From positions 62,001-126,000 of the forward strand of contig JAUJMY010000005.1 in NCBI GenBank assembly GCA_030446625.1: a DNA stretch of 64,000 nucleotides, read 5' to 3'. Numbering within the stretch: position 1 is the first letter of the stretch; every line of letters begins with the position of its first letter. A model generated the notes under the pieces. The model did not search any database and was not told the origin of the DNA. It saw only the letters and a list, made by a program, of their open reading frames with translations. Made by a program: the position numbers and the translations under genes. This document shows, in pieces, positions 1 through 64,000 of this stretch. The stretch comes from Gaiellaceae bacterium. GTDB lineage: Bacteria > Actinomycetota > Thermoleophilia > Gaiellales > Gaiellaceae.

Positions 1-1291
1 GCCGCCAGCGCGGGGCGGGGAGCTGCGCGAGCGCGCGATCGGGGGCAGTCGCGACGGCTTCCGCGATCTCGACGATGTGGTCCGCGATCGCGTGCGCCCG
101 CTCTGGGGCGAACGCAGCCGCTCGGTGCTGAAGGCGCACCGCTATCTCGGCCCCGTCGTCACTCGCCTCGAAGAACAGATCGCACTTCGCGCCGCCGTTA
201 TGGAGCGTCCGGACGGCGGCATCGGCACCGCCGAAACGCACGCGCAGCTGCTCCGGCCGCCGATACGAGAGAACGACCTGGAAGAGCGGCTCCGCGCCCC
301 GCACGCCGCGCGCGCCGAGACGATCCGCGAGACGCGCAAACGACGCACGGCGCAAGCGGAGCGCGGCGTGCGTGAGGCGCGTGCTCGCGGCAACGGCCTC
401 GCCGACCGTTTCGGTGGCGTCGAAGCGAAGAAACAGCGGGATGTTGTTCACGAACGGGCCGATGCCGTCGCGCTCCGTCGCGTCGCGCACGTCGACGACG
501 ACTGTCGTCCCGGATACCGCGTTCCCGTACGAGTGGACCGCGAGTTGCACGGAGGCCGCGAGCAGCGAAAACACGGTGCTGCCGGCCGTCGCCGCGCGCG
601 CCGCGAGGCTCGAGCGCACGTCACGCGGGATGAGGAAGTCGACTGCTCCGGCAGCACCATCATTCGCTCCGACGCCGCTCGTAGGCAGCCGCAGCGGCGC
701 CACGCCGGCCGGCAAGAGATCCGCGAGCTGGTCGGCGGCCGCGTCATCGAGGCTAGGGAGAGGCGGAAGCACCGGCGGCGCCGAGTTCTCCGAGTCGGCA
801 TACGCCGACTCCTGCGAGTCAGCGTATGCCGACGCTAGATCGGCGATGACGACGTCCTGCGAACGCCGGTCGAACACGATGTGGTGTACGACGACGACGG
901 CGACGTGCCGGTCGGGCGCGACGCGGATCACGAGAGCGCGACTGAGCGGGTCGGCTGTAGGATCGACCGGCTGCGCGGCGAGATCCGCCGCCACCTCGCC
1001 CGCTCTCGCATCAGCGGCCGCTTTTGCTGCGAGGTCGATCTCATCGTACGCACGCGCCGTGTACGGCGTTACAACGAGCCGCGGCAGCGGATGCGTCGCG
1101 TCGATCCGCGCTCGCAGGAGCGCGTGGCGCTCAAGCGTCCGCCGCCAGGCCGCATGGAAGCCGCGCCTGTCAAAGTCGCCCGCCACGTCGAGCGCGAATG
1201 CGAGGTTGTACGCGCGGTCGCCGCCCGGCTGTTGCACCGCCGCCCAGATGGCCTCCTGGATCGGCGACAGCGAGACGCCACGCGCGCTCAT
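1..1291 (-). CDS. Free-standing NRPS condensation-domain protein (partial, runs off left edge)
   Basis: I read this frame directly on the minus strand: ATG at 1291 gives MSARGVSLSPIQEAIW and stays open to base 1 (about 430 codons). The catalytic motif HHIVFDRRS is visible near 880-905, matching the HHxxxD core of condensation domains, but Arg replaces the usual Gly after Asp. The start overlaps the stop of the upstream AMP-ligase gene (ATGA), so the two are probably translationally coupled. Condensation domains join a carrier-bound donor to a carrier-bound acceptor amine. A stand-alone copy could acylate the first amino acid or act in trans on a module lacking its own C domain. A short duplicated SAYADS peptide sits near 790-835. 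The product's C-terminus is outside the window. Confidence 0.8.
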   Translation of the reverse strand, partial: MSARGVSLSPIQEAIWAAVQQPGGDRAYNLAFALDVAGDFDRRGFHAAWRRTLERHALLRARIDATHPLPRLVVTPYTARAYDEIDLAAKAAADARAGEVAADLAAQPVDPTADPLSRALVIRVAPDRHVAVVVVHHIVFDRRSQDVVIADLASAYADSQESAYADSENSAPPVLPPLPSLDDAAADQLADLLPAGVAPLRLPTSGVGANDGAAGAVDFLIPRDVRSSLAARAATAGSTVFSLLAASVQLAVHSYGNAVSGTTVVVDVRDATERDGIGPFVNNIPLFLRFDATETVGEAVAASTRLTHAALRLRRASFARLADRLGARGVRGAEPLFQVVLSYRRPEQLRVRFGGADAAVRTLHNGGAKCDLFFEASDDGAEIAVRLQHRAAAFAPERAHAIADHIVEIAEAVATAPDRALAQLPAPRWR

Positions 1292-3024
1292 TCGTTCGTC
1301 GTCGCAGCCTCTGTCGTGCGTAGGGCCGCTTCGAGAGTCGCCGACATCTCGCGGAGCGTCGGCGCGAGGAGGAGCCGCTCGAGTGGGAGCTCGACGTCGA
1401 GCTCGGCGCTGATGCGCGCGGCTACCTGCATCGCGGCGAGCGAGTCGCCTCCGAGCGCGAACAGGCTCTGGTCCGCGGTGACCACGTCGACGCCGAGCAC
1501 ATCCGCCCAGATGTCGGCGACGAACCGCTCCGCGGGCGTCTGCAGGTCGTCGCCGCCGCAGTCCTCCAGGAGCGCGGCGACGTCGTCGCGGCGAAGCTTC
1601 CCGTGCCGCGTGCGTGGGAGCTCGGGCACCAAGTGAATGTCGTGAGGGACTTTATGCGGCGCGAGCCGAGCGCGAAGAAAATACGTGAGCGCCGTCGCGT
1701 CGGTCTCACTGGATGCGACGACAAAGGCAACCGTGCGCTCGCCCAGCGTGGGGTGCGGAACGCCGATCACTGCCGCGTCGCGGACAGCATCGTGCTCCGC
1801 GAGCGCGTGCTCGACTTCGAGCGGCGACACCTCGAACCCGCCGCTCGTGATCATTTCGCTCGCGCGTCCGACGAGGTGGACGAATCCATCATCGTCGATG
1901 ACGCCGAGATCGCCCGTCCGGATCCAGCCGTCAGTGCTTTCGACTGCTTCAACTTCGCGCCAGTACTCGCGCGGCGGGTGGACTGCGCGGAGGGCGATCG
2001 CGCCGGTCGTTCGCTGCGGCACCGGCTTTCCGTCGTCGCCGAGGACGAGCAGCCGACTAGAGTCGACGCGGCCGATGGCCGTGTGGCGCGCCGGATCGTA
2101 GTCGACGTAGCTGAACGCTGGCGCCGCCTCGGTAGACGTGTAGAAGTTCACAAGCGACGCGCGCGGGAACGCCTCGCTCAGGTCCCGCAACAGTCGCGGC
2201 GGCGACGAGGCTCCCGTCAATCCGATCAAGACCAGCGAGCTCATGTCATGCCGCTCCCACGGCCGCTGCCGAACGAGGGCTGCCGCCGTCGTTGGCACGA
2301 GGACGGTCTCCTCAATCGCGTGCTGGTGCGTAAAAGCGCCGAACGCCTCCGGGTCGAACTGCGGCAGCGCGACGACCGAGACGTTGCGAGTCAGGGGCCG
2401 GAAGAGCACGGTCTGGCTCGCGGTCGTCCCAATCGGCATTGCGTGGATGAACGTCGTCCGGCGCTCGACCGTGCGTGCGTCCTTCGCGGCGAACGCGCGT
2501 CCCGGCAGGGTGACCAGGTTCCCGTGTCGCGCAAGAACGCCGCGCGGCCGCCCCGTCGTACCAGATGTGTAGACGATCTGAGCGGGATCGCTGCCGGCGA
2601 TGGACGGCAGGTGCGCGGCGCCGGCGTCGAACGCGGTGCGCTCCAGGTCGGATAGGGCCCACCGAACCGGCGCCGCGGGTGGCTGGGCGTGTTCGACGAC
2701 GACACCGGCCACGTCTGCGTCGCGTGCACGCTGCGAGAGCTCCTCGTCTGGCGTCGACGCCGCACACGGCACGCCGACCGCTCCGGCTGCTAGGACGCCG
2801 AGGAACGCGACTGCGTACCGATCCCACTCGCGCTCGTCGAACACGAGGAGCACGCGATCGCCAGGTCGAACGCCGCGGGCGACGAGCCCAGCCGCAACGG
2901 CACGCGCCGCCGCGTCCCACGCCCCGTAGGTCAATGGCGGGCCGTCGGCGACGGTCAGCGCGACCGCGTCCGTGTTCGACACCGCGTGGCGACGGAGCAG
3001 TTGTGGCAGCGTCTCCAAGGTCAT
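1288..3024 (-). CDS. Acyl/aryl-AMP ligase fused to peptidyl carrier domain (starter-loading didomain)
   Basis: Starting at the ATG at 3024 the product is 578 aa. The N-terminal ~500 residues are an AMP-binding enzyme with the P-loop YTSGTTGRPRG, the motif TGDLGVIDDDG and a C-terminal catalytic lysine region (RHGKLRRDD). The pocket lacks the Asp that binds the alpha-amine in amino-acid-activating domains; AMPIGTT replaces the FDxS motif, so a carboxylic acid such as a fatty or aryl acid is more likely than an amino acid. The last ~80 residues are a carrier domain with FALGGDSLAA, whose serine takes phosphopantetheine. It is coupled to the downstream C gene and divergent from the cupin. The role as chain starter is inferred. 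An upstream in-frame extension exists but shows no homology. Confidence 0.85.
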   Translation of the reverse strand: MTLETLPQLLRRHAVSNTDAVALTVADGPPLTYGAWDAAARAVAAGLVARGVRPGDRVLLVFDEREWDRYAVAFLGVLAAGAVGVPCAASTPDEELSQRARDADVAGVVVEHAQPPAAPVRWALSDLERTAFDAGAAHLPSIAGSDPAQIVYTSGTTGRPRGVLARHGNLVTLPGRAFAAKDARTVERRTTFIHAMPIGTTASQTVLFRPLTRNVSVVALPQFDPEAFGAFTHQHAIEETVLVPTTAAALVRQRPWERHDMSSLVLIGLTGASSPPRLLRDLSEAFPRASLVNFYTSTEAAPAFSYVDYDPARHTAIGRVDSSRLLVLGDDGKPVPQRTTGAIALRAVHPPREYWREVEAVESTDGWIRTGDLGVIDDDGFVHLVGRASEMITSGGFEVSPLEVEHALAEHDAVRDAAVIGVPHPTLGERTVAFVVASSETDATALTYFLRARLAPHKVPHDIHLVPELPRTRHGKLRRDDVAALLEDCGGDDLQTPAERFVADIWADVLGVDVVTADQSLFALGGDSLAAMQVAARISAELDVELPLERLLLAPTLREMSATLEAALRTTEAATTNE

Positions 3025-3213
3025 CCTGGCTGGGCGTGCGACGCGGGTCTCGCGCCGACGCCTAAGCCGAGCGCCGTGATGGAGTTGCCTGAGAGCGGCG
3101 CCCGCATCCAGGCGGATGATATTGCGTCCCACGCGAGGGACGCGACGGCAGTCCAAGCGCTTCGGACCTCCGCGGGGCCCGCGGCGCGTTACGATCGGCC
3201 CGTCGCGAGCGAC
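3025..3213. promoter_or_regulatory. Divergent promoter region between leftward and rightward NRPS operons
   Basis: About 190 bases separate the ATG of the AMP-ligase gene from the preferred GTG of the cupin. Divergent transcription of both arms of the cluster must start here or just inside. I could not pick out convincing -10/-35 boxes or an operator palindrome. Confidence 0.35.
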
Positions 3214-3678
3214 GTGGTAGATAACCAGCATGCACTCGACGGTCGCCTTGAGGGCGGCTTGCTTCCGGCTCCGTCCGTTGGCGGACCATGGGACACGTCG
3301 CATGTCTGGGGGCGGTACACGGAGCGCGTCTTGGCCAACGACATGCTCCTGCGCGAGATTTACGTCTATCCCGGCGGCCGCACGTCTGTCCACCGGCACG
3401 AGACGCAGCACGAGCTGAACTTCGTCGCCGGCGGGGTGGTTCGGATCAGCCTCGGCGACGATCCGGAGAATCTCGAGGACTACTGGGTCGAGCCCGGCGA
3501 CCACTTCCACGTCCCGCCGCGCGTCTTCCACGCTGTCGGCTTTGAGCGCGCGGAGACCGACACGGGTTGCGCGCGGTTCTACGAGATCGTCTACGAGTAC
3601 TGTTCGCCGCTCGACATCGTCCGCGCGCGCCCCGCCATCGAAGGCGCGCCGACCCGCTGGTTCACGGGCAACAGGTAG
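3214..3678 (+). CDS. Cupin-fold protein, phosphomannose-isomerase-type
   Basis: The 154-aa product from GTG 3214 is a single cupin barrel. Metal ligands are visible as HRHETQHE in the first cupin motif and HVPPRVFH in the second, with a conserved PGD turn between them. An earlier in-frame ATG at 3079 would add a poorly conserved 45-residue extension, so I prefer the GTG. Cupins of this shape include type II mannose-6-phosphate isomerases and small dioxygenases or epimerases. Its position as first gene of the rightward NRPS operon suggests tailoring of a precursor or the product, but the reaction cannot be read from the sequence. Confidence 0.75.
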   Translation: MVDNQHALDGRLEGGLLPAPSVGGPWDTSHVWGRYTERVLANDMLLREIYVYPGGRTSVHRHETQHELNFVAGGVVRISLGDDPENLEDYWVEPGDHFHVPPRVFHAVGFERAETDTGCARFYEIVYEYCSPLDIVRARPAIEGAPTRWFTGNR

Positions 3679-3727
3679 CGCCGCGTATGCTCGCTCGCGC
3701 GCGTGTCGCCGGCGCAGGTCCGCCGAC

Positions 3728-6700
3728 TTGACGGAGTCGGGCGCACGGCGCGGTAGCGACGCGGTGTTCGAGCGCAGGCTGGCCCAAGTGTCGCGCCGCG
3801 GCGCCGCGATCACGCCGCGCAGTCGTGACGGCCTGTTGCTGCCGTCGTTTGGTCAGGAGCGCCTTTGGCTGCTCGACCAGATCGAGCCCGGGACGACGAC
3901 GAACACGCTCGCATTCGCGGTTCGGCTGACGGGCCACCTGGATCGCGACGCGTTCGGCCGCGCTACGGCGGAGATCGTGCGCCGCCACGACGTTCTCCGC
4001 TCATCCTTCGTTGACGTCGACGGCGTGCCGCGCGTCGTCGTAGGCTCTCCGCGAGTACCACTGCGGCTAGTCGACGCCTCCGGGAAGAAGAGCATCGGCC
4101 GCCTGCTCGAGAAGGCGGCGGGCACGGTCTTCGACCCCGCGAAGCCGCCGCTACTCGAGCTGACGCTGCTGCGCGTCGACGCGGACGAACACGTGCTCAT
4201 CGTCGCGGTCCACCACAGCTGCTGGGACGCGTGGTCGACGCGCATCTTCTTCGCCGAGCTCGCGGCGCTCTACCCGACCTACGCGGCGGGTCGGCGGCCG
4301 AGATTGCCCGACCTCACGCTCCAGTACAGCGACTTCGCCGCATGGCAGCGCGAGCGGCTCCACGGCGAGCGACTGCGCCGGCAGCTGCAGTTTTGGCGCA
4401 GGACGCTCGCAGGCGCTCCGCAGGCGCTCGAGCTGCCTGCGGACCGCGCACGACCGGCGGAGCCCACGTGGCGCGCCGGTCACGTGCGCCGATTCATCCC
4501 CGAGCGACTGGCGGGCGCGCTGCGCGCAAAGGCCGCGGAGGCAGGCGCGACGCAGTTCGTCGCGCTGCTCGCGATCTTCTCGGCGCTGCTTGCGCGGGTC
4601 GCTAGGCAGGACGACGTGGTCATCGGCACCTACGCCACACACCGGGCGCACGTCGAGCTCGAGCCGCTGATCGGTTTCTTCGCGAACACGCTCGCGCTCC
4701 GAATCCGCTGCGACGGCAGCCGGACGTTCGTCGAGATGCTGCGTCGCGCGCGCGCGACCGTCGCCGCCGCACAGGCGCACAGCGAGGTTCCGGTTGAGCT
4801 CGTGCTCGACGAACTCCGGCCGGAGCGTCGGACGAACCGGTCCCCGGTCTTCCAGACGATGCTTGTGCTCGAGCAGCGCACGCCGGGCGGGAGGGTCGAG
4901 CTGCCTGGGCTTCTAACCGAGCCGCTCCGCGTCGCGCCCGAGCGGACGAACTTCGATCTCACGCTGTGGGCGAACCCTCGGGGCGACCGTCTCGAGCTCG
5001 ACTTCGAGTACAGCCGCGACCTCTTCGACGAGCCTCGAGTTGAGCGTCTCGCCCTCGCTTTCGAGCAAATGGTCGAGTCGGCCATCCGCGACTCGCGCGC
5101 GCCGCTAAGTGCGGCCGCGATCACGGAGCCAAACGAGCGCGACCGCGCTCCGCGCCGGCGGGTGCGAGCGCTGGCGCACGAGCTGGTTGAACGGCAAGCC
5201 GATCGCACACCCGCGGCCCCGGCGGTGCGCGACAGCCGCGGCGTCGAGTTGACGTACCGCGCGCTCGACGAGCGCGCGAATCGCCTCGCACGGCACCTGG
5301 CGGCGACGGGCGTCGGACCAGAGTCGGTCGTCGCCGTCTGCGTCGAGCGCTCCGTCGAGTTCGCGGTTGCCGTGCTAGGAGTGCTGAAGGCCGGAGGGGC
5401 ATACCTTCCGCTCGATCCCGCCTACCCCGCCGACCGGAATCGGCAGGTGCTCAGCGACGCCGGCGCCACCGCGCTGCTGACGCTGTCGCGGCTCCTCGAC
5501 GAACTGCCGCCGTTCGAGGGCTCGATGATCCTCCTCGACGGGGACGCGATCTCGATCCAGTGCCACTCGCACGAGCGCGCCTCGGTGCGGGTGCGGTCGT
5601 CGGCGCTGGCGTACGTCATCTACACCTCCGGCTCGACGGGACAGCCGAAGGGAGTCGAGATGCCGCACAGCGTGCTCGCCAACCTCCTGCACTCGCACGT
5701 CGCCAGCGGCTTCGGCGGTGCGCGCGTCCTGCAACTCGCGCCATTCACATTCGACGTCGCGTTCCAGGAGATGTTCACAACTTGGACAACAGGTGGCGTC
5801 CTAGTGATCGCCGACGAAGAGGAGCGTCTCGACCCCGCGCGGCTCTGGCGGCGCATCCGCGCGGAGCGCGTTCAACGTGTCTTCGCCACGCCGACCGCGC
5901 TCGGCCTGCTGGCGCGCGCTAGCGACGCTACGACTGGGGACGTAGCGATCGAGGAACTCGTCGCGGCCGGCGAGCAGCTCGTCGTCGACCGGCCGCTCGC
6001 TGACCTGCTCCGCCGGGCGGGCGCGACGCTGGCGAACCACTACGGGCCGTCGGAGACGCACGTCGTCTCGTCATTCACGGTGGACGGAGTTCCCGACGCG
6101 CCGACGGCGGTCCCGATCGGGCGCGCGATCGAGGGAGTGCGTCTCCACGTGCTGGACGACGAACTCGCGCCGCAGCCGGTGGGCGTGCCGGGGGAGCTGT
6201 ACATCGGCGGCGCCGCGCCCGCGCGTGGCTACCGCCGACGGCCGGCGCTGACGGCCGAACGGTTCGTTCCTGACCCGTTCTCGCGCGATCCCGGTGCCCG
6301 CCTCTATCGGTCTGGCGATCTCGCCCGCCTGGCGTCCGACGGGTCGCTCGAGTTCCTCGGGCGGGTTGACGAGCAGGTCAAGCTGCGCGGATTCCGGATC
6401 GAACTCGGCGAGGTGGAGGCGGTTCTCGGCGAACACCCCGCCGTCGACGCCGCAGCCGCCGCAGTGCGGGATGTCGCCGGGCGGCGCACACTCGTCGGCT
6501 ACGTGGTGACGCCTTCTTTAGCGGACAACGCAGGAGATCTGCGCACGTGGCTCGCGCGGCGGCTGCCCACCCACATGGTCCCGACGCACGTAGTCTCGCT
6601 CGACGCGCTGCCGCTGACGCCGAGCGGCAAGGTTGACCGACGCGCGCTGCCCGCGCCGCCGCAGGCTCCTCGCCCCGCGTCGGCCGCCGTCGCGACCACC

Positions 6701-7348
6701 GCCGCCGAAACGACGCTCGCCGAGATCTGGGCGCGCCTCCTCGGTGTCGAAGCGGTTGGCGTCGACGACGACTTCTTCGAGCTCGGCGGCGACTCGCTGG
6801 TGGCGACGCACGTTGCCGCGCACGCCGCCGACCTCGGCTTGCCGCTCAGCCCGCTCGACATCTTCCGCGAGCGCACGATCAGCGCTATCTACGCTGCCCG
6901 CGAGGCGCGAGGCGTCGCGCGAGTCGCAGGGCCGCAGCGTCCGGTGGTCGGTGTGTCGATGCATGGCTTGGTGGAGGGGCAGGTCGATCGGCGGCCGGCT
7001 GCTCTGGCCGTGCGTGATGGCGTGGATGGTGGCCTCTCGTTTGCGGGGTTGGAGGAGCGCGCGAATCGGTTGGCGTGGGTGTTGCGTGCGCGGGGGTCGG
7101 GCCGGAGTCGGTTGTGGTGTGTGTGCGGGACGGTCGATGGGCTTGGTGGTGGCGTTGTTGGGGGTGTTGAAGGCGGGTGCTGCATATCTGCCGTTGGATC
7201 CCGTAGTACCGCTGGAGCGGTTGCGGTGGATGGTGAGGGATGCCCGCGTGCGGGTCGTGGTGTGCGAGGAAGGGTCCCCGGCGGCGTTTGGCTCAGGCGT
7301 GCTGCGGGTGGTGGTCAGCCGTACTGGCGAGGTGCCCTCAGCGCCTAA
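3728..7348 (+). CDS. NRPS part 1: C-A(Pro-like)-PCP followed by the start of a second A domain
   Basis: Domains in order: condensation (about residues 35-450, HHSCWDAWS at 162, Ala replacing the usual Gly), adenylation (about 490-985, [20 protein letters not shown]) and carrier (FFELGGDSL, phosphopantetheine serine near residue 1023). The pocket residues read DVQFVAHVVK, very close to the classical proline code DVQLIAHVVK. After the carrier the frame enters a second A domain directly, with no condensation domain, and is lost near 7090 by small indels, ending artificially at 7348. TTG 3728 is the preferred start; GTG 3764 is possible. Without the frameshifts this, the next and the third CDS would be one ~2,700-residue synthetase (3728-11907). 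Confidence 0.8.
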
Positions 7349-7446
7349 GTCGGAGCGGCCGGGGTGGTGGTGCGTCCGGGAACCTGGCGTACGTGATCTA
7401 CACGTCGGGCTCGACCGGCCGCCCGAAGGGAGTTGCGATCACGCAT
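6932..7446 (+). repeat. Long repeat R1, copy 1 (A-domain N-terminal third)
   Basis: 515 bases, nearly identical to 10054-10569, covering the A-domain from its N-terminus to the P-loop and the following PKGVAITH. Relative to copy 2 it has two extra bases near 7088, lacks one G near 7112, lacks one C near 7272 and lacks one G near 7370. Its codons are GT-rich, unlike the GCG/CTC/CGC-rich flanks. Confidence 0.9.
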
Positions 7447-10400
7447 CGCGGCGTCTGCAACCTCCTTGACGTCCAGTCCCGCGAGTTCGGCTTGGCGAGC
7501 GACGACCGCGTGCTGCAGTTCGCGTCGATCGGGTTCGACGCCTCCGTCTATGAAATCTTCGGCGCCCTTGGCGCCGGAGCGTGCGTCGAGCTTGCGCCCG
7601 CGCCCCGGCTCCTCGCCGGGCAGGCGCTGGTCGACCTCCTCCGCGAGCGCGGGATCACCGTCGCGTTGCTGCCGCCGACGGTGCTGCGAACGCTTCCCGC
7701 CGCCAAACTTCCCGCGTTGCGCGTCCTCGCTTCCGGCGGTGAGGAGTGCTCGCCGGAAATCGTCGCGCGGTGGGCGTTTGGTCGCCGCTTCCTCAACCTC
7801 TATGGCCCGACGGAGAACAGCGTCGTAGCAACCTGGGCGGAGTGCGATCCAGGTGCCGCGCGTGTCCCGATCGGGCGGCCGCTGCCGAACGTCGAGGCCC
7901 ACGTGCTCGACGAGGAGCTGCGCCCGGTCGAGCCGGGCGCGGTCGGGGAGCTCTTCCTCGGTGGTGCCGGACTCGCCCGCGGCTACCTCGGCGCGCCGGC
8001 GCTCACCGCCGACCGGTTTGTGCCGGATGTGTCGGCCGACGGCCGTCGCGTCTACAAGACCGGCGACCGCGTCCGGCTGTCACCCGATGGTCAGCTCGAG
8101 TACCTCGGACGTACGGACGACCAAGTGAAGATCCGTGGGATCCGGATCGAGATAGGAGAGGTGGCGGCCGCCCTCCGCGAGCACTCGGCGATCGTCGACG
8201 CGTTTGCGAGTGTCGATGACGGTGACGCGCGGCGCCGGCTGATCGCATACGTCGTCGTCGCAGGCGCGCCACCAACGGCGCGTGAGCTCCGCCGGTTCCT
8301 CGCTCACCGCCTGCCCGACGCGATGCTGCCGGCCGCCTTCCTCGCCGTTCCGGAGCTGCCGCTTACGACGAGCGGGAAGGTCGACCGCGAGCGGCTCGCC
8401 GCCCTTTCGCCCGAGCTGCGCCTCCCGTTCGCGACCGTCCACGACGCGCCGCGGACTCCGGCGGAACGCGTGATGGCAGACGTGTGGGCGGAGGTGCTCG
8501 ATTTCGAGGGCGTCGGCGTGAACGACAACTTCTTCGAGCTCGGCGGCGACTCAATCTTGAGCATCCGCGTCGTCGCCTGCGCTCGAGACAAAGGGCTCGT
8601 GCTCACGCCACAGGACGTTTTTGACCATCCCGTCCTCGTCGACCTCGCCGCGGCGGCACGACCGATTTCGCCGACTAACCGTCGGGCAGGAGCCGGCGAT
8701 CGACCGGCTCGCAGCGACGCCACGGCGCCGACGGATCAGTACCCGCTCTCTCCCATGCAGCTCGGGATGCTGTTCCATACCCTCGCCGAGCCCGAGCGAG
8801 GGGCATACGTCGATCAGACGCTCTTCCGGTTTCGCGGTCGCGTAGACGAGGAGGCGCTCGTCCGCGCGTGGCGCGCGCTGCTTCACAGGCATCCTGCGCT
8901 CCGCAGCAGGTTCGAATGGGAGGATCTCGACGAGCCGCAGCAGGTCGTCGAGGCAAGCGTTGACGTGCCGGTGACGATGCTCGACTGGCGTCGTCTGGCA
9001 CCGGCGGCGCGCGTGGAGCGGCTGCGGGAGCTGGTCACCACGGAGCGCGAGCGCGGCCTCGACCTGAGGAAAGCGCCTGTGATGCGTTTGACGCTCATCC
9101 GCCTCGAGGACGAGGCGTCCGCGCTCGTCTGGACGACGCACCACATGCTGCTCGACGGCTGGAGTCTCGGGTTGCTGCAGCGCGAGCTCGCGCAGTTGTA
9201 CTCGGGCGAAGATCCGGGGCCGCCGCCGGCGCTGGCGTATGGCGACTACGTCCGTTGGCTTCGCGCGCGTGACGGCGACGACGCGCGAGGCTTCTGGCGC
9301 TCGGCGCTCGCGGGGTTCCGGCGCGCGACACCGCTCCCGAGCGGAGGCGGCGACGGCGGAGCCGCCGCCGGGGACGTCGGGTACGTCACCGTGACGCTCG
9401 CCGAGCCGATGACGGCGTCCCTGGCGCGGGTCGCCCGCGAGCTACGCGTGACGGTGAACACGCTCGTGCAGGGCGCGTGGGCGCTGCTACTCGCGGCCGT
9501 GACCGGCGAGGACGACGTCATCTTCGGCGTTACCGTCACCGGGCGCCCCGCCGAACTTGCCGGCGCTGAGTCGACCATCGGGCTGTTCATCAACACGCTG
9601 CCGGCGCGCATTCGGCTCGAAAAAGCGGCGAAGGCGCGCGAGTGGCTGACCCGGATCCAGGATGATCAGTCGGCTGCTCGCCGCCACGAGCACTTCCCGC
9701 TGTGGGAGGTCAAGCGGGTGTCATCGATCCCGTCGGACGCGCCGCTGTTCGAGACACTGCTCGTCTTCGAGAGCGCGCCGTCGGAGCCGGCACCGTTCCG
9801 CGGCCTCCAGAGCGTCGAGGTCGAAGGTGTCGGGCGGACGAATTACCCACTCTCGATCCTCGTGCGGCGGGGAGAGCGGCTCGAGGCGACGTTCGGGTAC
9901 GACCGAAGGCGGCTATCGCGCGTCGACGTGGAGCGCTTCGCCGCGCACTGGCGCAGACTGCTCGAGCAGATCGCCGCGAACCCCGACGCGCGTGTCGCCG
10001 TTTTGGCCGCCAACGCCGAGCTCGCGGCGGAGCCGCCCGTCGACGCCGTCGGTCCGCAGCGTCCGGTGGTCGGTGTGTCGATGCATGGCTTGGTGGAGGG
10101 GCAGGTCGATCGGCGGCCGGCTGCTCTGGCCGTGCGTGATGGCGTGGATGGTGGCCTCTCGTTTGCGGGGTTGGAGGAGCGCGCGAATCGGTTGGCGTGG
10201 GTGTTGCGCGCGGGGGTCGGGCCGGAGTCGGTTGTGGGTGTGTGTGCGGGACGGTCGATGGGCTTGGTGGTGGCGTTGTTGGGGGTGTTGAAGGCGGGTG
10301 CTGCATATCTGCCGTTGGATCCCGTAGTACCGCTGGAGCGGTTGCGGTGGATGGTGAGGGATGCCCGCGTGCGGGTCGTGGTGTGCGAGGAAGCGGTCCC

Positions 10401-10470
10401 CGGCGGCGTTTGGCTCAGGCGTGCTGCGGGTGGTGGTCAGCCGTACTGGCGAGGTGCCCTCAGCGCCTAA
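7240..10470 (+). CDS. NRPS part 2: A (core)-PCP-C and start of a third A domain
   Basis: Recognisable synthetase sequence begins at [13 protein letters not shown] (about 7381). It holds the rest of the second A domain ([25 protein letters not shown]), a carrier with FFELGGDSI (serine codon 8551-8553), and a condensation domain opening with [13 protein letters not shown] and carrying HHMLLDGWS near 9139. The N-terminus of a third A domain follows. The A-domain pocket reads approximately DAYLAGLVVK, for which I recognise no standard amino acid. The frame is lost near 10400 where copy 2 of repeat R1 has an extra C in a CCCC run, and it terminates at TAA 10470. The listed start is only the first start-like codon in this open frame; the natural protein is probably continuous with part 1. 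Confidence 0.75.
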
Positions 10471-10569
10471 GTCGGAGCGGCCGGGGTGGTGGTGCGTCCG
10501 GGGAACCTGGCGTACGTGATCTACACGTCGGGCTCGACCGGCCGCCCGAAGGGAGTTGCGATCACGCAT
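10054..10569 (+). repeat. Long repeat R1, copy 2 (A-domain N-terminal third)
   Basis: 516 bases matching 6932-7446 apart from a few 1-2 nt indels. It begins at PQRPVVG immediately after the C domain and ends at PKGVAITH, after which the two A domains diverge completely in the substrate-pocket region. Two reading-frame breaks lie inside it (about 10400 and 10485), both at C or G runs. Confidence 0.9.
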
Positions 10570-11907
10570 GCGGCGGCCGTGAACTTCATCACGGTCGCCG
10601 CCGACGCCTATGCGCTCGGGCCGGCGGACTGCGTTCTGCAGGTCGCGTCGCCGACGTTCGACGCGCACGTCGAGGAAATCTTTCCCGTCCTTGCCCGCGG
10701 AGGCACCGTCGTCCAGTTGCCGACGGAGACGGACATCCTCGATCTTGCGCCGGAGACGGTGGAGCGTCTCGGCGTAGGGGTTCTCCCGCTGCCGACGGCG
10801 CTGTGGTCGCGCCTCGTCCGCGAACCCCGCGCGCCGGGGACGTTCTTCCCGAGCGTGCACTTCGTCGTGATCGGCGGCGAAGAGGCGCGCGCGGCGGACC
10901 TCCGGCGCTGGCGTCTGGCGGCGCCTCGGTCGCAGCGTCTGCTGAACACATACGGCCCAACGGAGGCGACCGTCGTCGCCACGGTCGCCGACGTCACAGA
11001 CGACGCGGGCGAGCTCGTTCCAATCGGTCGCCCCGTACCGAACACGTCGGCGTACGTTCTCGACGACGAGTTGCGGCCGGTGCCACCAGGCGTTGCGGGC
11101 GAGCTCTACCTCGGCGGCGCGCAGGTGGGGCGCGGCTACCTGCGGCGTCCGGGGTTGACGGCGGCGCGCTTCGTGCCGGATCCCTTCGGGGAGCTCGCGG
11201 GTGGACGGTTGTACCGGACGGGCGATGTGGCGCGTCTGCGGTCGGACGGGGCGTTGGAGTTCCTGGGGCGTCGGGACGACCAGGTGAAGGTGCGCGGGTT
11301 TCGGGTGGAGCTCGGCGAAATTGAGGCGGCGCTCGCTGAGCACGAGGCGGTCGCGGAGGCGACCGTGGACGCGCGCGGCACTCCGGACGAGACGCAGCTC
11401 GTCGCCTATTACGTGCCGCGTCGCGATGGCGAATCGGTGGACGTTCGCGAGTTCCTCGCCGCCCGGCTGCCGCCGTACGCGGTTCCCGCCGCGTTTGTCG
11501 CCGTCGGCCGGCTTCCCCGGCTGCCGAGCGGGAAGGTCGACCGCGCTGCACTGCCCGAGCCCGGCGCGCCGAAGGCGCCCGACGGGATCGCTAACGTGGT
11601 CGAGCCGAGGACGGAGCTCGAACGCGCGATCGCTGCCGTATGGCGCGACGTGCTGGGGCACGAGCGGATCGGCGTCCACGACGACTTCTTCGAAGCGGGC
11701 GGCCACTCGCTGCTCGCCACGCAGGTCGTGTCCCGGCTCCGCTCGCGTCTCGGGCTCGCCGTCCGCGTCCGCTCGATTTTCGAGCACCGGACGATCGCCG
11801 GGCTCGCGACCGCAGTCGCTGCGGAGGCCGCTGCACCGCCGACCGCGGCGATCGCGCGGTTGCCGCGCGTTGCCACGACGCCGCAGACTTCGAAATCCGA
11901 TGCATGA
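10486..11907 (+). CDS. NRPS part 3: A (core)-PCP, end of first synthetase
   Basis: 473 residues starting in frame just before [13 protein letters not shown]. It contains the A-domain core, A8 ([12 protein letters not shown]), the A10 lysine (PSGKVDR) and a carrier domain [11 protein letters not shown] (serine codon 11707-11709). There is no thioesterase, so the chain must pass to the next synthetase. The pocket reads approximately DAELVGTVVK; a Glu at the third position occurs in some codes for basic residues, but I do not assign a substrate. From VPIGRP to LAEHEAV it is identical to the serine-activating A domain of the terminal synthetase (repeat R2). The stop overlaps the MbtH start by 8 bases. 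Confidence 0.8.
11016..11351 (+). repeat. Repeat R2, copy 1 (A-domain A6-A8 segment)
   Basis: 336 bases that appear identical to 15192-15527. The repeat encodes [14 protein letters not shown] through LAEHEAV, the conserved second half of the adenylation domain. Sequence on both sides differs between the two A domains. Confidence 0.92.
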
Positions 11908-12127
11908 TCGAGGAGGGATCGCGATAGACGACTCCGAGCGCATCTTCGCTGTCGTCGTCAACGACGAAGAGCAGTACTCGATCTGGCCGGTGGATCGCGA
12001 GCTGCCGCTCGGTTGGCGCGAGGATGGCACGCGCGGGTCGAAGGACGACTGCCTCTCGCACATCGAGGAGGTCTGGACGGACATGCGTCCACTCAGCCTG
12101 CGGCGCGCGATGGAGGGCGACGAGTAG
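11900..12127 (+). CDS. MbtH-like protein
   Basis: A 75-aa protein from ATG 11900 (MHDRGG), overlapping the end of the synthetase gene. It has the family signature almost complete: [19 protein letters not shown], a [14 protein letters not shown] block and a final SLRRAM. The usual SLWP is SIWP here. MbtH proteins bind adenylation domains and are needed for their solubility or activity, so this one probably serves the synthetases on either side. Gene order and overlaps place it in one rightward operon with the synthetases and the phosphopantetheinyl transferase. Confidence 0.93.
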
Positions 12128-12133
12128 GACTCC

Positions 12134-12868
12134 GTGGAGGCGAGCGCCGCAAGCACGCGAGTCGCGCCGAGCGCCGTTGACGTATGGCGCGTCGACACCA
12201 CCGACGGCGCGGCCGCACCGCGCACGACGCTTGCCGTAGACGAGCTGGAGCGCGCGGCGCGCTTACGGTCTGAGCAGGACCGATCACGCTTTGTCGCGGC
12301 CCACGTCGCGTTGCGCGAGATCCTCAGCTGCTACGCCGGCGGGCCGCCGGCGTTACTACGGTTCGCGCAGGCGCCCGCGGGCAAGCCGTTCCTCTGCGGG
12401 GTCGACCGCCCGCGCTTCAATCTCTCGCACACCGGCAACGTCGCGCTAATCGCTGTTGCCGATCGCGAGGTGGGCGTCGATGTCGAGCGCGTCGTCACAC
12501 TCGACGTGCGCGCGCTTGCGCCCCTCGTCCTGGGCTGCGACGAGCGCGCAGTGATCGGCCGTTGCCGCCCGGACGAGCGGGGGCGGACGTTTCTCCGGCT
12601 ATGGACGCTTAAGGAAGCGTTCGCGAAGGCGCGCGGGATCGGCCTCGGCTTCGACCTCGCCTCTGTCGACGTCTCGCCGGCCCTCACGCCTCCGACGGCA
12701 GGCTGGCTCGCCATCGACGACACGTACGTGCGCGAGCTGTCGGTCGGTACGGCATACGTTGCCGCTGTCGCGGTGCTCGAGGCGCCGGCGCGCGTGGTGC
12801 TGCGTCGCTGGCCCTCGCGAGCCGGCAATGCGCCGCCGCGCCATCGGCCGCCGAGTGGGCTGTCGTGA
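12134..12868 (+). CDS. 4'-phosphopantetheinyl transferase, Sfp type
   Basis: 244 residues from GTG 12134. The magnesium and CoA-binding motifs are clear: FNLSHTGN near residue 95, VGVDVE near 113 and [12 protein letters not shown] near 157. Size and two-motif layout fit the Sfp subgroup, which transfers phosphopantetheine from CoA to the serine of carrier domains. It lies 6 bases after mbtH and its TGA overlaps the GTG of the terminal synthetase, so it is translationally linked to its likely substrates. It would prime the five carrier domains visible in this cluster. Confidence 0.92.
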
Positions 12869-15800
12869 CGCTTCCGGCCGGTGCCCCGGAGCTCGTTGCG
12901 CGCGCGTCGTACGAACAGGAGCGGCTGTGGCTTCTCGCGGAGCTGGCGGGCGACCGGCCGCTCCACAACCTGCCGGTCGCCTTCCGGCTGCGCGGCCGGC
13001 TCGACACGCGCGCGCTGACGCGCGCGCTCGAGCAAGTCGTCGGGCGACACGAGGCGCTCCGGACGACGCTCCGATTCGGCGACCGAGAACTGGTTCAGGT
13101 TGTTCACCGTCCGGCAGCGCCTGCGCTCGACGTCGTCGACCTGCGACGCGCCGCCGGCGACGCCGAGCGTGCCACGAAGCGCCTTTGTGAGGACGCGCTA
13201 GCGACACCGTTCCGGCTCGCGCACGAGCTGCCGCTTCGAGGCACGCTCGTGCGCCTCCGTGACGACGACCACGTGCTCATGCTTGTCCTGCACCACTCGT
13301 GCTTCGACGGCTGGTCAGCGGCGATCCTCCGGCGGGAGCTCAGCGCGTTCTACGCCGCCGAGGTCGGCCCGGGCGTGCCCGATCTTCCCGAGCTGCCGAT
13401 CCAGTACGCCGACTTCGCGGAATGGCAGCGGGCGGCGACGGACAGCGGCGTGTATGACGACCAGCTGGATTACTGGCGGGGCCGTCTGTCGGGCGCGCCG
13501 CCCCTCTTGGACCTGCCCGCCGACCGACCCCGCCCGCGGCTCGCGTCGCACCGCGGGGCGGAGCTGCCGTTCAATCTCGACGCCGCGTCTGTCGCCGCCA
13601 TTCGGGCGGCCGCCGACCAGGCGGATGCCACGCTATTCATGGTCCTCCTCGCGGCGTTCGCAGGGCTGCTCGCGCGACACGCGTCGGCCGACGACATCGT
13701 GATCGGGACCCCTGTCGCCGGGCGCACGCGTCCGGAGGTCGAGAACTTGATCGGCTTGTTCGTGAACACCCTCGCCCTCCGGATCGACCTGTCCGGAGAC
13801 CCAACGTTCGCGGAGGTCGTCGCGCGTGTCCGCGACACGGCGCTAGATGCGTACGACAACCAGGACATCCCGTTCCACCGCGTCCTCCGAGCGCTCGACC
13901 CGACTCGGGCGCTGAGCCACATGCCGGTGTTTCAGGTCACCTTCGGCTTCGAGAACGCGCGATCGAGCCGGGTTGCGCTCCCTGGTCTGATTGTCGAGGA
14001 TTTTCCAGTCCTCGGCGTCACGGCACCATTCGATCTCGGGGCCTCCGTGCGTGACGGGCAAGACGGCTTGACCGGGACGGTTGTCTACGCAACAGACCTC
14101 TTCGACGCTCCCACCGTCAACGGGCTGGTCGCGCGCCTCCGGACGCTTCTACTGCGCGCGACGGCGGACCCAACCGCGCGGCTGCGCGCAATCGAGCTTG
14201 TGCCCGCCTCGGAACTTGACGCAGTCCTTTCACACGGGCGCGGCGCGCCGCACCGCGAGTCGCGGGAGGTGCTACGCGATCTGCTGGAGGATCAGGCGCA
14301 GCGGACACCCGATGCGACCGCCGTCGTCTTCGAGAACGAGGTCGTGTCATACGGGGAGCTGCACGCGCGCGCCAACGGCCTTGCGCACGATCTGCGCGCC
14401 GCCGGCGCTGAACCCGAGCGCATAGTCGCGATCTGCGTGGAGCGATCGGTGGAGCTCGTCGTCGCGGTCCTCGCGACCATCAAGGCTGGCGCCGCGTTCT
14501 TGCCGCTTGACGCCGATTACCCGGACGAGCGGCTGCAGTTCATGCTCGACGACGCGCAGCCCGCGCTGCTCGTGACGACGGAAGCGCTGCGGCGCCGACT
14601 CCGATCGTCGGCGCCGAGCGTCCTCATGAACGCCGCCCAGGCGAAGCGGCGCGACGCTCCGCCCGACGCGCACGTCCTGGCCGAGCACCTCGCGTACGTC
14701 ATCTACACATCCGGATCGACGGGGCGGCCTAAGGGATCGATGAACGAGCAGCGCGGCATCGTCAATCGCCTGCTGTGGATCGCGGACCTGCTCGGGCTCG
14801 ACGCGCGCGACCGTGTGCTGCACAAGACGCCGGTCGGGTTCGACGTCTCCGTGTGGGAGCTGCTGTGGCCACTGATCCGTGGAGCGACGGTGCTCGTCGC
14901 TCCACCGGGGGCGCACCGCGACCCCGAGCGCGTGGCCGCCGTCATCGCCGAGCAACGCGCCTCGGTCGCACACTTCGTGCCGTCGCTGCTGCGGGTGTTT
15001 CTCGAAACCGCATCGGTCGCTCGCTGCGGAACGCTCCGCACGGTCGTCTGCAGCGGCGAGGCGCTCGCACCTGACCTGGTCGGACGGTTCCGCTCTCGCC
15101 TCGGATGCGACCTCTACAACCTCTACGGCCCGACGGAGGCCGCGATCGACGTCACGCTGTGGCGCTGCGGCGCGTCGGAGACGCTGTCCAACGTTCCAAT
15201 CGGTCGCCCCGTACCGAACACGTCGGCGTACGTTCTCGACGACGAGTTGCGGCCGGTGCCACCAGGCGTTGCGGGCGAGCTCTACCTCGGCGGCGCGCAG
15301 GTGGGGCGCGGCTACCTGCGGCGTCCGGGGTTGACGGCGGCGCGCTTCGTGCCGGATCCCTTCGGGGAGCTCGCGGGTGGACGGTTGTACCGGACGGGCG
15401 ATGTGGCGCGTCTGCGGTCGGACGGGGCGTTGGAGTTCCTGGGGCGTCGGGACGACCAGGTGAAGGTGCGCGGGTTTCGGGTGGAGCTCGGCGAAATTGA
15501 GGCGGCGCTCGCTGAGCACGAGGCGGTGAGCGCGGCGGCAGCGGCCTGCGTCAAGGGCGCCGACGGCGAGAACATCATCGTAGCGCTCGTCGTGCCGTCC
15601 GACGTCGCGGCACCGGCCCGGAACCTCGCGAGGCTCGTCCGGGAGGGGCGGGTGAGTGAATCGCGCCTCGTGACGCTCGCGACGGGACTCTGTGTGGAGG
15701 CGATCAGCGCCGCTGAGGCCGCTTTCCTCGACGACGAGATCTTCGCGCGCCGCGCGTACCTACAGCGCGGGATCGTCGTGCCGGACAACGCGCACGTCTT

Positions 15801-17640
15801 CGACGTGGGCGCGAACATCGGCCTGTTCTCGCTTCAGGCTGCCCTCGCGGCTAGCCGCGTACGCGTGTACGCGTTCGAGCCCGTACCGACCGTGGCGGAC
15901 GCCCTCCGCCGTAAGCTCGCGCTACACGAGGTTGACGCCGTCGTCCGCGACTGCGCCGTCGGCGCGCGGGACGGGACAACGGAGATCACGTTCTTCCCGC
16001 GGAACTCGCTTTTGAGCGGCCGGTCTACCGAACTCGAGCTCCGCGCCGCCGCGGTCAGGCGCGTCCTCGCTGCGGACGACGAGGCCGCTGAGCTCCTGCT
16101 CGAGGAGATTCTACGGGGAGAAACGCTCGCGCGGCCGATGCGCACGATCTCGTCGCTCGTCCGCGAGTACGCAGTCGAGGCGATCGATCTCCTAAAGATC
16201 GACGTCGAGGGCGACGAGGCGGATGTGCTGTCCGGAATCAACGAGCAGGACTGGGAGAAGATCCGGCAAGTCGTTGTCGAGACACACGGCGACGGCGCGC
16301 TCGTGAACGCCGCCAAATCCCTGAGAGACCGCGGCTTCGAGGTCGAGATCGCCGAGGACGAGGTTCTTCGCGACGTGGGTCTCGCGACAGTGTTCGCACG
16401 CCGAGCACGCCTCGCACCCGGGCGGCCGGGTGCGAGGCGATGGTCGAGCGGGGCCGCGCTCGTCGCCGAACTCCGGCGGCACCTCCGGACGCGGCTCCCG
16501 GAGCAGATGGTCGCGTCGCGGATTCGCGTCGTCGACCAGCTTCCGCTCTCCCCCAACGGGAAGCTCGACCGAACGGCGCTCGACGTGCCCGCCGCACCGC
16601 CCGCGACGCGCTCGTCGACGCGCGCGCGGACGCCGACGGAGCAGGCGCTCGCGGAGCTCTGGGCGGAGCTGCTTGGCGTCGACGTCGGCGTCGACGACAG
16701 CTTCTTCGACTGCGGTGGGCACTCGCTGCTGGCGGCGCGGCTAGTGACCCGGATCGAGCGCGAGTGGGGAATCGCGATCCCACTGGCCGCCGTCTTCGAG
16801 CATCCTACGCCCGCGGAGTTTGCCACGGTGCTTGCGCGTCCTCGCGGCGCGTCGCACCGACGGCTGCTCACGCTCGCGGGCGAAGGAAACAGCCGAGCGG
16901 TTGTATGCATTCGGTCCTCGGGCGGCGGCATCGCGTGCTACATCCCGCTCGCTCGCCGACTAAACGCAACGGCGCGCGTTCTCGCGATTGCCGCCGACGC
17001 GGCTGACCCTCCCTCGGTTCCTGCGGTCGCGGAGGTGTACGCGGAGCTGCTACGGCGGGAGGGCTTCGGCAACGCCGTCGCCGTTATCGGCTGGTCCGCC
17101 GCCGGAACCATCGCGCTCGAGACGGCGCGCCGACTCGGCGCCGGCCGCGATATCAGCGTGATTCTCGTGGACACGCGCTTGCGGCTGACGTCGGCGCCGT
17201 CGGTGAGCGCGCTGCTAACGCGCGAGTTCATTGCGCACGTGGCGGCCACGCTTCGCGTTGCGCCGACGGAGCTGCGGCCGCGAGCGGTCGCCGGCGGCGA
17301 TGCTGACCTCGACGCACTCGCGGCGGCACTCGTGCAACGCGGGCTCGTCGCCGCCGACGACGCGCGGGCCTGGGTCGAGAGCCGCTACGAGCTGTTCCGC
17401 GCCGACGTCGACGCCGCGTCTGCCTACCGCCCTGCGCCGTTCTCAGGTCCAGCGACCTTGGTCATCCCAGATAGCGATCCGTCTGCAACCGAGGGGCTCG
17501 ACTCGTGGCGCGCCGTCGCGTCGCGCCTCGAGGTGGTGCGAGCGACCGGAGACCATTTCTCGTTGCTCGAAGAGCCTGGCGTGGATGACGTTGCCGCGGC
17601 TGTCCGCGCGGTGGCTCGACCGCCGAAGGTGCGATCGTAG
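12865..17640 (+). CDS. Terminal NRPS: C-A(Ser) with embedded FkbM methyltransferase-PCP-TE
   Basis: 1,591 residues, uninterrupted. The C domain has HHSCFDGWS at 143. The A domain has [11 protein letters not shown] near 613 and YGPTEAA; its pocket DVWHVSLIDK differs by one conservative residue from the classical serine code DVWHLSLIDK. Between A8 ([10 protein letters not shown], ~870) and A10 (NGKLDR, Lys1233) lies a ~270-residue FkbM-family (Methyltransf_21) domain with the SAM motif VFDVGANIG at 978-986 and [14 protein letters not shown] near 1110. The carrier serine is ~1287. A thioesterase follows with nucleophile GWSAAG (Ser ~1411; GxSxA rather than GxSxG) and GDHFSLL (His ~1564). It probably adds serine, perhaps methylated by the insert, and releases the chain. 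Confidence 0.9.
15192..15527 (+). repeat. Repeat R2, copy 2
   Basis: 336 bases matching 11016-11351. It ends about 70 bases before the FkbM insertion begins. Confidence 0.92.
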
Positions 17641-18286
17641 TGGCACGGGAAGCCGTCCGCTTATCACCCGCCAGCGGTGGTCAGCGCGTCGATCCGGTCG
17701 ACACCTCGTGCCGGCGGCGGGTCGCTCGGGCGGTACGCGCGGATCGGCCTCAGCCGAGGTTCCGGCGCGCAGCAGTGAGCTGGACGAGTCGAGCCACGTA
17801 TGCGGCGCGCGCCAGTCCGGGTCTCGCGAGCGGCGGCGCCTCTCCGGCCGCACCGCCCGCCGTGACGGGCGCCGTGCAGGGTCACGAGCGGGCCGCGAGC
17901 AAAGCGTTAACGATCGCCGAGGGTCGGCGCGAATCGGTCTCCGGTTTGTCAAGGCCTATTCGCAAATTGTCTCGCCGTGCCGTTCTGTACGGCGATCGCT
18001 CATATCATGAGCGGGTGCACAGCGACGCACTGTGGTGGACGCACGCGGAACGTGTTCTGTGAGTCACCGCCGACGGAGCGCGCGTCACAGGCTTCGTAAG
18101 TACCGTTAATGAGCGGTGCTCCTGGGCTGCGGCCCACTCAAACCGTACGTGCTCTGTACGCAGCGCTGTGAACGGAGAAACGTTCGTCAGAAGGAATCGT
18201 CTCGTGCGACGGCGGCGCGCATTGCGCCGCCGCGACAGCATGCTCACGCCGTGAGCTAGCGGAAATCCTGCCGTTACGGTCGTCCC
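17641..18286. other. Intergenic, no convincing gene; one GC hairpin
   Basis: A 140-codon open frame on the plus strand (17640-18062) has no recognisable domain and a shuffled, Arg/Ala-rich composition, so I treat it as non-coding. The stretch from about 18060 to 18286 is lower in GC. A hairpin with 8-bp arms GGCGGCGC/GCGCCGCC spans 18211-18231; there is no T-run, so it is not a textbook terminator. The promoter of the next gene should lie after it. Confidence 0.4.
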
Positions 18287-19714
18287 GTGGCCGCGACGAA
18301 GAGGGATTCCGATCAGTCGCTCCGCTTCGAAAAGAGCGCGAAGCAACCCTCCACGCGAACCGGTCTAGTGCCGGCAGTTTCCGACGTTGTAGCCGTGCTC
18401 GAGTCCGTGCGGCGCGTCGCACGCTCGTACGGCATCAGCGGGAGCGTCTTGAAGCCCTGCGTCGCGTTTCTCCTCGACGGAAATCTGGGGGCGACGGGAA
18501 GACACGAAGCGGCGTTCGCAATTGCCGCCGACTTGCGCGGATCGGAACTCGAGCGTTCGGAGATCGAAGGAGTCCTCACGCGGTGGGCGATGCGACTCGG
18601 CTACCGCGTACGCGACTGCCAACGCGCCGTAAACAGCGCATTTGCCAAGAACGCCGACGGGACGTTTCGTTATCACGCCCCTGGGCTCGCGAAGCGGAGG
18701 GGCACGAAGTACCACGCAGTTCTCGCGCCGGTCTGCGACGCCGTCGGCTGTCCCGCTAACTGCCCGCCTTTCCGCGACCTTTATGTCGGGCCGCGCGAGG
18801 AAGACGCCGATCGGTTCGACGACCTTGGCTGGCCGAAGTGGCCGCTCCGCCATCGCTGGCGAGCGGCTTCTGGCGTCTACATCGCGCTCTGCCCCCTCGA
18901 GCGGTTTCGCTCGCTTCGGTGTGGAGCACTCCTGAGGACGAGCTACCGGCAACTTTCAACATTCGCCGCGGCGAACCCGCGAACGGTCGGCCGAGAGCTC
19001 TACCGCCTGGATGAGCGCGACGCTGATGACCTCCCGACGGCACTGCTGGCGCGCCTCCTAGCGCCGGCCCTGGTCATCTCGCAGGACAAGGACCTCCTCA
19101 CGCCGGGAATCGCGCGCGCGCAGTGGCAGCCGATCCCCCCCGACGCCCGCGACGTAGACGCGCAACACTCACTCCTCAGCGGCTGCGTTCAGGGTGCCCT
19201 CGTGAGTGGAAGAGCGCTCGCCGAAGGGAAGAAGCTCGCCCCCCGCGCCGCACCAGAGGACCCCCCCCATGCCACGGTCGCGGTGGCCGCGCTTGTCTCG
19301 GCCACGTTCTTCTATTTGCGAAGCGATGACGGTCGCCGACGCCGGACGAGCACCGCAGGCTGGGGCCGGCGCATCGGCGCATTCGTGACCGAGCTTGCCG
19401 TACAGGGCCACCGCGCCGCGCAGCGGCCCGCCGCCGCGGCCTCCGGCGCGCGCGACGAACCCACTGATTTGGAACGTGTCGCCCGGGCCGTCGCCGTGGC
19501 GTCGATGCCGCTTACGCCGACGGCAATTCCCGACGTCGCCGACGTCCCGGTGGCCTGCGTGCGCGCATTCCTTGGCGCGCCGATGTTCACGCACGACATC
19601 TCCGGCCGGTACTCGCTCGGCCGACCCGAACCGAGCGAACCGCTGGCGGGCGTCACCACCTGCGGATCGCAACCCGGGAATCGATCCGCCGTCGTACCGC
19701 CTCGCCGGCGATGA
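18287..19714 (+). CDS. Hypothetical protein with primase-helper (PriCT-like) region and C-terminal winged helix
   Basis: 475 residues from GTG 18287. Residues ~55-165 resemble the helical domain found after primase cores in mobile-element replication proteins: FLLDGNLGATGRHEAAF, followed by an RxxDCQRAVNSAF helix and a cysteine cluster (CDAVGCPANCPPF) that could bind metal. The C-terminal ~60 residues read like a winged helix (ASMPLTPTAIPDVADVP, then a basic beta wing DISGRYSLG). No primase catalytic triad is visible. The remote similarity and location inside a tRNA-linked island suggest a replication or mobilisation function, but this is weakly supported. Confidence 0.45.
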   Translation: MAATKRDSDQSLRFEKSAKQPSTRTGLVPAVSDVVAVLESVRRVARSYGISGSVLKPCVAFLLDGNLGATGRHEAAFAIAADLRGSELERSEIEGVLTRWAMRLGYRVRDCQRAVNSAFAKNADGTFRYHAPGLAKRRGTKYHAVLAPVCDAVGCPANCPPFRDLYVGPREEDADRFDDLGWPKWPLRHRWRAASGVYIALCPLERFRSLRCGALLRTSYRQLSTFAAANPRTVGRELYRLDERDADDLPTALLARLLAPALVISQDKDLLTPGIARAQWQPIPPDARDVDAQHSLLSGCVQGALVSGRALAEGKKLAPRAAPEDPPHATVAVAALVSATFFYLRSDDGRRRRTSTAGWGRRIGAFVTELAVQGHRAAQRPAAAASGARDEPTDLERVARAVAVASMPLTPTAIPDVADVPVACVRAFLGAPMFTHDISGRYSLGRPEPSEPLAGVTTCGSQPGNRSAVVPPRRR

Positions 19715-19721
19715 TGACGAT

Positions 19722-20783
19722 ATGTCGAGTCGTTGGGTGCTCGCTGCTCTACCAGTAGCGGTCGTCGTTGGTCTCCTCGCCCTCGGTGCCTCGACTGTGC
19801 GTTGGGCGGGCGATCGGTTAACGGACGCGGTCGCCGTCACCGCGCTCGCGAGTGGTTTTGCCCTGGTCGCCTGGGAGCTCGTTGCGCTCGCGCTGCGGCG
19901 CGTCGCGCCTACGTCTTTAGCGGGGCGGGCTGCCGCACACGGCCGCCTCGGCGTCGGTGTCGCGTTGGTTGCGTGGGGCGCCGCGCTGCCACTACTCGGG
20001 CGCTGGTGGAGAGAGAGTACCGACCTCTCGTTTGGCGTTACGTCCGCGGTTGTGGCGGCCGCCCTCGGCGCCACGTACGTGTGGACGCGCGTAATGGAGC
20101 GGTCGCCCGACTCGAGCGGCCGAGACGCGGCGGTGGCGGAGCGTCGGCCGCCTCGCCGTCACAGGCTGATCGCGGGAGCGCTCATCGCCGTCGCGGCGTC
20201 GTTCGCCGCCTCGGCATGGGTCGGGTACGCCGAGCGAACGGCGGAGGGCAACTTCAACTGGGAGCTATTCGGCATCGTCGGGACAGCGCTGGGAACGTCG
20301 CTGCTCGCGCTCGCCACTGGCGTGCTCGCGATTGTCACCAACGCCGACGTCGAGGCCAGTCGCGAGGTCGCCAGGCTCACGCGCGAGGAGCAGGAAGCGC
20401 GCAGCCGACCGGTCGTCTTGGTCGAACGCATCGATTTGACGGTCGAGTCGGCAGGCGATTGTCACCTCGAAATCTGCGTACGCAACGCGGGCCTCGGCGT
20501 CGCCGTGCGCGGCGTCCTCGAGATTAGTTACGTCGAAGGGGCGACGCGGCTCGTGCAAGCAACGGCGCGCGCGAGCAGCCTGCTCTCCGGCGAGGCGAAG
20601 GAGGTCGCGGCGCGGGTGACGCCGAGCCAGCCGTTATCGAGCGAGTACCGACTACCGGACTGGTCGCTCAGCGGCTGGTTCGTCGATGCCGCCGACGTGC
20701 GACATGCACTACTCGACGGCCAAACAACGGAACCCGACGAGCGCGTTACGGTGGCCGACCCGCCGGACTCGCTACTTCCCTGA
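19722..20783 (+). CDS. Multi-pass membrane protein, unknown function
   Basis: 353 residues from ATG 19722. Hydrophobic segments occur near residues 5-25, 35-55, 75-95, 100-120, 150-170 and 180-205. They are followed by a charged helix rich in Glu/Arg (DVEASREVARLTREEQEA) and a soluble ~130-residue C-terminal beta-rich domain (PVVLVERIDLTVES onward). The layout, membrane bundle then cytosolic sensor-like domain, is typical of small bacterial membrane proteins of unknown role. It starts 7 bases after the preceding gene, so co-transcription is likely. Its 3' end overlaps the 3' end of the convergent HEAT-type gene by 12 bases. Confidence 0.6.
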   Translation: MSSRWVLAALPVAVVVGLLALGASTVRWAGDRLTDAVAVTALASGFALVAWELVALALRRVAPTSLAGRAAAHGRLGVGVALVAWGAALPLLGRWWRESTDLSFGVTSAVVAAALGATYVWTRVMERSPDSSGRDAAVAERRPPRRHRLIAGALIAVAASFAASAWVGYAERTAEGNFNWELFGIVGTALGTSLLALATGVLAIVTNADVEASREVARLTREEQEARSRPVVLVERIDLTVESAGDCHLEICVRNAGLGVAVRGVLEISYVEGATRLVQATARASSLLSGEAKEVAARVTPSQPLSSEYRLPDWSLSGWFVDAADVRHALLDGQTTEPDERVTVADPPDSLLP

Positions 20784-23108
20784 CGCCTCGAGCAGCTCGA
20801 ACAGCGTCGTCGCGTTCGCCCGTACAGCCCGGCAGGGATGATCCGTCTTCAGCCGTGCAACGACGGCCAGCAAGTCCTGTCGCAGTTCGTGCCCGGCGCG
20901 CAGACGATCGGCGAAGCCGGCGATCGCGGCTTGCGGGACGAGGGTTCCGGCGTCTGCCAGCAGGCTCCGCAGACGGTCCTCGATAGCCGTTTGCAACGGC
21001 TCGTCGATGTCGGGAAACGAAGCGAGGGATCGCGCGGCGTGAGCGCGAACGTCGGGATGGCGGTCGGCGCAGAGCCCGAGCAGCAGTGTCGCGGCCACCG
21101 CGGCGCCGATTACGTTCGTCGCGCCGGGCAGGGTTCGCGCGGCTTGAAGCCTCGCGCCGGCGTTCTCGCTCGTGGCAAGGTCGAGCAGCTCGGCCATGAC
21201 CGCCGCCGGAGCCGCCGCGCCGAGCAACTTCAGCGCCAAGCTCAACGCGCTGGCATGAAAGGCGTCGCCCGAGGCGCCGAGCTCGTCGGCAAAGCCGTCG
21301 AGATCGGCCAAGCGCGGCTTGAGTATCGTTGCGGCTGCGACGTCGACGCGAGTCCCGTCGGCGGCCATGGCCTCGAGCGTGCGCGTCTTGTCGCCCATAC
21401 CGACGAGCGGGTCGACGATAAACTCCGCGAGCTCGCGCCAGGCGTCGTCATCCGGCAGGTGCTGGAGGAGGTGGAACAGGATGAGCGCGACGCTCAGGGT
21501 GCCCAAGCCGTACTCACCCTTGGCGGCGTTCGCACGGATCTCACGCAGGCTCGCGAGGGCATGCGCGATCGCGCGATCGCCCACGTCGCGAGGGAGCTCG
21601 ACGCCGCCGTCGAGGAAGATGGCGACGGTCGCGAGCGCCGGTCGGCGCGACCAAGCATCGCGAGCGACGGCCGCGATCTGATCCGGGTCGCTGCCGGCTA
21701 GCGAGACGGCGACGGATTCCGCGAGCAGGCTTTCGTCGCCGCCTCCGCCGAGGTGCTCTCGCACATACTCGAGCCACTGCTCGCGTACCGCCGCGTCGAG
21801 GTCGGGCCAGCGCAAAGCCTGAAGCGGGCGCGGCAGCGACTGCAAGAGAAGAGGTCCGGCGTGGTCCCGCGCGAGCTGGAGCAGGCGGCGCGCCGCATTG
21901 TTGTGCGCGTCGGCCGCGACGACGCCGAGCAACGCCGCAGCGGCGTGGTGCGCAGCCGGCGCCAGACGAACGAAGACCTCTGGGTCGAGGACGCGGTCGA
22001 GCGCGATCGCGGCCTCCTCTGCGTCGAGGAGGTCGGCGGCATTGCTCAGTAGCGCCAGCCGGGCCGTTCGATCGATGTCCGTCCACGTCGCGGTCACGGT
22101 CGCCGACGTTGTCGCACGCAAACTCTCGAGCGGACCGACGCGGACGACCGTGCGCGCGCTCGCGCCGAGCCCCTTGGCGTCGCCGACGCGGCGCAACAGA
22201 TCGAACGCCTCGGCCAGCGCCGCGTCGCTGCGACCGACGCCGGTAAGCACGCGGTAGCGACCAAGCGCGCGGCGCGCGACAGCAATTCCGTTCCAGTCGG
22301 CGAGTGCCTCGCCGCGATTTACCGCTGCGACCAGTCCGCGCTCGACTGGCTCCTGCGCACGCCAGACGATCGTCCGCTCGTACGGATTCACCAGCGCGTC
22401 CTCGAACTCAGCTCTCAAGTATTCGTCGAGGCCGCTCGCGAGCAGGATGTCCGTTCGGTTGATGACGGGGTCGTCGGTGCGCGGCGGCACGTCCGCTATG
22501 TCGATCGTCCGCTCGGTGGGCCGAAGCTTCTGCTCGAAGCGAAACAGGTTCGAGCAGGCGACGATCCAGAGGGTGCGCTCGACGCCGTTCGCGGCAGGCT
22601 CCTCGCCGCGCGCCGCGCGCGTTGTCGCGATCGCGTCGTCCAGGTCATCAGCCTCGATTGCGCGCATGCCGAGGTGGAGGCGCACGAGCCGCTGCGCGAC
22701 GGCGTCGCTCGTGGACGTGAGGCGGTCGTTGAGGAGCGCGCGAGCGCGGTCGTAGTCGTCGAGCGCTGCGTAGGCTGTGGCGGCGAGGACGGTGGCGACC
22801 AGTCCGAGATCGCCCGTCTCGGCCGCCAGGTCCGCGATCTCCGCCGGCGCGCCGTCCACGCCGGCGAGGTGGCGGCCAACCGCAGCGATCAGACGCCTCT
22901 CCGGCTCGGCGTCCGCATCGGCCGGCGCGCCAACCGCCGCCCACGCCGCACGTTTCGCATGACGCTCGTAGATGGTCAATTCGACGTCGAGGAGCAGCGC
23001 TAGTGCTACCTCCGGCGTCGGCTGCTTAGTCCAAGTCCCCTCGCGCAGGAGCCCGGCCGGAGCGATGAGCGCTGCCAACCACCGCCTCTGGGCTGCCTCC
23101 TCATCCAC
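20772..23108 (-). CDS. Large all-helical HEAT/TPR-like protein
   Basis: 778 residues from GTG 23108 (VDEEAAQRRWLAAL); the longer open frame upstream is low-complexity and unlikely to be coding. The protein is almost entirely alpha-helical. The middle contains TPR-like helix pairs (YAALDDYDRARALLNDRL), and the C-terminal third has HEAT-like units such as RHPDVRAHAARSLASF. There are no enzymatic motifs, transmembrane segments or signal peptide. It probably forms a cytosolic scaffold or protein-binding solenoid. It is convergent with the membrane protein and faces a broken SIR2-like gene on its other side. Confidence 0.65.
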   Translation of the reverse strand: MDEEAAQRRWLAALIAPAGLLREGTWTKQPTPEVALALLLDVELTIYERHAKRAAWAAVGAPADADAEPERRLIAAVGRHLAGVDGAPAEIADLAAETGDLGLVATVLAATAYAALDDYDRARALLNDRLTSTSDAVAQRLVRLHLGMRAIEADDLDDAIATTRAARGEEPAANGVERTLWIVACSNLFRFEQKLRPTERTIDIADVPPRTDDPVINRTDILLASGLDEYLRAEFEDALVNPYERTIVWRAQEPVERGLVAAVNRGEALADWNGIAVARRALGRYRVLTGVGRSDAALAEAFDLLRRVGDAKGLGASARTVVRVGPLESLRATTSATVTATWTDIDRTARLALLSNAADLLDAEEAAIALDRVLDPEVFVRLAPAAHHAAAALLGVVAADAHNNAARRLLQLARDHAGPLLLQSLPRPLQALRWPDLDAAVREQWLEYVREHLGGGGDESLLAESVAVSLAGSDPDQIAAVARDAWSRRPALATVAIFLDGGVELPRDVGDRAIAHALASLREIRANAAKGEYGLGTLSVALILFHLLQHLPDDDAWRELAEFIVDPLVGMGDKTRTLEAMAADGTRVDVAAATILKPRLADLDGFADELGASGDAFHASALSLALKLLGAAAPAAVMAELLDLATSENAGARLQAARTLPGATNVIGAAVAATLLLGLCADRHPDVRAHAARSLASFPDIDEPLQTAIEDRLRSLLADAGTLVPQAAIAGFADRLRAGHELRQDLLAVVARLKTDHPCRAVRANATTLFELLEASGK

Positions 23109-23307
23109 GCTGCGAGCGTATCCGTGTCGGCCGGAAGATTTTGAGCGACTACGCGGCGATCCGAACGGACCCCTCGAACGATGCGTAGCGGTGGAGCGCG
23201 CGGCGGCACGGATGGTTGGCCAATGGTCGCGATCGGTGCGACAGTAGCTCCGTGACCGAACCGGTCGCCCGTCACGATCTCGAGCGCGCCGTGCCGGCCT
23301 CGTCGAA

Positions 23308-23514
23308 GTGATCCGCCTCCTCCACCCCGTGATCGGCCTCACCAACAGCGCGATCGCGACGTTGGCCATCGGGGAGGAGGTGGACGACAATCTGCGCGGC
23401 GGCCTCGACGATGCCGCCGAGTCGCTCGAGCTGGCGACGACGCTGCTCGAGCGCGTCGCCGAGTTCCTACCGCCCGACATCGTCGCGGAGTTCCGCCGCG
23501 GCGGCGGCCTGTAG
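23308..23514 (+). CDS. Possible small helical protein
   Basis: 68 codons from GTG 23308, with an amphipathic heptad-like composition (VDDNLRGGLDDAAESLELA, then TTLLERVAEFLP). It ends just before the SIR2-like remnant and could be its upstream partner, or part of the same decayed gene. No ribosome-binding site stands out. Support is only codon-like composition and position. Confidence 0.3.
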   Translation: MIRLLHPVIGLTNSAIATLAIGEEVDDNLRGGLDDAAESLELATTLLERVAEFLPPDIVAEFRRGGGL

Positions 23515-24054
23515 CTGTCCGGCGCGTCGATGCGATCGCGTTCTTGCTGGGCTCCGGCGCGTCGCACGCAGCGGGCATGCCGTCCGTCGCCGACCTAACC
23601 GAGCAAGTGATGACTGCGCGGCACGCGGCCCGTTGGGCGAAGGTACGTCGTGCTCGACGGACCACCGGCCGATGCCGGGGATGCCGTCGACGCGGCGGGG
23701 GACCTGATTCGGTTCGTGCGCGAGCTGCACAGTCGCGCGGAGAGGTTTCTCCGGAAACACGGCGACGATCGGCAGGTCAACTACGAAGACATCGCCTTCG
23801 CGGCGACCCAGATCGCTGACTGTCTTTCGTTCGAGTACGAGAACCCGGTTCTCGACCCGCTGATCGTCGAGCTCGCGGCGAGATACACGGCCGGCGACGA
23901 AGCCGAGCTCGCAGCTCGCCGCGGAAGCTCGGGAGTATGTAACGAGCACCCGCGTTCGTTCGTCGGGGCGGCTCGCCCTGGCGCCGCACGCGCGTTGGCA
24001 GCCGCCGAAGACACGGACGTCTTGCGCTCATCGAGCAATGGCTCGAGAACGTGA
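23515..24054 (+). pseudogene. SIR2-like (NAD-binding) gene, frameshifted remnant
   Basis: The first frame reads RVDAIAFLLGSGASHAAGM and then PSVADLTEQV, the glycine-rich N-terminus of SIR2-like domains. After about 23635 homology continues in another frame with NYEDIAFAATQIADCLSFEY and then ENPVLDPLIVELAARY, a pattern I recognise from SIR2-like effector proteins. A third frame resumes near 23905 (QLAAEAREYVTST) and then dies out. At least two frameshifts and a missing C-terminus make this non-functional as read. SIR2-like NADases occur in bacterial anti-phage systems, so this may be a relic of a defence gene. The assignment rests on motifs only. Confidence 0.5.
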
Positions 24055-24852
24055 GTTGGGATGAGGTGCGGTCGCACGTACCGTAATTGGAAGAGTCCGT
24101 GAGGCCGCTTCTCGTATGGCGCGTCGTCCGCTTCGTCGTCGCCTCCGCCACGGCCTGAGACGCGCTGCAACTAGCGTGTTCGTGACTTACCACTGTGCGG
24201 TCAGCGCGTGAGAGCACGAGCACGCCGTGCGCGAACACTACTTCAGCACGACGCGCGCGGATGCTGCCCACGATCGAAGTAAGTGAACGGCCTCCGCCCG
24301 AGCGTCTTCGGCGTCGCCCGACGCGTCTAAGGCAATTTCTACGTCCCGTCCGTCGTAACACAAGCATCCAAACGTGACCTTCGCGGTCGCGAGGTCGTCC
24401 ATGGGACACCGGCGATTTCGAGGAGCGTTGCGTGGTGGTAGCCGAGGCGATCGTCGTCTGTGACGAGTCTACCCGACCCAATTAGCACGCCGTTGACGAT
24501 CACGAATTTACGCCACGCGCGATTCGCAGGCAGCATCGCCTAATCGCGTAGCCACGGAACGCGGAATGCCTGCTTCCAGTCCTGCTGCTGTACCGGGTCG
24601 GCGCTGGGGACGCTGATCGCTTTCAACAACACCATGTACTTGTTGAGCATCTTCTCAAGGAGGTCGATCGCCGGCGTTGAACTCCTCCCAAGTGGGGAGC
24701 CGCGTCAGTGGCCGCTGGTCGTTGTGCGCGACGAGTCGGGCGGCCGCCTTCGCGCCGTTCTCGCCACGTTCGGCTGACCTCCGGAGCGATCTACAGATTC
24801 GGCCGCAGCCGATTAGCCGGCGCTGGTGAGGTGCCTACGCCCGAGTTGGCCG
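24055..24852. other. About 800 bases of degenerate DNA without a supported gene
   Basis: No open frame here has domain-like sequence over its whole length. Short open stretches on the minus strand (for example 24339-24536, containing FVIVNGVLIGSGR) look like fragments of a decayed gene, with a second piece continuing in another frame. I see no repeat, RNA or clear promoter. Confidence 0.4.
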
Positions 24853-25149
24853 CTACGCGCCAGTCAGCCGGTCATACAGTTCGTCGCGGAGCTTCGGGTC
24901 GTTGTTGATCCGCTCCTGAACGACCGCTTGGCGAAACTCGGGGAAGTAATCCGGAGGAAGGTCGAGCACTGATGCGACCCGCCGGACGAGGTCCGCGCTG
25001 GGTGACTTGTAGTCAGCGCGCCGCATTACGCGCGACAAGTGTGACGGGTTAACGCCGACGAGCTGCGCAAGCTCGCGCAAGCTGAGCACCCGCTCATCGA
25101 GAAGCCGCCGCAGCTCCTCCACGAATGGCCGATCTGTGCGCTCCGGCAT
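24853..25149 (-). CDS. XRE-family (Cro/CI-type) repressor
   Basis: 98 residues from ATG 25149. A helix-turn-helix occupies residues ~20-55 (LSLRELAQLVGVNPSHLSRV), followed by a second helical stretch with LDLPPDYFPEFR, a common layout for XRE proteins of mobile elements. It is transcribed away from an excisionase/integrase pair, with a 29-bp palindrome 50 bases upstream of its start. The arrangement suggests it represses its own promoter and the excision/integration genes. Confidence 0.85.
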   Translation of the reverse strand: MPERTDRPFVEELRRLLDERVLSLRELAQLVGVNPSHLSRVMRRADYKSPSADLVRRVASVLDLPPDYFPEFRQAVVQERINNDPKLRDELYDRLTGA

Positions 25150-25198
25150 CGCGGCGAGTATGTCGGACGCGGCCGCAGAGGTCGTCGCGCCGTGGTAG

Positions 25199-25227
25199 TG
25201 TCCACATGGTCAGTGACCATATGGACA
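25199..25227. promoter_or_regulatory. Palindromic operator between XRE repressor and excisionase/integrase genes
   Basis: Left arm TGTCCACATGGTCA (25199-25212) and right arm TGACCATATGGACA (25214-25227) are inverted repeats with one mismatch around a single central G. The site sits between the divergent XRE and excisionase genes, a natural place for XRE binding and control of both directions. Confidence 0.75.
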
Positions 25228-25282
25228 TAAAGGTGATGCGGCCCTGACTGAGCGACTGCTGACGACGCGTGACGTCTCGGTC

Positions 25283-25495
25283 ATGCTTGCGATCTCTAGC
25301 GACGCGGTGCTTCGGCGGTGGCGCGCCGGAGAGCTTCCCGGGTTCCGACTCTCGTCGAAGGTCCTTCGGTTCCGGGAATCAGAAGTACACGCGTGGTTGG
25401 AGGAATGCCGACACGGCCCACGTCCGCGCCATGCGGCAACGCGCCAGCCGCCTCGGCTCGTACGTGCACCCGTCGAAACGTTCGATGCCAGCTAG
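25283..25495 (+). CDS. Excisionase-like MerR/AlpA-type winged-helix protein
   Basis: The recognisable domain begins upstream of the first ATG, at LLTTRDVSVMLAISSDAV, which implies a non-standard start near 25244-25260 or a truncated N-terminus; from ATG 25283 the product is 70 aa. LRRWRAGELPGFRLSSKVLR, followed by FRESEVHAWLEE, is the classic excisionase/helix-turn-helix pattern of phage and island control genes. Its 3' end overlaps the integrase start by 11 bases, so the two are probably co-translated. It likely acts as a recombination directionality factor or targeting HTH; DNA contacts are not known. Confidence 0.7.
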   Translation: MLAISSDAVLRRWRAGELPGFRLSSKVLRFRESEVHAWLEECRHGPRPRHAATRQPPRLVRAPVETFDAS

Positions 25496-26585
25496 GCAGC
25501 GCGGGTGGGTGCGGAAGCGTCAGGGTGGATGGCAAGCGTGCTGGCGCGAAGGCGCGCGTCAGCGGACCGGGCCGCGCCTTTTCGCAACGAAGACCGAGGC
25601 GAAGGACTGGCTCAGCGAGCGCCTGTCCGCTGTGCACGCACCGTCCCCGAGCGTTACCTTCGCCGACCACGTTGAGCGCTACCTCCGCCTCCATGCTTCG
25701 TCAGTGGAGCCTTCGACGATCAAGACGCTTCGTGAGCGGCTGGGCGCGACGGGCGCGAAAGCGAGTACGCGCCGTCACTACCGAACAGCCATCGAAGCTT
25801 TCGGCGAAGTTCCTCTGAGCGAGGTGGAGGGTCTCGCGTTACAGATCGCCGAATGGCAGGCGACGCTTCCGCCCGGGTACCGGTACGCGATCGTCCGTTC
25901 GTTTCGACAGGTTCTTTCGGCGGCGGTGAGATGGCAGCTCATCCGCGAGAACCCCGCGGTCCGAGCCGGGCTGAACCCGGAGCCGCGAAAGCCGGAGGTC
26001 GCTTTCTTCCCTGCTCTGGCGGACGTTGATCGTCTCGCTGCCGAGTTACCACCCGCGTTCGCTGCCATACCGGTCTTCTGTGTTGAGACGGGGCTCCGCC
26101 CGTCCGAGTGGATCGCGCTCGAGCGAAAGCACGTCGACCGCGATGCGCGCGTCGTGAAGGTTCGGCAGTCGTTCGTCCGCGGCCGGGTCAGCGAGTACGG
26201 GAAGACGGCGCGGTCAAGGCGCGACGTTCCCTTGACCGAACGTGCTGTCGCCGCCCTGGACTCGTTGCCGCGGCGTCTCGACACGCCGCGCATCTTCGCC
26301 TCGGCGACAGCTGCTCATCTCGACCTCGGCAACTGGCGCCGGCGCGAATGGCGTCCCGCTCTCATCGCCGCGGGACTCGATGAAAAGCTGACGCCGTATT
26401 CGATGCGCCATACATATGCGAGCTTTGCCCTCGACGCCGGTGTCAGCATCTTCGAGCTGTCGCGGGTGATGGGGACGTCGGTGCGGGTCATCGACGCGAC
26501 GTACGGCCATCTCGTGCGTGATTCGCTCGACCGCGTCCGTGCGGCGCTGGAAGCGCGCGCTGCGCGCGACACACACACGCGATAA
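25485..26585 (+). CDS. Tyrosine recombinase (island integrase)
   Basis: 366 residues from ATG 25485 (MPARQRGWVRKRQGG). The N-terminal ~60 residues are a basic arm-binding/AP2-like segment, the middle a SAM-like core-binding domain, and the C-terminal half the catalytic domain: first Arg in TGLRPSEW, a lysine in GKTARSRRDV, the second Arg in YSMRHTYASF and nucleophile Tyr in ATYGHLV. The HxxR motif has Tyr instead of His at its first position. The gene ends 76 bases before a 51-bp copy of the tRNA-Asp 3' half, as expected for an integrase next to its attachment site. Overlap with the excisionase-like gene and the XRE operator upstream imply coordinated control. Confidence 0.92.
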   Translation: MPARQRGWVRKRQGGWQACWREGARQRTGPRLFATKTEAKDWLSERLSAVHAPSPSVTFADHVERYLRLHASSVEPSTIKTLRERLGATGAKASTRRHYRTAIEAFGEVPLSEVEGLALQIAEWQATLPPGYRYAIVRSFRQVLSAAVRWQLIRENPAVRAGLNPEPRKPEVAFFPALADVDRLAAELPPAFAAIPVFCVETGLRPSEWIALERKHVDRDARVVKVRQSFVRGRVSEYGKTARSRRDVPLTERAVAALDSLPRRLDTPRIFASATAAHLDLGNWRRREWRPALIAAGLDEKLTPYSMRHTYASFALDAGVSIFELSRVMGTSVRVIDATYGHLVRDSLDRVRAALEARAARDTHTR

Positions 26586-26661
26586 CACCGTTTGCTGCCC
26601 TGGCGCTGCCCAGGCTGCCCGTCCGCCGTCGCGGGAATACCGCGAGGAGCAGCGCAGACAG

Positions 26662-26712
26662 GAGACGGGAGCGACGGGACTCGAACCCGCGACCTCCGGC
26701 GTGACAGGCCGG
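26662..26712 (-). repeat. 51-bp attachment-site copy: 3' half of tRNA-Asp
   Basis: Identical over 51 bases to 29909-29959 inside and just beyond the intact tRNA-Asp. It covers the T-arm, variable loop and anticodon region and stops at the 5' side of the anticodon stem. It is the duplicated att core left by site-specific integration. Confidence 0.9.
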
Positions 26713-26960
26713 GCTCGAGGGTCACGACGGTCGGCGACGATTGACGCCGAAGCACTCTACCCATGGGGCAATTTGGGCTCGTGCTCGCCTGGCTCGGCGG
26801 TGAAGATCGCCACAAGAGCGCCGCCCCATGCCCTGCTGCTCCTTGCGGGCATGCCCGAGCGCCATCCCACCAGATAAGCGCTGCCAAGCGCAGCCCAGCC
26901 TGCGATCTGCTCCCGACGAGGACTAGTTCGGGCTGCCGGCGGCGCTTTCGGCGGGTTTTT

Positions 26961-27149
26961 ATGCCTCGTACGTACGACATGAGTCGACGCGCGGCTGCGC
27001 GCGAGGAGACGCCGCGGCGGATCGTGGAGGCAACGGCGAAGCTGCACGGGGAGAGAGGGGTACGGCGGCAGCCGATCGTCTGCCGCTGCGGCAGCAGCGC
27101 CGTGGGGAGAGCGCCAGCGAGCCCGTGTGATCTTTTTAGCCACGGCTAA
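26961..27149 (+). pseudogene. Truncated TetR-family regulator remnant
   Basis: From ATG 26961 the translation MPRTYDMSRRAAAREETPRR then IVEATAKLHGERGV matches the start of TetR/AcrR repressors, up to the first helix of the DNA-binding domain. Beyond about 27065 the frame becomes Cys/Arg-rich with no TetR pattern and stops at 27149, just before the PepSY operon operator. Only ~35 of ~190 residues remain, so it is a fragment. A T5 run immediately precedes the ATG. Confidence 0.6.
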
Positions 27150-27150
27150 A
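27135..27150. promoter_or_regulatory. Perfect palindrome upstream of PepSY operon (possible metal-regulator site)
   Basis: TTTAGCC-AC-GGCTAAA is a perfect 7-bp inverted repeat 50 bases before the first gene of the membrane operon. Its AT-rich ends and TTTAG/CTAAA half-sites recall DtxR/MntR-type operators, though it is not the exact consensus I know. The binding protein is not identified. Confidence 0.55.
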
Positions 27151-27200
27151 TTATGGTTCAATAGTCGCCGCGCATCTCTGGTTGCAAGAGGGGGACTGAC

Positions 27201-27410
27201 ATGTCGACGAGATACCGATCGCAGCAGGCCGCACAGCAAACCGAATCGCCCGGCGTCACGATCAGCCCCGAGTCGTCCTCGACGGATCCGGCGAACGCGG
27301 TCCTGCCGGCGCTGTCGTGGCGGGTCCGCCTCGTCGGCCTCGCCGCAGCCGTTGCGTTGGCGTGGTCGTTCGCGTACGCGTTCAGCTTCCTCGCCTGGGT
27401 GGCGGCGTGA
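27201..27410 (+). CDS. Small single-pass membrane protein
   Basis: 69 residues with a strong ribosome-binding site (AAGAGGGGG) before ATG 27201. The N-terminal ~40 residues are polar and Ser/Pro-rich; the C-terminus is one transmembrane helix (LVGLAAAVALAWSFAYAFSF). Its TGA overlaps the GTG of the PepSY protein. It is probably a subunit or assembly partner of that protein; I know no named family. Confidence 0.65.
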   Translation: MSTRYRSQQAAQQTESPGVTISPESSSTDPANAVLPALSWRVRLVGLAAAVALAWSFAYAFSFLAWVAA

Positions 27411-28576
27411 CAGAGCTCCTAGACGTCCGCGATACCGAGGAGGACCCGGACAAGGAGGTCCGGTCGCGTTCGCCGGAGCCACAGGCGGGCACGCGCGGGG
27501 CGAGGCGGCGCTGGGGCAAGGGCGGCTCGCTGGTCGTCGACGTGCACAACGTGCTGGGTCTTCTCGCGGCCGTGGCAATCGTCGTCGTCTCGGCGACCGG
27601 CGTGCTGTTGAACCACCTCGAGTTCTTCGGGATCACGCGGCCGGCGCCGGCGGCGGCGGAGCAGCGAGCGCCACTGGCCGACGTTCTCTCGGTTCCCGAG
27701 ATCGTCGAGGCGGCTCAGGCCGCCGAAGTGCGTTCCCGCGCTGGTGGTGTGGGAGAGCCGGCCGCGCTCGACCGGGCGACGTGGCGTCCGGGCAAGGGCG
27801 TCGTCGACGTCAGGCTCGACGGCGATCCGGTCACGTCCGTGTTCGTCGACGATACGACTGCGGAGGTGCTCGACCAGCTCGAGCGCCACGACCTAAGCGT
27901 GACCGCCGCCCACTCGGGTGAGCTGATCGACAAACCGTGGGTGATCCTGTCCGATCTCGTCGCGCTCGTGCTGATCATCAGCGTCATCACCGGCGTGACC
28001 GTCTGGGTACGGCGCGTCAAGCGCCGCAGGCGGCTCGTCGGCGCCCGCGCCGGGGGCTCGAAGTGGATCCGCGCGAACTGGTGGTTTCACCTCGTCGGCG
28101 GCCTGACCGCATCCGGCTACCTCGTCGTGATGAGTGTGACGGGAATCCTGTTGAACCACAAGCAGCCGCTCGGGTTCATGGACGCCAAGCCGGAGCTCCC
28201 CGAACGGGGGGCCGACTTCCGCCCGCTTCCGGTCGGCGACATGGTCGCGTCGGCGATCGCGTTCCGGGCATCAGCGAAGCTTGGCACCGAGAACGTGAAG
28301 TCGATCGACTACCGCCCAGACGGCTACGCGAAGGTCCGCTTCGACGACGACGACTACGAGGTCATCGTCGACGCCGCCGACGGTTCGGTCGAGAAGGCGT
28401 CGCGACGCTGGGATGTCTGGATCGAGGACCTGCATAGCGGACTGCTGCTCGGGTCCAGGGGCTGGTTGGTCGCCGACATCTCCGCCGTCATCGCCATCCT
28501 CCTCGCGATCAATGGGGCGTACCTCTGGACGCGGCCAGCGTGGCGAGCGCGCGACGCCCGACAGAAAGGAGCATGA
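27407..28576 (+). CDS. PepSY-associated transmembrane protein (iron-reductase-like)
   Basis: 389 residues from GTG 27407. Membrane helices include LVVDVHNVLGLLAAVAIVVV with a conserved His, VILSDLVALVLIISVITGV, an N-W-W-F-H-L-V-G-G helix and VADISAVIAILLAINGAYLW. Between them lie two PepSY-like extracytoplasmic modules (VVDVRLDGDPVTSVFVDD and YAKVRFDDDDYEVIVD). Proteins of this architecture (PiuB/PepSY_TM) are linked to iron-siderophore reduction or uptake, with membrane histidines as possible haem ligands. It is the middle gene of a three-gene operon behind a palindromic operator, which fits metal-responsive control but does not prove it. Confidence 0.8.
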   Translation: MTELLDVRDTEEDPDKEVRSRSPEPQAGTRGARRRWGKGGSLVVDVHNVLGLLAAVAIVVVSATGVLLNHLEFFGITRPAPAAAEQRAPLADVLSVPEIVEAAQAAEVRSRAGGVGEPAALDRATWRPGKGVVDVRLDGDPVTSVFVDDTTAEVLDQLERHDLSVTAAHSGELIDKPWVILSDLVALVLIISVITGVTVWVRRVKRRRRLVGARAGGSKWIRANWWFHLVGGLTASGYLVVMSVTGILLNHKQPLGFMDAKPELPERGADFRPLPVGDMVASAIAFRASAKLGTENVKSIDYRPDGYAKVRFDDDDYEVIVDAADGSVEKASRRWDVWIEDLHSGLLLGSRGWLVADISAVIAILLAINGAYLWTRPAWRARDARQKGA

Positions 28577-29035
28577 ATGGCGACGATCTCAGAGGCTGTC
28601 ATGAGCCACAAGCCCCGGCAGCGCCGTCTGATCGTTGCGCAGGTCCACGTCAGCGCTGCGCTGCTGCTCGCGGCGGCGTTGCTGTGGAACGCCGCCGAGG
28701 AGCTCGATGCGCTCGGTCGCTGGGAGCTCGCGTTCATCCTCGTCGTCGCAGCCGGCTTGGCGCTCGTCCACGCGACGCTACCGTGGTTGCTACCCGCCCT
28801 CACCCCGCGCCGCCAACGCACAGGGATCTGGCAGGCCCTGATACTCGCGGCGATCCCCGCCGCCGCCACAACCACGCTGATCGGCTTCTGGGCCGTCGGG
28901 GCGTGCCAGCTGCTGCTGCTCGCCGGCGTGGTCGCCGAGCTCGGCGCGCGCCGACGCATTCTCCTGTTGCTCTGGGTGCTCGGTACGACGGCGTACGCGA
29001 TCACGCTTTGGCACCTCGACTCCCCGCTGGTGTAA
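28577..29035 (+). CDS. Four-helix membrane protein, last gene of PepSY operon
   Basis: 152 residues, ATG 28577 directly after the PepSY stop and preceded by AAAGGAG. Four hydrophobic helices are visible (VHVSAALLLAAALLW, AFILVVAAGLALVHATLPWL, ALILAAIPAAATTTLIGFWA, ILLLLWVLGTTAYAITLW). No catalytic motif. It likely forms a membrane complex with the two upstream products. Confidence 0.65.
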   Translation: MATISEAVMSHKPRQRRLIVAQVHVSAALLLAAALLWNAAEELDALGRWELAFILVVAAGLALVHATLPWLLPALTPRRQRTGIWQALILAAIPAAATTTLIGFWAVGACQLLLLAGVVAELGARRRILLLLWVLGTTAYAITLWHLDSPLV

Positions 29036-29404
29036 TCGCGTGAAACGCAACAGACGTGTTCTCCATCCGCGGCGGCCACGTTCCGGTCAGTGATTGACGA
29101 GGGGCTAAAGGCACAGCTCCGCACTACTCGCGTCGTTGTCGGAACATCACGATGGTTCACGGAGCCGCGGGACCGTTTGCGCACGCCCGACGCGGGAAGA
29201 GGCATGCACCTCCGCGCGAGGTCTCGGCGGCGCTCGGTGAGCGGCTGCAGGACGTCTAAGCGGAGGCGCAGGCCGAGCACGCGGCCGAGAGCCTCGCCCG
29301 CGACGACGCGTCGCTTCCTACGTCGCGCCGAGCCCGGCTTCGCGGTAGATGCGGCTCCTCGGCAGCGAGCGAGCCGGGGACTCGGGACGGTGAAGCAGGT
29401 GCTC
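29036..29404. other. Intergenic, nothing recognised
   Basis: About 370 bases between the membrane operon and the integrase remnant. Open frames on either strand are Arg/Ser-rich shadows without domain patterns. No repeat or RNA fold was evident. Confidence 0.4.
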
Positions 29405-29850
29405 CGGGATGCGAGGGAAACGTCGTCGCGTCTTTCTCTGCGCACCCGCCCTGCAGGCGTTGCGTGAACAGCTCCTGGCGCGGCGTCCGAACCCGCAAGG
29501 GTTCGTCTTCCCCTCGCCGCGCTCGGACACTGTGTGGAACTCGGGACAACTTCCGCGCGGACGTGTTCGCGAAGGCGGTCACGCGCGCCTGCGGCCAAGC
29601 CGAAGCCGCCTGGCGCGCCGACCTCCAGCGGCTCGAGTTCCACCATCTGCGGCACACCTTCGCATCGCTGATGATCGTGGCGGGAGCGAACCCACTCCAG
29701 CTCGCGGAGGCACTCGGACATACGGACAAGACACGACGGCGTGATCCGACGCTTGTATGGAGCGCTACGGCCACCTCTTTCCGGGCTCGACGCGCGAGGC
29801 CGCCCCGGCGCTTGATCGACACTTGAAGGCGTCGCGTCGTGACCGGTGCG
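29405..29850 (+). pseudogene. Decayed tyrosine integrase, C-terminal half
   Basis: Catalytic-domain motifs are spread over three frames: KRRRVFLCAPALQALREQLL, then FHHLRHTFASLMIVAGANPL (HxxR intact), then ERYGHLFPGSTREAA with the nucleophile Tyr. Small indels near 29550 and 29735 separate the frames and the N-terminal half is absent. It lies directly beside the tRNA-Asp 3' end, where the integrase of a tRNA-targeting island is expected. Confidence 0.75.
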
Positions 29851-29908
29851 GCACAGCGCGGGATGCGGGACTCCGCGTCGCCGTAGCTGAAACGAAATCC
29901 CTGCAATA

Positions 29909-29959
29909 GAGACGGGAGCGACGGGACTCGAACCCGCGACCTCCGGCGTGACAGGCCGG
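29909..29959 (-). repeat. 51-bp attachment-site copy at intact tRNA-Asp
   Basis: Identical to 26662-26712. It includes the 3' half of the tRNA and 4 bases beyond it. Confidence 0.9.
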
Positions 29960-29986
29960 CACTCTAACCAACTGAGCTACGCCCCC
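29913..29986 (-). tRNA. tRNA-Asp (GUC)
   Basis: On the minus strand the gene starts GGGGGCGTAGCTCAG. The anticodon stem CCGGC/GCCGG encloses the loop CTGTCAC (anticodon GTC), and the T-arm carries GGTTCGAGTCC. The acceptor stem GGGGGCG pairs with CGCTCCC with one G-U. CCA is not encoded. Its 3' half is duplicated at 26662-26712, marking it as an island integration site. Confidence 0.95.
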
Positions 29987-30015
29987 TGGAGCCGCGCCAT
30001 TGTAGCTTCGCGCTC

Positions 30016-30435
30016 GTGGAGCGGCCGAGCGTGCAGGACGGGCTCGTCGCAGGTCTCGTCGCGGGGCTCGTCAGCGGCGCGCCGTCGACGCTGCACGCGC
30101 TGGCGACCGGACGCGACCCGCTCGGGGCGACGCTCGCGGCCGGGACGATCTTGCTCCCGCGAGAGCGCCGGCGCGTGCGCCTCCTCCTCGCCGCGATGCC
30201 GGTCCACGTCGGGCTCTCGCTCGGCTGGGCGCTCGTGCTCGCGCGCCTCCTCCCGCGCACGCGCACGGCCACCGCGGGAGCTGTCGTGGGACTCGCGATC
30301 GCGGCGCTCGACCTCGCTGTCGGAGCTCGCCGCTTTCCCCGCATCCGTGCTCTCCCGCTCCTGCCGCAGATCGCCGACCACGTCGCGTTCGGAGCCACCG
30401 TCGGCGCCGTCCTCGCGCGCCGCCGCAGCACGTGA
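30016..30435 (+). CDS. Small membrane protein, unknown
   Basis: 139 residues from GTG 30016, the first gene after the tRNA. Four hydrophobic segments are likely (DGLVAGLVAGLVSGAPSTL, LLAAMPVHVGLSLGWALVLA, AGAVVGLAIAALDLAVGA, HVAFGATVGAVLA). The stop overlaps the start of the P-loop kinase. No family recognised. Confidence 0.6.
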   Translation: MERPSVQDGLVAGLVAGLVSGAPSTLHALATGRDPLGATLAAGTILLPRERRRVRLLLAAMPVHVGLSLGWALVLARLLPRTRTATAGAVVGLAIAALDLAVGARRFPRIRALPLLPQIADHVAFGATVGAVLARRRST

Positions 30436-30953
30436 GCGTCTTCCTCGTCACGGGCCCGTGCGCTGCGGGCAAGTCGACGCTCGCGCGGCTGCTGGCGCAG
30501 GGCTTCGAGCGCGCGGTCTACCTCGAAGCCGATCAGTTCCGGCGCGCGATCGTCTCGGGCCTCGAGGAGATGACGTTCGACGCGTCGGAGGAGGCGCTGC
30601 GGCAGCTCCGGCTCCGCTACCGGATCGCGGCCGCCGCCGCCGACGCGTACGCCGGCGAAGGATTCACCGTCGTCCTCGAGGACATCGTTGCCGGCGACCT
30701 ACTCCACGAGTTCGTGCGGCTCGTCCGGACGCGGCCGCTGCACGTCGTCGTTCTCCTCCCGCGCGTGGACGTGCTCGCAGCGCGCGACGCCGCCCGCGGC
30801 ACGACCGGCTACGAGCACTTCTCGGTCCCCCAGCTCCACGACCTCTTCGCGCGGGACACGCCGCGGCTCGGGTTGTGGCTCGATACCTCGGAACAGACCC
30901 CCGAGCAGACGGTCGACGCGATTCTGCGCGACACGGAACGGACGACCCCCTGA
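30432..30953 (+). CDS. P-loop kinase-like protein (AAA_33/phosphotransferase type)
   Basis: 173 residues with an N-terminal Walker A GPCAAGKST (residues ~8-16), a conserved LEADQFRR after strand 2 and a Walker-B-like GFTVVLED. The size and layout match small ATP-dependent kinases related to chloramphenicol phosphotransferase, shikimate kinase and gluconokinase. The substrate cannot be read. Overlap with the upstream membrane gene (GTGAGC) suggests one transcript. Confidence 0.7.
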   Translation: MSVFLVTGPCAAGKSTLARLLAQGFERAVYLEADQFRRAIVSGLEEMTFDASEEALRQLRLRYRIAAAAADAYAGEGFTVVLEDIVAGDLLHEFVRLVRTRPLHVVVLLPRVDVLAARDAARGTTGYEHFSVPQLHDLFARDTPRLGLWLDTSEQTPEQTVDAILRDTERTTP

Positions 30954-30958
30954 CGCGT

Positions 30959-31567
30959 TCAGGCGTTCCAGTCCTCCGGAACGCTCGGCAGCGCCCACGC
31001 GGGATCCGCGCGCCAGTCCTCCCAGCCCGTCGGGAACGCCCATTCCGCGATGACGCGCTCGCCCTCGGCGCGGAACGCCGCCGCCTCCTGCGGCGTAACC
31101 GCTCCCACGTCGACCGCGACGTCGAGCTCCTGCTCGTCCTTCCACCGCCACGAGCCGTCGCTGGGGATCCAGATGTCGAGGACGTGGTCGCGGGTGTCGA
31201 AGCCAAGCCGAAACGGCCGCCACGGGTCCTCGAGCTGGACGTACCAGCCCGTGAAGCGCCCGTTATCCCAGAAGAGCCAGATCGAGTGCGCGCGGCCGGG
31301 ACGACCGAGGATGAGCACGCCCTCGCCCGTCCACGTGCGGTCGATGGGCTCACGCGGCTGCGTGAACCGCTCCTCGAGCGGCACCTCGCGCACGAAGCGG
31401 CCTGCGACGCTCGGCGATTTGACCGGCGTCCCGCCGCTGAGCCACAGCACGGGAGCCTCAGCGGTCTCGACCGCGCGCGTTGGCAAGGCGCCGCTCGCGC
31501 ATCCGCGACTGAAGTACCTGAGCACCACAGTGTCGCCCGACTGCCCCTGGGACAGGGCGGCTTTCAT
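30959..31567 (-). CDS. DUF402 protein (nucleoside diphosphatase/FomD-like)
   Basis: 202 residues from ATG 31567, four bases downstream of the stop of the methionine-metabolism gene. The family pattern is visible: VVLRYFSRG near the start, WDNGRFTGWYVQLEDPWRP in the middle, then TRDHVLDIWIP and WKDEQELD, acidic residues that bind metal. Characterised DUF402 relatives hydrolyse nucleoside diphosphates or nucleotide-activated esters. Operon placement behind the methyltransferase/reductase may be incidental. Confidence 0.75.
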   Translation of the reverse strand: MKAALSQGQSGDTVVLRYFSRGCASGALPTRAVETAEAPVLWLSGGTPVKSPSVAGRFVREVPLEERFTQPREPIDRTWTGEGVLILGRPGRAHSIWLFWDNGRFTGWYVQLEDPWRPFRLGFDTRDHVLDIWIPSDGSWRWKDEQELDVAVDVGAVTPQEAAAFRAEGERVIAEWAFPTGWEDWRADPAWALPSVPEDWNA

Positions 31568-31571
31568 CCTG

Positions 31572-33380
31572 CTAGTCGTCGAGCAGGTCGAGGATGTTGA
31601 GCGGCTGCCGGAACGGCGCCACGACGTAGACGCCCGCGGCGAGCTCGCGCGACTCCTCGTAGAGCTTCCGCGCGACCTCCATGCCGACCTTCGCCGCATC
31701 CGCTCCCGCGTCGCGCAGCGCCTCCTGAACCGGCTCGGGGACGATGATCCCGGGCACCTCGTTGTGCACGCGCAGAGCGAGCTGGTAGCTCCAGAGCGGC
31801 CAGAGCCCGATCAGCAGCGGGATCGGCGACGGGCCGCCGAAGCGGTCGAGGAAGCGCTCCAGGTACTCGAGGTCGAAGACGATCTGCGTCATCGCGAACT
31901 TCGCGCCCGCGTCGAGCTTGCGCCGGAAGCGCTCGAGCTCGAGCTCGACGTCGTCCGCGGTCGGGTTCACCGCGACGCCCACGAAGAATGAGGTCGGCGC
32001 GTCTATCGCGCGCCCGTTCACGTCCTCACCGCGGTTCAGGCCGGCGATCACCTCCGTGAGCCCGATCGAGTCGACCTCGTAGACGCCGCCGGACCCCGGA
32101 TAGTCGCCCGCGGCAGGCGGGTCGCCGGTCACCGCGAGCACGTTGCGGACGCCCTCCGCGTGCGCCCCGAGCAGCACCGACTCGAGTCCGGCGCGCGTCA
32201 TGTCGCGCGGCGTCAGGTGCGGGATCGTCTCGATCCCGCACTCGCGCTCGATCGCCACGGACGCCATCAGGCCGCTCATCCGCGCGCGCCCCGCCGGGTT
32301 GTCGTTCAGGTCGACGAAGCGAGCGCGCCCCGACTCCTTGAGCGTCCGCGCGACCTCGATCAGCCCGTGGTTGTTGCCGCCGAGGGGCGGGTCGAGCTGC
32401 ACGGAGACAACCCACTCGCCCTCGCGGAGCGCCTGCGCGAGCCCCGTCTCGCGCTGCTCCTCGCCGAGCGCGACGACGAGCTCCCGCTCGTCGAAGGACA
32501 GGGCCGCGCGCGGCCGCCGCTCCTCCTCCAGCGCGGAGCGGATCGCGGCGATCTCGACCGGCGTCGTCCCGCAGCAGCCGCCGATCACGCGCGCGCCGAG
32601 GTCGCGCGCGTGCGCCGCGAACTCGGCGAAGTAGTCGGGCGTCGCGTGCGGGTAGATCACGCGCCCGCCTGACAGGCTCACGAGGCCGATGTTCGGCAGC
32701 GCCGCGAGCGCGTGGCCGTCGCCGCCCATCTGCTCGAGCGCGGCGAGCGCGGTGAGGAGCCCCGCCCCGTGGTTCGCGCCGATCGCGGCGACGTCGAGCC
32801 CGGCCAGCCGCTCCGCCGCCTCGCGCGCCGAGACGCCCGCGATCGTCTCCGCGCCTTCGTCGAACGTCAGCAGCGCGACGATCGGGAGGCTCGAGACGCT
32901 GCGCGCCGCGTCCACCGCGTCCACGAGCTCCTGGAGGTCGTAGAAGGTCTCGATCATGAACAGGTCCGCGCCGCGCCCCTCGAGGACGCTCGCCTGCTCC
33001 GCGAACAGCTCCCGCCGCTTCCGCGAGCTCGGCGCGTCGCCCAGCGGCCCGATCGAGCCGGCGATGTAGACCTCGCGGCCGCAGACCTCCCGCGCCTCGC
33101 GCGCGAGCCGCACGGCGGTCGAGTTGATGCGCTCGAACTCGTCCTCGAGGAAGTGCGCGGCGAGCTTGCGCCGGTTCGCGCCGAACGTGTTCGTCTCGAT
33201 CAGCTCCGCGCCCGCGTTGATGAAGCTCACGTGCAGCGAGACGACGGCCTCGGGCGCGCGCAGGTTCGCCTCCTCGGGGCAGCGCAGGCGCGGCACCGCG
33301 CTGGAGATCAGCGCTCCCATCCCGCCGTCGGCCACGATCGCCGGTCCATCCTGGAGTCGCTTCAGAAACGCGCTTGCCAC
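31572..33380 (-). CDS. Bifunctional homocysteine S-methyltransferase / methylenetetrahydrofolate reductase
   Basis: 602 residues from GTG 33380, preceded by GGAGGG. Residues 1-~290 form the homocysteine methyltransferase barrel (ADGGMGALI, ELIETNTFGANRRKL) with the zinc motif GGCCGTTP near 265. Residues ~310-600 form a methylene-THF reductase barrel (VSVQLDPPLGGNN, ITHLTPRDMTRA-like segment, LAVTGDPP, FAMTQIVFD). The fusion would couple reduction of methylene-THF to methylation of homocysteine, as in known YitJ-type proteins. A probable SAM-responsive riboswitch lies in its leader. It heads an operon with the DUF402 gene. Confidence 0.93.
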   Translation of the reverse strand: MASAFLKRLQDGPAIVADGGMGALISSAVPRLRCPEEANLRAPEAVVSLHVSFINAGAELIETNTFGANRRKLAAHFLEDEFERINSTAVRLAREAREVCGREVYIAGSIGPLGDAPSSRKRRELFAEQASVLEGRGADLFMIETFYDLQELVDAVDAARSVSSLPIVALLTFDEGAETIAGVSAREAAERLAGLDVAAIGANHGAGLLTALAALEQMGGDGHALAALPNIGLVSLSGGRVIYPHATPDYFAEFAAHARDLGARVIGGCCGTTPVEIAAIRSALEEERRPRAALSFDERELVVALGEEQRETGLAQALREGEWVVSVQLDPPLGGNNHGLIEVARTLKESGRARFVDLNDNPAGRARMSGLMASVAIERECGIETIPHLTPRDMTRAGLESVLLGAHAEGVRNVLAVTGDPPAAGDYPGSGGVYEVDSIGLTEVIAGLNRGEDVNGRAIDAPTSFFVGVAVNPTADDVELELERFRRKLDAGAKFAMTQIVFDLEYLERFLDRFGGPSPIPLLIGLWPLWSYQLALRVHNEVPGIIVPEPVQEALRDAGADAAKVGMEVARKLYEESRELAAGVYVVAPFRQPLNILDLLDD

Positions 33381-33439
33381 CCGGTCGTCCCTCCTCGTCG
33401 GAGCGAGCTTGCGCGTTCGACCCGTTCACCACCTCTAGC

Positions 33440-33535
33440 CGTTGCCCCGTCGGGGCCACATCTCGTCTTACCACCGTGCGGCTAGGCCGGTTGGCGGGCC
33501 GGTACGGCAAGGCCGCTGGCCACTCTCGATGCAGC
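33440..33535 (-). ncRNA. Probable SAM riboswitch (SAM-I/SAM-IV clan)
   Basis: Read on the minus strand, the leader of the methionine gene contains GAGAGTGGCCAGCGG, then GCCAACC, then CACGGTGGTAAGACG, closed by a CATC/GATG stem. This order matches the conserved core of the SAM-I/SAM-IV clan (GAG..GCCAGCG, GGCAACC, GGTGCTAA-like), with GCC in place of GGC before AACC. A strong GGCCCC/GGGGC hairpin follows at about 33442-33456. The downstream gene makes methionine, which fits. A covariance-model search was not possible. Confidence 0.6.
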
Positions 33536-33652
33536 GGCGAGCCTAGCAGAGGGTCACGAGGCGTTCCCGTGCCGGTGAACAAGCGCGGTCAACCGCGTTC
33601 GAGTGATGGATGAAGCGGCAGGGCGAGTTCATAGTGGGACGGCAAGCTCGTT

Positions 33653-33715
33653 GGCCCCGATGCGGCGGGGGCCGCGGGCGGAAGTCCGGAGAGGCCCCTA
33701 TGCGGCGGGGGCCGC
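33653..33715. repeat. Two tandem copies of a GC hairpin between convergent-facing intergenic sequence
   Basis: GGCCCC[G/T]ATGCGGCGGGGGCC occurs twice (33653-33673 and 33693-33713), each able to fold with GGCCCC/GGGGCC arms. They lie just downstream of the SDR gene's 3' end (leftward) and may act as a terminator or transcript-end stabiliser. No T-run follows. Confidence 0.5.
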
Positions 33716-33731
33716 TCCGCTCCTCACGCGT

Positions 33732-34508
33732 CTACGGGTCGTGGACGACGCGGCCTTCCATCCCGCCGGCGACGGTGACGACCTGGCCGGTGACGTGCCC
33801 GGACACCTCGTCGGACGCGAGCGCGACGACCTGCCGCGCCACATCCTCGGGCTGCGCCACCTTGCGCAGCGCCATCGTGCGCGAGATGCGACGGACCTGC
33901 TCCGGGTCGACGTGGCCGCGCGTCATCGGCGACTCGGTCCAGCCGGGGCAGACGCAGTTGACCCGGCCGCGCGGCGCGACCCGCACGATCTCGTTCTTGA
34001 GGCTGAGCAGGAGGCCGTGCGCGAGCGCGGACTTCGCGGCGGCGTAGTCCGCGTGCCCGGCCTCCCCGACGAGCCCGGCCGTGGACGCGACGAGGACGAG
34101 GCTTCCGTGGCCGTTCCGGCCCACCTCGCGGAGGAACGCGCGCGCGGTCAGGAACGCGGAGGTGAGGTTCGCGCGCAGTGTCTGCTCCCAGCGCTCGAGC
34201 GAGAGCTCCCAGACGGGCTCGTCCGCTCGCGGCCATACGCCGGCGACGGCCGCGCAGACGTCGACGCGGCCGAGAGCGCGCCGCGCCTCCTCGAACAGCC
34301 GCTCGACGTCGGCCTCGTCCGCGAGGTCGGCTCCTGCGACCGGCGCGCCCCCGAGCTCTGCCGCGATCTGCTCGGCCCGATCGCGGCCGCGGTTGTAGTG
34401 GACGACGACGCGCGCCCCCTCCGCGAAGAACTGCCGCGCGCAGGCGGCTCCGATCCCGCCCGAGGCTCCGGTGACGAGGACGCCCTTGCCCGCGAGCCCG
34501 GTCTCCAC
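33732..34508 (-). CDS. Short-chain dehydrogenase/reductase, FabG-like
   Basis: 258 residues from GTG 34508. Rossmann cofactor motif TGASGGIGAACA near residue 13, NxxG-region VAGVW, catalytic Ser in VASTAGLVG and YAAAK catalytic pair, then CPGW. Length and motifs are those of classical NAD(P)H-dependent SDRs of the 3-oxoacyl-reductase type. HYNRG after strand 2 suggests NADP preference. Only 20 bases separate its start from the divergent cupin start, so regulatory DNA must overlap coding sequence. Substrate unknown. Confidence 0.88.
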   Translation of the reverse strand: METGLAGKGVLVTGASGGIGAACARQFFAEGARVVVHYNRGRDRAEQIAAELGGAPVAGADLADEADVERLFEEARRALGRVDVCAAVAGVWPRADEPVWELSLERWEQTLRANLTSAFLTARAFLREVGRNGHGSLVLVASTAGLVGEAGHADYAAAKSALAHGLLLSLKNEIVRVAPRGRVNCVCPGWTESPMTRGHVDPEQVRRISRTMALRKVAQPEDVARQVVALASDEVSGHVTGQVVTVAGGMEGRVVHDP

Positions 34509-34528
34509 GTCGCTTACGCTACCGAGGC

Positions 34529-35026
34529 GTGGACGAGCTCCCCAACGTGTTCACGACAAGCTTCGAGTTCGATCGCGGAGGCGCGCGCGTCTCCCGCGTC
34601 GGGACACGAGCGGGCGCGGATGCGCTCGGCGCCTCCGTCTACGAGCTCGACCCCGGTGCGCGCTGGGCGGATCTGCACGTCCACTACGCGAACGAGGAGA
34701 TGATCGTCGTCTTGGCGGGGCGGCCGACGCTGCACACGCTCGAGGGCAGCCGGGACCTCGTGCCGGGCGAGGTGGTCGCGTGCCTCCGCGGCCGCCGCGG
34801 CGCGCACCGGCTCGAAAACTCATCCGACGAGGTCGCGCGCGTCCTGATCGTCTCCACGCGGCAGATGCCCGAGCTCGTGGAGTACCCCGAGCGCGGCGAC
34901 GTCTTCGCGATGTCGGAGCCGCCGTTCACGGACGCGCCGCTGGACGAGTCGTACGGCCGCGTGCTGCGGGTCTTCCACAAGGACGACGCGTTCGCCGTGC
35001 CCCCGGACGAGAAGCCCCCATCGTGA
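34529..35026 (+). CDS. Cupin-domain protein
   Basis: 165 residues from GTG 34529. A single cupin barrel: ADLHVHYANEEMIVVLAGRP supplies the first metal motif (HxH...E) and the stretch around RRGAHRLENSSDE the second (His). Members of this group are often sugar-binding or small-molecule sensor/isomerase proteins. The stop overlaps the start of the M55 peptidase gene by 4 bases, so the two are translationally coupled. Confidence 0.78.
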   Translation: MDELPNVFTTSFEFDRGGARVSRVGTRAGADALGASVYELDPGARWADLHVHYANEEMIVVLAGRPTLHTLEGSRDLVPGEVVACLRGRRGAHRLENSSDEVARVLIVSTRQMPELVEYPERGDVFAMSEPPFTDAPLDESYGRVLRVFHKDDAFAVPPDEKPPS

Positions 35027-35844
35027 GAGTTCACGTGATCAGCGACATGGAGGGCGTCTCCGGGATCGTCAAGCCCGAGCAGACGAGCGGCGGCGACCCG
35101 ATGTACGACGAGGGGCGGCGGCTGTACACCGAGGAGATCAACGCGGCCGTCCGCGGCGCGAAGGCGGCGGGGGCGACGGAAATCGTCGTCATGGACTGCC
35201 ACGGGGCGGGCAAGGGGTGGATGTTCAACTCGCTCGTCCCGGACCTCCTCGACCCGGCGTGCGAGTACGTCGTCCAGGAGGAGTGGACGGAGTACACGGA
35301 GTTCCTCGAGCAGGGCTGCGACGCGGCGCTGTTCGTCGGCATGCACGCGATGGCCGGGACTCCCGACGGCGTGATGAACCACACGGTTTCCGGGCAGGCG
35401 TGGCAGAACCTCTGGTTCAACGGCACCGCCGTGGGCGAGACGGGGATCAACGCCGCGCTCTGCGGGACGTGGGGGTGCCCCGTGCTGCTGGTGACCGGCG
35501 ACGAGGCTTCGTGCCGCGAGGGGCGCGAGCTCCTCGGCGACGGCCTCACGACGGTCGCCGTGAAGAAGGGGCTCGGCGCACGGAGCGCGCGCCAGATCGC
35601 CCCGCTCCGCGCGCGCGAGCTGATCGAGGAAGGCGCGCGCCGCGCGCTCGGCGACCTGACCGCCGTGGCGCCGTACGACCCCGGGCGGCCGTGCGAGATC
35701 CGCGTCGAGTACAAGAACACGATGGCGCCACAAAAGCTGCGCCACGCGGCGGGCGTCGACATCGTCGGCCCGCGCGAGATCGTCGTCCGCGCCGCCGACT
35801 GGTGGACGGCGTGGCAGCGGTTCTTCTGCTTCGACTCGGAGTAG
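35023..35844 (+). CDS. M55-family D-aminopeptidase (DppA-like)
   Basis: 273 residues from GTG 35023. Zinc ligands are visible: SDMEGVSG (Asp8, Glu10), the DCHGAGKG loop, and HAMAGTPDGVMNHTVSG with further histidines; GETGINAALCG and GDEAS follow. DppA-type enzymes release N-terminal D-amino acids from peptides and are typically decameric cytosolic proteins involved in peptidoglycan-peptide recycling. Coupled to the cupin gene upstream. The downstream 130 bases are intergenic. Confidence 0.9.
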   Translation: MRVHVISDMEGVSGIVKPEQTSGGDPMYDEGRRLYTEEINAAVRGAKAAGATEIVVMDCHGAGKGWMFNSLVPDLLDPACEYVVQEEWTEYTEFLEQGCDAALFVGMHAMAGTPDGVMNHTVSGQAWQNLWFNGTAVGETGINAALCGTWGCPVLLVTGDEASCREGRELLGDGLTTVAVKKGLGARSARQIAPLRARELIEEGARRALGDLTAVAPYDPGRPCEIRVEYKNTMAPQKLRHAAGVDIVGPREIVVRAADWWTAWQRFFCFDSE

Positions 35845-35977
35845 GGCGTCGCGCCGAGCTCGGCCGCCCGCCGCGGCGCCCGGCAACGGGGGTCTGACGC
35901 GCGGTCGCGGCCCGCGCGGAGGGGTGTGGACGGAGTGATCCGGAGGTGTGGGGGTTGGCGGGTGCGCCGCGGACGAT

Positions 35978-36555
35978 TTAGTCCGCGTCTGGGGCGGGCT
36001 CGACGACCTCCAGCTGCTCGAGGAGCGTGAAGACCACGCCTTCGCGACGGGCGACTCCCGCGGCCGCTCGCGCCCGCTCGCCCAGTCCCCCTGCTCGCGG
36101 ATCGCGCGGGCCATCGCGCGCACGGAGGAGGAGTCCGGCTCCGGCTCCGTCAGCGCGAGCAGCTGCGAGACGAGGACGTCCTCGAGCGACGCGACGGGCA
36201 TCCGCATCGCCATCACCTCGATCTCGTCCGCGCGCTCGAACCAGCCGTCGTCGACCGGCCCGCCGTGCGGGTTGAAGATCAGGTCGATCAACTCGTCGTC
36301 GTCGTAGACCTTCAAGAGCCAGTCCTCCGGCGGGTCCTCGCCGCGCATCCCGATCGCCACGAGCGTCTGCTGCGCGCGCTCGGCGTCGTCCGGCTTCACC
36401 AGGAAGTCGACGTCGTGGTCGGTCTCCGGCCCGCCCCGCGCCCACGCCGCCATCCCGCCGGCGAGCGCGAACGGGATCCCGGCCTCGCGCAGCGCGGCCG
36501 CCGCCTTCTTCATCGGCTCGTAGAGCGCGTCCTGCGTCGTCGCCTCGTCCGCCAC
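35978..36555 (-). CDS. Nucleotidyltransferase-fold protein, frameshifted near the 3' end
   Basis: From GTG 36555 (VADEATTQDALYEP) the product shows the minimal nucleotidyltransferase core: AGIPFALAGGMAAWARGG followed by ETDHDVDFLV with two acidic metal ligands, then a third acidic strand around ELIDLIFNP. Homology in the first frame ends at REQGDW (~36080) and continues in another frame as ERARAAAGVARREGVVFTLL to the stop at 35978. One extra G in a GGG run would restore the frame (GDWGERARA). The break may be a sequencing error. The likely role is nucleotidyl transfer to a small molecule or protein; substrate unknown. Confidence 0.65.
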
Positions 36556-36618
36556 GTCGTCGCGGTACCCGTTCGCGGGAGCCGAAACTCTTTCGGACGG
36601 AGCGGTAACAATGCCGCG

Positions 36619-37383
36619 ATGACCGAGCGCGTCCGCATCGCCGCCGCAGGCGACATCCACGCGGCGGAGCCGCACCGCGAGCGGCTGCTCACGGCGTTTG
36701 CGGGTGTCGCCGACGACGCGGACGTCGTGCTGCTCGCGGGCGACCTGACGACGCACGGCGAGCCGGAGCAGGCGAGCGTGCTCGCCGAAGCGTGCGCAAG
36801 CGCCGACCTGCCGGTCGTCGCCGTGCTCGGCAACCACGACCACCACGAAGACCGTGCGGAGGAGGTCGCAGACGTGCTGCGCGACGCCGGGGTCGCCGTC
36901 CTGGACCGGGAGGCGGCGATCGTGACGATCGGCGACGCGGAGCTCGGGGTCGTCGGCGCGAAAGGGTTCGTCGGCGGCTTCGCCGGGTCGTCCCTTCCGG
37001 ACTTCGGCGAGCCCCTCCTGCGGCAGGTCTACGACGAGACGACCGACGAGGTCGTCGCGATCGAGCGCGGTCTCCAGAAGATCTCGCACTGCCCGCTCCG
37101 CATCGTGCTCCTCCACTACGCGCCGACGGTCGAGACGCTCGAGGGGGAGCCGGTCGGCATCCACACGCTGCTCGGGTCCGCGCGCCTCGCGGTGCCGATC
37201 GCGGAGTACCAGCCCGACCTCGTCCTCCACGGACACGCCCACGCTGGGAGCTTCGAGGGCCGGATCGGCGAGACGCCGGTCTACAACGTCGCCGTGCACG
37301 TGACCAAGCGCGACTTCTACGTCTTCGACCTCCCCGTCACGCCGGGTCGCTCCGAGGTCGAGGTCCACACGCGGCGAGCCTGA
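36619..37383 (+). CDS. Calcineurin-like metallophosphoesterase
   Basis: 254 residues from ATG 36619. Canonical motifs are present: GDIHAAEPH (Asp, His), LLAGDLTTHG, GNHDHHED, LLHYAP and GHAHAG, which bind two metals. It is a cytosolic single-domain phosphoesterase; the substrate could be a cyclic nucleotide, phospholipid headgroup or nucleotide. It is divergent from the nucleotidyltransferase gene, 63 bases apart, and 3 bases before the MOSC gene. Confidence 0.88.
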   Translation: MTERVRIAAAGDIHAAEPHRERLLTAFAGVADDADVVLLAGDLTTHGEPEQASVLAEACASADLPVVAVLGNHDHHEDRAEEVADVLRDAGVAVLDREAAIVTIGDAELGVVGAKGFVGGFAGSSLPDFGEPLLRQVYDETTDEVVAIERGLQKISHCPLRIVLLHYAPTVETLEGEPVGIHTLLGSARLAVPIAEYQPDLVLHGHAHAGSFEGRIGETPVYNVAVHVTKRDFYVFDLPVTPGRSEVEVHTRRA

Positions 37384-37386
37384 CGC

Positions 37387-38172
37387 GTGCCGAGCGTCTC
37401 CTGGATCTCGATCGCGCCCGTGAAGGGGCTCGGCCTGCTGCACCCGGACGAGGTGATGCTGCACCGCCACGGCGTCACCGAGAATCGCCGCTTCTACATC
37501 GTCGACGAGGCCGGGCGGCGGTTCGGCCTCATGCGGCACGGGCCTCTGGTCCGGGTGCGCGCGCACTACGACCCGCACGAGGAGCGGCTCGAGCTGCGCC
37601 TTCCGGACGGAACGAGCGTCGCCGGAGAGGTCACGCTCGGCGACGCCGTCACGACCGACTTCTACGGCCGGCCCGTCGCAGGTCGCGTCGTCGAGGGGCC
37701 GTTCGCGAACGCGCTCTCGGCGCACGCCGGGCGGCGCCTCCGCCTCGTGCAGTCCGAGCGGCCCGGCGCAGCCGTCGACCGCGGCCGCGGCGCCGTCTCG
37801 CTCGTGTCCGACGCCTCCCTCGCCGAGCTCGGCCGCCACGGAGGAGACGGCGACGTCGACGGGCGGCGGTTCAGGATGCTCTTCGGTGTCGCCGGCTGCG
37901 ACGCCCACGAGGAGGACTCCTGGCTCGGCGGCGAGCTGCGGATCGGCGAGGCGCGGGTGCGTCTCGTCGGCACCGTGGGCCGCTGCGCGATCACGACGCA
38001 GAATCCGGAGACGGGCGAGCGCGACTTCGACACGCTGCGCGCGATCAAGTCGTACCGGGGCGTGAGCCACGAGCGATCGATCGACTTCGGGATCTACGGC
38101 GAGGTGCTCGAGCCGGGCCTCGTACGCCTCGGCGACGCCGTCGAGCCGCAGTTCCAGCTGGCCCTCCGCTAG
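37387..38172 (+). CDS. MOSC-domain protein with N-terminal beta barrel
   Basis: 261 residues from GTG 37387. The N-terminal MOSC_N-type barrel starts with ISIAPVKGLGLLHPDEV and the MOSC domain carries a conserved cysteine in GRCAITTQNPETGERD, which in mARC/YcbX proteins ligates the molybdenum cofactor. These enzymes reduce N-hydroxylated compounds or sulfoxides. It follows the phosphoesterase gene with a 3-base gap, suggesting co-transcription. Confidence 0.85.
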   Translation: MPSVSWISIAPVKGLGLLHPDEVMLHRHGVTENRRFYIVDEAGRRFGLMRHGPLVRVRAHYDPHEERLELRLPDGTSVAGEVTLGDAVTTDFYGRPVAGRVVEGPFANALSAHAGRRLRLVQSERPGAAVDRGRGAVSLVSDASLAELGRHGGDGDVDGRRFRMLFGVAGCDAHEEDSWLGGELRIGEARVRLVGTVGRCAITTQNPETGERDFDTLRAIKSYRGVSHERSIDFGIYGEVLEPGLVRLGDAVEPQFQLALR

Positions 38173-38182
38173 CGTTTCCGGC

Positions 38183-39325
38183 GTGGGTCCTTCCTGGCGG
38201 TCAGGTGCGGCTGCGCTCCTGGTGGGGCTGGCGGCCGCCACCGCAATCGGCGCGGATCGCGGCGCGCGCGCGGCGCCGGCGGCCGGGATCGCGTGCCGCA
38301 CGGCGCAGATCGGCGTCCTCGCGCCGCTCACCGGCGGCGCGGCGAGGGTCGGCCGCGAGCAGCTCGACTTCGCGCGCTTCGCGCTGCTCACGCACGGACC
38401 GACGAGCCGGTTCAAGCCGACGCTCGTGAGCGCGGACACGCGCCTCTCGCCGCCGAAGGCCGCCGCCGCCGCGGCGCACCTCGGGCGGAACGACCGGATC
38501 CTCGTCCTCGTTGGGCCCGCGATGAGCCGGGAGGCGCTCGCCGCCGCACCGGAGCTCGCGCGGCGCGGGCTGGCCTTCGTCTCGGCGTCCGCACCCCGCG
38601 CCGCGCTCACGCGCAGCCCAGTCCGTGGCTTCTTCCGCGTGATCCCGAGCGAGACCGCACAGGCTCCGACGATCGCCGCGTATCTGCGCGCCGAGCTCGG
38701 CGCGCGTCGGGTGCTCGTCCTCGATGACGGGAGCGCGTACGGCGTGCCGCTGGCGGATGCGATCCAGGCGAACCTGCGCGGCCGCGGCGCCGAGGTGACG
38801 CGCGAGGCCGCTGCTCCGGACGAGAGTGACCTCGCCTCTCTCGTCGCGCACGTTCGACCGACGACGGACGCGGTCGTGCTCGCATGGCAGGCGGCGGCGC
38901 GCGCGACGGCGTTCGCACAGCAACTCCGGACGAGCGGCAGGCGAGCGAGCGTCTTCGGGACCGATGCCCTCGACGTGCCCGAGTTCAGGCCGAACTCCGC
39001 GTACGTCTCGGCGCTGCTGCCGGACGTCCGGGAGCTGCAGGCGAACGAGGCGTTCGTGAAGCGGTACCGCGCGCGCTTCGGCGACTTCGAGAGCAGGTTC
39101 GCCCCCCCGATGTACGTCGCGACGCAGGTCGCGCTCACCGCCGTTCGCAACGCGTGCCGGGACGGGCGCGCCAGCCGCGCGGAGGTTCGGGCGGCGCTCC
39201 GGCGTACGTCGCTGCCGCGGACGATCCTCGGCTGGCCCGTCAGGTTCACGCCGCGCGGGGACCTGCGCAACGCTCGCTTCTCGGTCTACCGGATCGAGAA
39301 CGGCGTCAAGCGCCTCGTCCGCTAG
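38183..39325 (+). CDS. Periplasmic-binding protein, branched-chain amino acid (LivJ) type
   Basis: 380 residues from GTG 38183 with a signal peptide (AALLVGLAAATAIGADRGA). The Peripla_BP_6 fold is indicated by IGVLAPLTGGAARVGREQL at the mature N-terminus, LVGPAMSREALAAAP, FFRVIPSETAQAP, VLVLDDGSAYGVPLADAI and VFGTDALDVPEF. No Liv permease or ATPase genes are adjacent, so it is an orphan binding protein. Its last 20 bases overlap the 3' end of the convergent MarR gene. Confidence 0.85.
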   Translation: MGPSWRSGAAALLVGLAAATAIGADRGARAAPAAGIACRTAQIGVLAPLTGGAARVGREQLDFARFALLTHGPTSRFKPTLVSADTRLSPPKAAAAAAHLGRNDRILVLVGPAMSREALAAAPELARRGLAFVSASAPRAALTRSPVRGFFRVIPSETAQAPTIAAYLRAELGARRVLVLDDGSAYGVPLADAIQANLRGRGAEVTREAAAPDESDLASLVAHVRPTTDAVVLAWQAAARATAFAQQLRTSGRRASVFGTDALDVPEFRPNSAYVSALLPDVRELQANEAFVKRYRARFGDFESRFAPPMYVATQVALTAVRNACRDGRASRAEVRAALRRTSLPRTILGWPVRFTPRGDLRNARFSVYRIENGVKRLVR

Positions 39326-39761
39326 CAGCGGTCCGGAGCGCGGCTTCGACGAGCTCCGCCGCCGCCGCGACGACGGCGACGTCGCCCGCATCGAGCCCGC
39401 CGAGGAGGCGGACGAGGGCGTCGATCCGCCGCCGCCGCGCGCGCTGGAGCAGGCGAGTTCCCTTCGTGGTCGCCGCGACGCGGACGCTGCGGCGGTCCGC
39501 GGCGTCCGCCACCCGCCGCACGAGCCCGGCGTCTTCGAGGCCGCTCACGATCCGGCTCGTCGTCGGCGCGCGAACGCCCTCCGCGGCGGCGAGCTCGCCG
39601 AGCGTCAGCGGCCCGGCGAAGACGACGACGGAGAGGGCGGAGAGGCGCGCAGGACCGATGCCGGCTGCCGCGTCCTCCTTCGCCGCGTAGCGGAGGAGAT
39701 GGATCGCCGCCGAGTGGATCTTGTCCGCAGCCTCCTCGATCGTTGCGTTTCGCGTCGGCAT
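39306..39761 (-). CDS. MarR-family transcriptional regulator
   Basis: 151 residues from ATG 39761. The winged helix spans residues ~50-110: LTLGELAAAEGVRAPTTSRI, then VRRVADAADRRSVRVAATTK with the DRR wing. An 8-bp-arm palindrome lies between its start and that of the divergent ankyrin gene, only 47 bases away, so it probably represses both. Confidence 0.88.
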   Translation of the reverse strand: MPTRNATIEEAADKIHSAAIHLLRYAAKEDAAAGIGPARLSALSVVVFAGPLTLGELAAAEGVRAPTTSRIVSGLEDAGLVRRVADAADRRSVRVAATTKGTRLLQRARRRRIDALVRLLGGLDAGDVAVVAAAAELVEAALRTAASGRGA

Positions 39762-39769
39762 CGAGTAAT

Positions 39770-39786
39770 TTAGTTAGCCTAACTAA
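39770..39786. promoter_or_regulatory. Perfect palindromic operator between MarR and ankyrin genes
   Basis: TTAGTTAGCCTAACTAA has perfect 8-bp arms around one central C. It is AT-rich in GC-rich surroundings and lies within 10 bases of the MarR start and 22 bases of the ankyrin start, the usual position of MarR sites. Confidence 0.8.
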
Positions 39787-39808
39787 TTATATGTGGAAAG
39801 AGCGGACG

Positions 39809-40456
39809 ATGAGCGAACAGCAGACGATCTTCGACGCGATCGATGGCGGCGACGTCGAGCGCGTGCGGGCGCTTGTCCGCGCCGATTCGTCCGTCGCGGA
39901 GGCACGCCGCGCGGACGGAGCCTCCGCACTGCTCGCCGCGCAGTACCGCGGCGGCGACGACCTCGTCACTGCGCTGCTCGAGGCTCGTGCGGAGCTCGAC
40001 GTCTTCGAGGCTGCGGCCGTCGGTGACGTCGCGCGGGTTCGCGAGCTGGTCGACGCGTCTCCGGGGCTCGTCGACGCGTACGCGCCCGACGGCTTCACGC
40101 CGCTCACGCTCGCCGCGCACTTCGGACACGCGGACGTCGTGCGCCTCCTGCTCGAACGTGGGGCGGATGTGGCGCGGCGCGCGCGCCACGAGCACATCCA
40201 GGTGCAGCCGATCCACGCCGCGGCGGCGACGGGCCGGACGGAGATCGTCAGGCTGCTCCTCGACCGCGGCGCACCCGTCGACGATGCGCAGCCGGGCGGA
40301 TTCACGGCGCTTCACGCCGCGGCGCAGAACGGAGACGCCGAGCTTCTCCGGCTCCTGCTCGCGCGCGGCGCGTCCGCGGACGCGCCGCTCGAGGACGGTC
40401 GCACGGCACGTGACCTGGCGGGCGGCCGCGACGACGTGCTCGCGCTGCTCGCCTAG
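39809..40456 (+). CDS. Ankyrin-repeat protein
   Basis: 215 residues from ATG 39809, chosen over ATG 39791 because GAAAGAG sits 8 bases upstream. Four to five ankyrin units are visible, for example DGFTPLTLAAHFGHADVVRL, QPIHAAAATGRTEIVRLLLD and GGFTALHAAAQNGDAELLRL. No other domain and no signal peptide. The protein is likely a cytosolic protein-binding module controlled by the adjacent MarR. Its stop overlaps that of the convergent ABC permease gene by 4 bases. Confidence 0.88.
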   Translation: MSEQQTIFDAIDGGDVERVRALVRADSSVAEARRADGASALLAAQYRGGDDLVTALLEARAELDVFEAAAVGDVARVRELVDASPGLVDAYAPDGFTPLTLAAHFGHADVVRLLLERGADVARRARHEHIQVQPIHAAAATGRTEIVRLLLDRGAPVDDAQPGGFTALHAAAQNGDAELLRLLLARGASADAPLEDGRTARDLAGGRDDVLALLA

Positions 40457-41239
40457 CCTGCGGCCTCGGCCGCGCGCATCCCGCGGAGGGCCCAGAGCAC
40501 GAGCCCTGCTACGAGCGTGAGCACCATCGCGCCCGCGACGCCGACGCCGTCGGCGCTACCCGCGAGCAGGCTCCGCTCGGCCTCGAGCACGGCGGTGATG
40601 GGGTTCACGGAGGCGACGCCGTGGATCCACCCGCGAAGCAAATCGAGCGGGACGAACACCGGCGCGAGGAAGAGCAGGATGAAGACCGGGAGCTGCATCA
40701 CCGGCCCCGCCTGCGTCGAGCGCAGTCGCAGCGCGACACCCGTCGCCCAGAGCGTCCCCGCGACGTTCACGAGCAGGGCGAGCAGCACGAGCCCGCCGAG
40801 GTCGAGGGCGCGGGTGTCGATCCGCATCCCCGTCAGGAGCGCGACGGCGAACACCAGCGTCGCCACGAAGAGCCAGCGGACGAGCGTCGCCAGCGCGTAG
40901 CCGAGGACGATCCCGCTCCGCCGAGGCGCGGCAAGCATCAGTCGACGCGCGAACCCGTACTCGAAGTCGCGCGCGATGCCGAACCCGGCCGAACCCGGTG
41001 AACACGCCCGCCATCGCGGCGGACTGGAGGAGCACGAACGCGAACTGGAAGGCGACGTAGCCGGGCGCGTAGTCGAACCCGGGAACCTCGTCGACGCGGG
41101 AGAGGCCGCCGGCGAAGCCGATGAAGAAGACGAGCGGGAAGAGGACGGACGGCAGGAGGATCGCGGGGCGCGTGAACGCGTGCCGGATCACGCGCCACGC
41201 GACGGCGCCCGCGACGGAGAAGAGGCTCGCGCGGCTCAC
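40453..41239 (-). CDS. ABC-2 type export permease, disrupted by a 10-bp tandem duplication
   Basis: From GTG 41239 (VSRASLFSVAGAVAW) the first ~80 residues encode two membrane helices (ILLPSVLFPLVFFIGFAGGL and FVLLQSAAMAGVFTGFG). A second copy of the 10-mer GCCGAACCCG (plus strand 40978-40997) then shifts the frame. Removing one unit restores GVFTGFGIARDFEYGFARRL and the remaining four helices to the stop at 40453, 259 codons in all. The intact product would be the second permease of a DrrAB-like exporter. As written the gene makes a truncated protein, through slippage or an assembly error. Confidence 0.8.
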
Positions 41240-42015
41240 GTGCGCGTCATCCGCTCCCGGAATGCGACTGCGGACGCGCTCAGCCCGGCGACGACGATTC
41301 CGACGGCGCACGCGAACCCGAGCGCGAGCGCCTGCGCGTCCCAGCCGGCGATCACGAGGCTGCGGAGACCCTCGATCACGTACGAGATCGGGTTCGCCGT
41401 CGCGATCGCGCGGAACCAGTCCGCCTCGATCAGGTGCCGCGGCAGGTTCATCGACGAGAGGAAGAAGCAGACGAAGAGGAGCGGGAAGAGCCCTTGCACG
41501 CCCTCGCTCGAGCCGGTTCGCAGCGCCATGAACGTCCCGATCCCGCCGAACGCGAGCCCGACGAGCCCCGCCAGCGCGAGCAGGACGAGCGCGCCCGCGG
41601 GCCCCGACTTCAGCTCCACGCCCGCCGCGAGCCCGATCGCGAGGTAGACGGCGGCCTGGGCGACGCACAGGACGACCGCCGCCAGCAGGTTTCCGAGCAC
41701 GAGCGGCACGCTCGCCACCGGCGTCAGCGCGAGCCTGTTGAGGAAGCCGGTCTCGATGTCCCGCCCGAGCTCGACGGCGGCGTTGATCGCGACGAAGAGC
41801 GACCCGTGCACGAACGGGATCGCGAGCGCGAAGTCGAGGAACGAGTCGGCGGGGAACCCCGGCAGCGCGGCCGCGGGATCGAGGCCGCTCGTGATCACCG
41901 CGAGGAAGACGAGCGGGAAGACGACCGAGAAGAACATGTGCCCGGGCTGCCGCAGCGTCCGCACGAGCGCCCGCCGCGTCAGCTGCGCGACTTCGGCGAG
42001 CTGCAGGCCGCTCAC
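41236..42015 (-). CDS. ABC-2 type export permease
   Basis: 259 residues from ATG 42015. Six membrane helices fit the DrrB/ABC-2 fold (HMFFSVVFPLVFLAVITSGL, VPLVLGNLLAAVVLCVAQAA, LVLLALAGLVGLAFGGIGTF, LFPLLFVCFFLSSMNLPRHL, ALALGFACAVGIVVAGLSAS). It starts inside the ATPase stop (ATGA) and its stop overlaps the second permease, so the three form one translationally coupled operon. It probably exports a hydrophobic compound. Confidence 0.88.
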   Translation of the reverse strand: MSGLQLAEVAQLTRRALVRTLRQPGHMFFSVVFPLVFLAVITSGLDPAAALPGFPADSFLDFALAIPFVHGSLFVAINAAVELGRDIETGFLNRLALTPVASVPLVLGNLLAAVVLCVAQAAVYLAIGLAAGVELKSGPAGALVLLALAGLVGLAFGGIGTFMALRTGSSEGVQGLFPLLFVCFFLSSMNLPRHLIEADWFRAIATANPISYVIEGLRSLVIAGWDAQALALGFACAVGIVVAGLSASAVAFRERMTRT

Positions 42016-42977
42016 GCGACGACCGGTTCCGGTTCTCCCGCGCCCTCGAGCCGGTGCCCCGTCTTCGCGAGGAAGACGTCGTCGAGCGTCGGTGCGTGCA
42101 GCTGCAGGTGCGCGACCGCGAGGCCTTCCGCGTCCAGCGTCCGGACGACGTCCGCGAGGTCGGCGTCGCCGTCGAGGCGCACCGCGACCGCTCCGGGCGC
42201 GGCGACGACCTCGGCACCGAAGCGGTCGAGCGTCCGCGCGACCGCCTCGCGGTCGTCCGCGTTCGCGGGAATCGCCTCGACGCTCGGGCGCGAGATCTCC
42301 GCCTTCAGGTCGGCCGGCGTCCCCTCCGCGACGATCCGGCCGCGGTCGATGATCCCGACGCGATCCGCGAGCACGTCCGCCTCCTCGAGATACTGCGTCG
42401 TGAGGAAGACCGTCACGCCCTCCTCCTTCGCGAGCCGCCCGACCTCGACCCAGAGCGCGTTCCGGCTCTGCGGATCGAGCCCCGTCGTCGGCTCGTCCAA
42501 GAAGAGGATCGACGGGTGGTGGACGAGCGCGAGCGCCAGGTCGAGCCGCCGCTTCATGCCGCCCGAGTAACCCTTGACGTTGCGGTCGGCGGCCTCGGTC
42601 AGCCCGACGCGCTCCAACAGCTCCGCGCCGCGGCGCTCGCGCTCGCTCCGCGGGAGCCCGTGCAGGGCGCCCTGGAGCCGCATGTGATCCCGCCCGGTCA
42701 GGAACGGGTCGAGCGCGGCCTCCTGCAGCGCGGCTCCGATCGACCCGCGTACGCGCGATCCCTCGCGGACGACGTCGTACCCCGCGACTGTCGCGCGGCC
42801 GGAGGTGGGCGGGAGGAGCGTCGTCAGGATGTGCACCGTCGTCGACTTGCCGGCTCCGTTCGGGCCGAGGAAGCCGTAGATCTCTCCGGACGAGACCGCG
42901 ATGTCGATCCCGTCGACGGCGCGCGGGCCCTTCTTGAACTCGCGGACGAGCGCGTCCGCCTCGATTGCGTACCTCAT
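42012..42977 (-). CDS. ABC transporter ATP-binding protein, DrrA type
   Basis: 321 residues from ATG 42977. Walker A GPNGAGKST, signature YSGGMKRRLDLA, Walker B ILFLDEPTTGLD and the switch TTQYLEEAD are all present. The C-terminal ~90 residues match the DUF4162-like tail of daunorubicin-resistance ATPases. It pairs with the two permeases downstream to form a heteromeric exporter for drugs or lipophilic metabolites. The FMN reductase gene ends 19 bases upstream. Confidence 0.92.
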   Translation of the reverse strand: MRYAIEADALVREFKKGPRAVDGIDIAVSSGEIYGFLGPNGAGKSTTVHILTTLLPPTSGRATVAGYDVVREGSRVRGSIGAALQEAALDPFLTGRDHMRLQGALHGLPRSERERRGAELLERVGLTEAADRNVKGYSGGMKRRLDLALALVHHPSILFLDEPTTGLDPQSRNALWVEVGRLAKEEGVTVFLTTQYLEEADVLADRVGIIDRGRIVAEGTPADLKAEISRPSVEAIPANADDREAVARTLDRFGAEVVAAPGAVAVRLDGDADLADVVRTLDAEGLAVAHLQLHAPTLDDVFLAKTGHRLEGAGEPEPVVA

Positions 42978-42996
42978 TCGGGCCCTCGCCGCGGCG

Positions 42997-43584
42997 TCAG
43001 GACAGGACGCGCGACACGCTAGCCGTCGCGCCGCGCTCCTGCACCGCCTCCTCGAGGGCCTCGAGCAGGGCGCGCACCGCCTGCCGAGTCTCCTCGTCTG
43101 CGAGACGCCCGTCTTCGAATTTCATGTACGCCTCGCCCACGAGCACCTCCGGCTCTGCGAGGACGTCCGCCTTGGAGAACCCGAGCGCGTCGCGCACGTG
43201 CGCCTGCGCGCGCGCCGTTCCCCTGAATCCGGTCGAGGCGCCCATCAGCGCGACCGGCTTCCCCGTCAGGGGCGACGCCATCGGCGGCCGCGACGCCCAG
43301 TCGATCGCGTTCTTGAGCAGGCCCGGGATGCCGTGGTTGTACTCGGGGGTGGCGATCAGGAGCCCGTCGCCCTCGCGGATCGCGCTCTTGAGAGCGGCGA
43401 CCGGCCCCGGGTCGCCCGCCGCCTCCACGTCGGCGTCGTAGAACGGGAGCGGCCTCAGGTCGAACTCCGCCACGTCCATGCCGGAAGGGGCGAGCTCCCT
43501 CGCCGCGCGCACGAGCGCGCGGTTGTAGGAGCCCGCCCTCAAGCTTCCGGCTAGCGCGACGATCCGGATCGGGGCGCTAGCCAA
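42997..43584 (-). CDS. NADPH-dependent FMN reductase
   Basis: 195 residues from ATG 43584. Flavodoxin-like motifs: ALAGSLRAGSYNRAL for phosphate binding and TPEYNHGIPGLLKNAIDW for the isoalloxazine site, both diagnostic of the NADPH_dep_FMN_red family. It reduces FMN or azo/quinone substrates in the cytosol. Its start overlaps the end of the YceI gene by 8 bases. Confidence 0.92.
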   Translation of the reverse strand: MASAPIRIVALAGSLRAGSYNRALVRAARELAPSGMDVAEFDLRPLPFYDADVEAAGDPGPVAALKSAIREGDGLLIATPEYNHGIPGLLKNAIDWASRPPMASPLTGKPVALMGASTGFRGTARAQAHVRDALGFSKADVLAEPEVLVGEAYMKFEDGRLADEETRQAVRALLEALEEAVQERGATASVSRVLS

Positions 43585-43996
43585 CCTTCGTGGCCGAGAC
43601 GTCCGCGACGATCTCGACCTCCATGTCGCCCCACTCGAGGCGCCCGCGGGCGTCGATCGCGATCCGGTCGTTCCCGTACGGGTCCTGCGCAGGGCCGCGC
43701 AGGCTCGCCTCGAGCGGCACCTCGAACGTCGCTTCCTTGATCGTCAGCGCGCCGAGGATGCGGAACGCCCCGTCCTCACGCGACTCGACCCCGCGCGTCT
43801 CGAAGCGGATCTCGGGGAAGCTCGCGGCGTCGAAGAAGTCCGGTGAGCGCAGGTGCTCGTCGCGCTGCGGCTGGCGCGTGTCGACGCTCGCCGCGCGGAT
43901 GACGCCGGACGCGCGCAGGTCTTCGATCGCCTCGTCGGCCTCGATCGTGCCGTCGAACTCGGTGAAGTGCCCCTGGATCGTGCGGACGTCCTTCAC
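43577..43996 (-). CDS. YceI-family lipid-binding protein, N-terminally truncated
   Basis: From the only usable start (GTG 43996) the product has 139 residues with the YceI lipocalin-like pattern IQGHFTEFDGTIEADE, LRSPDFFDAASFPEIRFETR and LTIKEATFEVPLEASL. Family homology extends further upstream without any start codon: W-AVDADHSSVEFRV reads through to 44035, where an in-frame TAG follows. The real start has therefore been lost, and a MarR fragment begins at the same point. YceI proteins bind isoprenoids. The shortened version lacks the first strand and may not fold. Confidence 0.8.
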   Translation of the reverse strand: MKDVRTIQGHFTEFDGTIEADEAIEDLRASGVIRAASVDTRQPQRDEHLRSPDFFDAASFPEIRFETRGVESREDGAFRILGALTIKEATFEVPLEASLRGPAQDPYGNDRIAIDARGRLEWGDMEVEIVADVSATKVG

Positions 43997-44035
43997 CCGG
44001 AACTCGACGCTCGAATGGTCGGCGTCGACCGCCCA

Positions 44036-44228
44036 CGCGCGCGTCGCCTACGCGAAGCTGACGGACGCCGGCTACGCGAAGTTGCGCGAGGCCGCCGCGA
44101 CGCACGTGGAGGGGATCGAGCGCCTCTTCGTCAGCCGCTTCGGCGAGCACGAGCTCGAGACGCTCGCCGAGCTCCTCCGCCGCGTGCCGGGCGACGGGCT
44201 CGGCGCGGACGCCTGCGCCGTCGACTGA
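44036..44228 (+). pseudogene. MarR-family regulator remnant (C-terminal third)
   Basis: Plus-strand frame RVAYAKLTDAGYAKLREAAA, then THVEGIERLF and LETLAELLRRVPGD, matches the C-terminal wing and dimerisation helices of MarR proteins. The N-terminal two thirds, including the recognition helix, are absent. It abuts the truncated YceI gene and would have been divergent from it, so one deletion probably removed both 5' ends. Confidence 0.65.
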
Positions 44229-44277
44229 TCGCGACCCTTCCGGCGCACGCGCGTCGGCCGGCGCCGTTGCGGAGCCG

Positions 44278-44892
<615 letters not shown>

Positions 44893-44944
44893 CGGCCGCG
44901 AGTCTACGAAGCCGCTCGGCCGTCGCGCCGGCGCGGCGACCGGG

Positions 44945-45760
44945 TCAGGGCCGTGGATGCTTCTCCCGGTGCTCCTCCGGCTTCGCGTCGGCAGCGGCGT
45001 GTGCCGCGGCGCTGTTGCCGCGCGCCGGCTCGGCGTGGGCGGGCGCGGGCGCCGGCGCGGCGAGCGCCGCCGCCGGCGCGGGGGCGGGGGCGGCGGCGGC
45101 AGGCGCGGCGGGCGCGGCGGGTGCAGGCGCGGCCGCGGGTGCTGGGGCCGGCGCGCGCTCCTTGCGTTGCGCCGCAGGCGTGTGCTCGCGCTCGCCCCGC
45201 GTGCCGCGCCGCTTCTCGTGCCCGTGCTTGCGCCCGCGTCCCCGCGCCGGCTCCGCGGTCGCCGGGTCCGTTTGCGGCTGTGGCTGTGGCTGCGGCGGCG
45301 GGGACGCAGCGACCGGCTGCGGCGGGCGCGCCTGGTGGAGCACAGGCGTCGGCGCCGCCGTCGGCGCGGCGGCGGGCGCGGTCGACGCGCCGGGCGGCAC
45401 GCGGGGTGCCGCCGCAGGGGCGGCAGGGCGTGGTGCCGTTGCAGGAGCCGCAGGGGCGGGTGCGCGTCGCGCGGGGCCGCGCGGCCGCCGCCGGGCTTCC
45501 CGCCGGGGCGTCCGCACCGCAACGCGGAGCGCGCGTGCCCTCGGAGCGACGGCGGGACGCGCGGGCGGTGCCGCGAGCGGCGGACGCTCCCACGTCCGCG
45601 CCGGCGGCGGCTCGACGAGCGCCTCGACCGACGGTGCACGGACCGCCCGGGGCTCCGTACGGAGCTCCGGGACCGCGACCGTGACGACGCGCCCCGGCGT
45701 TTCGTCGTTCCCCCACGCGAGCAGCGCGAGCGCAGCCAGGAGGGCACCAACAGCTAGCAA
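44945..45760 (-). CDS. Pro/Ala-rich membrane-anchored protein
   Basis: About 271 residues; the indicated TTG start is uncertain and an upstream in-frame extension is possible. A single N-terminal hydrophobic helix (VGALLAALALLAWG) is followed by ~240 residues of low-complexity Pro/Ala/Arg sequence (APAPAAPATAPRPAAPAA and PPPQPQPQPQ). No globular domain. It is probably an anchored or wall-spanning linker protein. Composition makes the opposite strand open too, but the minus frame has the leader helix. Confidence 0.5.
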   Translation of the reverse strand: MLAVGALLAALALLAWGNDETPGRVVTVAVPELRTEPRAVRAPSVEALVEPPPARTWERPPLAAPPARPAVAPRARALRVAVRTPRREARRRPRGPARRAPAPAAPATAPRPAAPAAAPRVPPGASTAPAAAPTAAPTPVLHQARPPQPVAASPPPQPQPQPQTDPATAEPARGRGRKHGHEKRRGTRGEREHTPAAQRKERAPAPAPAAAPAPAAPAAPAAAAPAPAPAAALAAPAPAPAHAEPARGNSAAAHAAADAKPEEHREKHPRP

Positions 45761-45834
45761 TCGTGCGACGGTGCTGAGAATCGTCGCCTTCTTGTGTCGA
45801 CCCCGCGCTGCGGGGCGGTGCTACCGCAACCGAC

Positions 45835-46971
45835 TCACTGTAGACCAGCGCCGGCGGATGTCCACCCCGGAGCCGGGGCACGCGCGACTTGCGCACGGGT
45901 GAGATCGTCGGGTCGCGCGCAACCGCAGAGCGCGAGCGCAAGCTGGATCTCGTCGCGCAGCAGCTCGAGCACGTGTCGCGCGCCCGCCTCGCCGCCGGCG
46001 GCCAGGCCCCAGACGATCGGGCGCCCGGCGAGGACGGCGCGCGCGCCGAGGGCCAGCGCCTTCACGACGTCGACGCCGCGCCGGATGCCGCCGTCGAGCA
46101 GGACCTCCACGCGGTCGCCCACGGCGTCCACGACCTCGGGCAGCGCGTCGAGCGACGCCGGCACGCCGTCGAGCTGGCGGCCGCCGTGGTTCGAGACGAC
46201 GATTCCCGCCGCGCCGTGCTCGAGGGCGAGGAGCGCGTCCTCCGCGGTGAGGACGCCCTTCACGAGCACGGGAGCGGCCGAGGCGGCCGCGAGCGCCTCG
46301 ACGTCCTTCCAGCTGAGCGACGGATCGATCAGCGCGAGCATCTCCTTCGGGGTCGTCCCCGTCGCGCCACCGCCCGCCGCGACGCTCGGCACCGTCAGCT
46401 CGCGCGGAATGGTGAAGCCCGTGCGGAGGTCGCGCTCGCGCCGACCGAGGAACGGCGTGTCGATCGTGACGACGACGGCGCCGAACCCGGCATCGGCGGC
46501 CTGGTCGAGGAGGCTGCGAGCGAAGCCGCGGTCGCGGAAGACGTAGAGCTGGAACCAGCGCGGCGCTCCCGGTGCGGCGGCGGCGACGTCCGCGGGAGTC
46601 GTGGTCGCGAGCGTGGACAGGCACATGATCGTCCCGACCGCCGCCGCGGCGCGCGCCGTTCCGCATTCTCCGTCGGCGTGCGCGACGCGCTGGAACGCGA
46701 CCGGCGCGACGAGGAGCGGCATCGAGACGTCGGTGCCGAGCACGGTCGTCGCGGTCGTCGTCTCCGCGACGTCCACGAGCATCCGCGGGCGCAGCGTCCA
46801 CTCCGCGTACGCCTCGACGTTCCGCCGCAGCGTCCGCTCGTCGCCCGCGCCGCCGGCGAAGTAGCCGTACGCCCCCGCTTCGAGCCGCTCCTCGGCCAGC
46901 CGCTCGTAGTCCCAGACGTTCAGCGGCTCCGGCTGCACGAGCGGACTATGACCGACGCACTGGCCAGCCAC
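45835..46971 (-). CDS. FMN-dependent alpha-hydroxy-acid oxidase/dehydrogenase
   Basis: 378 residues from GTG 46971; GTG 46938 (VQPEPLNVWDYE) is the more natural start. FMN barrel motifs: YGYFAGGAGDERTLRRN, MPLLVAPVAFQRVAHADGE, WFQLYVFRDRG, TIDTPFLGRRERDLRTGF, APVLVKGV, catalytic SNHGGRQLDGVPASLD and DGGIRRGVDVVKALALGA. The family covers glycolate oxidase, L-lactate dehydrogenase and lactate monooxygenase; the substrate is not distinguishable here. It is divergent from the OpuC-like importer. Confidence 0.93.
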   Translation of the reverse strand: MAGQCVGHSPLVQPEPLNVWDYERLAEERLEAGAYGYFAGGAGDERTLRRNVEAYAEWTLRPRMLVDVAETTTATTVLGTDVSMPLLVAPVAFQRVAHADGECGTARAAAAVGTIMCLSTLATTTPADVAAAAPGAPRWFQLYVFRDRGFARSLLDQAADAGFGAVVVTIDTPFLGRRERDLRTGFTIPRELTVPSVAAGGGATGTTPKEMLALIDPSLSWKDVEALAAASAAPVLVKGVLTAEDALLALEHGAAGIVVSNHGGRQLDGVPASLDALPEVVDAVGDRVEVLLDGGIRRGVDVVKALALGARAVLAGRPIVWGLAAGGEAGARHVLELLRDEIQLALALCGCARPDDLTRAQVARAPAPGWTSAGAGLQ

Positions 46972-47043
46972 CGCGCTCTTCCAGCCGCCGCGCTCTTCGC
47001 GCCCACGCGCGCCCTCGCCTGCCGCTCGCTACGGTTCCGCTGC

Positions 47044-48009
47044 GTGAGCGGTGCGGCCGCCGAGATCGAGTTCCGCGGCGCGACGAAGCGCTACCCGGGC
47101 CGCCCGCACGCAGCGGTCACGGATCTGTCGCTGACGATCGCCCCCGGCGAGATATGCGTGCTCGTCGGCCCCTCGGGTAGCGGCAAGACGACCGCTCTGA
47201 AGATGGTCAACCGCCTGATCGACGTCACGCAGGGCGACGTCCTCATCGACGGCCGCAGCGTGCGCGCCCTCGACGTCACGGAGCTGCGCCGCCGGATCGG
47301 CTACGTCATCCAACACGTCGGCCTGTTCCCGCATCTCAGCGTCGGCGAGAACATCGCGACGGTGCCGCGGCTGCTCCGCTGGGGCCGACCGCGCATCGCC
47401 GAACGCGTCGTCGAGCTCCTCGAGCTGGTCGGACTCGAAGCCGACGATCGCCGGCGCTACCCGGCGCAGCTGTCCGGAGGGCAGCGTCAGCGCGTCGGGC
47501 TCGCGCGTGCGCTCGCGGGCGATCCGCCGCTGATGCTGATGGACGAGCCGTTCGGCGCGCTCGACCCGATCACGCGCGAGCGCCTGCAGAACGAGTTCTT
47601 GAAGCTGCAGGAATCGGTACGGAAGACGGTCGTCTTCGTGACGCACGACATCGACGAGGCGATCAAGCTGGCGGGCCGGGTCGCGATCCTCCGCGAGGGC
47701 GGTGTGCTCGCGCAGTACGACACACCTGACGCGCTCCTCGCGCGTCCGGCGGATGACTTCGTCGCGCGATTCGTCGGCGCGGACCGCGGGCTCAAACGCC
47801 TCGCCCTCAAGCGCGTGGCCGACGTCGGGCTCGAGCCCGCCGACGGGAGCGTTCTGCCCGAGGTCGACTCGGCGATGACTCTGCGCGACGCACTCTCCTT
47901 CCTGCTCGCGGGCGGCAGCCGTCGGGCACACGTTCGGGCCGACGACGGCTCGGTCGCGGGAACGATCTCTGTCGAGCGCATCGCGGACCTGCTTGCGGAG
48001 CAGTCGTGA
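47044..48009 (+). CDS. Quaternary-amine (glycine betaine/choline) ABC importer ATPase
   Basis: 321 residues from GTG 47044. Walker A GPSGSGKTT, signature LSGGQRQRVGLARAL, Walker B LMLMDEPFGALD and switch VTHDIDEAI are complete. A ~90-residue C-terminal extension (after ADRGLKRLALKRV) resembles the CBS-like regulatory region of OpuCA/ProV. Four-base overlaps link it to both permeases, so the operon order is ATPase-permease-permease-binding protein. It imports osmoprotectants such as betaine or choline. Confidence 0.92.
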   Translation: MSGAAAEIEFRGATKRYPGRPHAAVTDLSLTIAPGEICVLVGPSGSGKTTALKMVNRLIDVTQGDVLIDGRSVRALDVTELRRRIGYVIQHVGLFPHLSVGENIATVPRLLRWGRPRIAERVVELLELVGLEADDRRRYPAQLSGGQRQRVGLARALAGDPPLMLMDEPFGALDPITRERLQNEFLKLQESVRKTVVFVTHDIDEAIKLAGRVAILREGGVLAQYDTPDALLARPADDFVARFVGADRGLKRLALKRVADVGLEPADGSVLPEVDSAMTLRDALSFLLAGGSRRAHVRADDGSVAGTISVERIADLLAEQS

Positions 48010-48728
48010 CGGCGCTCGCTCAGGCGCAGCCCGTGATCCCGGACTTCGGGCGCGGCTCCGACTGCGTCCGCGAGAACCGCACGTTCTGTTGGGACTGGGT
48101 TCGCGACCACTGGGACGACACGCTCCAGCCGCGCCTGCTCGAGCACGTCGAGCTGACGGCGTATGCGGTCGGGATCGGGTTCGCGATCGCGTTCGTCGCG
48201 GCGCTCGTCGCCTACCGCCACCGATCCTTCGAGGGCGCGTTCGGGTTCACGTCGGAGCTCCTGTACACGATCCCGTCGCTCGCGCTCTTCCAGCTGCTCG
48301 TGCCCGTGACGGGGCTGACGATCACGACGGTCGAGATCGCGCTCGTCTCGTACACGCTCCTGATCCTCTTCCGCAACGTCGTCGCGGGCCTGCGCGCGGT
48401 TCCCGACGACGTGCTCGAGGCCGCGCGCGGCATGGGATTCACGCGCGCGCAGACACTGCTGCGCGTCGAGCTTCCGCTCGCCGCACCTTCGATCCTCGCG
48501 GGCGTGCGCATCGCGGCGGTCTCGACGATCTCGCTCGCGACGATCGCTGCCTTCGTCTTGCCCGAAGGTCTCGGGCAGCCGATCCTCGACGGGTTGAGGA
48601 CGTTCTTCAAGACGAAGTTCATCGCGGCTGGAGCACTCGCCGTGGCGCTCGCGATCGCGACCGACGCGCTGCTCGTGCTCGTCCAGCGGTCGCTCACCCC
48701 GTGGACCCGCGCGAGTCGCGCGGGATGA
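48006..48728 (+). CDS. Quaternary-amine ABC importer permease 1
   Basis: 240 residues from GTG 48006 inside the ATPase stop. Five to six membrane helices (VELTAYAVGIGFAIAFVAAL, LLYTIPSLALFQLLVPVTGL) and the EAA loop EAARGMGFTRAQTLLRVELP, diagnostic of OpuCB/ProW-type permeases. It pairs with the next gene as a heterodimeric channel. Confidence 0.92.
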   Translation: MTALAQAQPVIPDFGRGSDCVRENRTFCWDWVRDHWDDTLQPRLLEHVELTAYAVGIGFAIAFVAALVAYRHRSFEGAFGFTSELLYTIPSLALFQLLVPVTGLTITTVEIALVSYTLLILFRNVVAGLRAVPDDVLEAARGMGFTRAQTLLRVELPLAAPSILAGVRIAAVSTISLATIAAFVLPEGLGQPILDGLRTFFKTKFIAAGALAVALAIATDALLVLVQRSLTPWTRASRAG

Positions 48729-49456
48729 ACGACGACTTCAGGCCGCGCCTGTTCGTGGACGGGATCCGCTTCGTGCTCGACAACGCGTCGTTGATCGCGG
48801 CGAAGACGCTCGAGCATCTCGTTCTGAGCGGCGCCGCGATCGGCGTGGCCCTCGCGATCGCGGTACCTCTCGGTGTGCTGCTCGGACACGCCCACCGCGG
48901 CGCGTTCCTCGCGATCAACGTCGGCAACGTCGGACGTGCGCTGCCGAGCCTCGCGCTGATCGCGTTCGGCCTGCCGATCTTCGGGATCAGCTTCACGAAC
49001 GTCCTCGTCGCGCTCGTGGTGCTTGCGATTCCGCCGATGCTCCTGAACACGTACGTCGCGATCGACGGCGTGGACGCGGACGCGGTCGGCGCCGCGCGCG
49101 GAATGGGGATGACGGAAGGCCAGATCGTGCGGCGCGTGGAGCTTCCGCTCGCCCTCCCGTTGATCTTCGCGGGTGTTCGCATCGCGGCCGTCTTCGTCGT
49201 CGCGACGGCCACGATCGCCGCGATCGCGGGCGGCGGCGGGCTGGGCGACATCATCGTGAACCAGGCGAGCTACCGCCTTCGCGGTGTCGTCGGAGCGTCG
49301 ATGTGCGTCATCGTGCTCGCCCTTGCGGTCAGCGCGGCACTGGCTGCGCTCCAGCGGCTCGTCACCCCGCCCAACCTGCGGCCGCGCGTGCTCATGCTCG
49401 AGCCGACACACGTCCCGTCGCTCGCGTCGCGCGCTGACCCGGAGCCTGGCCCGTAG
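48725..49456 (+). CDS. Quaternary-amine ABC importer permease 2
   Basis: 243 residues from ATG 48725, overlapping the previous stop. Helices such as AAIGVALAIAVPLGVLLG, with the EAA loop GAARGMGMTEGQIVRRVELP. The final ~25 residues are hydrophilic. Between it and the binding-protein gene lies a decayed oxidoreductase, an unusual interruption of this operon. Confidence 0.92.
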   Translation: MNDDFRPRLFVDGIRFVLDNASLIAAKTLEHLVLSGAAIGVALAIAVPLGVLLGHAHRGAFLAINVGNVGRALPSLALIAFGLPIFGISFTNVLVALVVLAIPPMLLNTYVAIDGVDADAVGAARGMGMTEGQIVRRVELPLALPLIFAGVRIAAVFVVATATIAAIAGGGGLGDIIVNQASYRLRGVVGASMCVIVLALAVSAALAALQRLVTPPNLRPRVLMLEPTHVPSLASRADPEPGP

Positions 49457-49465
49457 GGTGGGAGC

Positions 49466-50231
49466 GTGGTCGAGCTCTACGACGTGATCGTGATCGGCGG
49501 GGGCCGGCGGGCGAAAAATGTCGCCGGGCGCTGCGCCGCCGGCGGCCTTTCGGTCGTGCTGGTCGAGCACGAGCTGGTCGGCGGCGAGTGCTCGTACTGG
49601 GGCTGCATCCCGAGTAAGACCCTCCTGCGCCCGGGAGACGCTGTCGCCGCGACGCGACGCGTGCCGGGCGCGGTCGAGGCGCTCCGGGGCAGTGGAACGA
49701 CGCGGGGCAGTGACGTGGCTCCGCGACGCCGGCGTGACCTTCGTGCGCGGCCACGGACGGCTCGCGGGAGAGCGCGCCGTCGAGGTCGATGGTGCGGACA
49801 CGCGGCGTCGTCTGGAAGCGCGGCGCGCGCTGTCATCGTCGCCACCGGCACGGCTGCCGTGATGCCGGACGTCGCAGGTCTGCAAGAGGCGATGGCATGG
49901 GACAACCGCGCTGCGACGGAAGCTCGCCGGCTCCCGAAGCGCCTGCTCGTTCTCGGCGGCGGCGCCGTCGGCGCCGAGCTCGCGCAGGCGTACAAGCGGC
50001 TCGGCAGCGACGTGGTGACGATCATCGAGAGTGGACCGCGGCTGCTCGCGCGGGAGGAGCCCTTCGCGGGCGACGAGGTCGGAGCCGCCTTCGCCGACGA
50101 GGGAATCGACGTCGTCACGAACGCGCGCGGTCGTCGGGGAAGTCCCACTCGAGCGGCTCTGGCACGCGGTCCCGCCGTTCCCGACGGTGAGCGAGGTCTG
50201 GCTGCGGCTTCTCGAGGCATACGGCCTCTGA
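49466..50231 (+). pseudogene. FAD/NAD disulfide oxidoreductase (lipoamide dehydrogenase-like), decayed
   Basis: Starts well (VELYDVIVIGGGRRAKNVAG) with the redox disulfide GGECSYWGCIPSKTLL, then loses frame near 49690; the GAVTWLRDAGVTFVRGHGRL segment is in a second frame. It returns for RAVIVATGTAAVMPDVAGL and the second nucleotide site RLLVLGGGAVGAELAQAY. After GIDVVTNAR it jumps to the family's C-terminal end (HAVPPFPTVSEVWLRLLEAY), so ~150 residues of NAD/interface domain are missing. At least two frameshifts plus an internal deletion. It sits inside the OpuC-like operon. Confidence 0.8.
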
Positions 50232-50335
50232 CAGAAGGCTCGAACTCCAGCGCCCAGCGAGCGAAAGTTAAGCGGGACGTAACGGTCGCCGGACTAACGT
50301 CCCCCTCGCTTCGAACATCGACGTGGGAGGAATGC

Positions 50336-51286
50336 ATGAAACCGAGCTGGCGCAGGCTCCTCGGCCTGCTGGTCGTGATGTCCGCGCTCGTCCTCGCCGT
50401 AGTCGGGTGCGGCGGCGACGACGAGGCGGCGGGGGAGGGCACGACCTCGGCAGACACCGCGGACGTCACGAGCGACAAGCCGACCATCGTCATCGGCACG
50501 AAGAACTTCCCCGAGCAGTTCATCCTGGGCGAGCTGTACGCGCAAGCGCTCGAGGCGAAGGGCTACGACGTCACGCTGAAGAGCAACATCGGCAGCACCG
50601 AGATCATCGACAAGGCGCTCACGAGCGGGAAGATCGACCTCTACCCGGAGTACACGGGGACCGCCCTGACCGTCGTCTTCGGCGCGCAGGGCTCGGCCGA
50701 GTCCGCGGAGGCGACCTACGAGGCTGCCAAGGAGAAGTACGAGGCGCGCGGGCAGACGCTGTTCGCCATGACGCCGTTCTCCGACTCCGACGCGATCGCG
50801 GTCCGGAAGTCGACCGCGGAGGAGAACGGACTCACCTCGGTCGGCGACCTGAAGACGCTGGGCACGTTCAAGCTCGGCGGCCAGCCGGAGTTCCGAACGC
50901 GGGCCCAGGGATTGCCGGGCCTCAGGCGGAACTACGGGCTGACGAACGTGAAGTTCGTCCCGTTTGCCGGCATCAGCCCGTACGAGGCGCTCGACCAGGA
51001 GAAGGTCGACGCCGCCGCGATCTTTTCGACCGACCCGCCGCTCGGGACGGGCAAATACGTCGTCCTCGAGGACCCCGAGGCGCAGTTCGGGTTCCAGAAC
51101 GTCGCACCCGTCGTCGACCGGGAGCTCGCCGACCGCGGCGGAGACGAGCTGCGGGAGACAATCGACGCGGTCTCGGAGATGCTCACGGACGAGGCGATCA
51201 TCGCCATGAACAAGGCGGTCGTGCTCGACCAGCGCCCGGCGAAGGAAGTCGCGCGCGAGTTCCTCGAGGCGAATCAGCTCACGTAG
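50336..51286 (+). CDS. Glycine betaine/choline-binding lipoprotein (OpuCC-like)
   Basis: 316 residues from ATG 50336, which follows GGGAGGAATGC. A lipoprotein signal peptide ends with lipobox LAVVGC. The mature protein matches OpuAC: IVIGTKNFPEQFILGELYAQ, SNIGSTEIIDKALTSGKIDL, YPEYTGTALTVV and AAAIFSTDPPLG. It would deliver ligand to the two permeases upstream. The decayed oxidoreductase and ~100 bases separate it from them; it may have its own promoter in the gap 50232-50335. Confidence 0.93.
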   Translation: MKPSWRRLLGLLVVMSALVLAVVGCGGDDEAAGEGTTSADTADVTSDKPTIVIGTKNFPEQFILGELYAQALEAKGYDVTLKSNIGSTEIIDKALTSGKIDLYPEYTGTALTVVFGAQGSAESAEATYEAAKEKYEARGQTLFAMTPFSDSDAIAVRKSTAEENGLTSVGDLKTLGTFKLGGQPEFRTRAQGLPGLRRNYGLTNVKFVPFAGISPYEALDQEKVDAAAIFSTDPPLGTGKYVVLEDPEAQFGFQNVAPVVDRELADRGGDELRETIDAVSEMLTDEAIIAMNKAVVLDQRPAKEVAREFLEANQLT

Positions 51287-51407
51287 ATCCGGCCGGCGCG
51301 GCGCTGGGCGACGTGCGATCTCGTCGCGGTCGTCGAGCGCCGCGCCGGCCAGGCGCGGAGCGCCAGGTCTTCACAAAAACAAGACGGGGACGGCTATACC
51401 GCGGGCG

Positions 51408-52193
51408 TCAGGCACCCTGCCCCAGGTTGATCATCAGGCCGCCGTCCATGAAGTACGTCGCGCCCGTGACGTACTCGCTGTCCTCGGAGGCGAGGAACAC
51501 CGCCAGCCGGGCGATCTCGGCGGGCTCCGCGGCGCGCTTCCACGGGATGCTCTGAACCTGCTCCTCGAGCAGCTTTGGATCGTCGATCGCGGCCTGGTTG
51601 AACGGCGTCAGCACCATTCCGGGGCCGAGGCTGTTCACGTTGATCTTCAGCGGCGCCAGCTCGAGCGCCAACGTCCTCGTGAGCATGCGGAGGGCGCCCT
51701 TCGAGCAGTCGTAGTCGGCACCGCCGGGGTTCGGCGTGTTCTGGTGCACCGACGTCACGTTGATGATCTTGCCGCCGCTCATCCCGTCGTTCGACTTGCG
51801 GAGCTGCACGTAGCGCCGGCAGCAGAAGAAGGCGCCGTAGAGGTTCGTCCGGATCGCCTTGTCGAACGTCTCGGTGGCAAGGTCGGCGACCTCGTCGCCC
51901 GAGGCGTCGACGCCGGCGTTGTTCATGAGGATGTCGACGCGGCCGAATTCCCTCACCGCCTCGTCGAAGAGCCGGTCGACCTGCTGCTCGTCCGTGATGT
52001 CGGCCTGCACGAGGGTCGCGCGCCGGCCCTGCGCCTCGATCTCCTCGCGGGTCTTCTCGGCGCCCGCGGCGTCCTCGAGGTAGTGCACCACGACGTCCGC
52101 ACCCTCTTTGGCGAACTCGATCGCCGTGGCCTGTCCGATTCCCGAATCCGACCCGGTGATCAGCGCGGTCCTGTCCTCCAGCCGTCCGTTCAT
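51408..52193 (-). CDS. SDR, glucose-1-dehydrogenase-like
   Basis: 261 residues from ATG 52193, overlapping the stop of the GH15 gene. Motifs: ITGSDSGIGQATA, NNAGVD, VTSVHQNTPNPGGADYDCSK with the catalytic Ser/Tyr/Lys, GPGMVLTPFN, and YVTGATYFMDGG. This is the family of glucose/ribitol-type dehydrogenases. Coupling to a glucoamylase-like gene supports a role in oxidising a released sugar, by inference. Confidence 0.88.
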   Translation of the reverse strand: MNGRLEDRTALITGSDSGIGQATAIEFAKEGADVVVHYLEDAAGAEKTREEIEAQGRRATLVQADITDEQQVDRLFDEAVREFGRVDILMNNAGVDASGDEVADLATETFDKAIRTNLYGAFFCCRRYVQLRKSNDGMSGGKIINVTSVHQNTPNPGGADYDCSKGALRMLTRTLALELAPLKINVNSLGPGMVLTPFNQAAIDDPKLLEEQVQSIPWKRAAEPAEIARLAVFLASEDSEYVTGATYFMDGGLMINLGQGA

Positions 52194-54001
52194 GGCGCCT
52201 CCTCCTGTGATTGCGCGGTCGCCTCCGTGAGGCGCCACGCGGCGTTGATGAGCCCGACATGCGAGAAGGCCTGCGGAAAGTTCCCGAGGAGCTCCTTGCG
52301 GTCGGGATCGGCCTGCTCGGCCAGGAGGCCGAGGTCGTTGGCGTAGGACGTTGCTCGATCGAACCACTCCTCGGCGCGAGCGACCTCGCCGCCCAGTGCG
52401 AGACACTCGACGAGCCAGTAGGTGCAGATGAGAAAGCCCATCGGGTCGGCCGGCCAGCGGCGGACGAGACCGATGTCGCCGAGCTCCCGCTCCACCGCCT
52501 CGATCGTCGTCCACATCCGCTCGTCGCGTGCCGGCAGGAAGTGCACGAGCGGGAGTAGGAGGACGGACGCGTCGAGATCGTCGGAGCCGAAGGCGCCGGT
52601 GTACGCGCCCGCGCGCTCGCTCCAGGCCTTGGCGAGCACGGCCGTGCGAACGTCCTCGCGGGCCTCCTCCCAGCGGCGGAGGTCGAGATCGTCGCCGAGC
52701 AGCGGGGCGAGCCGGATCGCCCGGTCGAGGGCGACCCAGCACATGACCTTCGAGGACACGTACTGGCGCGGGTGCTCCCGGGACTCCCACATCCCCGCAT
52801 CCGGGTCGCGCCAGGTCGCCGCCGCCCGGTCTGCGAGGGCGACGAGCAGCTCGCGCGTCGGCTCGTCCAGCTCTCCGAGCTGGTCGCGCAGCTGCTCGAC
52901 GGCGTCCAGGACCTCGCCGAGGACGTCGAGCTGCTCCTGGTCCCAGGCGGCGTTCCCGGCCCGCACCGGCCGGCTGTCACGAAAACCCGGAAGGTGCGAG
53001 AGCTCGTGCTCGGCGAGGTCGCGCTCGCCCGCCACGCCGTACATGATCTGGACGCGCTGGCCCTCGACGAGGTGACCGCCCGCGTCCGCGATCCACCGAA
53101 AGAGCCGATCTCCCTCGTCGGCACAGGCGGCGATCCACAGCGACCGGATCGTCAGGCTGAGGTCGCGCAGCCACGCGAAGCGATAGTCGAAGTTGAGCTG
53201 CCCTCCGATCTCCTCGGGCAGGGAGGTCGTCGCGGCTGCCACCACTGCGCCCGTCGGCTGGTAGGTCAGCCCCTGGAGCACGAGCGAGCCCAGCCGCACC
53301 GCGTCTCGATGGCGCCCCTCGTAGCCGTCGTGCAGCTGCGCCCACGATTCCCAGGCGGCGAGCGTGTCGTCGAGCGTCGCGCGGTCGCGGCTGTCCGGCT
53401 CGGTGCTCTCGGCCGCCGGGGCGAAGGCGAGCGTGAAGTCCACCCGCTCCCCGGGATGCACGGTGAAGCGTCCCGTTGCACAGCCCGCTCCGGGCGTCAG
53501 CGTGACGCCGGCACCGAGCGACAGCGTGGCGGGCCCGCCCCGCGCGACCACGCCGTTCTCCGAGCCGCGCACGTTCGGGACCGTCAACCCGTACTCCATG
53601 CGCGGAGCGAACTCGGTCGCCATCTCAACGGTCCCCCGGTTCCCCTCGACGCGCCGCAGCAGCACGTGCGGGCTGCGGAGGCCGAGGTCGTGGCCGCGCG
53701 TCCTCGGCTCGAGCGCGAGCGCGTCCGTGACGGTGACCTCGCCTCGCGCGGTCGTGAAGACCGTGCGCAGCACGAGCGAGTCGGGCGCGTAGTGCCGCGT
53801 GCACTCGAAGGCCGCCGCCGGGCACAGTGACCAGTGGCCGGCATCGGGCCCGAGCAGCCGGCCGAACACCGACGGGGAATCGAAACGCGGCACGCACCAC
53901 CAGTCCACGGAGCCGGCACGATCCACGAGCGCCGCAGAGTGGCAGTCGGAGAGGAATCCGTAGTCGCCGATCTCACGCGGCGCACCGCGTCGTTCCGCCA
54001 T
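52190..54001 (-). CDS. Glycoside hydrolase family 15 (glucoamylase/trehalase-like)
   Basis: 603 residues from ATG 54001. The N-terminal beta domain begins with IGDYGFLSDCHSAALVDRAG and SVDWWCVPRFDSPSVF, a hallmark of bacterial GH15; the (alpha/alpha)6 barrel has RFAWLRDLSLTIRSLW and ends with ELLGNFPQAFSHVGLINAAW, carrying a catalytic glutamate region. There is no signal peptide, so it acts in the cytosol, probably on trehalose or alpha-glucans. Overlaps the SDR gene by 4 bases. Confidence 0.92.
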   Translation of the reverse strand: MAERRGAPREIGDYGFLSDCHSAALVDRAGSVDWWCVPRFDSPSVFGRLLGPDAGHWSLCPAAAFECTRHYAPDSLVLRTVFTTARGEVTVTDALALEPRTRGHDLGLRSPHVLLRRVEGNRGTVEMATEFAPRMEYGLTVPNVRGSENGVVARGGPATLSLGAGVTLTPGAGCATGRFTVHPGERVDFTLAFAPAAESTEPDSRDRATLDDTLAAWESWAQLHDGYEGRHRDAVRLGSLVLQGLTYQPTGAVVAAATTSLPEEIGGQLNFDYRFAWLRDLSLTIRSLWIAACADEGDRLFRWIADAGGHLVEGQRVQIMYGVAGERDLAEHELSHLPGFRDSRPVRAGNAAWDQEQLDVLGEVLDAVEQLRDQLGELDEPTRELLVALADRAAATWRDPDAGMWESREHPRQYVSSKVMCWVALDRAIRLAPLLGDDLDLRRWEEAREDVRTAVLAKAWSERAGAYTGAFGSDDLDASVLLLPLVHFLPARDERMWTTIEAVERELGDIGLVRRWPADPMGFLICTYWLVECLALGGEVARAEEWFDRATSYANDLGLLAEQADPDRKELLGNFPQAFSHVGLINAAWRLTEATAQSQEEAP

Positions 54002-54170
54002 TCGTGCCTTCTCTCGCTGGCCGGGCTCGATCGAACAGCGGCCCGCGTGAGAGTCAGACTACGCGTCAGGGCGTGCGTCGACGGGCTCTCGCGCACTCGG
54101 ATCCGCATTAAAAATCGGTGAACTCGCGGCTACCCGGCGCGCACGTAGCCCCGGTCGACGCGACGCGCGA

Positions 54171-55707
54171 TCAGCGGACGCGGACGACGTTCGAGGTTCG
54201 CAACGGTCTTCCGTTCCGGTCGAGCGCGACGGCCGCGGCGTACCTCGCCGCATCGGGTACGCGGAGCACGGTTTCGAACCCGCGTCTCGGCACCGTCGCG
54301 CGGGGCTCGAGCTTCTCGGGCGACGAGCCGGTTCTAAGTTGCCACGAGGCGAGCTCCGTCGCGCCGTTCCAGCTCGCGTACAGACGCGGACCGCCCGCCG
54401 TGGCGCGCGCTGCGACGCGCGGACGCGCGGCGGGACGCCCCGCCCACGGGAAGCGATAGACGCGGTAGTTCTGGCCGCCCCGCGGCAGCCGCGCGTCGAA
54501 GCGCGCGCGGTTGTCGTTGCCGTACTCCGTGAAGTACCCGGTGTTCCCCCAGCAGACGAGCACGTTCCCGTTCGGGAGCACCTGCGTGTTGCCGGTGATC
54601 CGCGCGAACAGCGGCGGCGTGTGGCGGATCTGCCGCGCGAGCGTCGCGCGCATGCGTCTCTTGTCCAGCGCGAGCATGAGCGCACGTGAGTGACGCCCGC
54701 CGTTCCGCACCGGCCCGTTGTCGAAGAGGCTGATGAGTCGGCCGTTGGCGTGCGACCGCGCGTCGTGCTGGAACGCGAATGTCGTCCCCCTGCCCATGGC
54801 GAAGTCGCTTCGCTTGCCCCCGAGTCGCCAGATGACGCGCCCGGTACGACGGTGGATCTTGTAGATCGCCCACGTGTTGCGCGCGGAGACGAGCAAGTGA
54901 CCGTCGCTGTCGAAGCCGACCGAGTTGACATGGAAGTAGTCGAACGGGTGGTTCCGGCGTGGCGTTTCGTGGGACTCGGTGATTCGTACGTGGTCGAGGC
55001 TGCGCCATTTCGAAGAGAACACGACCGCTCGGAATCGCGACTTCCTGGATCACGCAGTCGTACGCGCTCCCGCGCCTCGGGCCGCCGACGCTCGACAGGT
55101 TCGCGGGGACGGGGTCGTAGCTGACGACGAACGCCGTCCCGTCCGTGGTCAGCAAGTACTCGTGGAAGTCGGGCCAGAGATCGTCGCGCGACCGGAAGCG
55201 GGCGATCACGCGATAGGACGCGTCGGCGATCAGGTATTGCCCCCGCATCCCCACGCCTCGCCGATGGCTTCCCTCCCACCATGTGAGAACGCGGCCGCCC
55301 TTGTAGATCCCCGGGCGGAGCGCCATCGTCGTCAGCGGCGTCGACGGCCGAAACCACACGACGTCGCCCCTGTTGTCGACGATCAGCGCGCCGCGCTGAC
55401 CCGGGCCCGACGACGGAGTGAGGAACAGCAGCCCGTTCGCGATGCCGCCCTCGCGGCGCAGCACGCTCACAGTCGCCGGCCTGAGATCGGGGCGCGAGAC
55501 GAACCGGCGCTCCCGGCCGCGTGCTGCCGTCTCGGTCGGCGCGTGCGCGAGCCACGGGCTCGCCGCGGATTCTTCGTCGCCGAAGGACCACGCGGAGGGG
55601 CCGCCGAGCAACGCGGCGCCGGCGGTTCCCGCTGCGGCTGCGCGCACGAAGTCGGCGCGCGTCCAACGCTCGCCGTCGCGTACAGGCTCTTCCAGGTCGT
55701 CGCTCAT
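54171..55707 (-). CDS. Arylsulfotransferase (ASST)-like protein, single-base frameshift
   Basis: From ATG 55707 a leader with RADFVRAAAAGTAGAALLGG suggests Tat-like export, though the twin arginine is incomplete. ASST-type propeller sequence follows (ALIVDNRGDVVWFRPSTPL, FHEYLLTTDGTAFVVSYDPV). Near 55015 an extra A in GAAATGG shifts the frame; removing it gives LFEWRSLDHVRITESHETP and continues to HPFDYFHVNSVGFDSDGHLL, GNTQVLPNGNVLVCWGNTG and the stop at 54171. The full length would be 512 codons. Family members transfer sulfate between phenols or are related lipoproteins. The shift may be a sequencing error. Confidence 0.75.
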
Positions 55708-55728
55708 CGCGTCTCCGGTCGGTGGCAG

Positions 55729-55775
55729 TGGGCCGTGGTGGATTCGAACCACCGACCTTGGGATTAAAAGTCCGC
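55729..55775 (-). repeat. 3' half of a tRNA-Lys (UUU): attachment-site scar
   Basis: On the minus strand: GGACTTTTAATCCC (anticodon loop CTTTTAA), then T-arm GGTGGTTCGAATCCACC and acceptor 3' strand ACGGCCCA. The 5' half is missing: pairing fails from the anticodon stem outward, and no D-arm follows. This is the typical breakpoint for tyrosine-integrase insertion into a tRNA gene. No intact tRNA-Lys is in the window. Confidence 0.8.
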
Positions 55776-55814
55776 CCGGAACGGCAGCTCGTCGCGACGG
55801 AAGGAAACGAGCTG

Positions 55815-55846
55815 CAACTCGCTCGACTCGAGGTTGCAGCGAGTTG
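55815..55846. repeat. Inverted repeat upstream of HTH gene
   Basis: CAACTCGCT (55815-55823) and AGCGAGTTG (55838-55846) form a perfect 9-bp stem around 14 bases. Lying between the tRNA-Lys scar and the HTH gene start, it could be an operator, a recombinase arm site or a transcript hairpin. Confidence 0.5.
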
Positions 55847-55876
55847 AACGTAGCTGGAGGTGTTGGAGCCAAACCC

Positions 55877-56371
55877 GTGCTCCCGCGCGTACTCGCAGGT
55901 GAGCTCGTCGGCATCAAGGCCGGGACGATCGAGGGCTGGGAGCTGGGCCGGGTCGCCAGACCTCCGATCCACGACGTGCTTCGGCTGTCGCACTTCCTCC
56001 GCATCCCGGCGGACGAGATCCGGAGAGCCGTCTTCGATGATGCGGGCGAAGCGCCCTCGGCCGAAGAAACGCCTGACGAGGAAGAAAGAAAGAAAGCTGG
56101 CCGGAGGCGGAGTCCAGGAGCAGTGCCGCTCCTCGAAGCGGCTTTCCGTCTACTCGGCTGGAACGAGGCAGCCGCCGCGGAAGCGCTCGGTACCTCGGCC
56201 GAACAGGTACGAGCTTGGCGGTCCGGGTCGGAGCAGATGTCGTTCGCCGACTACATGACCCTGACCTCGATGATCGGCGTCGCCGCGGCCCAGGCAATGA
56301 AGGGTGGCGATGCCCGTATCGCGGACCTCGCGGCTGCCGCCGAGACGCTCGGGGTGAGATCGAGCGAGTGA
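55877..56371 (+). CDS. HTH (XRE-like) protein, N-terminus probably truncated
   Basis: 164 residues from GTG 55877. The start falls in the middle of an XRE domain: LVGIKAGTIEGWELGRVARP followed by PIHDVLRLSHFLRIPADEIR is the second half of the fold, with the first helices lost near the tRNA-Lys scar. An acidic linker (PDEEERKKAGRRR) leads to a second helical domain ([30 protein letters not shown]) that itself resembles a helix-turn-helix. The stop overlaps the zinc-ribbon gene (GTGA). Possibly an island regulator. Confidence 0.55.
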   Translation: MLPRVLAGELVGIKAGTIEGWELGRVARPPIHDVLRLSHFLRIPADEIRRAVFDDAGEAPSAEETPDEEERKKAGRRRSPGAVPLLEAAFRLLGWNEAAAAEALGTSAEQVRAWRSGSEQMSFADYMTLTSMIGVAAAQAMKGGDARIADLAAAAETLGVRSSE

Positions 56372-56556
56372 TCCTTCGCTGCATCGAGTGCCGGCGCGAG
56401 AGTCCCGCCGGTCGTCATTGGCGTGCGTTTCTCGCGGACGATCCTCGCGACGACGATCCTCCCCAAGTGGCGTTGTTTTGCCCGAGCTGCGCCGAGCGCG
56501 AGTTCGGAGGGTTCCAAGAGTTCGGCGATTCGGTAGACGATACCGTGAGCGATTGA
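56368..56556 (+). CDS. Small zinc-ribbon protein
   Basis: 62 residues from GTG 56368. CIECRRESPAGR at the start and FCPSCAEREFG in the middle give two CxxC knuckles 35 residues apart, a zinc ribbon. The C-terminus is acidic. Coupled to the upstream HTH gene by a 4-base overlap, so a shared regulatory role is likely. Confidence 0.6.
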   Translation: MILRCIECRRESPAGRHWRAFLADDPRDDDPPQVALFCPSCAEREFGGFQEFGDSVDDTVSD

Positions 56557-56696
56557 CTCAACGTCTATCTGGGTCGATACGCACTGAGGTGCTCGTGCCC
56601 GAACGGCGAAGACGCTGAGTGCGACGGGCGGCGCTCTCGATGGGAGAAAGCACGCCCGGAGAGGGATCAGCGGCTCAGTTCGGTCAACACGGGCTC

Positions 56697-56856
56697 GGGA
56701 GGTCCTGGCAGCCTGGGCGCAGAAGTGGCCGGAGGACGGTGTCTGCGTCTTCACGGTCGCCGAGGCCGACGGTACGATCGAGTGTGCGAAGGGGCTGCGG
56801 GTGCTGCCGGACCACACACGCGAGTCCGCGCCGCCGATCGACGTCCTCGTCTACCC
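56697..56856 (+). pseudogene. Duplicated fragment of the DJ-1/PfpI gene
   Basis: 160 bases matching 61594-61753 with three substitutions. It encodes only the stretch from about WEVLAAWAQKWPEDG to DVLVYP, without start, catalytic cysteine or C-terminus. The two copies flank the subtilase and its regulator in direct orientation. Confidence 0.9.
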
Positions 56857-56871
56857 GGCGCGCGGCCCAGA

Positions 56872-56907
56872 GCGTGGAGCTCCGATTGACGGAGCTCCAC
56901 GCGTTTT
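56872..56907 (+). terminator. Strong Rho-independent terminator
   Basis: A perfect 13-bp stem GCGTGGAGCTCCG/CGGAGCTCCACGC around ATTGA, followed by GTTTT on the plus strand. It lies between the DJ-1 fragment and the 3' end of the convergent subtilase gene; the hairpin could serve both directions, but the T-run favours plus-strand transcripts. Confidence 0.8.
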
Positions 56908-56927
56908 GGACGTCAGGTTTCCGCGGA

Positions 56928-59900
56928 TCAGCGACCGCGCATGTCGTACGCGACGGTCCCGTAACGGCAGCAGTTAGCGCCGTTGCCGGGCTCGCTGAAC
57001 TGCCCGGTTACGAAGAGGCGCGAGCCGTCAGCGCTGAGAGCGACCGGCGACCCGTAGCCAAACGGTATCACCACATCTTCGTCGCCCCCGGCGGGGGAGC
57101 TATTGTATCGAGCGGCCCACGCCTGAGCTCCGTCGACAGCTCGGTACGCGACCGTGACGTAGTCGCTGTAGAACTTCGACTTTCCGTCCGACCCGTAGGG
57201 CGATGGCATCGTGAACCCGCTCATGTAGACGCGTGAGCCATCGGGACTTGCGGCGACCCCGCTTGCGAACTCCCAGCTTCCGCCGCCTGATCCTCGGTAG
57301 GTGGCAACCCACGCCTGCCGCCCGGAGCCTGCCTCGTAGCCAACGGTGACAGCGTCCAGGTCGTATTCGCCGGAGGCCCCCTCGATTGCGCTCAAACCGG
57401 TCGCGTAGACACGGTCGCCTGTTCCGCTGATGTCAAACCCCGTCAGACGACTGTCGCCGCCGCCGTAACGCGTCGCCCACGACTGCTCTCCGGTCGCGGC
57501 ATCGTACGACGCAACGACGAGATCGCCGCCGCTCGACCAACGTCTCTTCGCATCGCCCGCCACGTAGACCCGCGAGCCGTCCGGGCTCACTCTCACGTCC
57601 GACCCGCGGTCAAGATTGGAGGTATGCAGTCTCGCTTGCCACAATCGCGTACCGGTCGCCGCGTCGTAAGCCACCGTCAGCGCGTCCGTCCCACAGTGAG
57701 CGCATCCGAACCCTTCGCCCTCGGCAGTACCCGTGACGTAAACGCTGCGACCGTCGCGACTCACCGCAACCGATCGCGCCGTGTGATGGCCGACAAACCC
57801 CTGATGCCGGGACAGCCAGACCTCCTGTCCAGTGACGGCGTCGTAGGCGATCGTCAGGTACGCCTCGCACTGGTGCCCGAAGAACTCGCCGGGCCCGCAA
57901 GGTACAACGGTGTGTCCAGTCGCATAAAGAAGACGGCCATCCGGGCTGGCTGCGATCTCCGCATGCGACGCAACAAGTGAGCAAAAACTGTGTCCGTCGC
58001 TCGTGCACGAGTCCGGCGACGGGCTGTAGCTTGCCATCCACAGCTTCCGACCCGTCGCCGCGTCATATGTGACGGTCACCGCCTCAGCGCAGAGTGGCCC
58101 TCCGTCGGCGCAACCTTGCGGATCGTGGAAGAAGTTGAAGTTCTGAATCCCGGTAATCGAGACGCGCGAGCCATCCGGGCTGACGGCGACGTCTTCTCCC
58201 CAATCGTCCCAGTGGCGCCCACCGTCGTGGCGAGCGACCCACAACTGCTCCCCCGTGGCACCGTTGTATGCGACAGTGGCAATGTCGCCGCTTTGCGTGT
58301 TGTTGTCCCAGCTCCGTCCGGTGACGTAGACGCGGTCGCCTCGAGGACTCGCGGCGGCTGCGAAGCCGTAGTCGTTACCGCCGCCCTCCACGGCGTAGCC
58401 GTTGGCGTTGTCGTAGGCGGCTACCCATTCCTCGCACTTCGTGTCACCCGGTCCGCCGCATGCCGGCTTAGCCAAGTGCGGCCCGATTTTTCCGTCTGAA
58501 ACGAATACGTACATCGCTTTGCGGCCCACAGCGCCGCGATCGTCGACCACCGTCAGCGTGGCGACATACATCCCTGCGCGCCTGTACGTATGGGAGACGG
58601 TGGCGCCGCTCGCCTGCGAATGGTCACCGAAGTCCCAGCTGTAGCTCGAAATCGTGCCGTCGCGATCGTACGACTTAGAGGCGTCGAAGCTGCAGCGCAT
58701 TGCGTCATCGCAGCTCATCGTGAAGTTCGCGATCGGGAGGGCTGTGAAAGGCCCGCTGGTCACCGCCGGGGCGAAGACGCCGGGGTCGTGGACGTCGAGC
58801 AGCGGCTCACGCGCGCCGTCAGCGGGCCCTCCCTCGTCGCACCTATACCCGTCGAGTCCCCAACTACAGCTCGGCGGACGCACGTCCTGCCAATCGTCGT
58901 TGCCGGAGTCGATGATCGCCTGCCGAATCGCCGCCACGCCCTCCTTGTTGGCTGGCTTTCCCCTCGTCGCCACGAGTAGGGCGGCCGCGCCGGCGACATG
59001 CGGTGACGCCATCGACGTCCCGCTGATCGTCTCATACCCGCCGCCCGTCCACGTCGAAAGAATGCAGACGCCAGGCGCAGCAACCTCGACGGTGGCGCCA
59101 AAGTTCGAGAAATTGGCGAGTGTGTCGTCCTCGTCCGATCGGCACGTCTCTGAGCCGAGCGCCCCCGGCTCGCCGTCGAAATCGGCGAGTGCCGAGACGG
59201 TCAACACATCCGGGTGGTTCGCGGGAACGAAGTCCTTGGCATCCATCTCGCTGTTTCCTGCTGCCACGACGTGCACGATTCCAGCGGCCACCGAGTTCGA
59301 GATCGCCTCGTCCAGCGCGTCGCTCTGACAGAACGGAGCCTGGCACTCATAGCCGAGGCTCATGTTTGCCACGTCGATCGTGCCAGCGTTGGCGGTGACC
59401 CAGTCGACGCCGGCGATGACCGACGAATCGAAGCCGAACCCGGAATCGTCGAGCACCTTGACTCCCCAGAGGCGCGCGCCGGGAGCGACGCCGACGACGC
59501 CCGTTCCGTTGTCGATCGCTGCCGCCGTGCCCGCAACGTGCGTACCGTGGCCGTTGCCATCCTCCCCCGCGTCGGCGAGGCACCGCATCGGTTTACTCGT
59601 AGAAGGGAACCGCTGATGCGAAACGCGCCCAAGCGTGCAATCGACGCGTCCCACAAGGTTCAGGTCCGGGTGCTCCCGGTCGATCCCCGTATCGAGGATC
59701 GCGATGTCGACGTCGATGCGACCCTCGTCGCTCGCGTCGATTCCTAGCCCTCGGTTGTCATCAGCGAAGGTCCGCTCGACACCGGTTGGTGTTCGCTGAT
59801 CGACCGCCTCGACGAGATGATCGGCCTCGACGAAAGCGACCCTCGGATCCGCGCGCACCGCGCCGAGAGCCTCGGGGGAGATGGTCGCGGCGTAGCCTTT

Positions 59901-60179
59901 GAGCGCCGAGCGGTAGACGAACGTCACGTCGGCGCCGAAGCGCATGTGGTCGCGCGCGACAGCGGTCGGGTCGGCGACCGACTCCCTCAATACGACGATG
60001 TAGCGCCCGCACTCCGGCTTTACGGGATCAAGACCTAGCTGCGGACATGCCGGCTCACCTCGTAGAGGTGCGTACTCAGTCGAGCTAATTGGCGCAGCGC
60101 CGGCGGCCGAACCGGCGATGGATACGACACTCGCGATGGTAGCGACCGTCGCCATGATCAGTAGCCGGAGATTTCGCAT
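56928..60179 (-). CDS. Secreted subtilase (S8) with I9 propeptide, PKD domain and propeller-like C-terminus
   Basis: 1,083 residues from ATG 60179, preceded by GAGGGGGAAAC. Signal peptide 1-28 (LLIMATVATIASVVSIAG). Residues ~58-121 are an inhibitor-I9 propeptide (GRYIVVLRESVADP). The catalytic domain has Asp163 (AILDTGIDREHPD), His211 (GNGHGTHVAGT), oxyanion Asn309 (VVAAGNS) and Ser389 (GTSMASPHVAG). A PKD domain follows at ~490-570 (FDASKSYDRDGTISSYSWDF). About 500 residues then repeat the motif YDAATG...LW...SPDGSRVYVTG, a PQQ/YVTN-like beta propeller. The enzyme should be exported and self-processed. It is divergent from a TrmB/LuxR-type regulator 133 bases away. Confidence 0.92.
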   Translation of the reverse strand: MRNLRLLIMATVATIASVVSIAGSAAGAAPISSTEYAPLRGEPACPQLGLDPVKPECGRYIVVLRESVADPTAVARDHMRFGADVTFVYRSALKGYAATISPEALGAVRADPRVAFVEADHLVEAVDQRTPTGVERTFADDNRGLGIDASDEGRIDVDIAILDTGIDREHPDLNLVGRVDCTLGRVSHQRFPSTSKPMRCLADAGEDGNGHGTHVAGTAAAIDNGTGVVGVAPGARLWGVKVLDDSGFGFDSSVIAGVDWVTANAGTIDVANMSLGYECQAPFCQSDALDEAISNSVAAGIVHVVAAGNSEMDAKDFVPANHPDVLTVSALADFDGEPGALGSETCRSDEDDTLANFSNFGATVEVAAPGVCILSTWTGGGYETISGTSMASPHVAGAAALLVATRGKPANKEGVAAIRQAIIDSGNDDWQDVRPPSCSWGLDGYRCDEGGPADGAREPLLDVHDPGVFAPAVTSGPFTALPIANFTMSCDDAMRCSFDASKSYDRDGTISSYSWDFGDHSQASGATVSHTYRRAGMYVATLTVVDDRGAVGRKAMYVFVSDGKIGPHLAKPACGGPGDTKCEEWVAAYDNANGYAVEGGGNDYGFAAAASPRGDRVYVTGRSWDNNTQSGDIATVAYNGATGEQLWVARHDGGRHWDDWGEDVAVSPDGSRVSITGIQNFNFFHDPQGCADGGPLCAEAVTVTYDAATGRKLWMASYSPSPDSCTSDGHSFCSLVASHAEIAASPDGRLLYATGHTVVPCGPGEFFGHQCEAYLTIAYDAVTGQEVWLSRHQGFVGHHTARSVAVSRDGRSVYVTGTAEGEGFGCAHCGTDALTVAYDAATGTRLWQARLHTSNLDRGSDVRVSPDGSRVYVAGDAKRRWSSGGDLVVASYDAATGEQSWATRYGGGDSRLTGFDISGTGDRVYATGLSAIEGASGEYDLDAVTVGYEAGSGRQAWVATYRGSGGGSWEFASGVAASPDGSRVYMSGFTMPSPYGSDGKSKFYSDYVTVAYRAVDGAQAWAARYNSSPAGGDEDVVIPFGYGSPVALSADGSRLFVTGQFSEPGNGANCCRYGTVAYDMRGR

Positions 60180-60312
60180 GTTTCCCCCTCGTTCCTCGCT
60201 TCGTCGAAGCCAGAAGGGCCAGCGCTCGCAGCACCTTGCCCTCGCTCCCCGTGCTCGGTAGTCTCGCAGAAACGGCGACCCGAGAAGGGCAATCTTTGTC
60301 ACTGGCAGAAAA

Positions 60313-61323
60313 ATGACATCTGCGAGCACAAATCACGGTCGAGTTCGCGTCGTCGGCCTCGACGACGCTGAGGAGGCGGTCTATCGGGCGCTCTTGCGGC
60401 GTGGAAGCGCCTCCCTGTCTGAGCTCGCCACGACTTCCGCGCTCTCATCCGCGACTGCGCGGAAGACTGTGGCCGCGCTCGAGGCGAAAGGCTTCGTCAG
60501 CCGCGTACCGGGTCTTCCGTCGCGGTTCGCGCCCGTCCCGCCTGACCTCGCGATCGGGGGACTCGTAGAGCGTGGCCAGGCCGAGCTTGACCGGCTTCGA
60601 GTAGCTGCGATCGAGTTGCAAGAGGAGTTCAGAAGAGGCATAAGCGCTGCTAGCACGGTTGATTTAGTTGAGGTCGTCAGAGGAGCCGACGGCTTCGCGC
60701 AGCGCTACCTGCAGCTGACGCGCAGTGCTACGACCGAAGTGCTCGAACTCGAGTCCCCACCGTATGTCACCCCCATCGCCCGCTGTCGCGACGTCAAGCA
60801 CGACCGTCTTGCGCTTGGAGTCCGGTACCGCGTCATCTACGCACGTGAAGCGTTGCGTACTCCGGGAACCATGGCACTCGTCGAGGACGCGGCAGATAGA
60901 GGTGAGGATGCGCGCATCCTCACCGAGATTCCCTTGAAGCTGGTTATCGCGGATCGTCGCTTCGCCTTGATCCCGTTTGCCCTTGAACCGGGTGCCGAAG
61001 CAGGACTCTTCATCCACAAATCTCCGCTGCTCACCGCGCTCACGAGCTTTTTCGACGTGCTTTGGGAGCGCGCGCTGCCACTCAGGATAAGGTCGATCAA
61101 GCCTGCGAAAGACGCTGCGTCGAACGGTTCGCCGTTGGACGAGCCACTGCTAACGCTGATGGCGGCGGGTTTTCACGACAAGGAGATCGCGCGCGAGCTC
61201 GGTGTCGCTCCGCGGACAGTCGCGCGTCGCGTGAGCCGTCTGCTGTCAGCTCTCGGTGCCGAAACCCGTTTTCAGGGTGGCATCGAGGCTGAGCGCCTCG
61301 GCTTACTGGAGCGACAGGAATGA
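60313..61323 (+). CDS. TrmB-like/LuxR-type transcriptional regulator
   Basis: 336 residues from ATG 60313. The N-terminal winged helix (VYRALLRRGSASLSELATTS, ATARKTVAALEAKGFVSRVP) is TrmB-like. The middle ~170 residues look like a phospholipase-D-like effector domain (VEVVRGADGFAQRYLQL, VIADRRFALIPF). The C-terminus is a LuxR-type helix-turn-helix (LMAAGFHDKEIARELGVAPR, TVARRVSRLL). Two HTHs bracket a sensor. Its divergent position from the subtilase suggests it controls that gene. Confidence 0.82.
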   Translation: MTSASTNHGRVRVVGLDDAEEAVYRALLRRGSASLSELATTSALSSATARKTVAALEAKGFVSRVPGLPSRFAPVPPDLAIGGLVERGQAELDRLRVAAIELQEEFRRGISAASTVDLVEVVRGADGFAQRYLQLTRSATTEVLELESPPYVTPIARCRDVKHDRLALGVRYRVIYAREALRTPGTMALVEDAADRGEDARILTEIPLKLVIADRRFALIPFALEPGAEAGLFIHKSPLLTALTSFFDVLWERALPLRIRSIKPAKDAASNGSPLDEPLLTLMAAGFHDKEIARELGVAPRTVARRVSRLLSALGAETRFQGGIEAERLGLLERQE

Positions 61324-61535
61324 ACTCTCGTTCACGGCCGGAGAGGAGAGCCTCCGATCCGGGCTGAGTTGCATCGTGCGTCTCGCGAACGGGCGTTCCG
61401 GCAGAGAGTCCGCGACAACGTCGTGTTGTCGCGAAGGCTGCAGCGAACGAGGATGCCTAACACATCGATCTGCTCGCGGGGGAAGAACCGCCCGCAGTTC
61501 CTGCTACAGGACCGAAGCGCGCGGAGTGCGGCCGC

Positions 61536-62120
61536 ATGAACATCGGAGTCGTCCTGTTCGACGGCGCCGAGGAGCTCGACTGGGCGGGGCCGTGGGAGGT
61601 CCTGGCAGCCTGGGCACAGAAGTGGCCGGAGGACGGTGTCTCCGTCTTCACGGTCGCCGAGGCCGACGGTACGATCGAGTGCGCGAAGGGGCTGCGGGTG
61701 CTGCCGGACCACACACGCGAGTCCGCGCCGCCGATCGACGTCCTCGTCTACCCCGGCGGCCCGGGTACACGGCGCGAGATCGATGATGAGGATGTACTGG
61801 AATGGCTGCGCGCGCTCGCCGAAGCAGGCACGCTAATGACGAGCGTCTGCTCGGGTTCGCTCGTCTACGCGCAGGCCGGTCTACTCGACGGGAAGCCAGC
61901 GACGACCTACTGGAGTGCGGTCGATTGGCTCGGGCAACTCGGGCGCGACATCGAGGTGCGCCCGGATGACCGGTTCGTCGACGCGGGAGCGGTCGTCACG
62001 GCCGCAGGCGTCTCAGCGGGGATCGACATGGCCCTCCACCTCGTCGCGCGCCTCCATTCGCCGGAGCGCGCGCGCGAGGTGCGTCGGTACATCCAGTACG
62101 ACCCGCAGCCGCCGGTGTAA
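61536..62120 (+). CDS. DJ-1/PfpI-family protein
   Basis: 194 residues from ATG 61536. The flavodoxin-like fold starts NIGVVLFDGAEELDWAGPWE with the conserved Glu; the nucleophile elbow cysteine is in LMTSVCSGSLVYAQAGLL, followed by AATTYWSAVDWL-like and VVTAAGVSAGIDMALHLV segments. Such proteins are glyoxalases, isocyanide-hydratase-like enzymes or AraC-type sensor domains. A 160-bp fragment of this gene is duplicated at 56697-56856. Confidence 0.88.
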   Translation: MNIGVVLFDGAEELDWAGPWEVLAAWAQKWPEDGVSVFTVAEADGTIECAKGLRVLPDHTRESAPPIDVLVYPGGPGTRREIDDEDVLEWLRALAEAGTLMTSVCSGSLVYAQAGLLDGKPATTYWSAVDWLGQLGRDIEVRPDDRFVDAGAVVTAAGVSAGIDMALHLVARLHSPERAREVRRYIQYDPQPPV

Positions 62121-62463
62121 TCAGGAGCCGTCGCCTTGAGGGCGCTACGGCGTGAAACCCGCGGCGACTCGCGCTCAAGAGATCGGCCTTTGGACGTCAG
62201 GGGACAGTGAGTGCCGAACGAAGGCGCGTGGGCCGCTGAGGGCTAGGAACCACCCCGTGGAATGTGCGGGACGCGCGTCGCTACGATGCGAGAAGCCTGT
62301 TCAGCTCCGCAGTTGTCGCTGCGCGGAAGCCCGCGGTGAGTCTGGTCGTTGTAGACCACCGCTGGGTCATTACGTTCTTCCTTCGCGTACCGCCAAACCG
62401 GCCCGCCGATACGCTCTCTGGAGTTCGCCTACCGACGCCGCGGGGACCACGAGCCAGTGCTCC
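62121..62463. other. Intergenic, nothing recognised
   Basis: About 340 bases between the DJ-1 gene and the 3' end of the convergent membrane gene. Open frames on both strands lack domain patterns. No hairpin with a T-run was seen. Confidence 0.4.
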
Positions 62464-63385
62464 TCAGCGTCTCCGCTCTCGCTCCATCTCCTCCTCGAGA
62501 AGATCCGCGAGTCCGGTTCCAGTGTCCTCAATCAGCTCGCGCACGCGGCCGTGGGTCTGCTCGTCCCGCCTGGATCTGCACGTTCGCCCGCGCAAGTTCC
62601 TCATTGGCGTCGGCAAGTTCGTCGCGAGTGCGCTCCGCATCGACGAGCACTCCATCGAGATGGGAGTACGCGTTCTCGGCGCTGCGGATCGAGGCGCTCG
62701 CTCGAAGGGCCATCGCGGCGCCGACGGTGACGCTCGCGGTCAGGCCGACAAGGACGAGGCCGCGAGCGTCGACGAGCAACCCGTAGCCGGCGACGGTCAG
62801 CGTGAGGGCAAGGGCGGCAAGCGAGAGGAGCAGCACCGGCCGCGAGCCGGCGGGATGATTCGGGATGGTCCTCCTGACTCGCAGCCGGACGGGCCGGTCG
62901 ACGCCGAGGATGACGACGAGAGCCCCGAGCGTGAAGATCGCGCCGCCGAGGGCCCAGCCGAGGTTCGCCCATCTGTTCTGCGTGTACTGACCCTGGACGG
63001 CCGCGTACCCATAGATCAGATTGCCGATCGTGAGCGGGATCTCCCCTAACCCGACGAGTGCCATGGAGCGGGGCAGTCCCTCCCACGACCCGAGAGCCGC
63101 CGAGACGAGCAGCATCAGCGTCACGATGCTGAGCAAGGGGCGGTTCAGCGTGAAGAGCGATTCGGCTGAGACGCCGCGCTCGAGGCTCTGACGGATGAAC
63201 GGCGCCGCCATGGTCACGCCGGCAGCGACCAGCACGCATACGTCCAGCGCGGCGAGCCGGAAAGAGATCAGCGAACGCAGCGCGACCACGATCGCGGCGA
63301 TGACGAGCAGAAGGGCGGGGACGAAGAAGGCGTCCCAGACGCCGGGCGGCTCCGGGGTTGTCTGCGCGGACACTTGTCGCGGCAC
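62464..63385 (-). CDS. Multi-pass membrane sensor-like protein with C-terminal coiled coil (frameshift near the end)
   Basis: GTG 63385 opens a frame with seven to eight hydrophobic helices (FFVPALLLVIAAIVVAL, VCVLVAAGVTMAAPFI, LLSIVTLMLLVSAAL, IPLTIGNLIYGYAA, LGGAIFTLGALVVILG, LLLSLAALALTLTVAG, GLVLVGLTASVTVGAAMAL) and then a coiled coil (SHLDGVLVDAERTRDELADA). Near 62560 the coiled coil continues in another frame (RDEQTHGRVRELIEDTGTGL) and ends at 62464. Removing one base restores ~306 codons. The layout is the input half of a sensor kinase or diguanylate cyclase, but no output domain follows. Confidence 0.6.
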
Positions 63386-63485
63386 TCAGGAGTTCTGGCA
63401 GACGGCCACTCAGCGCGACTGGTCGGGCCGAGAGCAGCAGAAGTTCTTCCGCCAGTACGGCCTGCGAACCGCTAGCGTCCGCGGC

Positions 63486-64000
63486 GTGGCCGTCGTCGAC
63501 CTCGTCCGCGAAAAGCTCGGCCAGTCCGTCGAGATCCTCCGCGAGCAGGAGATCGACCTTTGGCTCACGCTCGTGCGCGAGACGCTGCTCACAACCGACC
63601 CGTGTCTCGAGCTGATCGCGGGCACGTACAGCGCCTGGACGGGTGCGTTCCTGGTTTCGGCGACGGGTGAGAAGACTGCGATCGTCGGCCGGTTCGACGT
63701 GGCGAGCGTCGAGGAGATCGGCGCCTACGAGGTGATCGGCTACGACGAGAGCGTACGGCCGGCGCTCCGCGAGACCGTCGAGCGTCTCGCACCGCAGTCG
63801 ATCGCCCTGAACTACTCCGACAGTGACGCGGCCGCCGACGGGTTGACGCACGGTCTCTGGCGCCTGCTCCAGGACACGTTCTCGGGAACGCCCTTCGTCG
63901 ACCGCTTCATGTCGTCCGAGGCGATCGTGAATGCGCTGCGCGGGCGGAAGTCACCGGGCGAGATCGAGCGCATTCGTGGCGCGATCCACGAGACCGAGGA
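63486..64000 (+). CDS. M24-family peptidase (Xaa-Pro aminopeptidase-like), N-terminal part, runs off right edge
   Basis: I read this frame directly; it is open from about 63390 to 64000. From GTG 63486 (VAVVDLVREKLGQSVEILRE) the creatinase-type N-domain is clear: EIDLWLTLVRETLLTTDPCL, SAWTGAFLVSATGEKTAIVG and SIALNYSDSDAAADGLTHGL, ending with KSPGEIERIRGAIHETE, the linker before the catalytic pita-bread domain. The metal-binding residues lie beyond the window. It is divergent from the membrane sensor-like gene. Confidence 0.8.
   Translation, partial: MAVVDLVREKLGQSVEILREQEIDLWLTLVRETLLTTDPCLELIAGTYSAWTGAFLVSATGEKTAIVGRFDVASVEEIGAYEVIGYDESVRPALRETVERLAPQSIALNYSDSDAAADGLTHGLWRLLQDTFSGTPFVDRFMSSEAIVNALRGRKSPGEIERIRGAIHETE

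Follow-up and report, generated by a model that had tools for sequence, protein, structure and literature searches.

An FkbM-type methyltransferase within the serine-coded adenylation domain of a nonribosomal peptide synthetase termination module from a Gaiellaceae bacterium: a predicted route to O-methylserine

Introduction

Adenylation (A) domains of nonribosomal peptide synthetases (NRPS) that are interrupted by a methyltransferase between motifs a8 and a9, the O-methylation of serine by such domains, and the presence of an FkbM domain in an NRPS module are all known already. The commonest role of A-domain methyltransferase inserts is N-methylation (PMC8949500), as exemplified by TioS AMA4 (5WMM), whose inserted methyltransferase acts on a backbone nitrogen (PMC11355689). 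KtzH (kutznerides) and ColG (columbamides) are published examples of A domains that carry an interruption at a8-a9 and O-methylate serine (PMC11355689, PMC10127204). KtzH works with the MbtH partner KtzJ, according to a title cited in PMC11355689, and ColG N,O-dimethylates seryl-PCP (PCP, the thiolation domain), the O- and N-methyl groups being added by separate domains (PMC10127204, PMC11355689). In the open literature searched, we found no statement that the methyltransferase domains of KtzH or ColG are of the FkbM family. An FkbM-type domain does occur in module 16 of the hangtaimycin synthetase HtmB1, where it has been assigned to O-methylation (PMC10624959). Membership of this family alone leaves the acceptor atom unfixed, since the FkbM enzyme EreM methylates backbone nitrogens in a ribosomal peptide; among FkbM enzymes from characterised pathways, no other is reported to have nitrogen as its acceptor (PMC9259500).

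The locus described here lies in a window of 64,000 nucleotides from a Gaiellaceae bacterium, known here as a draft genome (GenBank assembly GCA_030446625.1, contig JAUJMY010000005.1, positions 62,001 to 126,000). Its NRPS termination module contains what is very probably a bifunctional interrupted A domain (A-Ms-A, with an FkbM-class methyltransferase, Ms, at a8-a9) that makes O-methylserine. The arrangement resembles the A4-Ms-A4 domain of KtzH, likewise a serine A domain interrupted at a8-a9, which makes the O-methylserine that is predicted here, has an MbtH partner and ends in a thioesterase (TE) (PMC11355689, PMC9866976). KtzH differs in organism and product, and the likeness is one of published description. 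The A-Ms-Mb-A domain of ColG also carries its methyltransferases within the A domain at a8-a9 and O-methylates the side chain of seryl-PCP (PMC11355689, PMC10127204), but ColG has a second, N-methylating domain, whereas the window module has FkbM only. TioS shares the interruption site, although the FkbM profile gave no sequence match with 5WMM. With module 16 of HtmB1 the likeness consists in an FkbM domain inside an NRPS module.

Architecture of the termination module

The module is encoded by a single uninterrupted frame of 1591 codons, whose GTG start overlaps the stop codon of the preceding 4'-phosphopantetheinyl transferase (PPTase) gene (Table 1), and the frame is open throughout, including across the insert, as an earlier note made from the sequence alone had stated. 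The catalytic motif HHSCFDG of the condensation (C) domain is intact (13291-13311), the PCP carries its attachment serine in GGHSL, and the motifs GWSAAG, VDTR and GDHF of the TE are all present. A8 and A9 are separated by a second catalytic domain; the A domain is present in both its halves, and a PCP follows it. Because A9 (LPEQMVAS, 16495-16518) and A10 (NGKLDR, 16555-16572) both lie 3' of the insert, the insertion site is a8-a9, the usual one. The placement between A8 and A10 in the earlier note thus stands and is narrowed, since A9 also follows the insert.

Table 1. Features of the termination module and of the neighbouring NRPS genes. Positions are those of the window, except where preceded by L109; residues are those of the module.
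Feature	Position	Strand	Remarks
NRPS gene A-PCP-C, upstream of window	L109:16755-19646	-	
MFS transporter	L109:13367-15061		
NRPS gene with AMP-binding and PP-binding domains	1288-3813	-	in window
Upstream NRPS stretch, as assembled C-A-PCP-A-PCP-C-A-PCP	3542..11907	+	three ORFs
MbtH-like protein, 75 aa	11900..12127	+	PF03621, E 5e-21
4'-Phosphopantetheinyl transferase gene	12134..12868	+	PF01648, E 1e-13; overlaps module start codon
NRPS termination module C-A(FkbM)-PCP-TE	12865..17640	+	domain order by Pfam
Condensation domain	12907..14214	+	PF00668, E 5.7e-93; residues 15-450
Adenylation domain, N-terminal part up to A8	14284..15603	+	PF00501, TIGR01733; AMP-binding residues 474-818
Motif A8 (15 residues)	15442..15486	+	
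FkbM (Methyltransf_21) insert, ~250 aa	15655..16407	+	residues 931-1181; Pfam match 15802-16338
SAM-binding motif (10 residues, including VFDVGANIG)	15796..15822	+	
KIDVEGDE motif of FkbM enzymes	16195..16218	+	
Resumed A subdomain after insert (A9 and A10)	16456..16572	+	PF13193 positions 41-76; residues 1198-1233
PCP (thiolation) domain	16642..16830	+	PF00550, E 1.3e-19; residues 1260-1322
Thioesterase domain	16900..17604	+	PF00975, E 2.4e-15; residues 1346-1580

The insert matches PF05050 (Methyltransf_21) over residues 980-1158 (E 5.1e-15; 56.5 bits, the curated cut-off being 22.7), and a second profile comparison gave 62 bits. Given this score and the end-to-end alignment of its relatives, the match is not a chance one, and the FkbM family proposed by the earlier note on the strength of VFDVGANIG and a second motif of 14 residues, which is found from 16189, is borne out. 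Across 49 inserts the aspartate and glycines of the SAM-binding motif (DVGANIG here, of the DxGxNxG type) are invariant, as are the K and last E of KIDVEGDE, the other E being nearly so. Modelled with 48 relatives by AlphaFold (pLDDT 91.2, pTM 0.91), the insert adopts a class I methyltransferase fold that Foldseek matched to class I methyltransferases of the PDB, none of them a close solved relative; a PDB sequence search with the single insert gave no match. As sequence searches of the PDB yielded no close FkbM structure, one of the A-FkbM-A modules would make a useful structural target.

The ten-residue pocket of the A domain, located both by motif against GrsA numbering and by alignment, is DVWHVSLIDK (DVWHVSLID plus K517), a serine code that is identical at nine of ten positions to the canonical DVWHLSLIDK. 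The modelling of the A domain together with its insert, suggested in the earlier note, was carried out for A-FkbM-A-PCP (mean pLDDT 85). Among its best PDB matches are the serine A domains of EntF, of the teixobactin synthetases Txo1/Txo2 and of FscH with Ser-AMP (6ea3; TMt 0.90, 49% identity), while the methyltransferase-interrupted A domain of TioS (5WMM) ranks fifth and aligns over the whole length (915 columns). Code and closeness to solved serine A domains agree with the serine activation claimed earlier and predict a serine-like substrate.

The predicted reaction and its acceptor atom

By the proposed mechanism, the A domain would activate L-serine and load it onto the neighbouring PCP, after which the embedded FkbM domain, with SAM, would methylate the side-chain oxygen of the PCP-bound seryl residue. 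The C domain would then couple O-methylserine to the peptide delivered by functional upstream modules, and the TE would release or cyclise the product. The A domain is probably assisted by the MbtH-like protein encoded upstream, whose gene gave the genome's sole MbtH match, and arming of the carrier domains would fall to the PPTase. O-methylserine is thus the residue predicted to enter the peptide product last.

The side-chain oxygen is favoured as acceptor on three grounds. The first is the codes of related A domains: hydroxyl codes (serine or threonine) account for 35 of 62 FkbM-interrupted A domains and for 30 of 104 uninterrupted ones from the same loci, loci picked for their serine code being excluded from the counts. 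This enrichment (odds ratio 3.2, Fisher p 5e-4) serves as a guide only, as the rows are related and not independent. The second is the insert tree, in which the code classes cluster, serine-coded Nostoc inserts lie inside a threonine clade, and the insert of the module described here falls among those of serine-coded A domains (SH-aLRT 88). The third is an Okeania locus (L076) with the order A(Ser)-FkbM-Methyltransf_12-A, the layout given for ColG, in which FkbM occupies the place of the O-methyltransferase; since this locus has a separate N-methyltransferase-like domain, its FkbM domain fits an O-methylating role. These observations lend support to the serine side-chain O-methylation that the earlier note had predicted. 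The family as a whole is not hydroxyl-specific, because FkbM inserts occur as well in A domains whose codes are Asn-, Asp- or Glu-like.

The main competing product is N-methylserine, formed if the FkbM domain methylated the backbone nitrogen of the PCP-bound serine. Both the prevalence of N-methylation among A-domain methyltransferase inserts (PMC8949500) and the backbone N-methyls installed by EreM (PMC9259500) speak for it, but EreM is the sole N-acting FkbM enzyme reported from a characterised pathway (PMC9259500), side-chain hydroxyl codes are enriched among FkbM-interrupted A domains, and in Okeania FkbM stands beside a second domain, Methyltransf_12, just as ColG divides O- from N-methylation (PMC11355689). 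We consider N-methylation of serine by this module unlikely.

Integrity of the insert and of the assembly line

O-methylserine formation would also fail if the FkbM domain were inactive or the assembly line decaying, with plain serine incorporated or nothing made. The window insert does sit on a long branch of the insert tree (1.32) and departs at 7 of the 51 columns that are conserved at 90% or more among 36 serine- and threonine-coded relatives. It keeps the other 44, however, and other serine-coded members depart equally (L030 and L097 agree at 44/52). The insert also retains motif I, FEP and the K and E residues of KIDVEGDE, has a confident model, and shows codon-position GC values (0.75, 0.43, 0.83) like those of its neighbouring sequence. 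A degenerate insert is unsupported by the conserved-column count and by this composition.

As assembled, the upstream modules do not read through: the frame changes near 7.2 kb, and an in-frame stop codon stands at 10468-10470, the breaks falling in the second and third A domains. Over 518 aligned columns, the starts of these two domains (6932-7446 and 10054-10569) show no substitution, and their only differences are four indels of one or two bases, which break the frames. Such a pattern looks more like an error of sequencing or assembly, in a stretch that was duplicated or converted recently, than like decay. No C domain was seen before the second upstream A domain, which may be part of the same assembly problem. 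The first upstream A domain has the code DVQFVAHVV, which we take to be proline-like. With the termination module itself intact across its 1591 codons, we hold inactivity or decay to be very improbable.

A tract of 336 bp (15192..15527, + strand) is identical to positions 11016-11351 in the preceding A domain, the simpler reading being a recent gene conversion or duplication inside the cluster. That this repeat led the assembler to join a serine A core to the FkbM insert of another module is extremely improbable: the exact identity does end about 130 bp short of the insert, but separate trees of insert and A core, both computed with the tract left out, place each with serine-coded FkbM modules of other genomes (14 of the 15 members of the A-core set are serine-FkbM; SH-aLRT 87-88), and the code of the preceding A domain is not one for serine, so that a swap would give a mismatch and not the usual pair.

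Distribution of A-FkbM-A domains

The earlier note had called an FkbM insert in a serine module unusual and had proposed a search for the same A-FkbM-PCP order in other genomes. This search was run, and serine- and threonine-coded A-FkbM-A domains turned out to be common across many phyla. In a tblastn search of plasmids, 20 records had one place covering at least 80% of the A8-insert-A10 query, and in all ten plasmid loci that were read out the FkbM domain was preceded by A8 and followed by A10 within a single frame. A scan of GTDB genomes with the insert alignment returned 80 loci, and about two thirds of these and the ten plasmid loci together showed one or both of these flanking motifs in place. 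More than 50 other loci, spread over many phyla, thus have the A-FkbM-A order at the same site, which rules out the idea of a rare architecture.

The codes of these A domains, the window excluded, were serine in 16 (including Okeania), threonine in 20, Glu-like in 11, Asn/Asp-like in 6 and others in 11. Judged by record title, the serine-coded loci belong to Actinomycetota, Cyanobacteriota, Pseudomonadota, Gemmatimonadota, Planctomycetota and Acidobacteriota. The order, site and serine code of the window module recur in Actinomadura (L030, L031), in Gemmatimonadetes (L029) and in the Lentzea family (L142, L143). The inserts of the first three (L029-L031) are 41-45% identical to the window insert, in clusters that differ. 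Of 299 genomes searched in the Lentzea family, 72 had FkbM matches, and serine-coded A-FkbM modules make up at least eight of the best matches. Several of these have a C-terminal length similar to that of the window module (710-716 aa after the A core in L142 and L143 against 725), consistent with PCP-TE. The search of these 299 genomes revealed no kutzneride-like cluster, and the eight regions read out were without a piperazate-code A domain.

Closer to the source organism, 60 near relatives had no A-FkbM-A homologue over the insert, and among 397 genomes of the phylum four others gave strong matches, one of which (L150) has a serine-coded A-FkbM-PCP. The module is therefore sporadic among near relatives and within the phylum, and this occurrence speaks against vertical inheritance.

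In the FkbM tree the code classes cluster, and a trio of serine-coded Nostoc loci (L040, L054, L055) is nested within the threonine clade (cf. L048). The A core of the trio has apparently been exchanged around a retained FkbM insert, and its position is as expected if the insert acts on the beta-hydroxyl and the A core was exchanged. We also would like to mention that FkbM inserts are present where the A-domain code is Glu-like, of the DTKDLGxVDK type (L034, L056, L064, L067, L069, L078, L081, L088, L020, L024, L028), or Asn/Asp-like (L038, L084, L090, L094, L108); in these the methyl acceptor is not obvious.

In the open literature searched, little description was found of this wider set with Thr, Glu-like and Asn/Asp-like codes. 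We would tentatively suggest, at somewhat less than even probability, that A-FkbM-A domains form a large class of bifunctional NRPS enzymes that has been little described and acts on several side chains (those of Ser and Thr and, where the code is Glu-, Asn- or Asp-like, perhaps on carboxylates or hydroxylated residues), in which the FkbM insert can stay while the Ser/Thr core is exchanged, the window module being a divergent serine member. The window module by itself opens no new question. It is a further member of a broad set of A-FkbM-A fusions found in nature, which could be of use for engineering side-chain methylation. The wider set would merit a survey, for which the window module is not needed.

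Surroundings of the gene cluster

NRPS genes on the opposite strand, one of them beyond the window (Table 1), indicate that the cluster reaches past the left end of the window. Downstream of the termination module, two long ORFs (18287-19714 and 20772-23567) gave no Pfam or PHROG family match. They are followed by a phage-type integrase gene (25269-26585; PF00589, phrog_1), about 7.6 kb downstream of the NRPS gene, and a tRNA-Asp is found at 29913-29986; an integrated element beside the NRPS cluster is possible.

Follow-up and report, generated by a model that had tools for sequence, protein, structure and literature searches.

The DtxR/IdeR iron box of Actinobacteria is an AT-rich palindrome with TTAG/CTAA arms. 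Control of a PepSY gene by a manganese-responsive member of the DtxR family is described for piuB of Corynebacterium diphtheriae. There, piuB is reported to be repressed by MntR at high manganese and to be bound in its upstream region by MntR, as seen in EMSA, and also by DtxR; it is called the only C. diphtheriae gene known to answer to both regulators (PMC13001254). In Deinococcus radiodurans, the metal-dependent repressor DR2539 is reported to respond both to Mn(II) and to Fe(II), and to need an inverted repeat before mntH (PMC3327659). As for the proteins themselves, the PepSY_TM proteins FoxB and CrpH are described as extracytoplasmic reductases that depend on haem, or as candidates for this role, with histidine pairs on each side of the membrane (PMC13038864).

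Here we describe a palindrome in front of a PepSY operon in a Gaiellaceae bacterium. The window, that is, the whole stretch of DNA that was analysed, has 64,000 nucleotides. It is highly probable, judged from the sequence, that the palindrome is the box of an MntR-type regulator of the DtxR family, which would repress the PepSY operon when manganese or iron is plentiful. The features concerned are the following.

27135..27150, no strand: palindromic operator TTTAGCCACGGCTAAA, predicted MntR/DtxR-family box (exact sequence; recurrence before metal genes of the class; matrix score 27.5 bits)
27201..27410, +: protein of 69 aa with a single TM-like segment (ORF; no Pfam or NCBIfam match; hydropathy)
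27407..28576, +: PepSY_TM protein, 389 aa, four TM-like segments, paired histidines at the membrane borders (PF03929, E=6.2e-33; hydropathy)
28577..29035, +: multi-TM protein of 152 aa without a family match above cut-off (ORF; hydropathy; best Pfam match DUF6356, E=0.098, below cut-off)

The closest precedent is the MntR control of piuB, a PepSY gene under a manganese-responsive DtxR-family repressor; the likeness is one of gene and regulator family. However, piuB is also bound by DtxR, whereas no DtxR/IdeR-type box was found here in 21 genomes, and the present operon includes two additional small membrane genes and is flanked by tRNA repeats. With the DtxR/IdeR box, the site shares the form of an AT-rich palindrome, the TTAG/CTAA arms and, by prediction, a DtxR-family reader, but its spacing and core differ from the consensus. 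DR2539 is similar in being a DtxR-family repressor that acts on an inverted repeat, and the PDB chain 8pvt, which we take to be DR2539, is the top match of a regulator encoded in our genome; this comparison concerns the regulators. The target of DR2539 is mntH, whereas no Nramp gene was detected at E<=1e-20 in our genome, which is 92.9% complete. The PepSY_TM protein is FoxB-like in its PF03929 domain, its four TM-like segments and the histidines at both ends of TM1 and TM3. It differs from FoxB and CrpH in that phmmer found no similar chain in the PDB (best E=0.64, unrelated) and in that its partner proteins match no family.

The palindrome and the PepSY operon

The palindrome consists of two perfect 7-bp arms, TTTAGCC and GGCTAAA, around the 2-bp spacer AC, and the arms do not extend outwards (27134 and 27151 are both T). 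The ATG at 27201 starts 50 bases after its end. GC content is 37.5% in the 40 bp around the site compared with 70% in the window, and the palindrome is the sole match with up to two mismatches in the 2.7-Mb genome. An isolated AT-rich palindrome at promoter distance had been proposed by the earlier note at exactly this position, and the sequence there was confirmed. To estimate chance occurrence, 60 first-order Markov simulations of the window were used. Palindromes of the 7+2+7 shape are nothing unusual: the window has 14, and the simulations gave 17.4 on average. AT-rich ones, in which the inner 7-base arm contains at least four A/T, are rare, with one in the window, namely 27135-27150, against a mean of 0.08 and a largest simulated value of 2. 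When spacers of 0-8 were allowed, six AT-rich entries at five distinct places were counted against a mean of 1.55. The AT-richness by itself is therefore only mildly unusual, and the argument for an operator is carried by position and recurrence.

Reading the palindrome as a terminator was rejected: the T-run lies before the stem, the loop would be too short and no terminator was called there. A second AT-rich palindrome of the window, TTAGTTAGCCTAACTAA at 39770-39786, is flanked by two divergent genes, a MarR gene (39306-39761, -) and one of ankyrin-repeat-like type (+). It was rejected as a member of the same system on account of this position and of its score of 11.8 bits with the matrix described below, and is probably a MarR operator.

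The start of the PepSY_TM gene overlaps the stop of the preceding 69-aa gene, so that the two are probably co-transcribed. Assignment to PF03929 is clear, with a score of 115.3 bits against a cut-off of 28.8. Histidines are found at residues 47, 70, 161, 169, 228, 251 and 343, and all but residue 161 lie at TM borders in a twofold pattern; the predicted structure (pLDDT 51.8) is too poor for placing them. Where the earlier note had spoken of a putative iron-reductase membrane operon, membership of the PepSY_TM family stands, while the iron reductase function is suggested at the level of the family only. The DNA upstream of the palindrome has a decayed appearance. The truncated TetR gene that had been placed there was not confirmed: neither the 34-aa nor the 62-aa piece matched a Pfam family at E<=1, and the 34-aa piece matched no PDB chain at E<=10.

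Recurrence upstream of metal genes

To follow the site in the class, the relaxed motif TTTAGNCNNGNCTAAA was searched in 284 genomes of the class, presumably Thermoleophilia, without starting from metal genes, and the loci were then typed by TBLASTN with reference proteins. It was found at 29 places in 26 genomes and in 18 of 112 genera, compared with nine places in eight genomes for the reversed control. There are 28 places outside our own genome, and 27 of them directly precede a metal gene, which is Nramp/MntH in 12 cases, a multicopper oxidase in ten (nine loci), a ZnuA-type ABC system in four and a DtxR-family regulator in one. The remaining place (L083) has no metal gene. The 28 places include related genomes and do not represent 28 independent events. 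The co-occurrence with metal genes, whose absence the earlier note had named among the things that would refute its guess, was observed, in the form of metal-uptake, multicopper-oxidase or DtxR-family genes behind 27 of 28 places. The exact motif was present in six of 399 class genomes, our own among them (reversed control, three places in two genomes). Its five other places are upstream of Nramp genes (L024, L025, L027), of a ZnuA-type ABC operon (L028) and of a multicopper oxidase (L026). Since near-identical sequences precede metal-uptake genes in related bacteria, a site for a metal-sensing repressor is very probable.

Nramp promoters were examined with the best-scoring 30 Nramp loci of a longer match list, which were used for upstream counts, matrix and palindrome census. 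In the 450 nt upstream, the best motif match had 0, 1, 2, 3 or 4 mismatches in 2, 5, 1, 5 and 4 loci, respectively, and was worse in 13. A motif with up to three mismatches was thus found in 13 of 30 loci, and with up to four in 17 of 30, whereas internal and downstream controls gave 0/30 each at up to four mismatches. Shuffles reached up to three mismatches in 0.56% and exactly four in 2.7% of cases. With a matrix built from the 17 upstream sites, 27135-27150 scored 27.5 bits and the next position of the window 11.8, a gap of 15.7 bits; this score is partly circular, because the sites had been picked by their likeness to 27135-27150. For an unbiased census, all 16384 palindromes of the 7+2+7 shape were counted upstream of the same 30 loci. 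At up to two mismatches, TTTAGGCNNGCCTAAA ranked first (10/30) and TTTAGCCNNGGCTAAA joint third (8/30, control 0), with one GC-rich pattern also above it. At up to three mismatches TTTAGCCNNGGCTAAA was found in 13/30 and ranked 29th, behind GC-rich patterns, several of which were also frequent in the coding control.

Multicopper oxidases behind the same box were seen at L026, L065, L071-L073, L080, L081, L084 and L085 and in our own genome at G000:C11:50038 (L020, L196). A ZIP-like gene usually follows the oxidase, and TBLASTN detected one in eight of the nine class loci of this kind; one full-length copy scored 21.8 bits with Pfam Zip, below the cut-off of 35.1. Box, multicopper oxidase and ZIP-like gene together look like a conserved oxidase-transporter pair under putative metal regulation.

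Outside the class, the picture is different. Among 396 genomes of the phylum the exact motif was found in six, compared with six reversed-control places in four genomes, which is no enrichment. Of four further phylum places that were inspected, L061 and L062 precede metal importers, of the Zip and the ZnuA type respectively, and L059 and L060 have no recognised metal gene nearby. A search of genome_contigs gave 107 stretches with the exact 16-mer, against about 120 expected by chance (2 x 257 Gb / 4^16). When all 107 were scanned, two were at tested metal genes, L086 and L103. L086 is a Thermoleophilia record whose ZnuA stretch is 100% identical to that of the class locus L028. At L103:5533-5548, in an Anaerolineae record and hence outside the actinobacterial class, the 16-mer is upstream of an Nramp gene. 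At L102:1459-1474 in Kutzneria it precedes a gene that is SRPBCC-like by eye, with a similar imperfect palindrome just before, and other regulator families may use the same 16-mer. The 16-mer marks a metal box within this class; elsewhere it is not diagnostic alone, given the chance-level count in genome_contigs, the few metal neighbours and the copy in Kutzneria.

Regulator genes and alternative readings

A scan of our own genome with WTTAGNCNNGNCTAAW at up to one mismatch gave three places (reversed control, one). The strict 16-mer stands alone at 27135-27150, and both further places are beside DtxR-family genes: C6:117476 is directly upstream of such a gene, and C11:50038 lies between a DtxR-family gene and the multicopper oxidase. 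The C6 regulator, which is 140 aa long and carries PF01325 and PF02742, has the box directly upstream of its own gene. Its best PDB matches are 8pvt (1.2e-47), 5zr4 (8e-37), ScaR and SloR, whereas DtxR, B. subtilis MntR and IdeR gave much weaker E-values. The PDB title of 8pvt, our presumed DR2539, reads 'Iron dependent repressor, putative'; 5zr4 is presumably MntR of M. tuberculosis. GEDYLK and EAERLEH of the C6 protein align with DYLK/EAExLEH of 8pvt, 5zr4, ScaR and SloR, and the protein has the Mn-type metal site, with an Asp near the N-terminus and a Glu instead of Cys in the ExxLEH stretch. These metal-site residues are reported to set the metal choice (PMC3327659). By its sequence, the intact C6 regulator resembles most the manganese-responsive repressors of the DtxR family. 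The second DtxR-family gene, on C11 (L020:1845-2500), seems to have its N-terminal part in another frame, through a frameshift or an assembly error. Among relatives, six of 12 DtxR-family genes have the motif with up to three mismatches no more than 50 nt before the matched domain (internal control 0/12, shuffles 0.17%). The genome also encodes a third member of the DtxR family, which has a FeoA domain (C3), and one Fur-family protein; no site at up to three mismatches was found in the stretches examined for these two genes.

From these observations a mechanism can be proposed. A dimer of the regulator, charged with Mn(II) (or Fe(II)), would bind the palindrome near the promoter and repress the three-gene PepSY operon, which under metal shortage would be expressed. 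The PepSY_TM protein might then move electrons across the membrane via haems bound by its histidine pairs; the resulting reduction of a metal or metal chelate outside the cytoplasm would aid uptake. The earlier note's guess of a DtxR/MntR-type repressor is supported by the metal or DtxR-family neighbours of 27 of the 28 places in the class and by the relaxed sites beside DtxR-family genes in the genome itself. We regard manganese as likelier than iron to be the main signal.

It may be asked whether the site is instead read by an iron-sensing repressor (a DtxR/IdeR-like protein, the C3 DtxR-family protein or Fur), the operon being an ordinary iron-starvation set. PepSY_TM proteins are indeed best known from ferrisiderophore reduction (PMC13038864), both Mn(II) and Fe(II) are reported to act on DR2539, which is presumably the nearest relative (PMC3327659), and candidate iron sensors are present in the genome with C3 and Fur. 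On the other hand, Nramp genes are the commonest neighbours of the motif, and the stretches examined for the C3 and Fur genes lack the site at up to three mismatches. In addition, the classical iron box, taken as its 19-bp consensus and loosened to TTAGNTTAGSCTAANCTAA with up to two mismatches, had no match in 21 genomes including our own. Control by an iron sensor therefore seems unlikely to us, though it retains a real share of the probability.

Recognition of the palindrome by a helix-turn-helix protein of another family (ArsR, TetR or MarR type), perhaps a regulator lost together with the decayed upstream gene, is improbable. The exact 16-mer before the SRPBCC-like gene of Kutzneria shows that the word is no proof of a metal regulator, and the upstream DNA does look decayed; this reading is opposed by the metal or DtxR-family genes at 27 of 28 class places and by the upstream pieces, which have no TetR match. 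A chance palindrome, or a promoter part without a regulator, is least probable of all and would be quite surprising. The window does hold 14 palindromes of the shape, and the count in genome_contigs is close to chance. However, only 0.08 AT-rich ones are expected per window, the site is the sole genome match of its kind and stands 50 bp before the operon start, and it is the top window position under the Nramp-site matrix by 15.7 bits. We therefore retain the MntR-type box as the preferred reading.

The tRNA-Asp repeats and the origin of the operon

The PepSY operon lies between two identical 51-bp repeats of the 3′ part of tRNA-Asp, with the following features around it.

25269..26585, +: tyrosine integrase adjoining the left repeat, outside the repeat pair (Phage_integrase, E=2.4e-11)
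26662..26712, no strand: left 51-bp direct repeat, copy of the tRNA-Asp 3′ part, putative attachment site (100% identical to 29909-29959)
29464..29826, +: C-terminal piece of an integrase, probably from a degraded gene, on the inner side of the right repeat (Phage_integrase profile positions 109-159 of 172, E=7.4e-8)
29909..29959, no strand: right copy of the 51-bp direct repeat, reaching from the tRNA-Asp gene into the DNA next to it (100% identical to the left repeat)
29913..29986, -: tRNA-Asp (gtc) (ARAGORN)

Both an integrase gene and a direct repeat of a tRNA 3′ end, the marks of a tRNA-integrated island, are present. Close homologues of the PepSY protein were sought in 199 class genomes (E<=1e-10), where only the query was found, and in genome_contigs and plasmids, where there were none; 396 phylum genomes gave no relatives at E<=1e-5, with up to four candidates per genome scored among the matches listed. 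A family search found PepSY_TM in two of 149 class genomes, our own included. The other gene (G098) is distant, with 26% identity over 160 aa, and has no site at up to three mismatches within the stretch examined. This lack of close relatives, together with the rarity of the family in the class, suggests that the operon was probably acquired, on what appears to be a mobile island. In BLASTN of the island against plasmids, 77 records were matched, and the best five of the 77 cover 3% of the island, at both tRNA ends. At 24853-26712, an integrase with HTH_17 and XRE-type genes lie by the left tRNA-Asp repeat, and at 29464-29986 the integrase piece lies by the tRNA; these are possibly two elements stacked on a single tRNA-Asp site.

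The kind of operator is already known, and the class regulon and the island-borne PepSY operon are, as far as we have seen, its new members. For an actinobacterial class that has been little studied, the motif provides a concrete candidate operator of manganese/iron control; its predicted regulon comprises MntH, the ZnuA-type ABC system, the multicopper oxidase with its ZIP-like gene, the regulator itself and the PepSY reductase operon. Together with piuB of C. diphtheriae, this points to a possible role of PepSY_TM proteins in the supply of manganese, besides that of iron and copper. The locus may also be an example of a putative mobile island that comes under a host metal regulon. A more speculative idea, which we offer only tentatively and hold to be doubtful, is that the island brought a PepSY reductase into a bacterium without a detected MntH and wired it into the host manganese regulon by means of a perfect copy of the box that recurs across the class. 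If so, reduction by PepSY_TM would serve manganese acquisition, for example by release of manganese from oxidised or chelated forms, and not only that of iron or copper.

Elsewhere in the window, 1288-17640 holds genes of the non-ribosomal peptide synthetase type, with AMP-binding, carrier and adenylation domains. Near-identical stretches are found inside these genes, for example 11016-11315 and 15192-15491 (100%).
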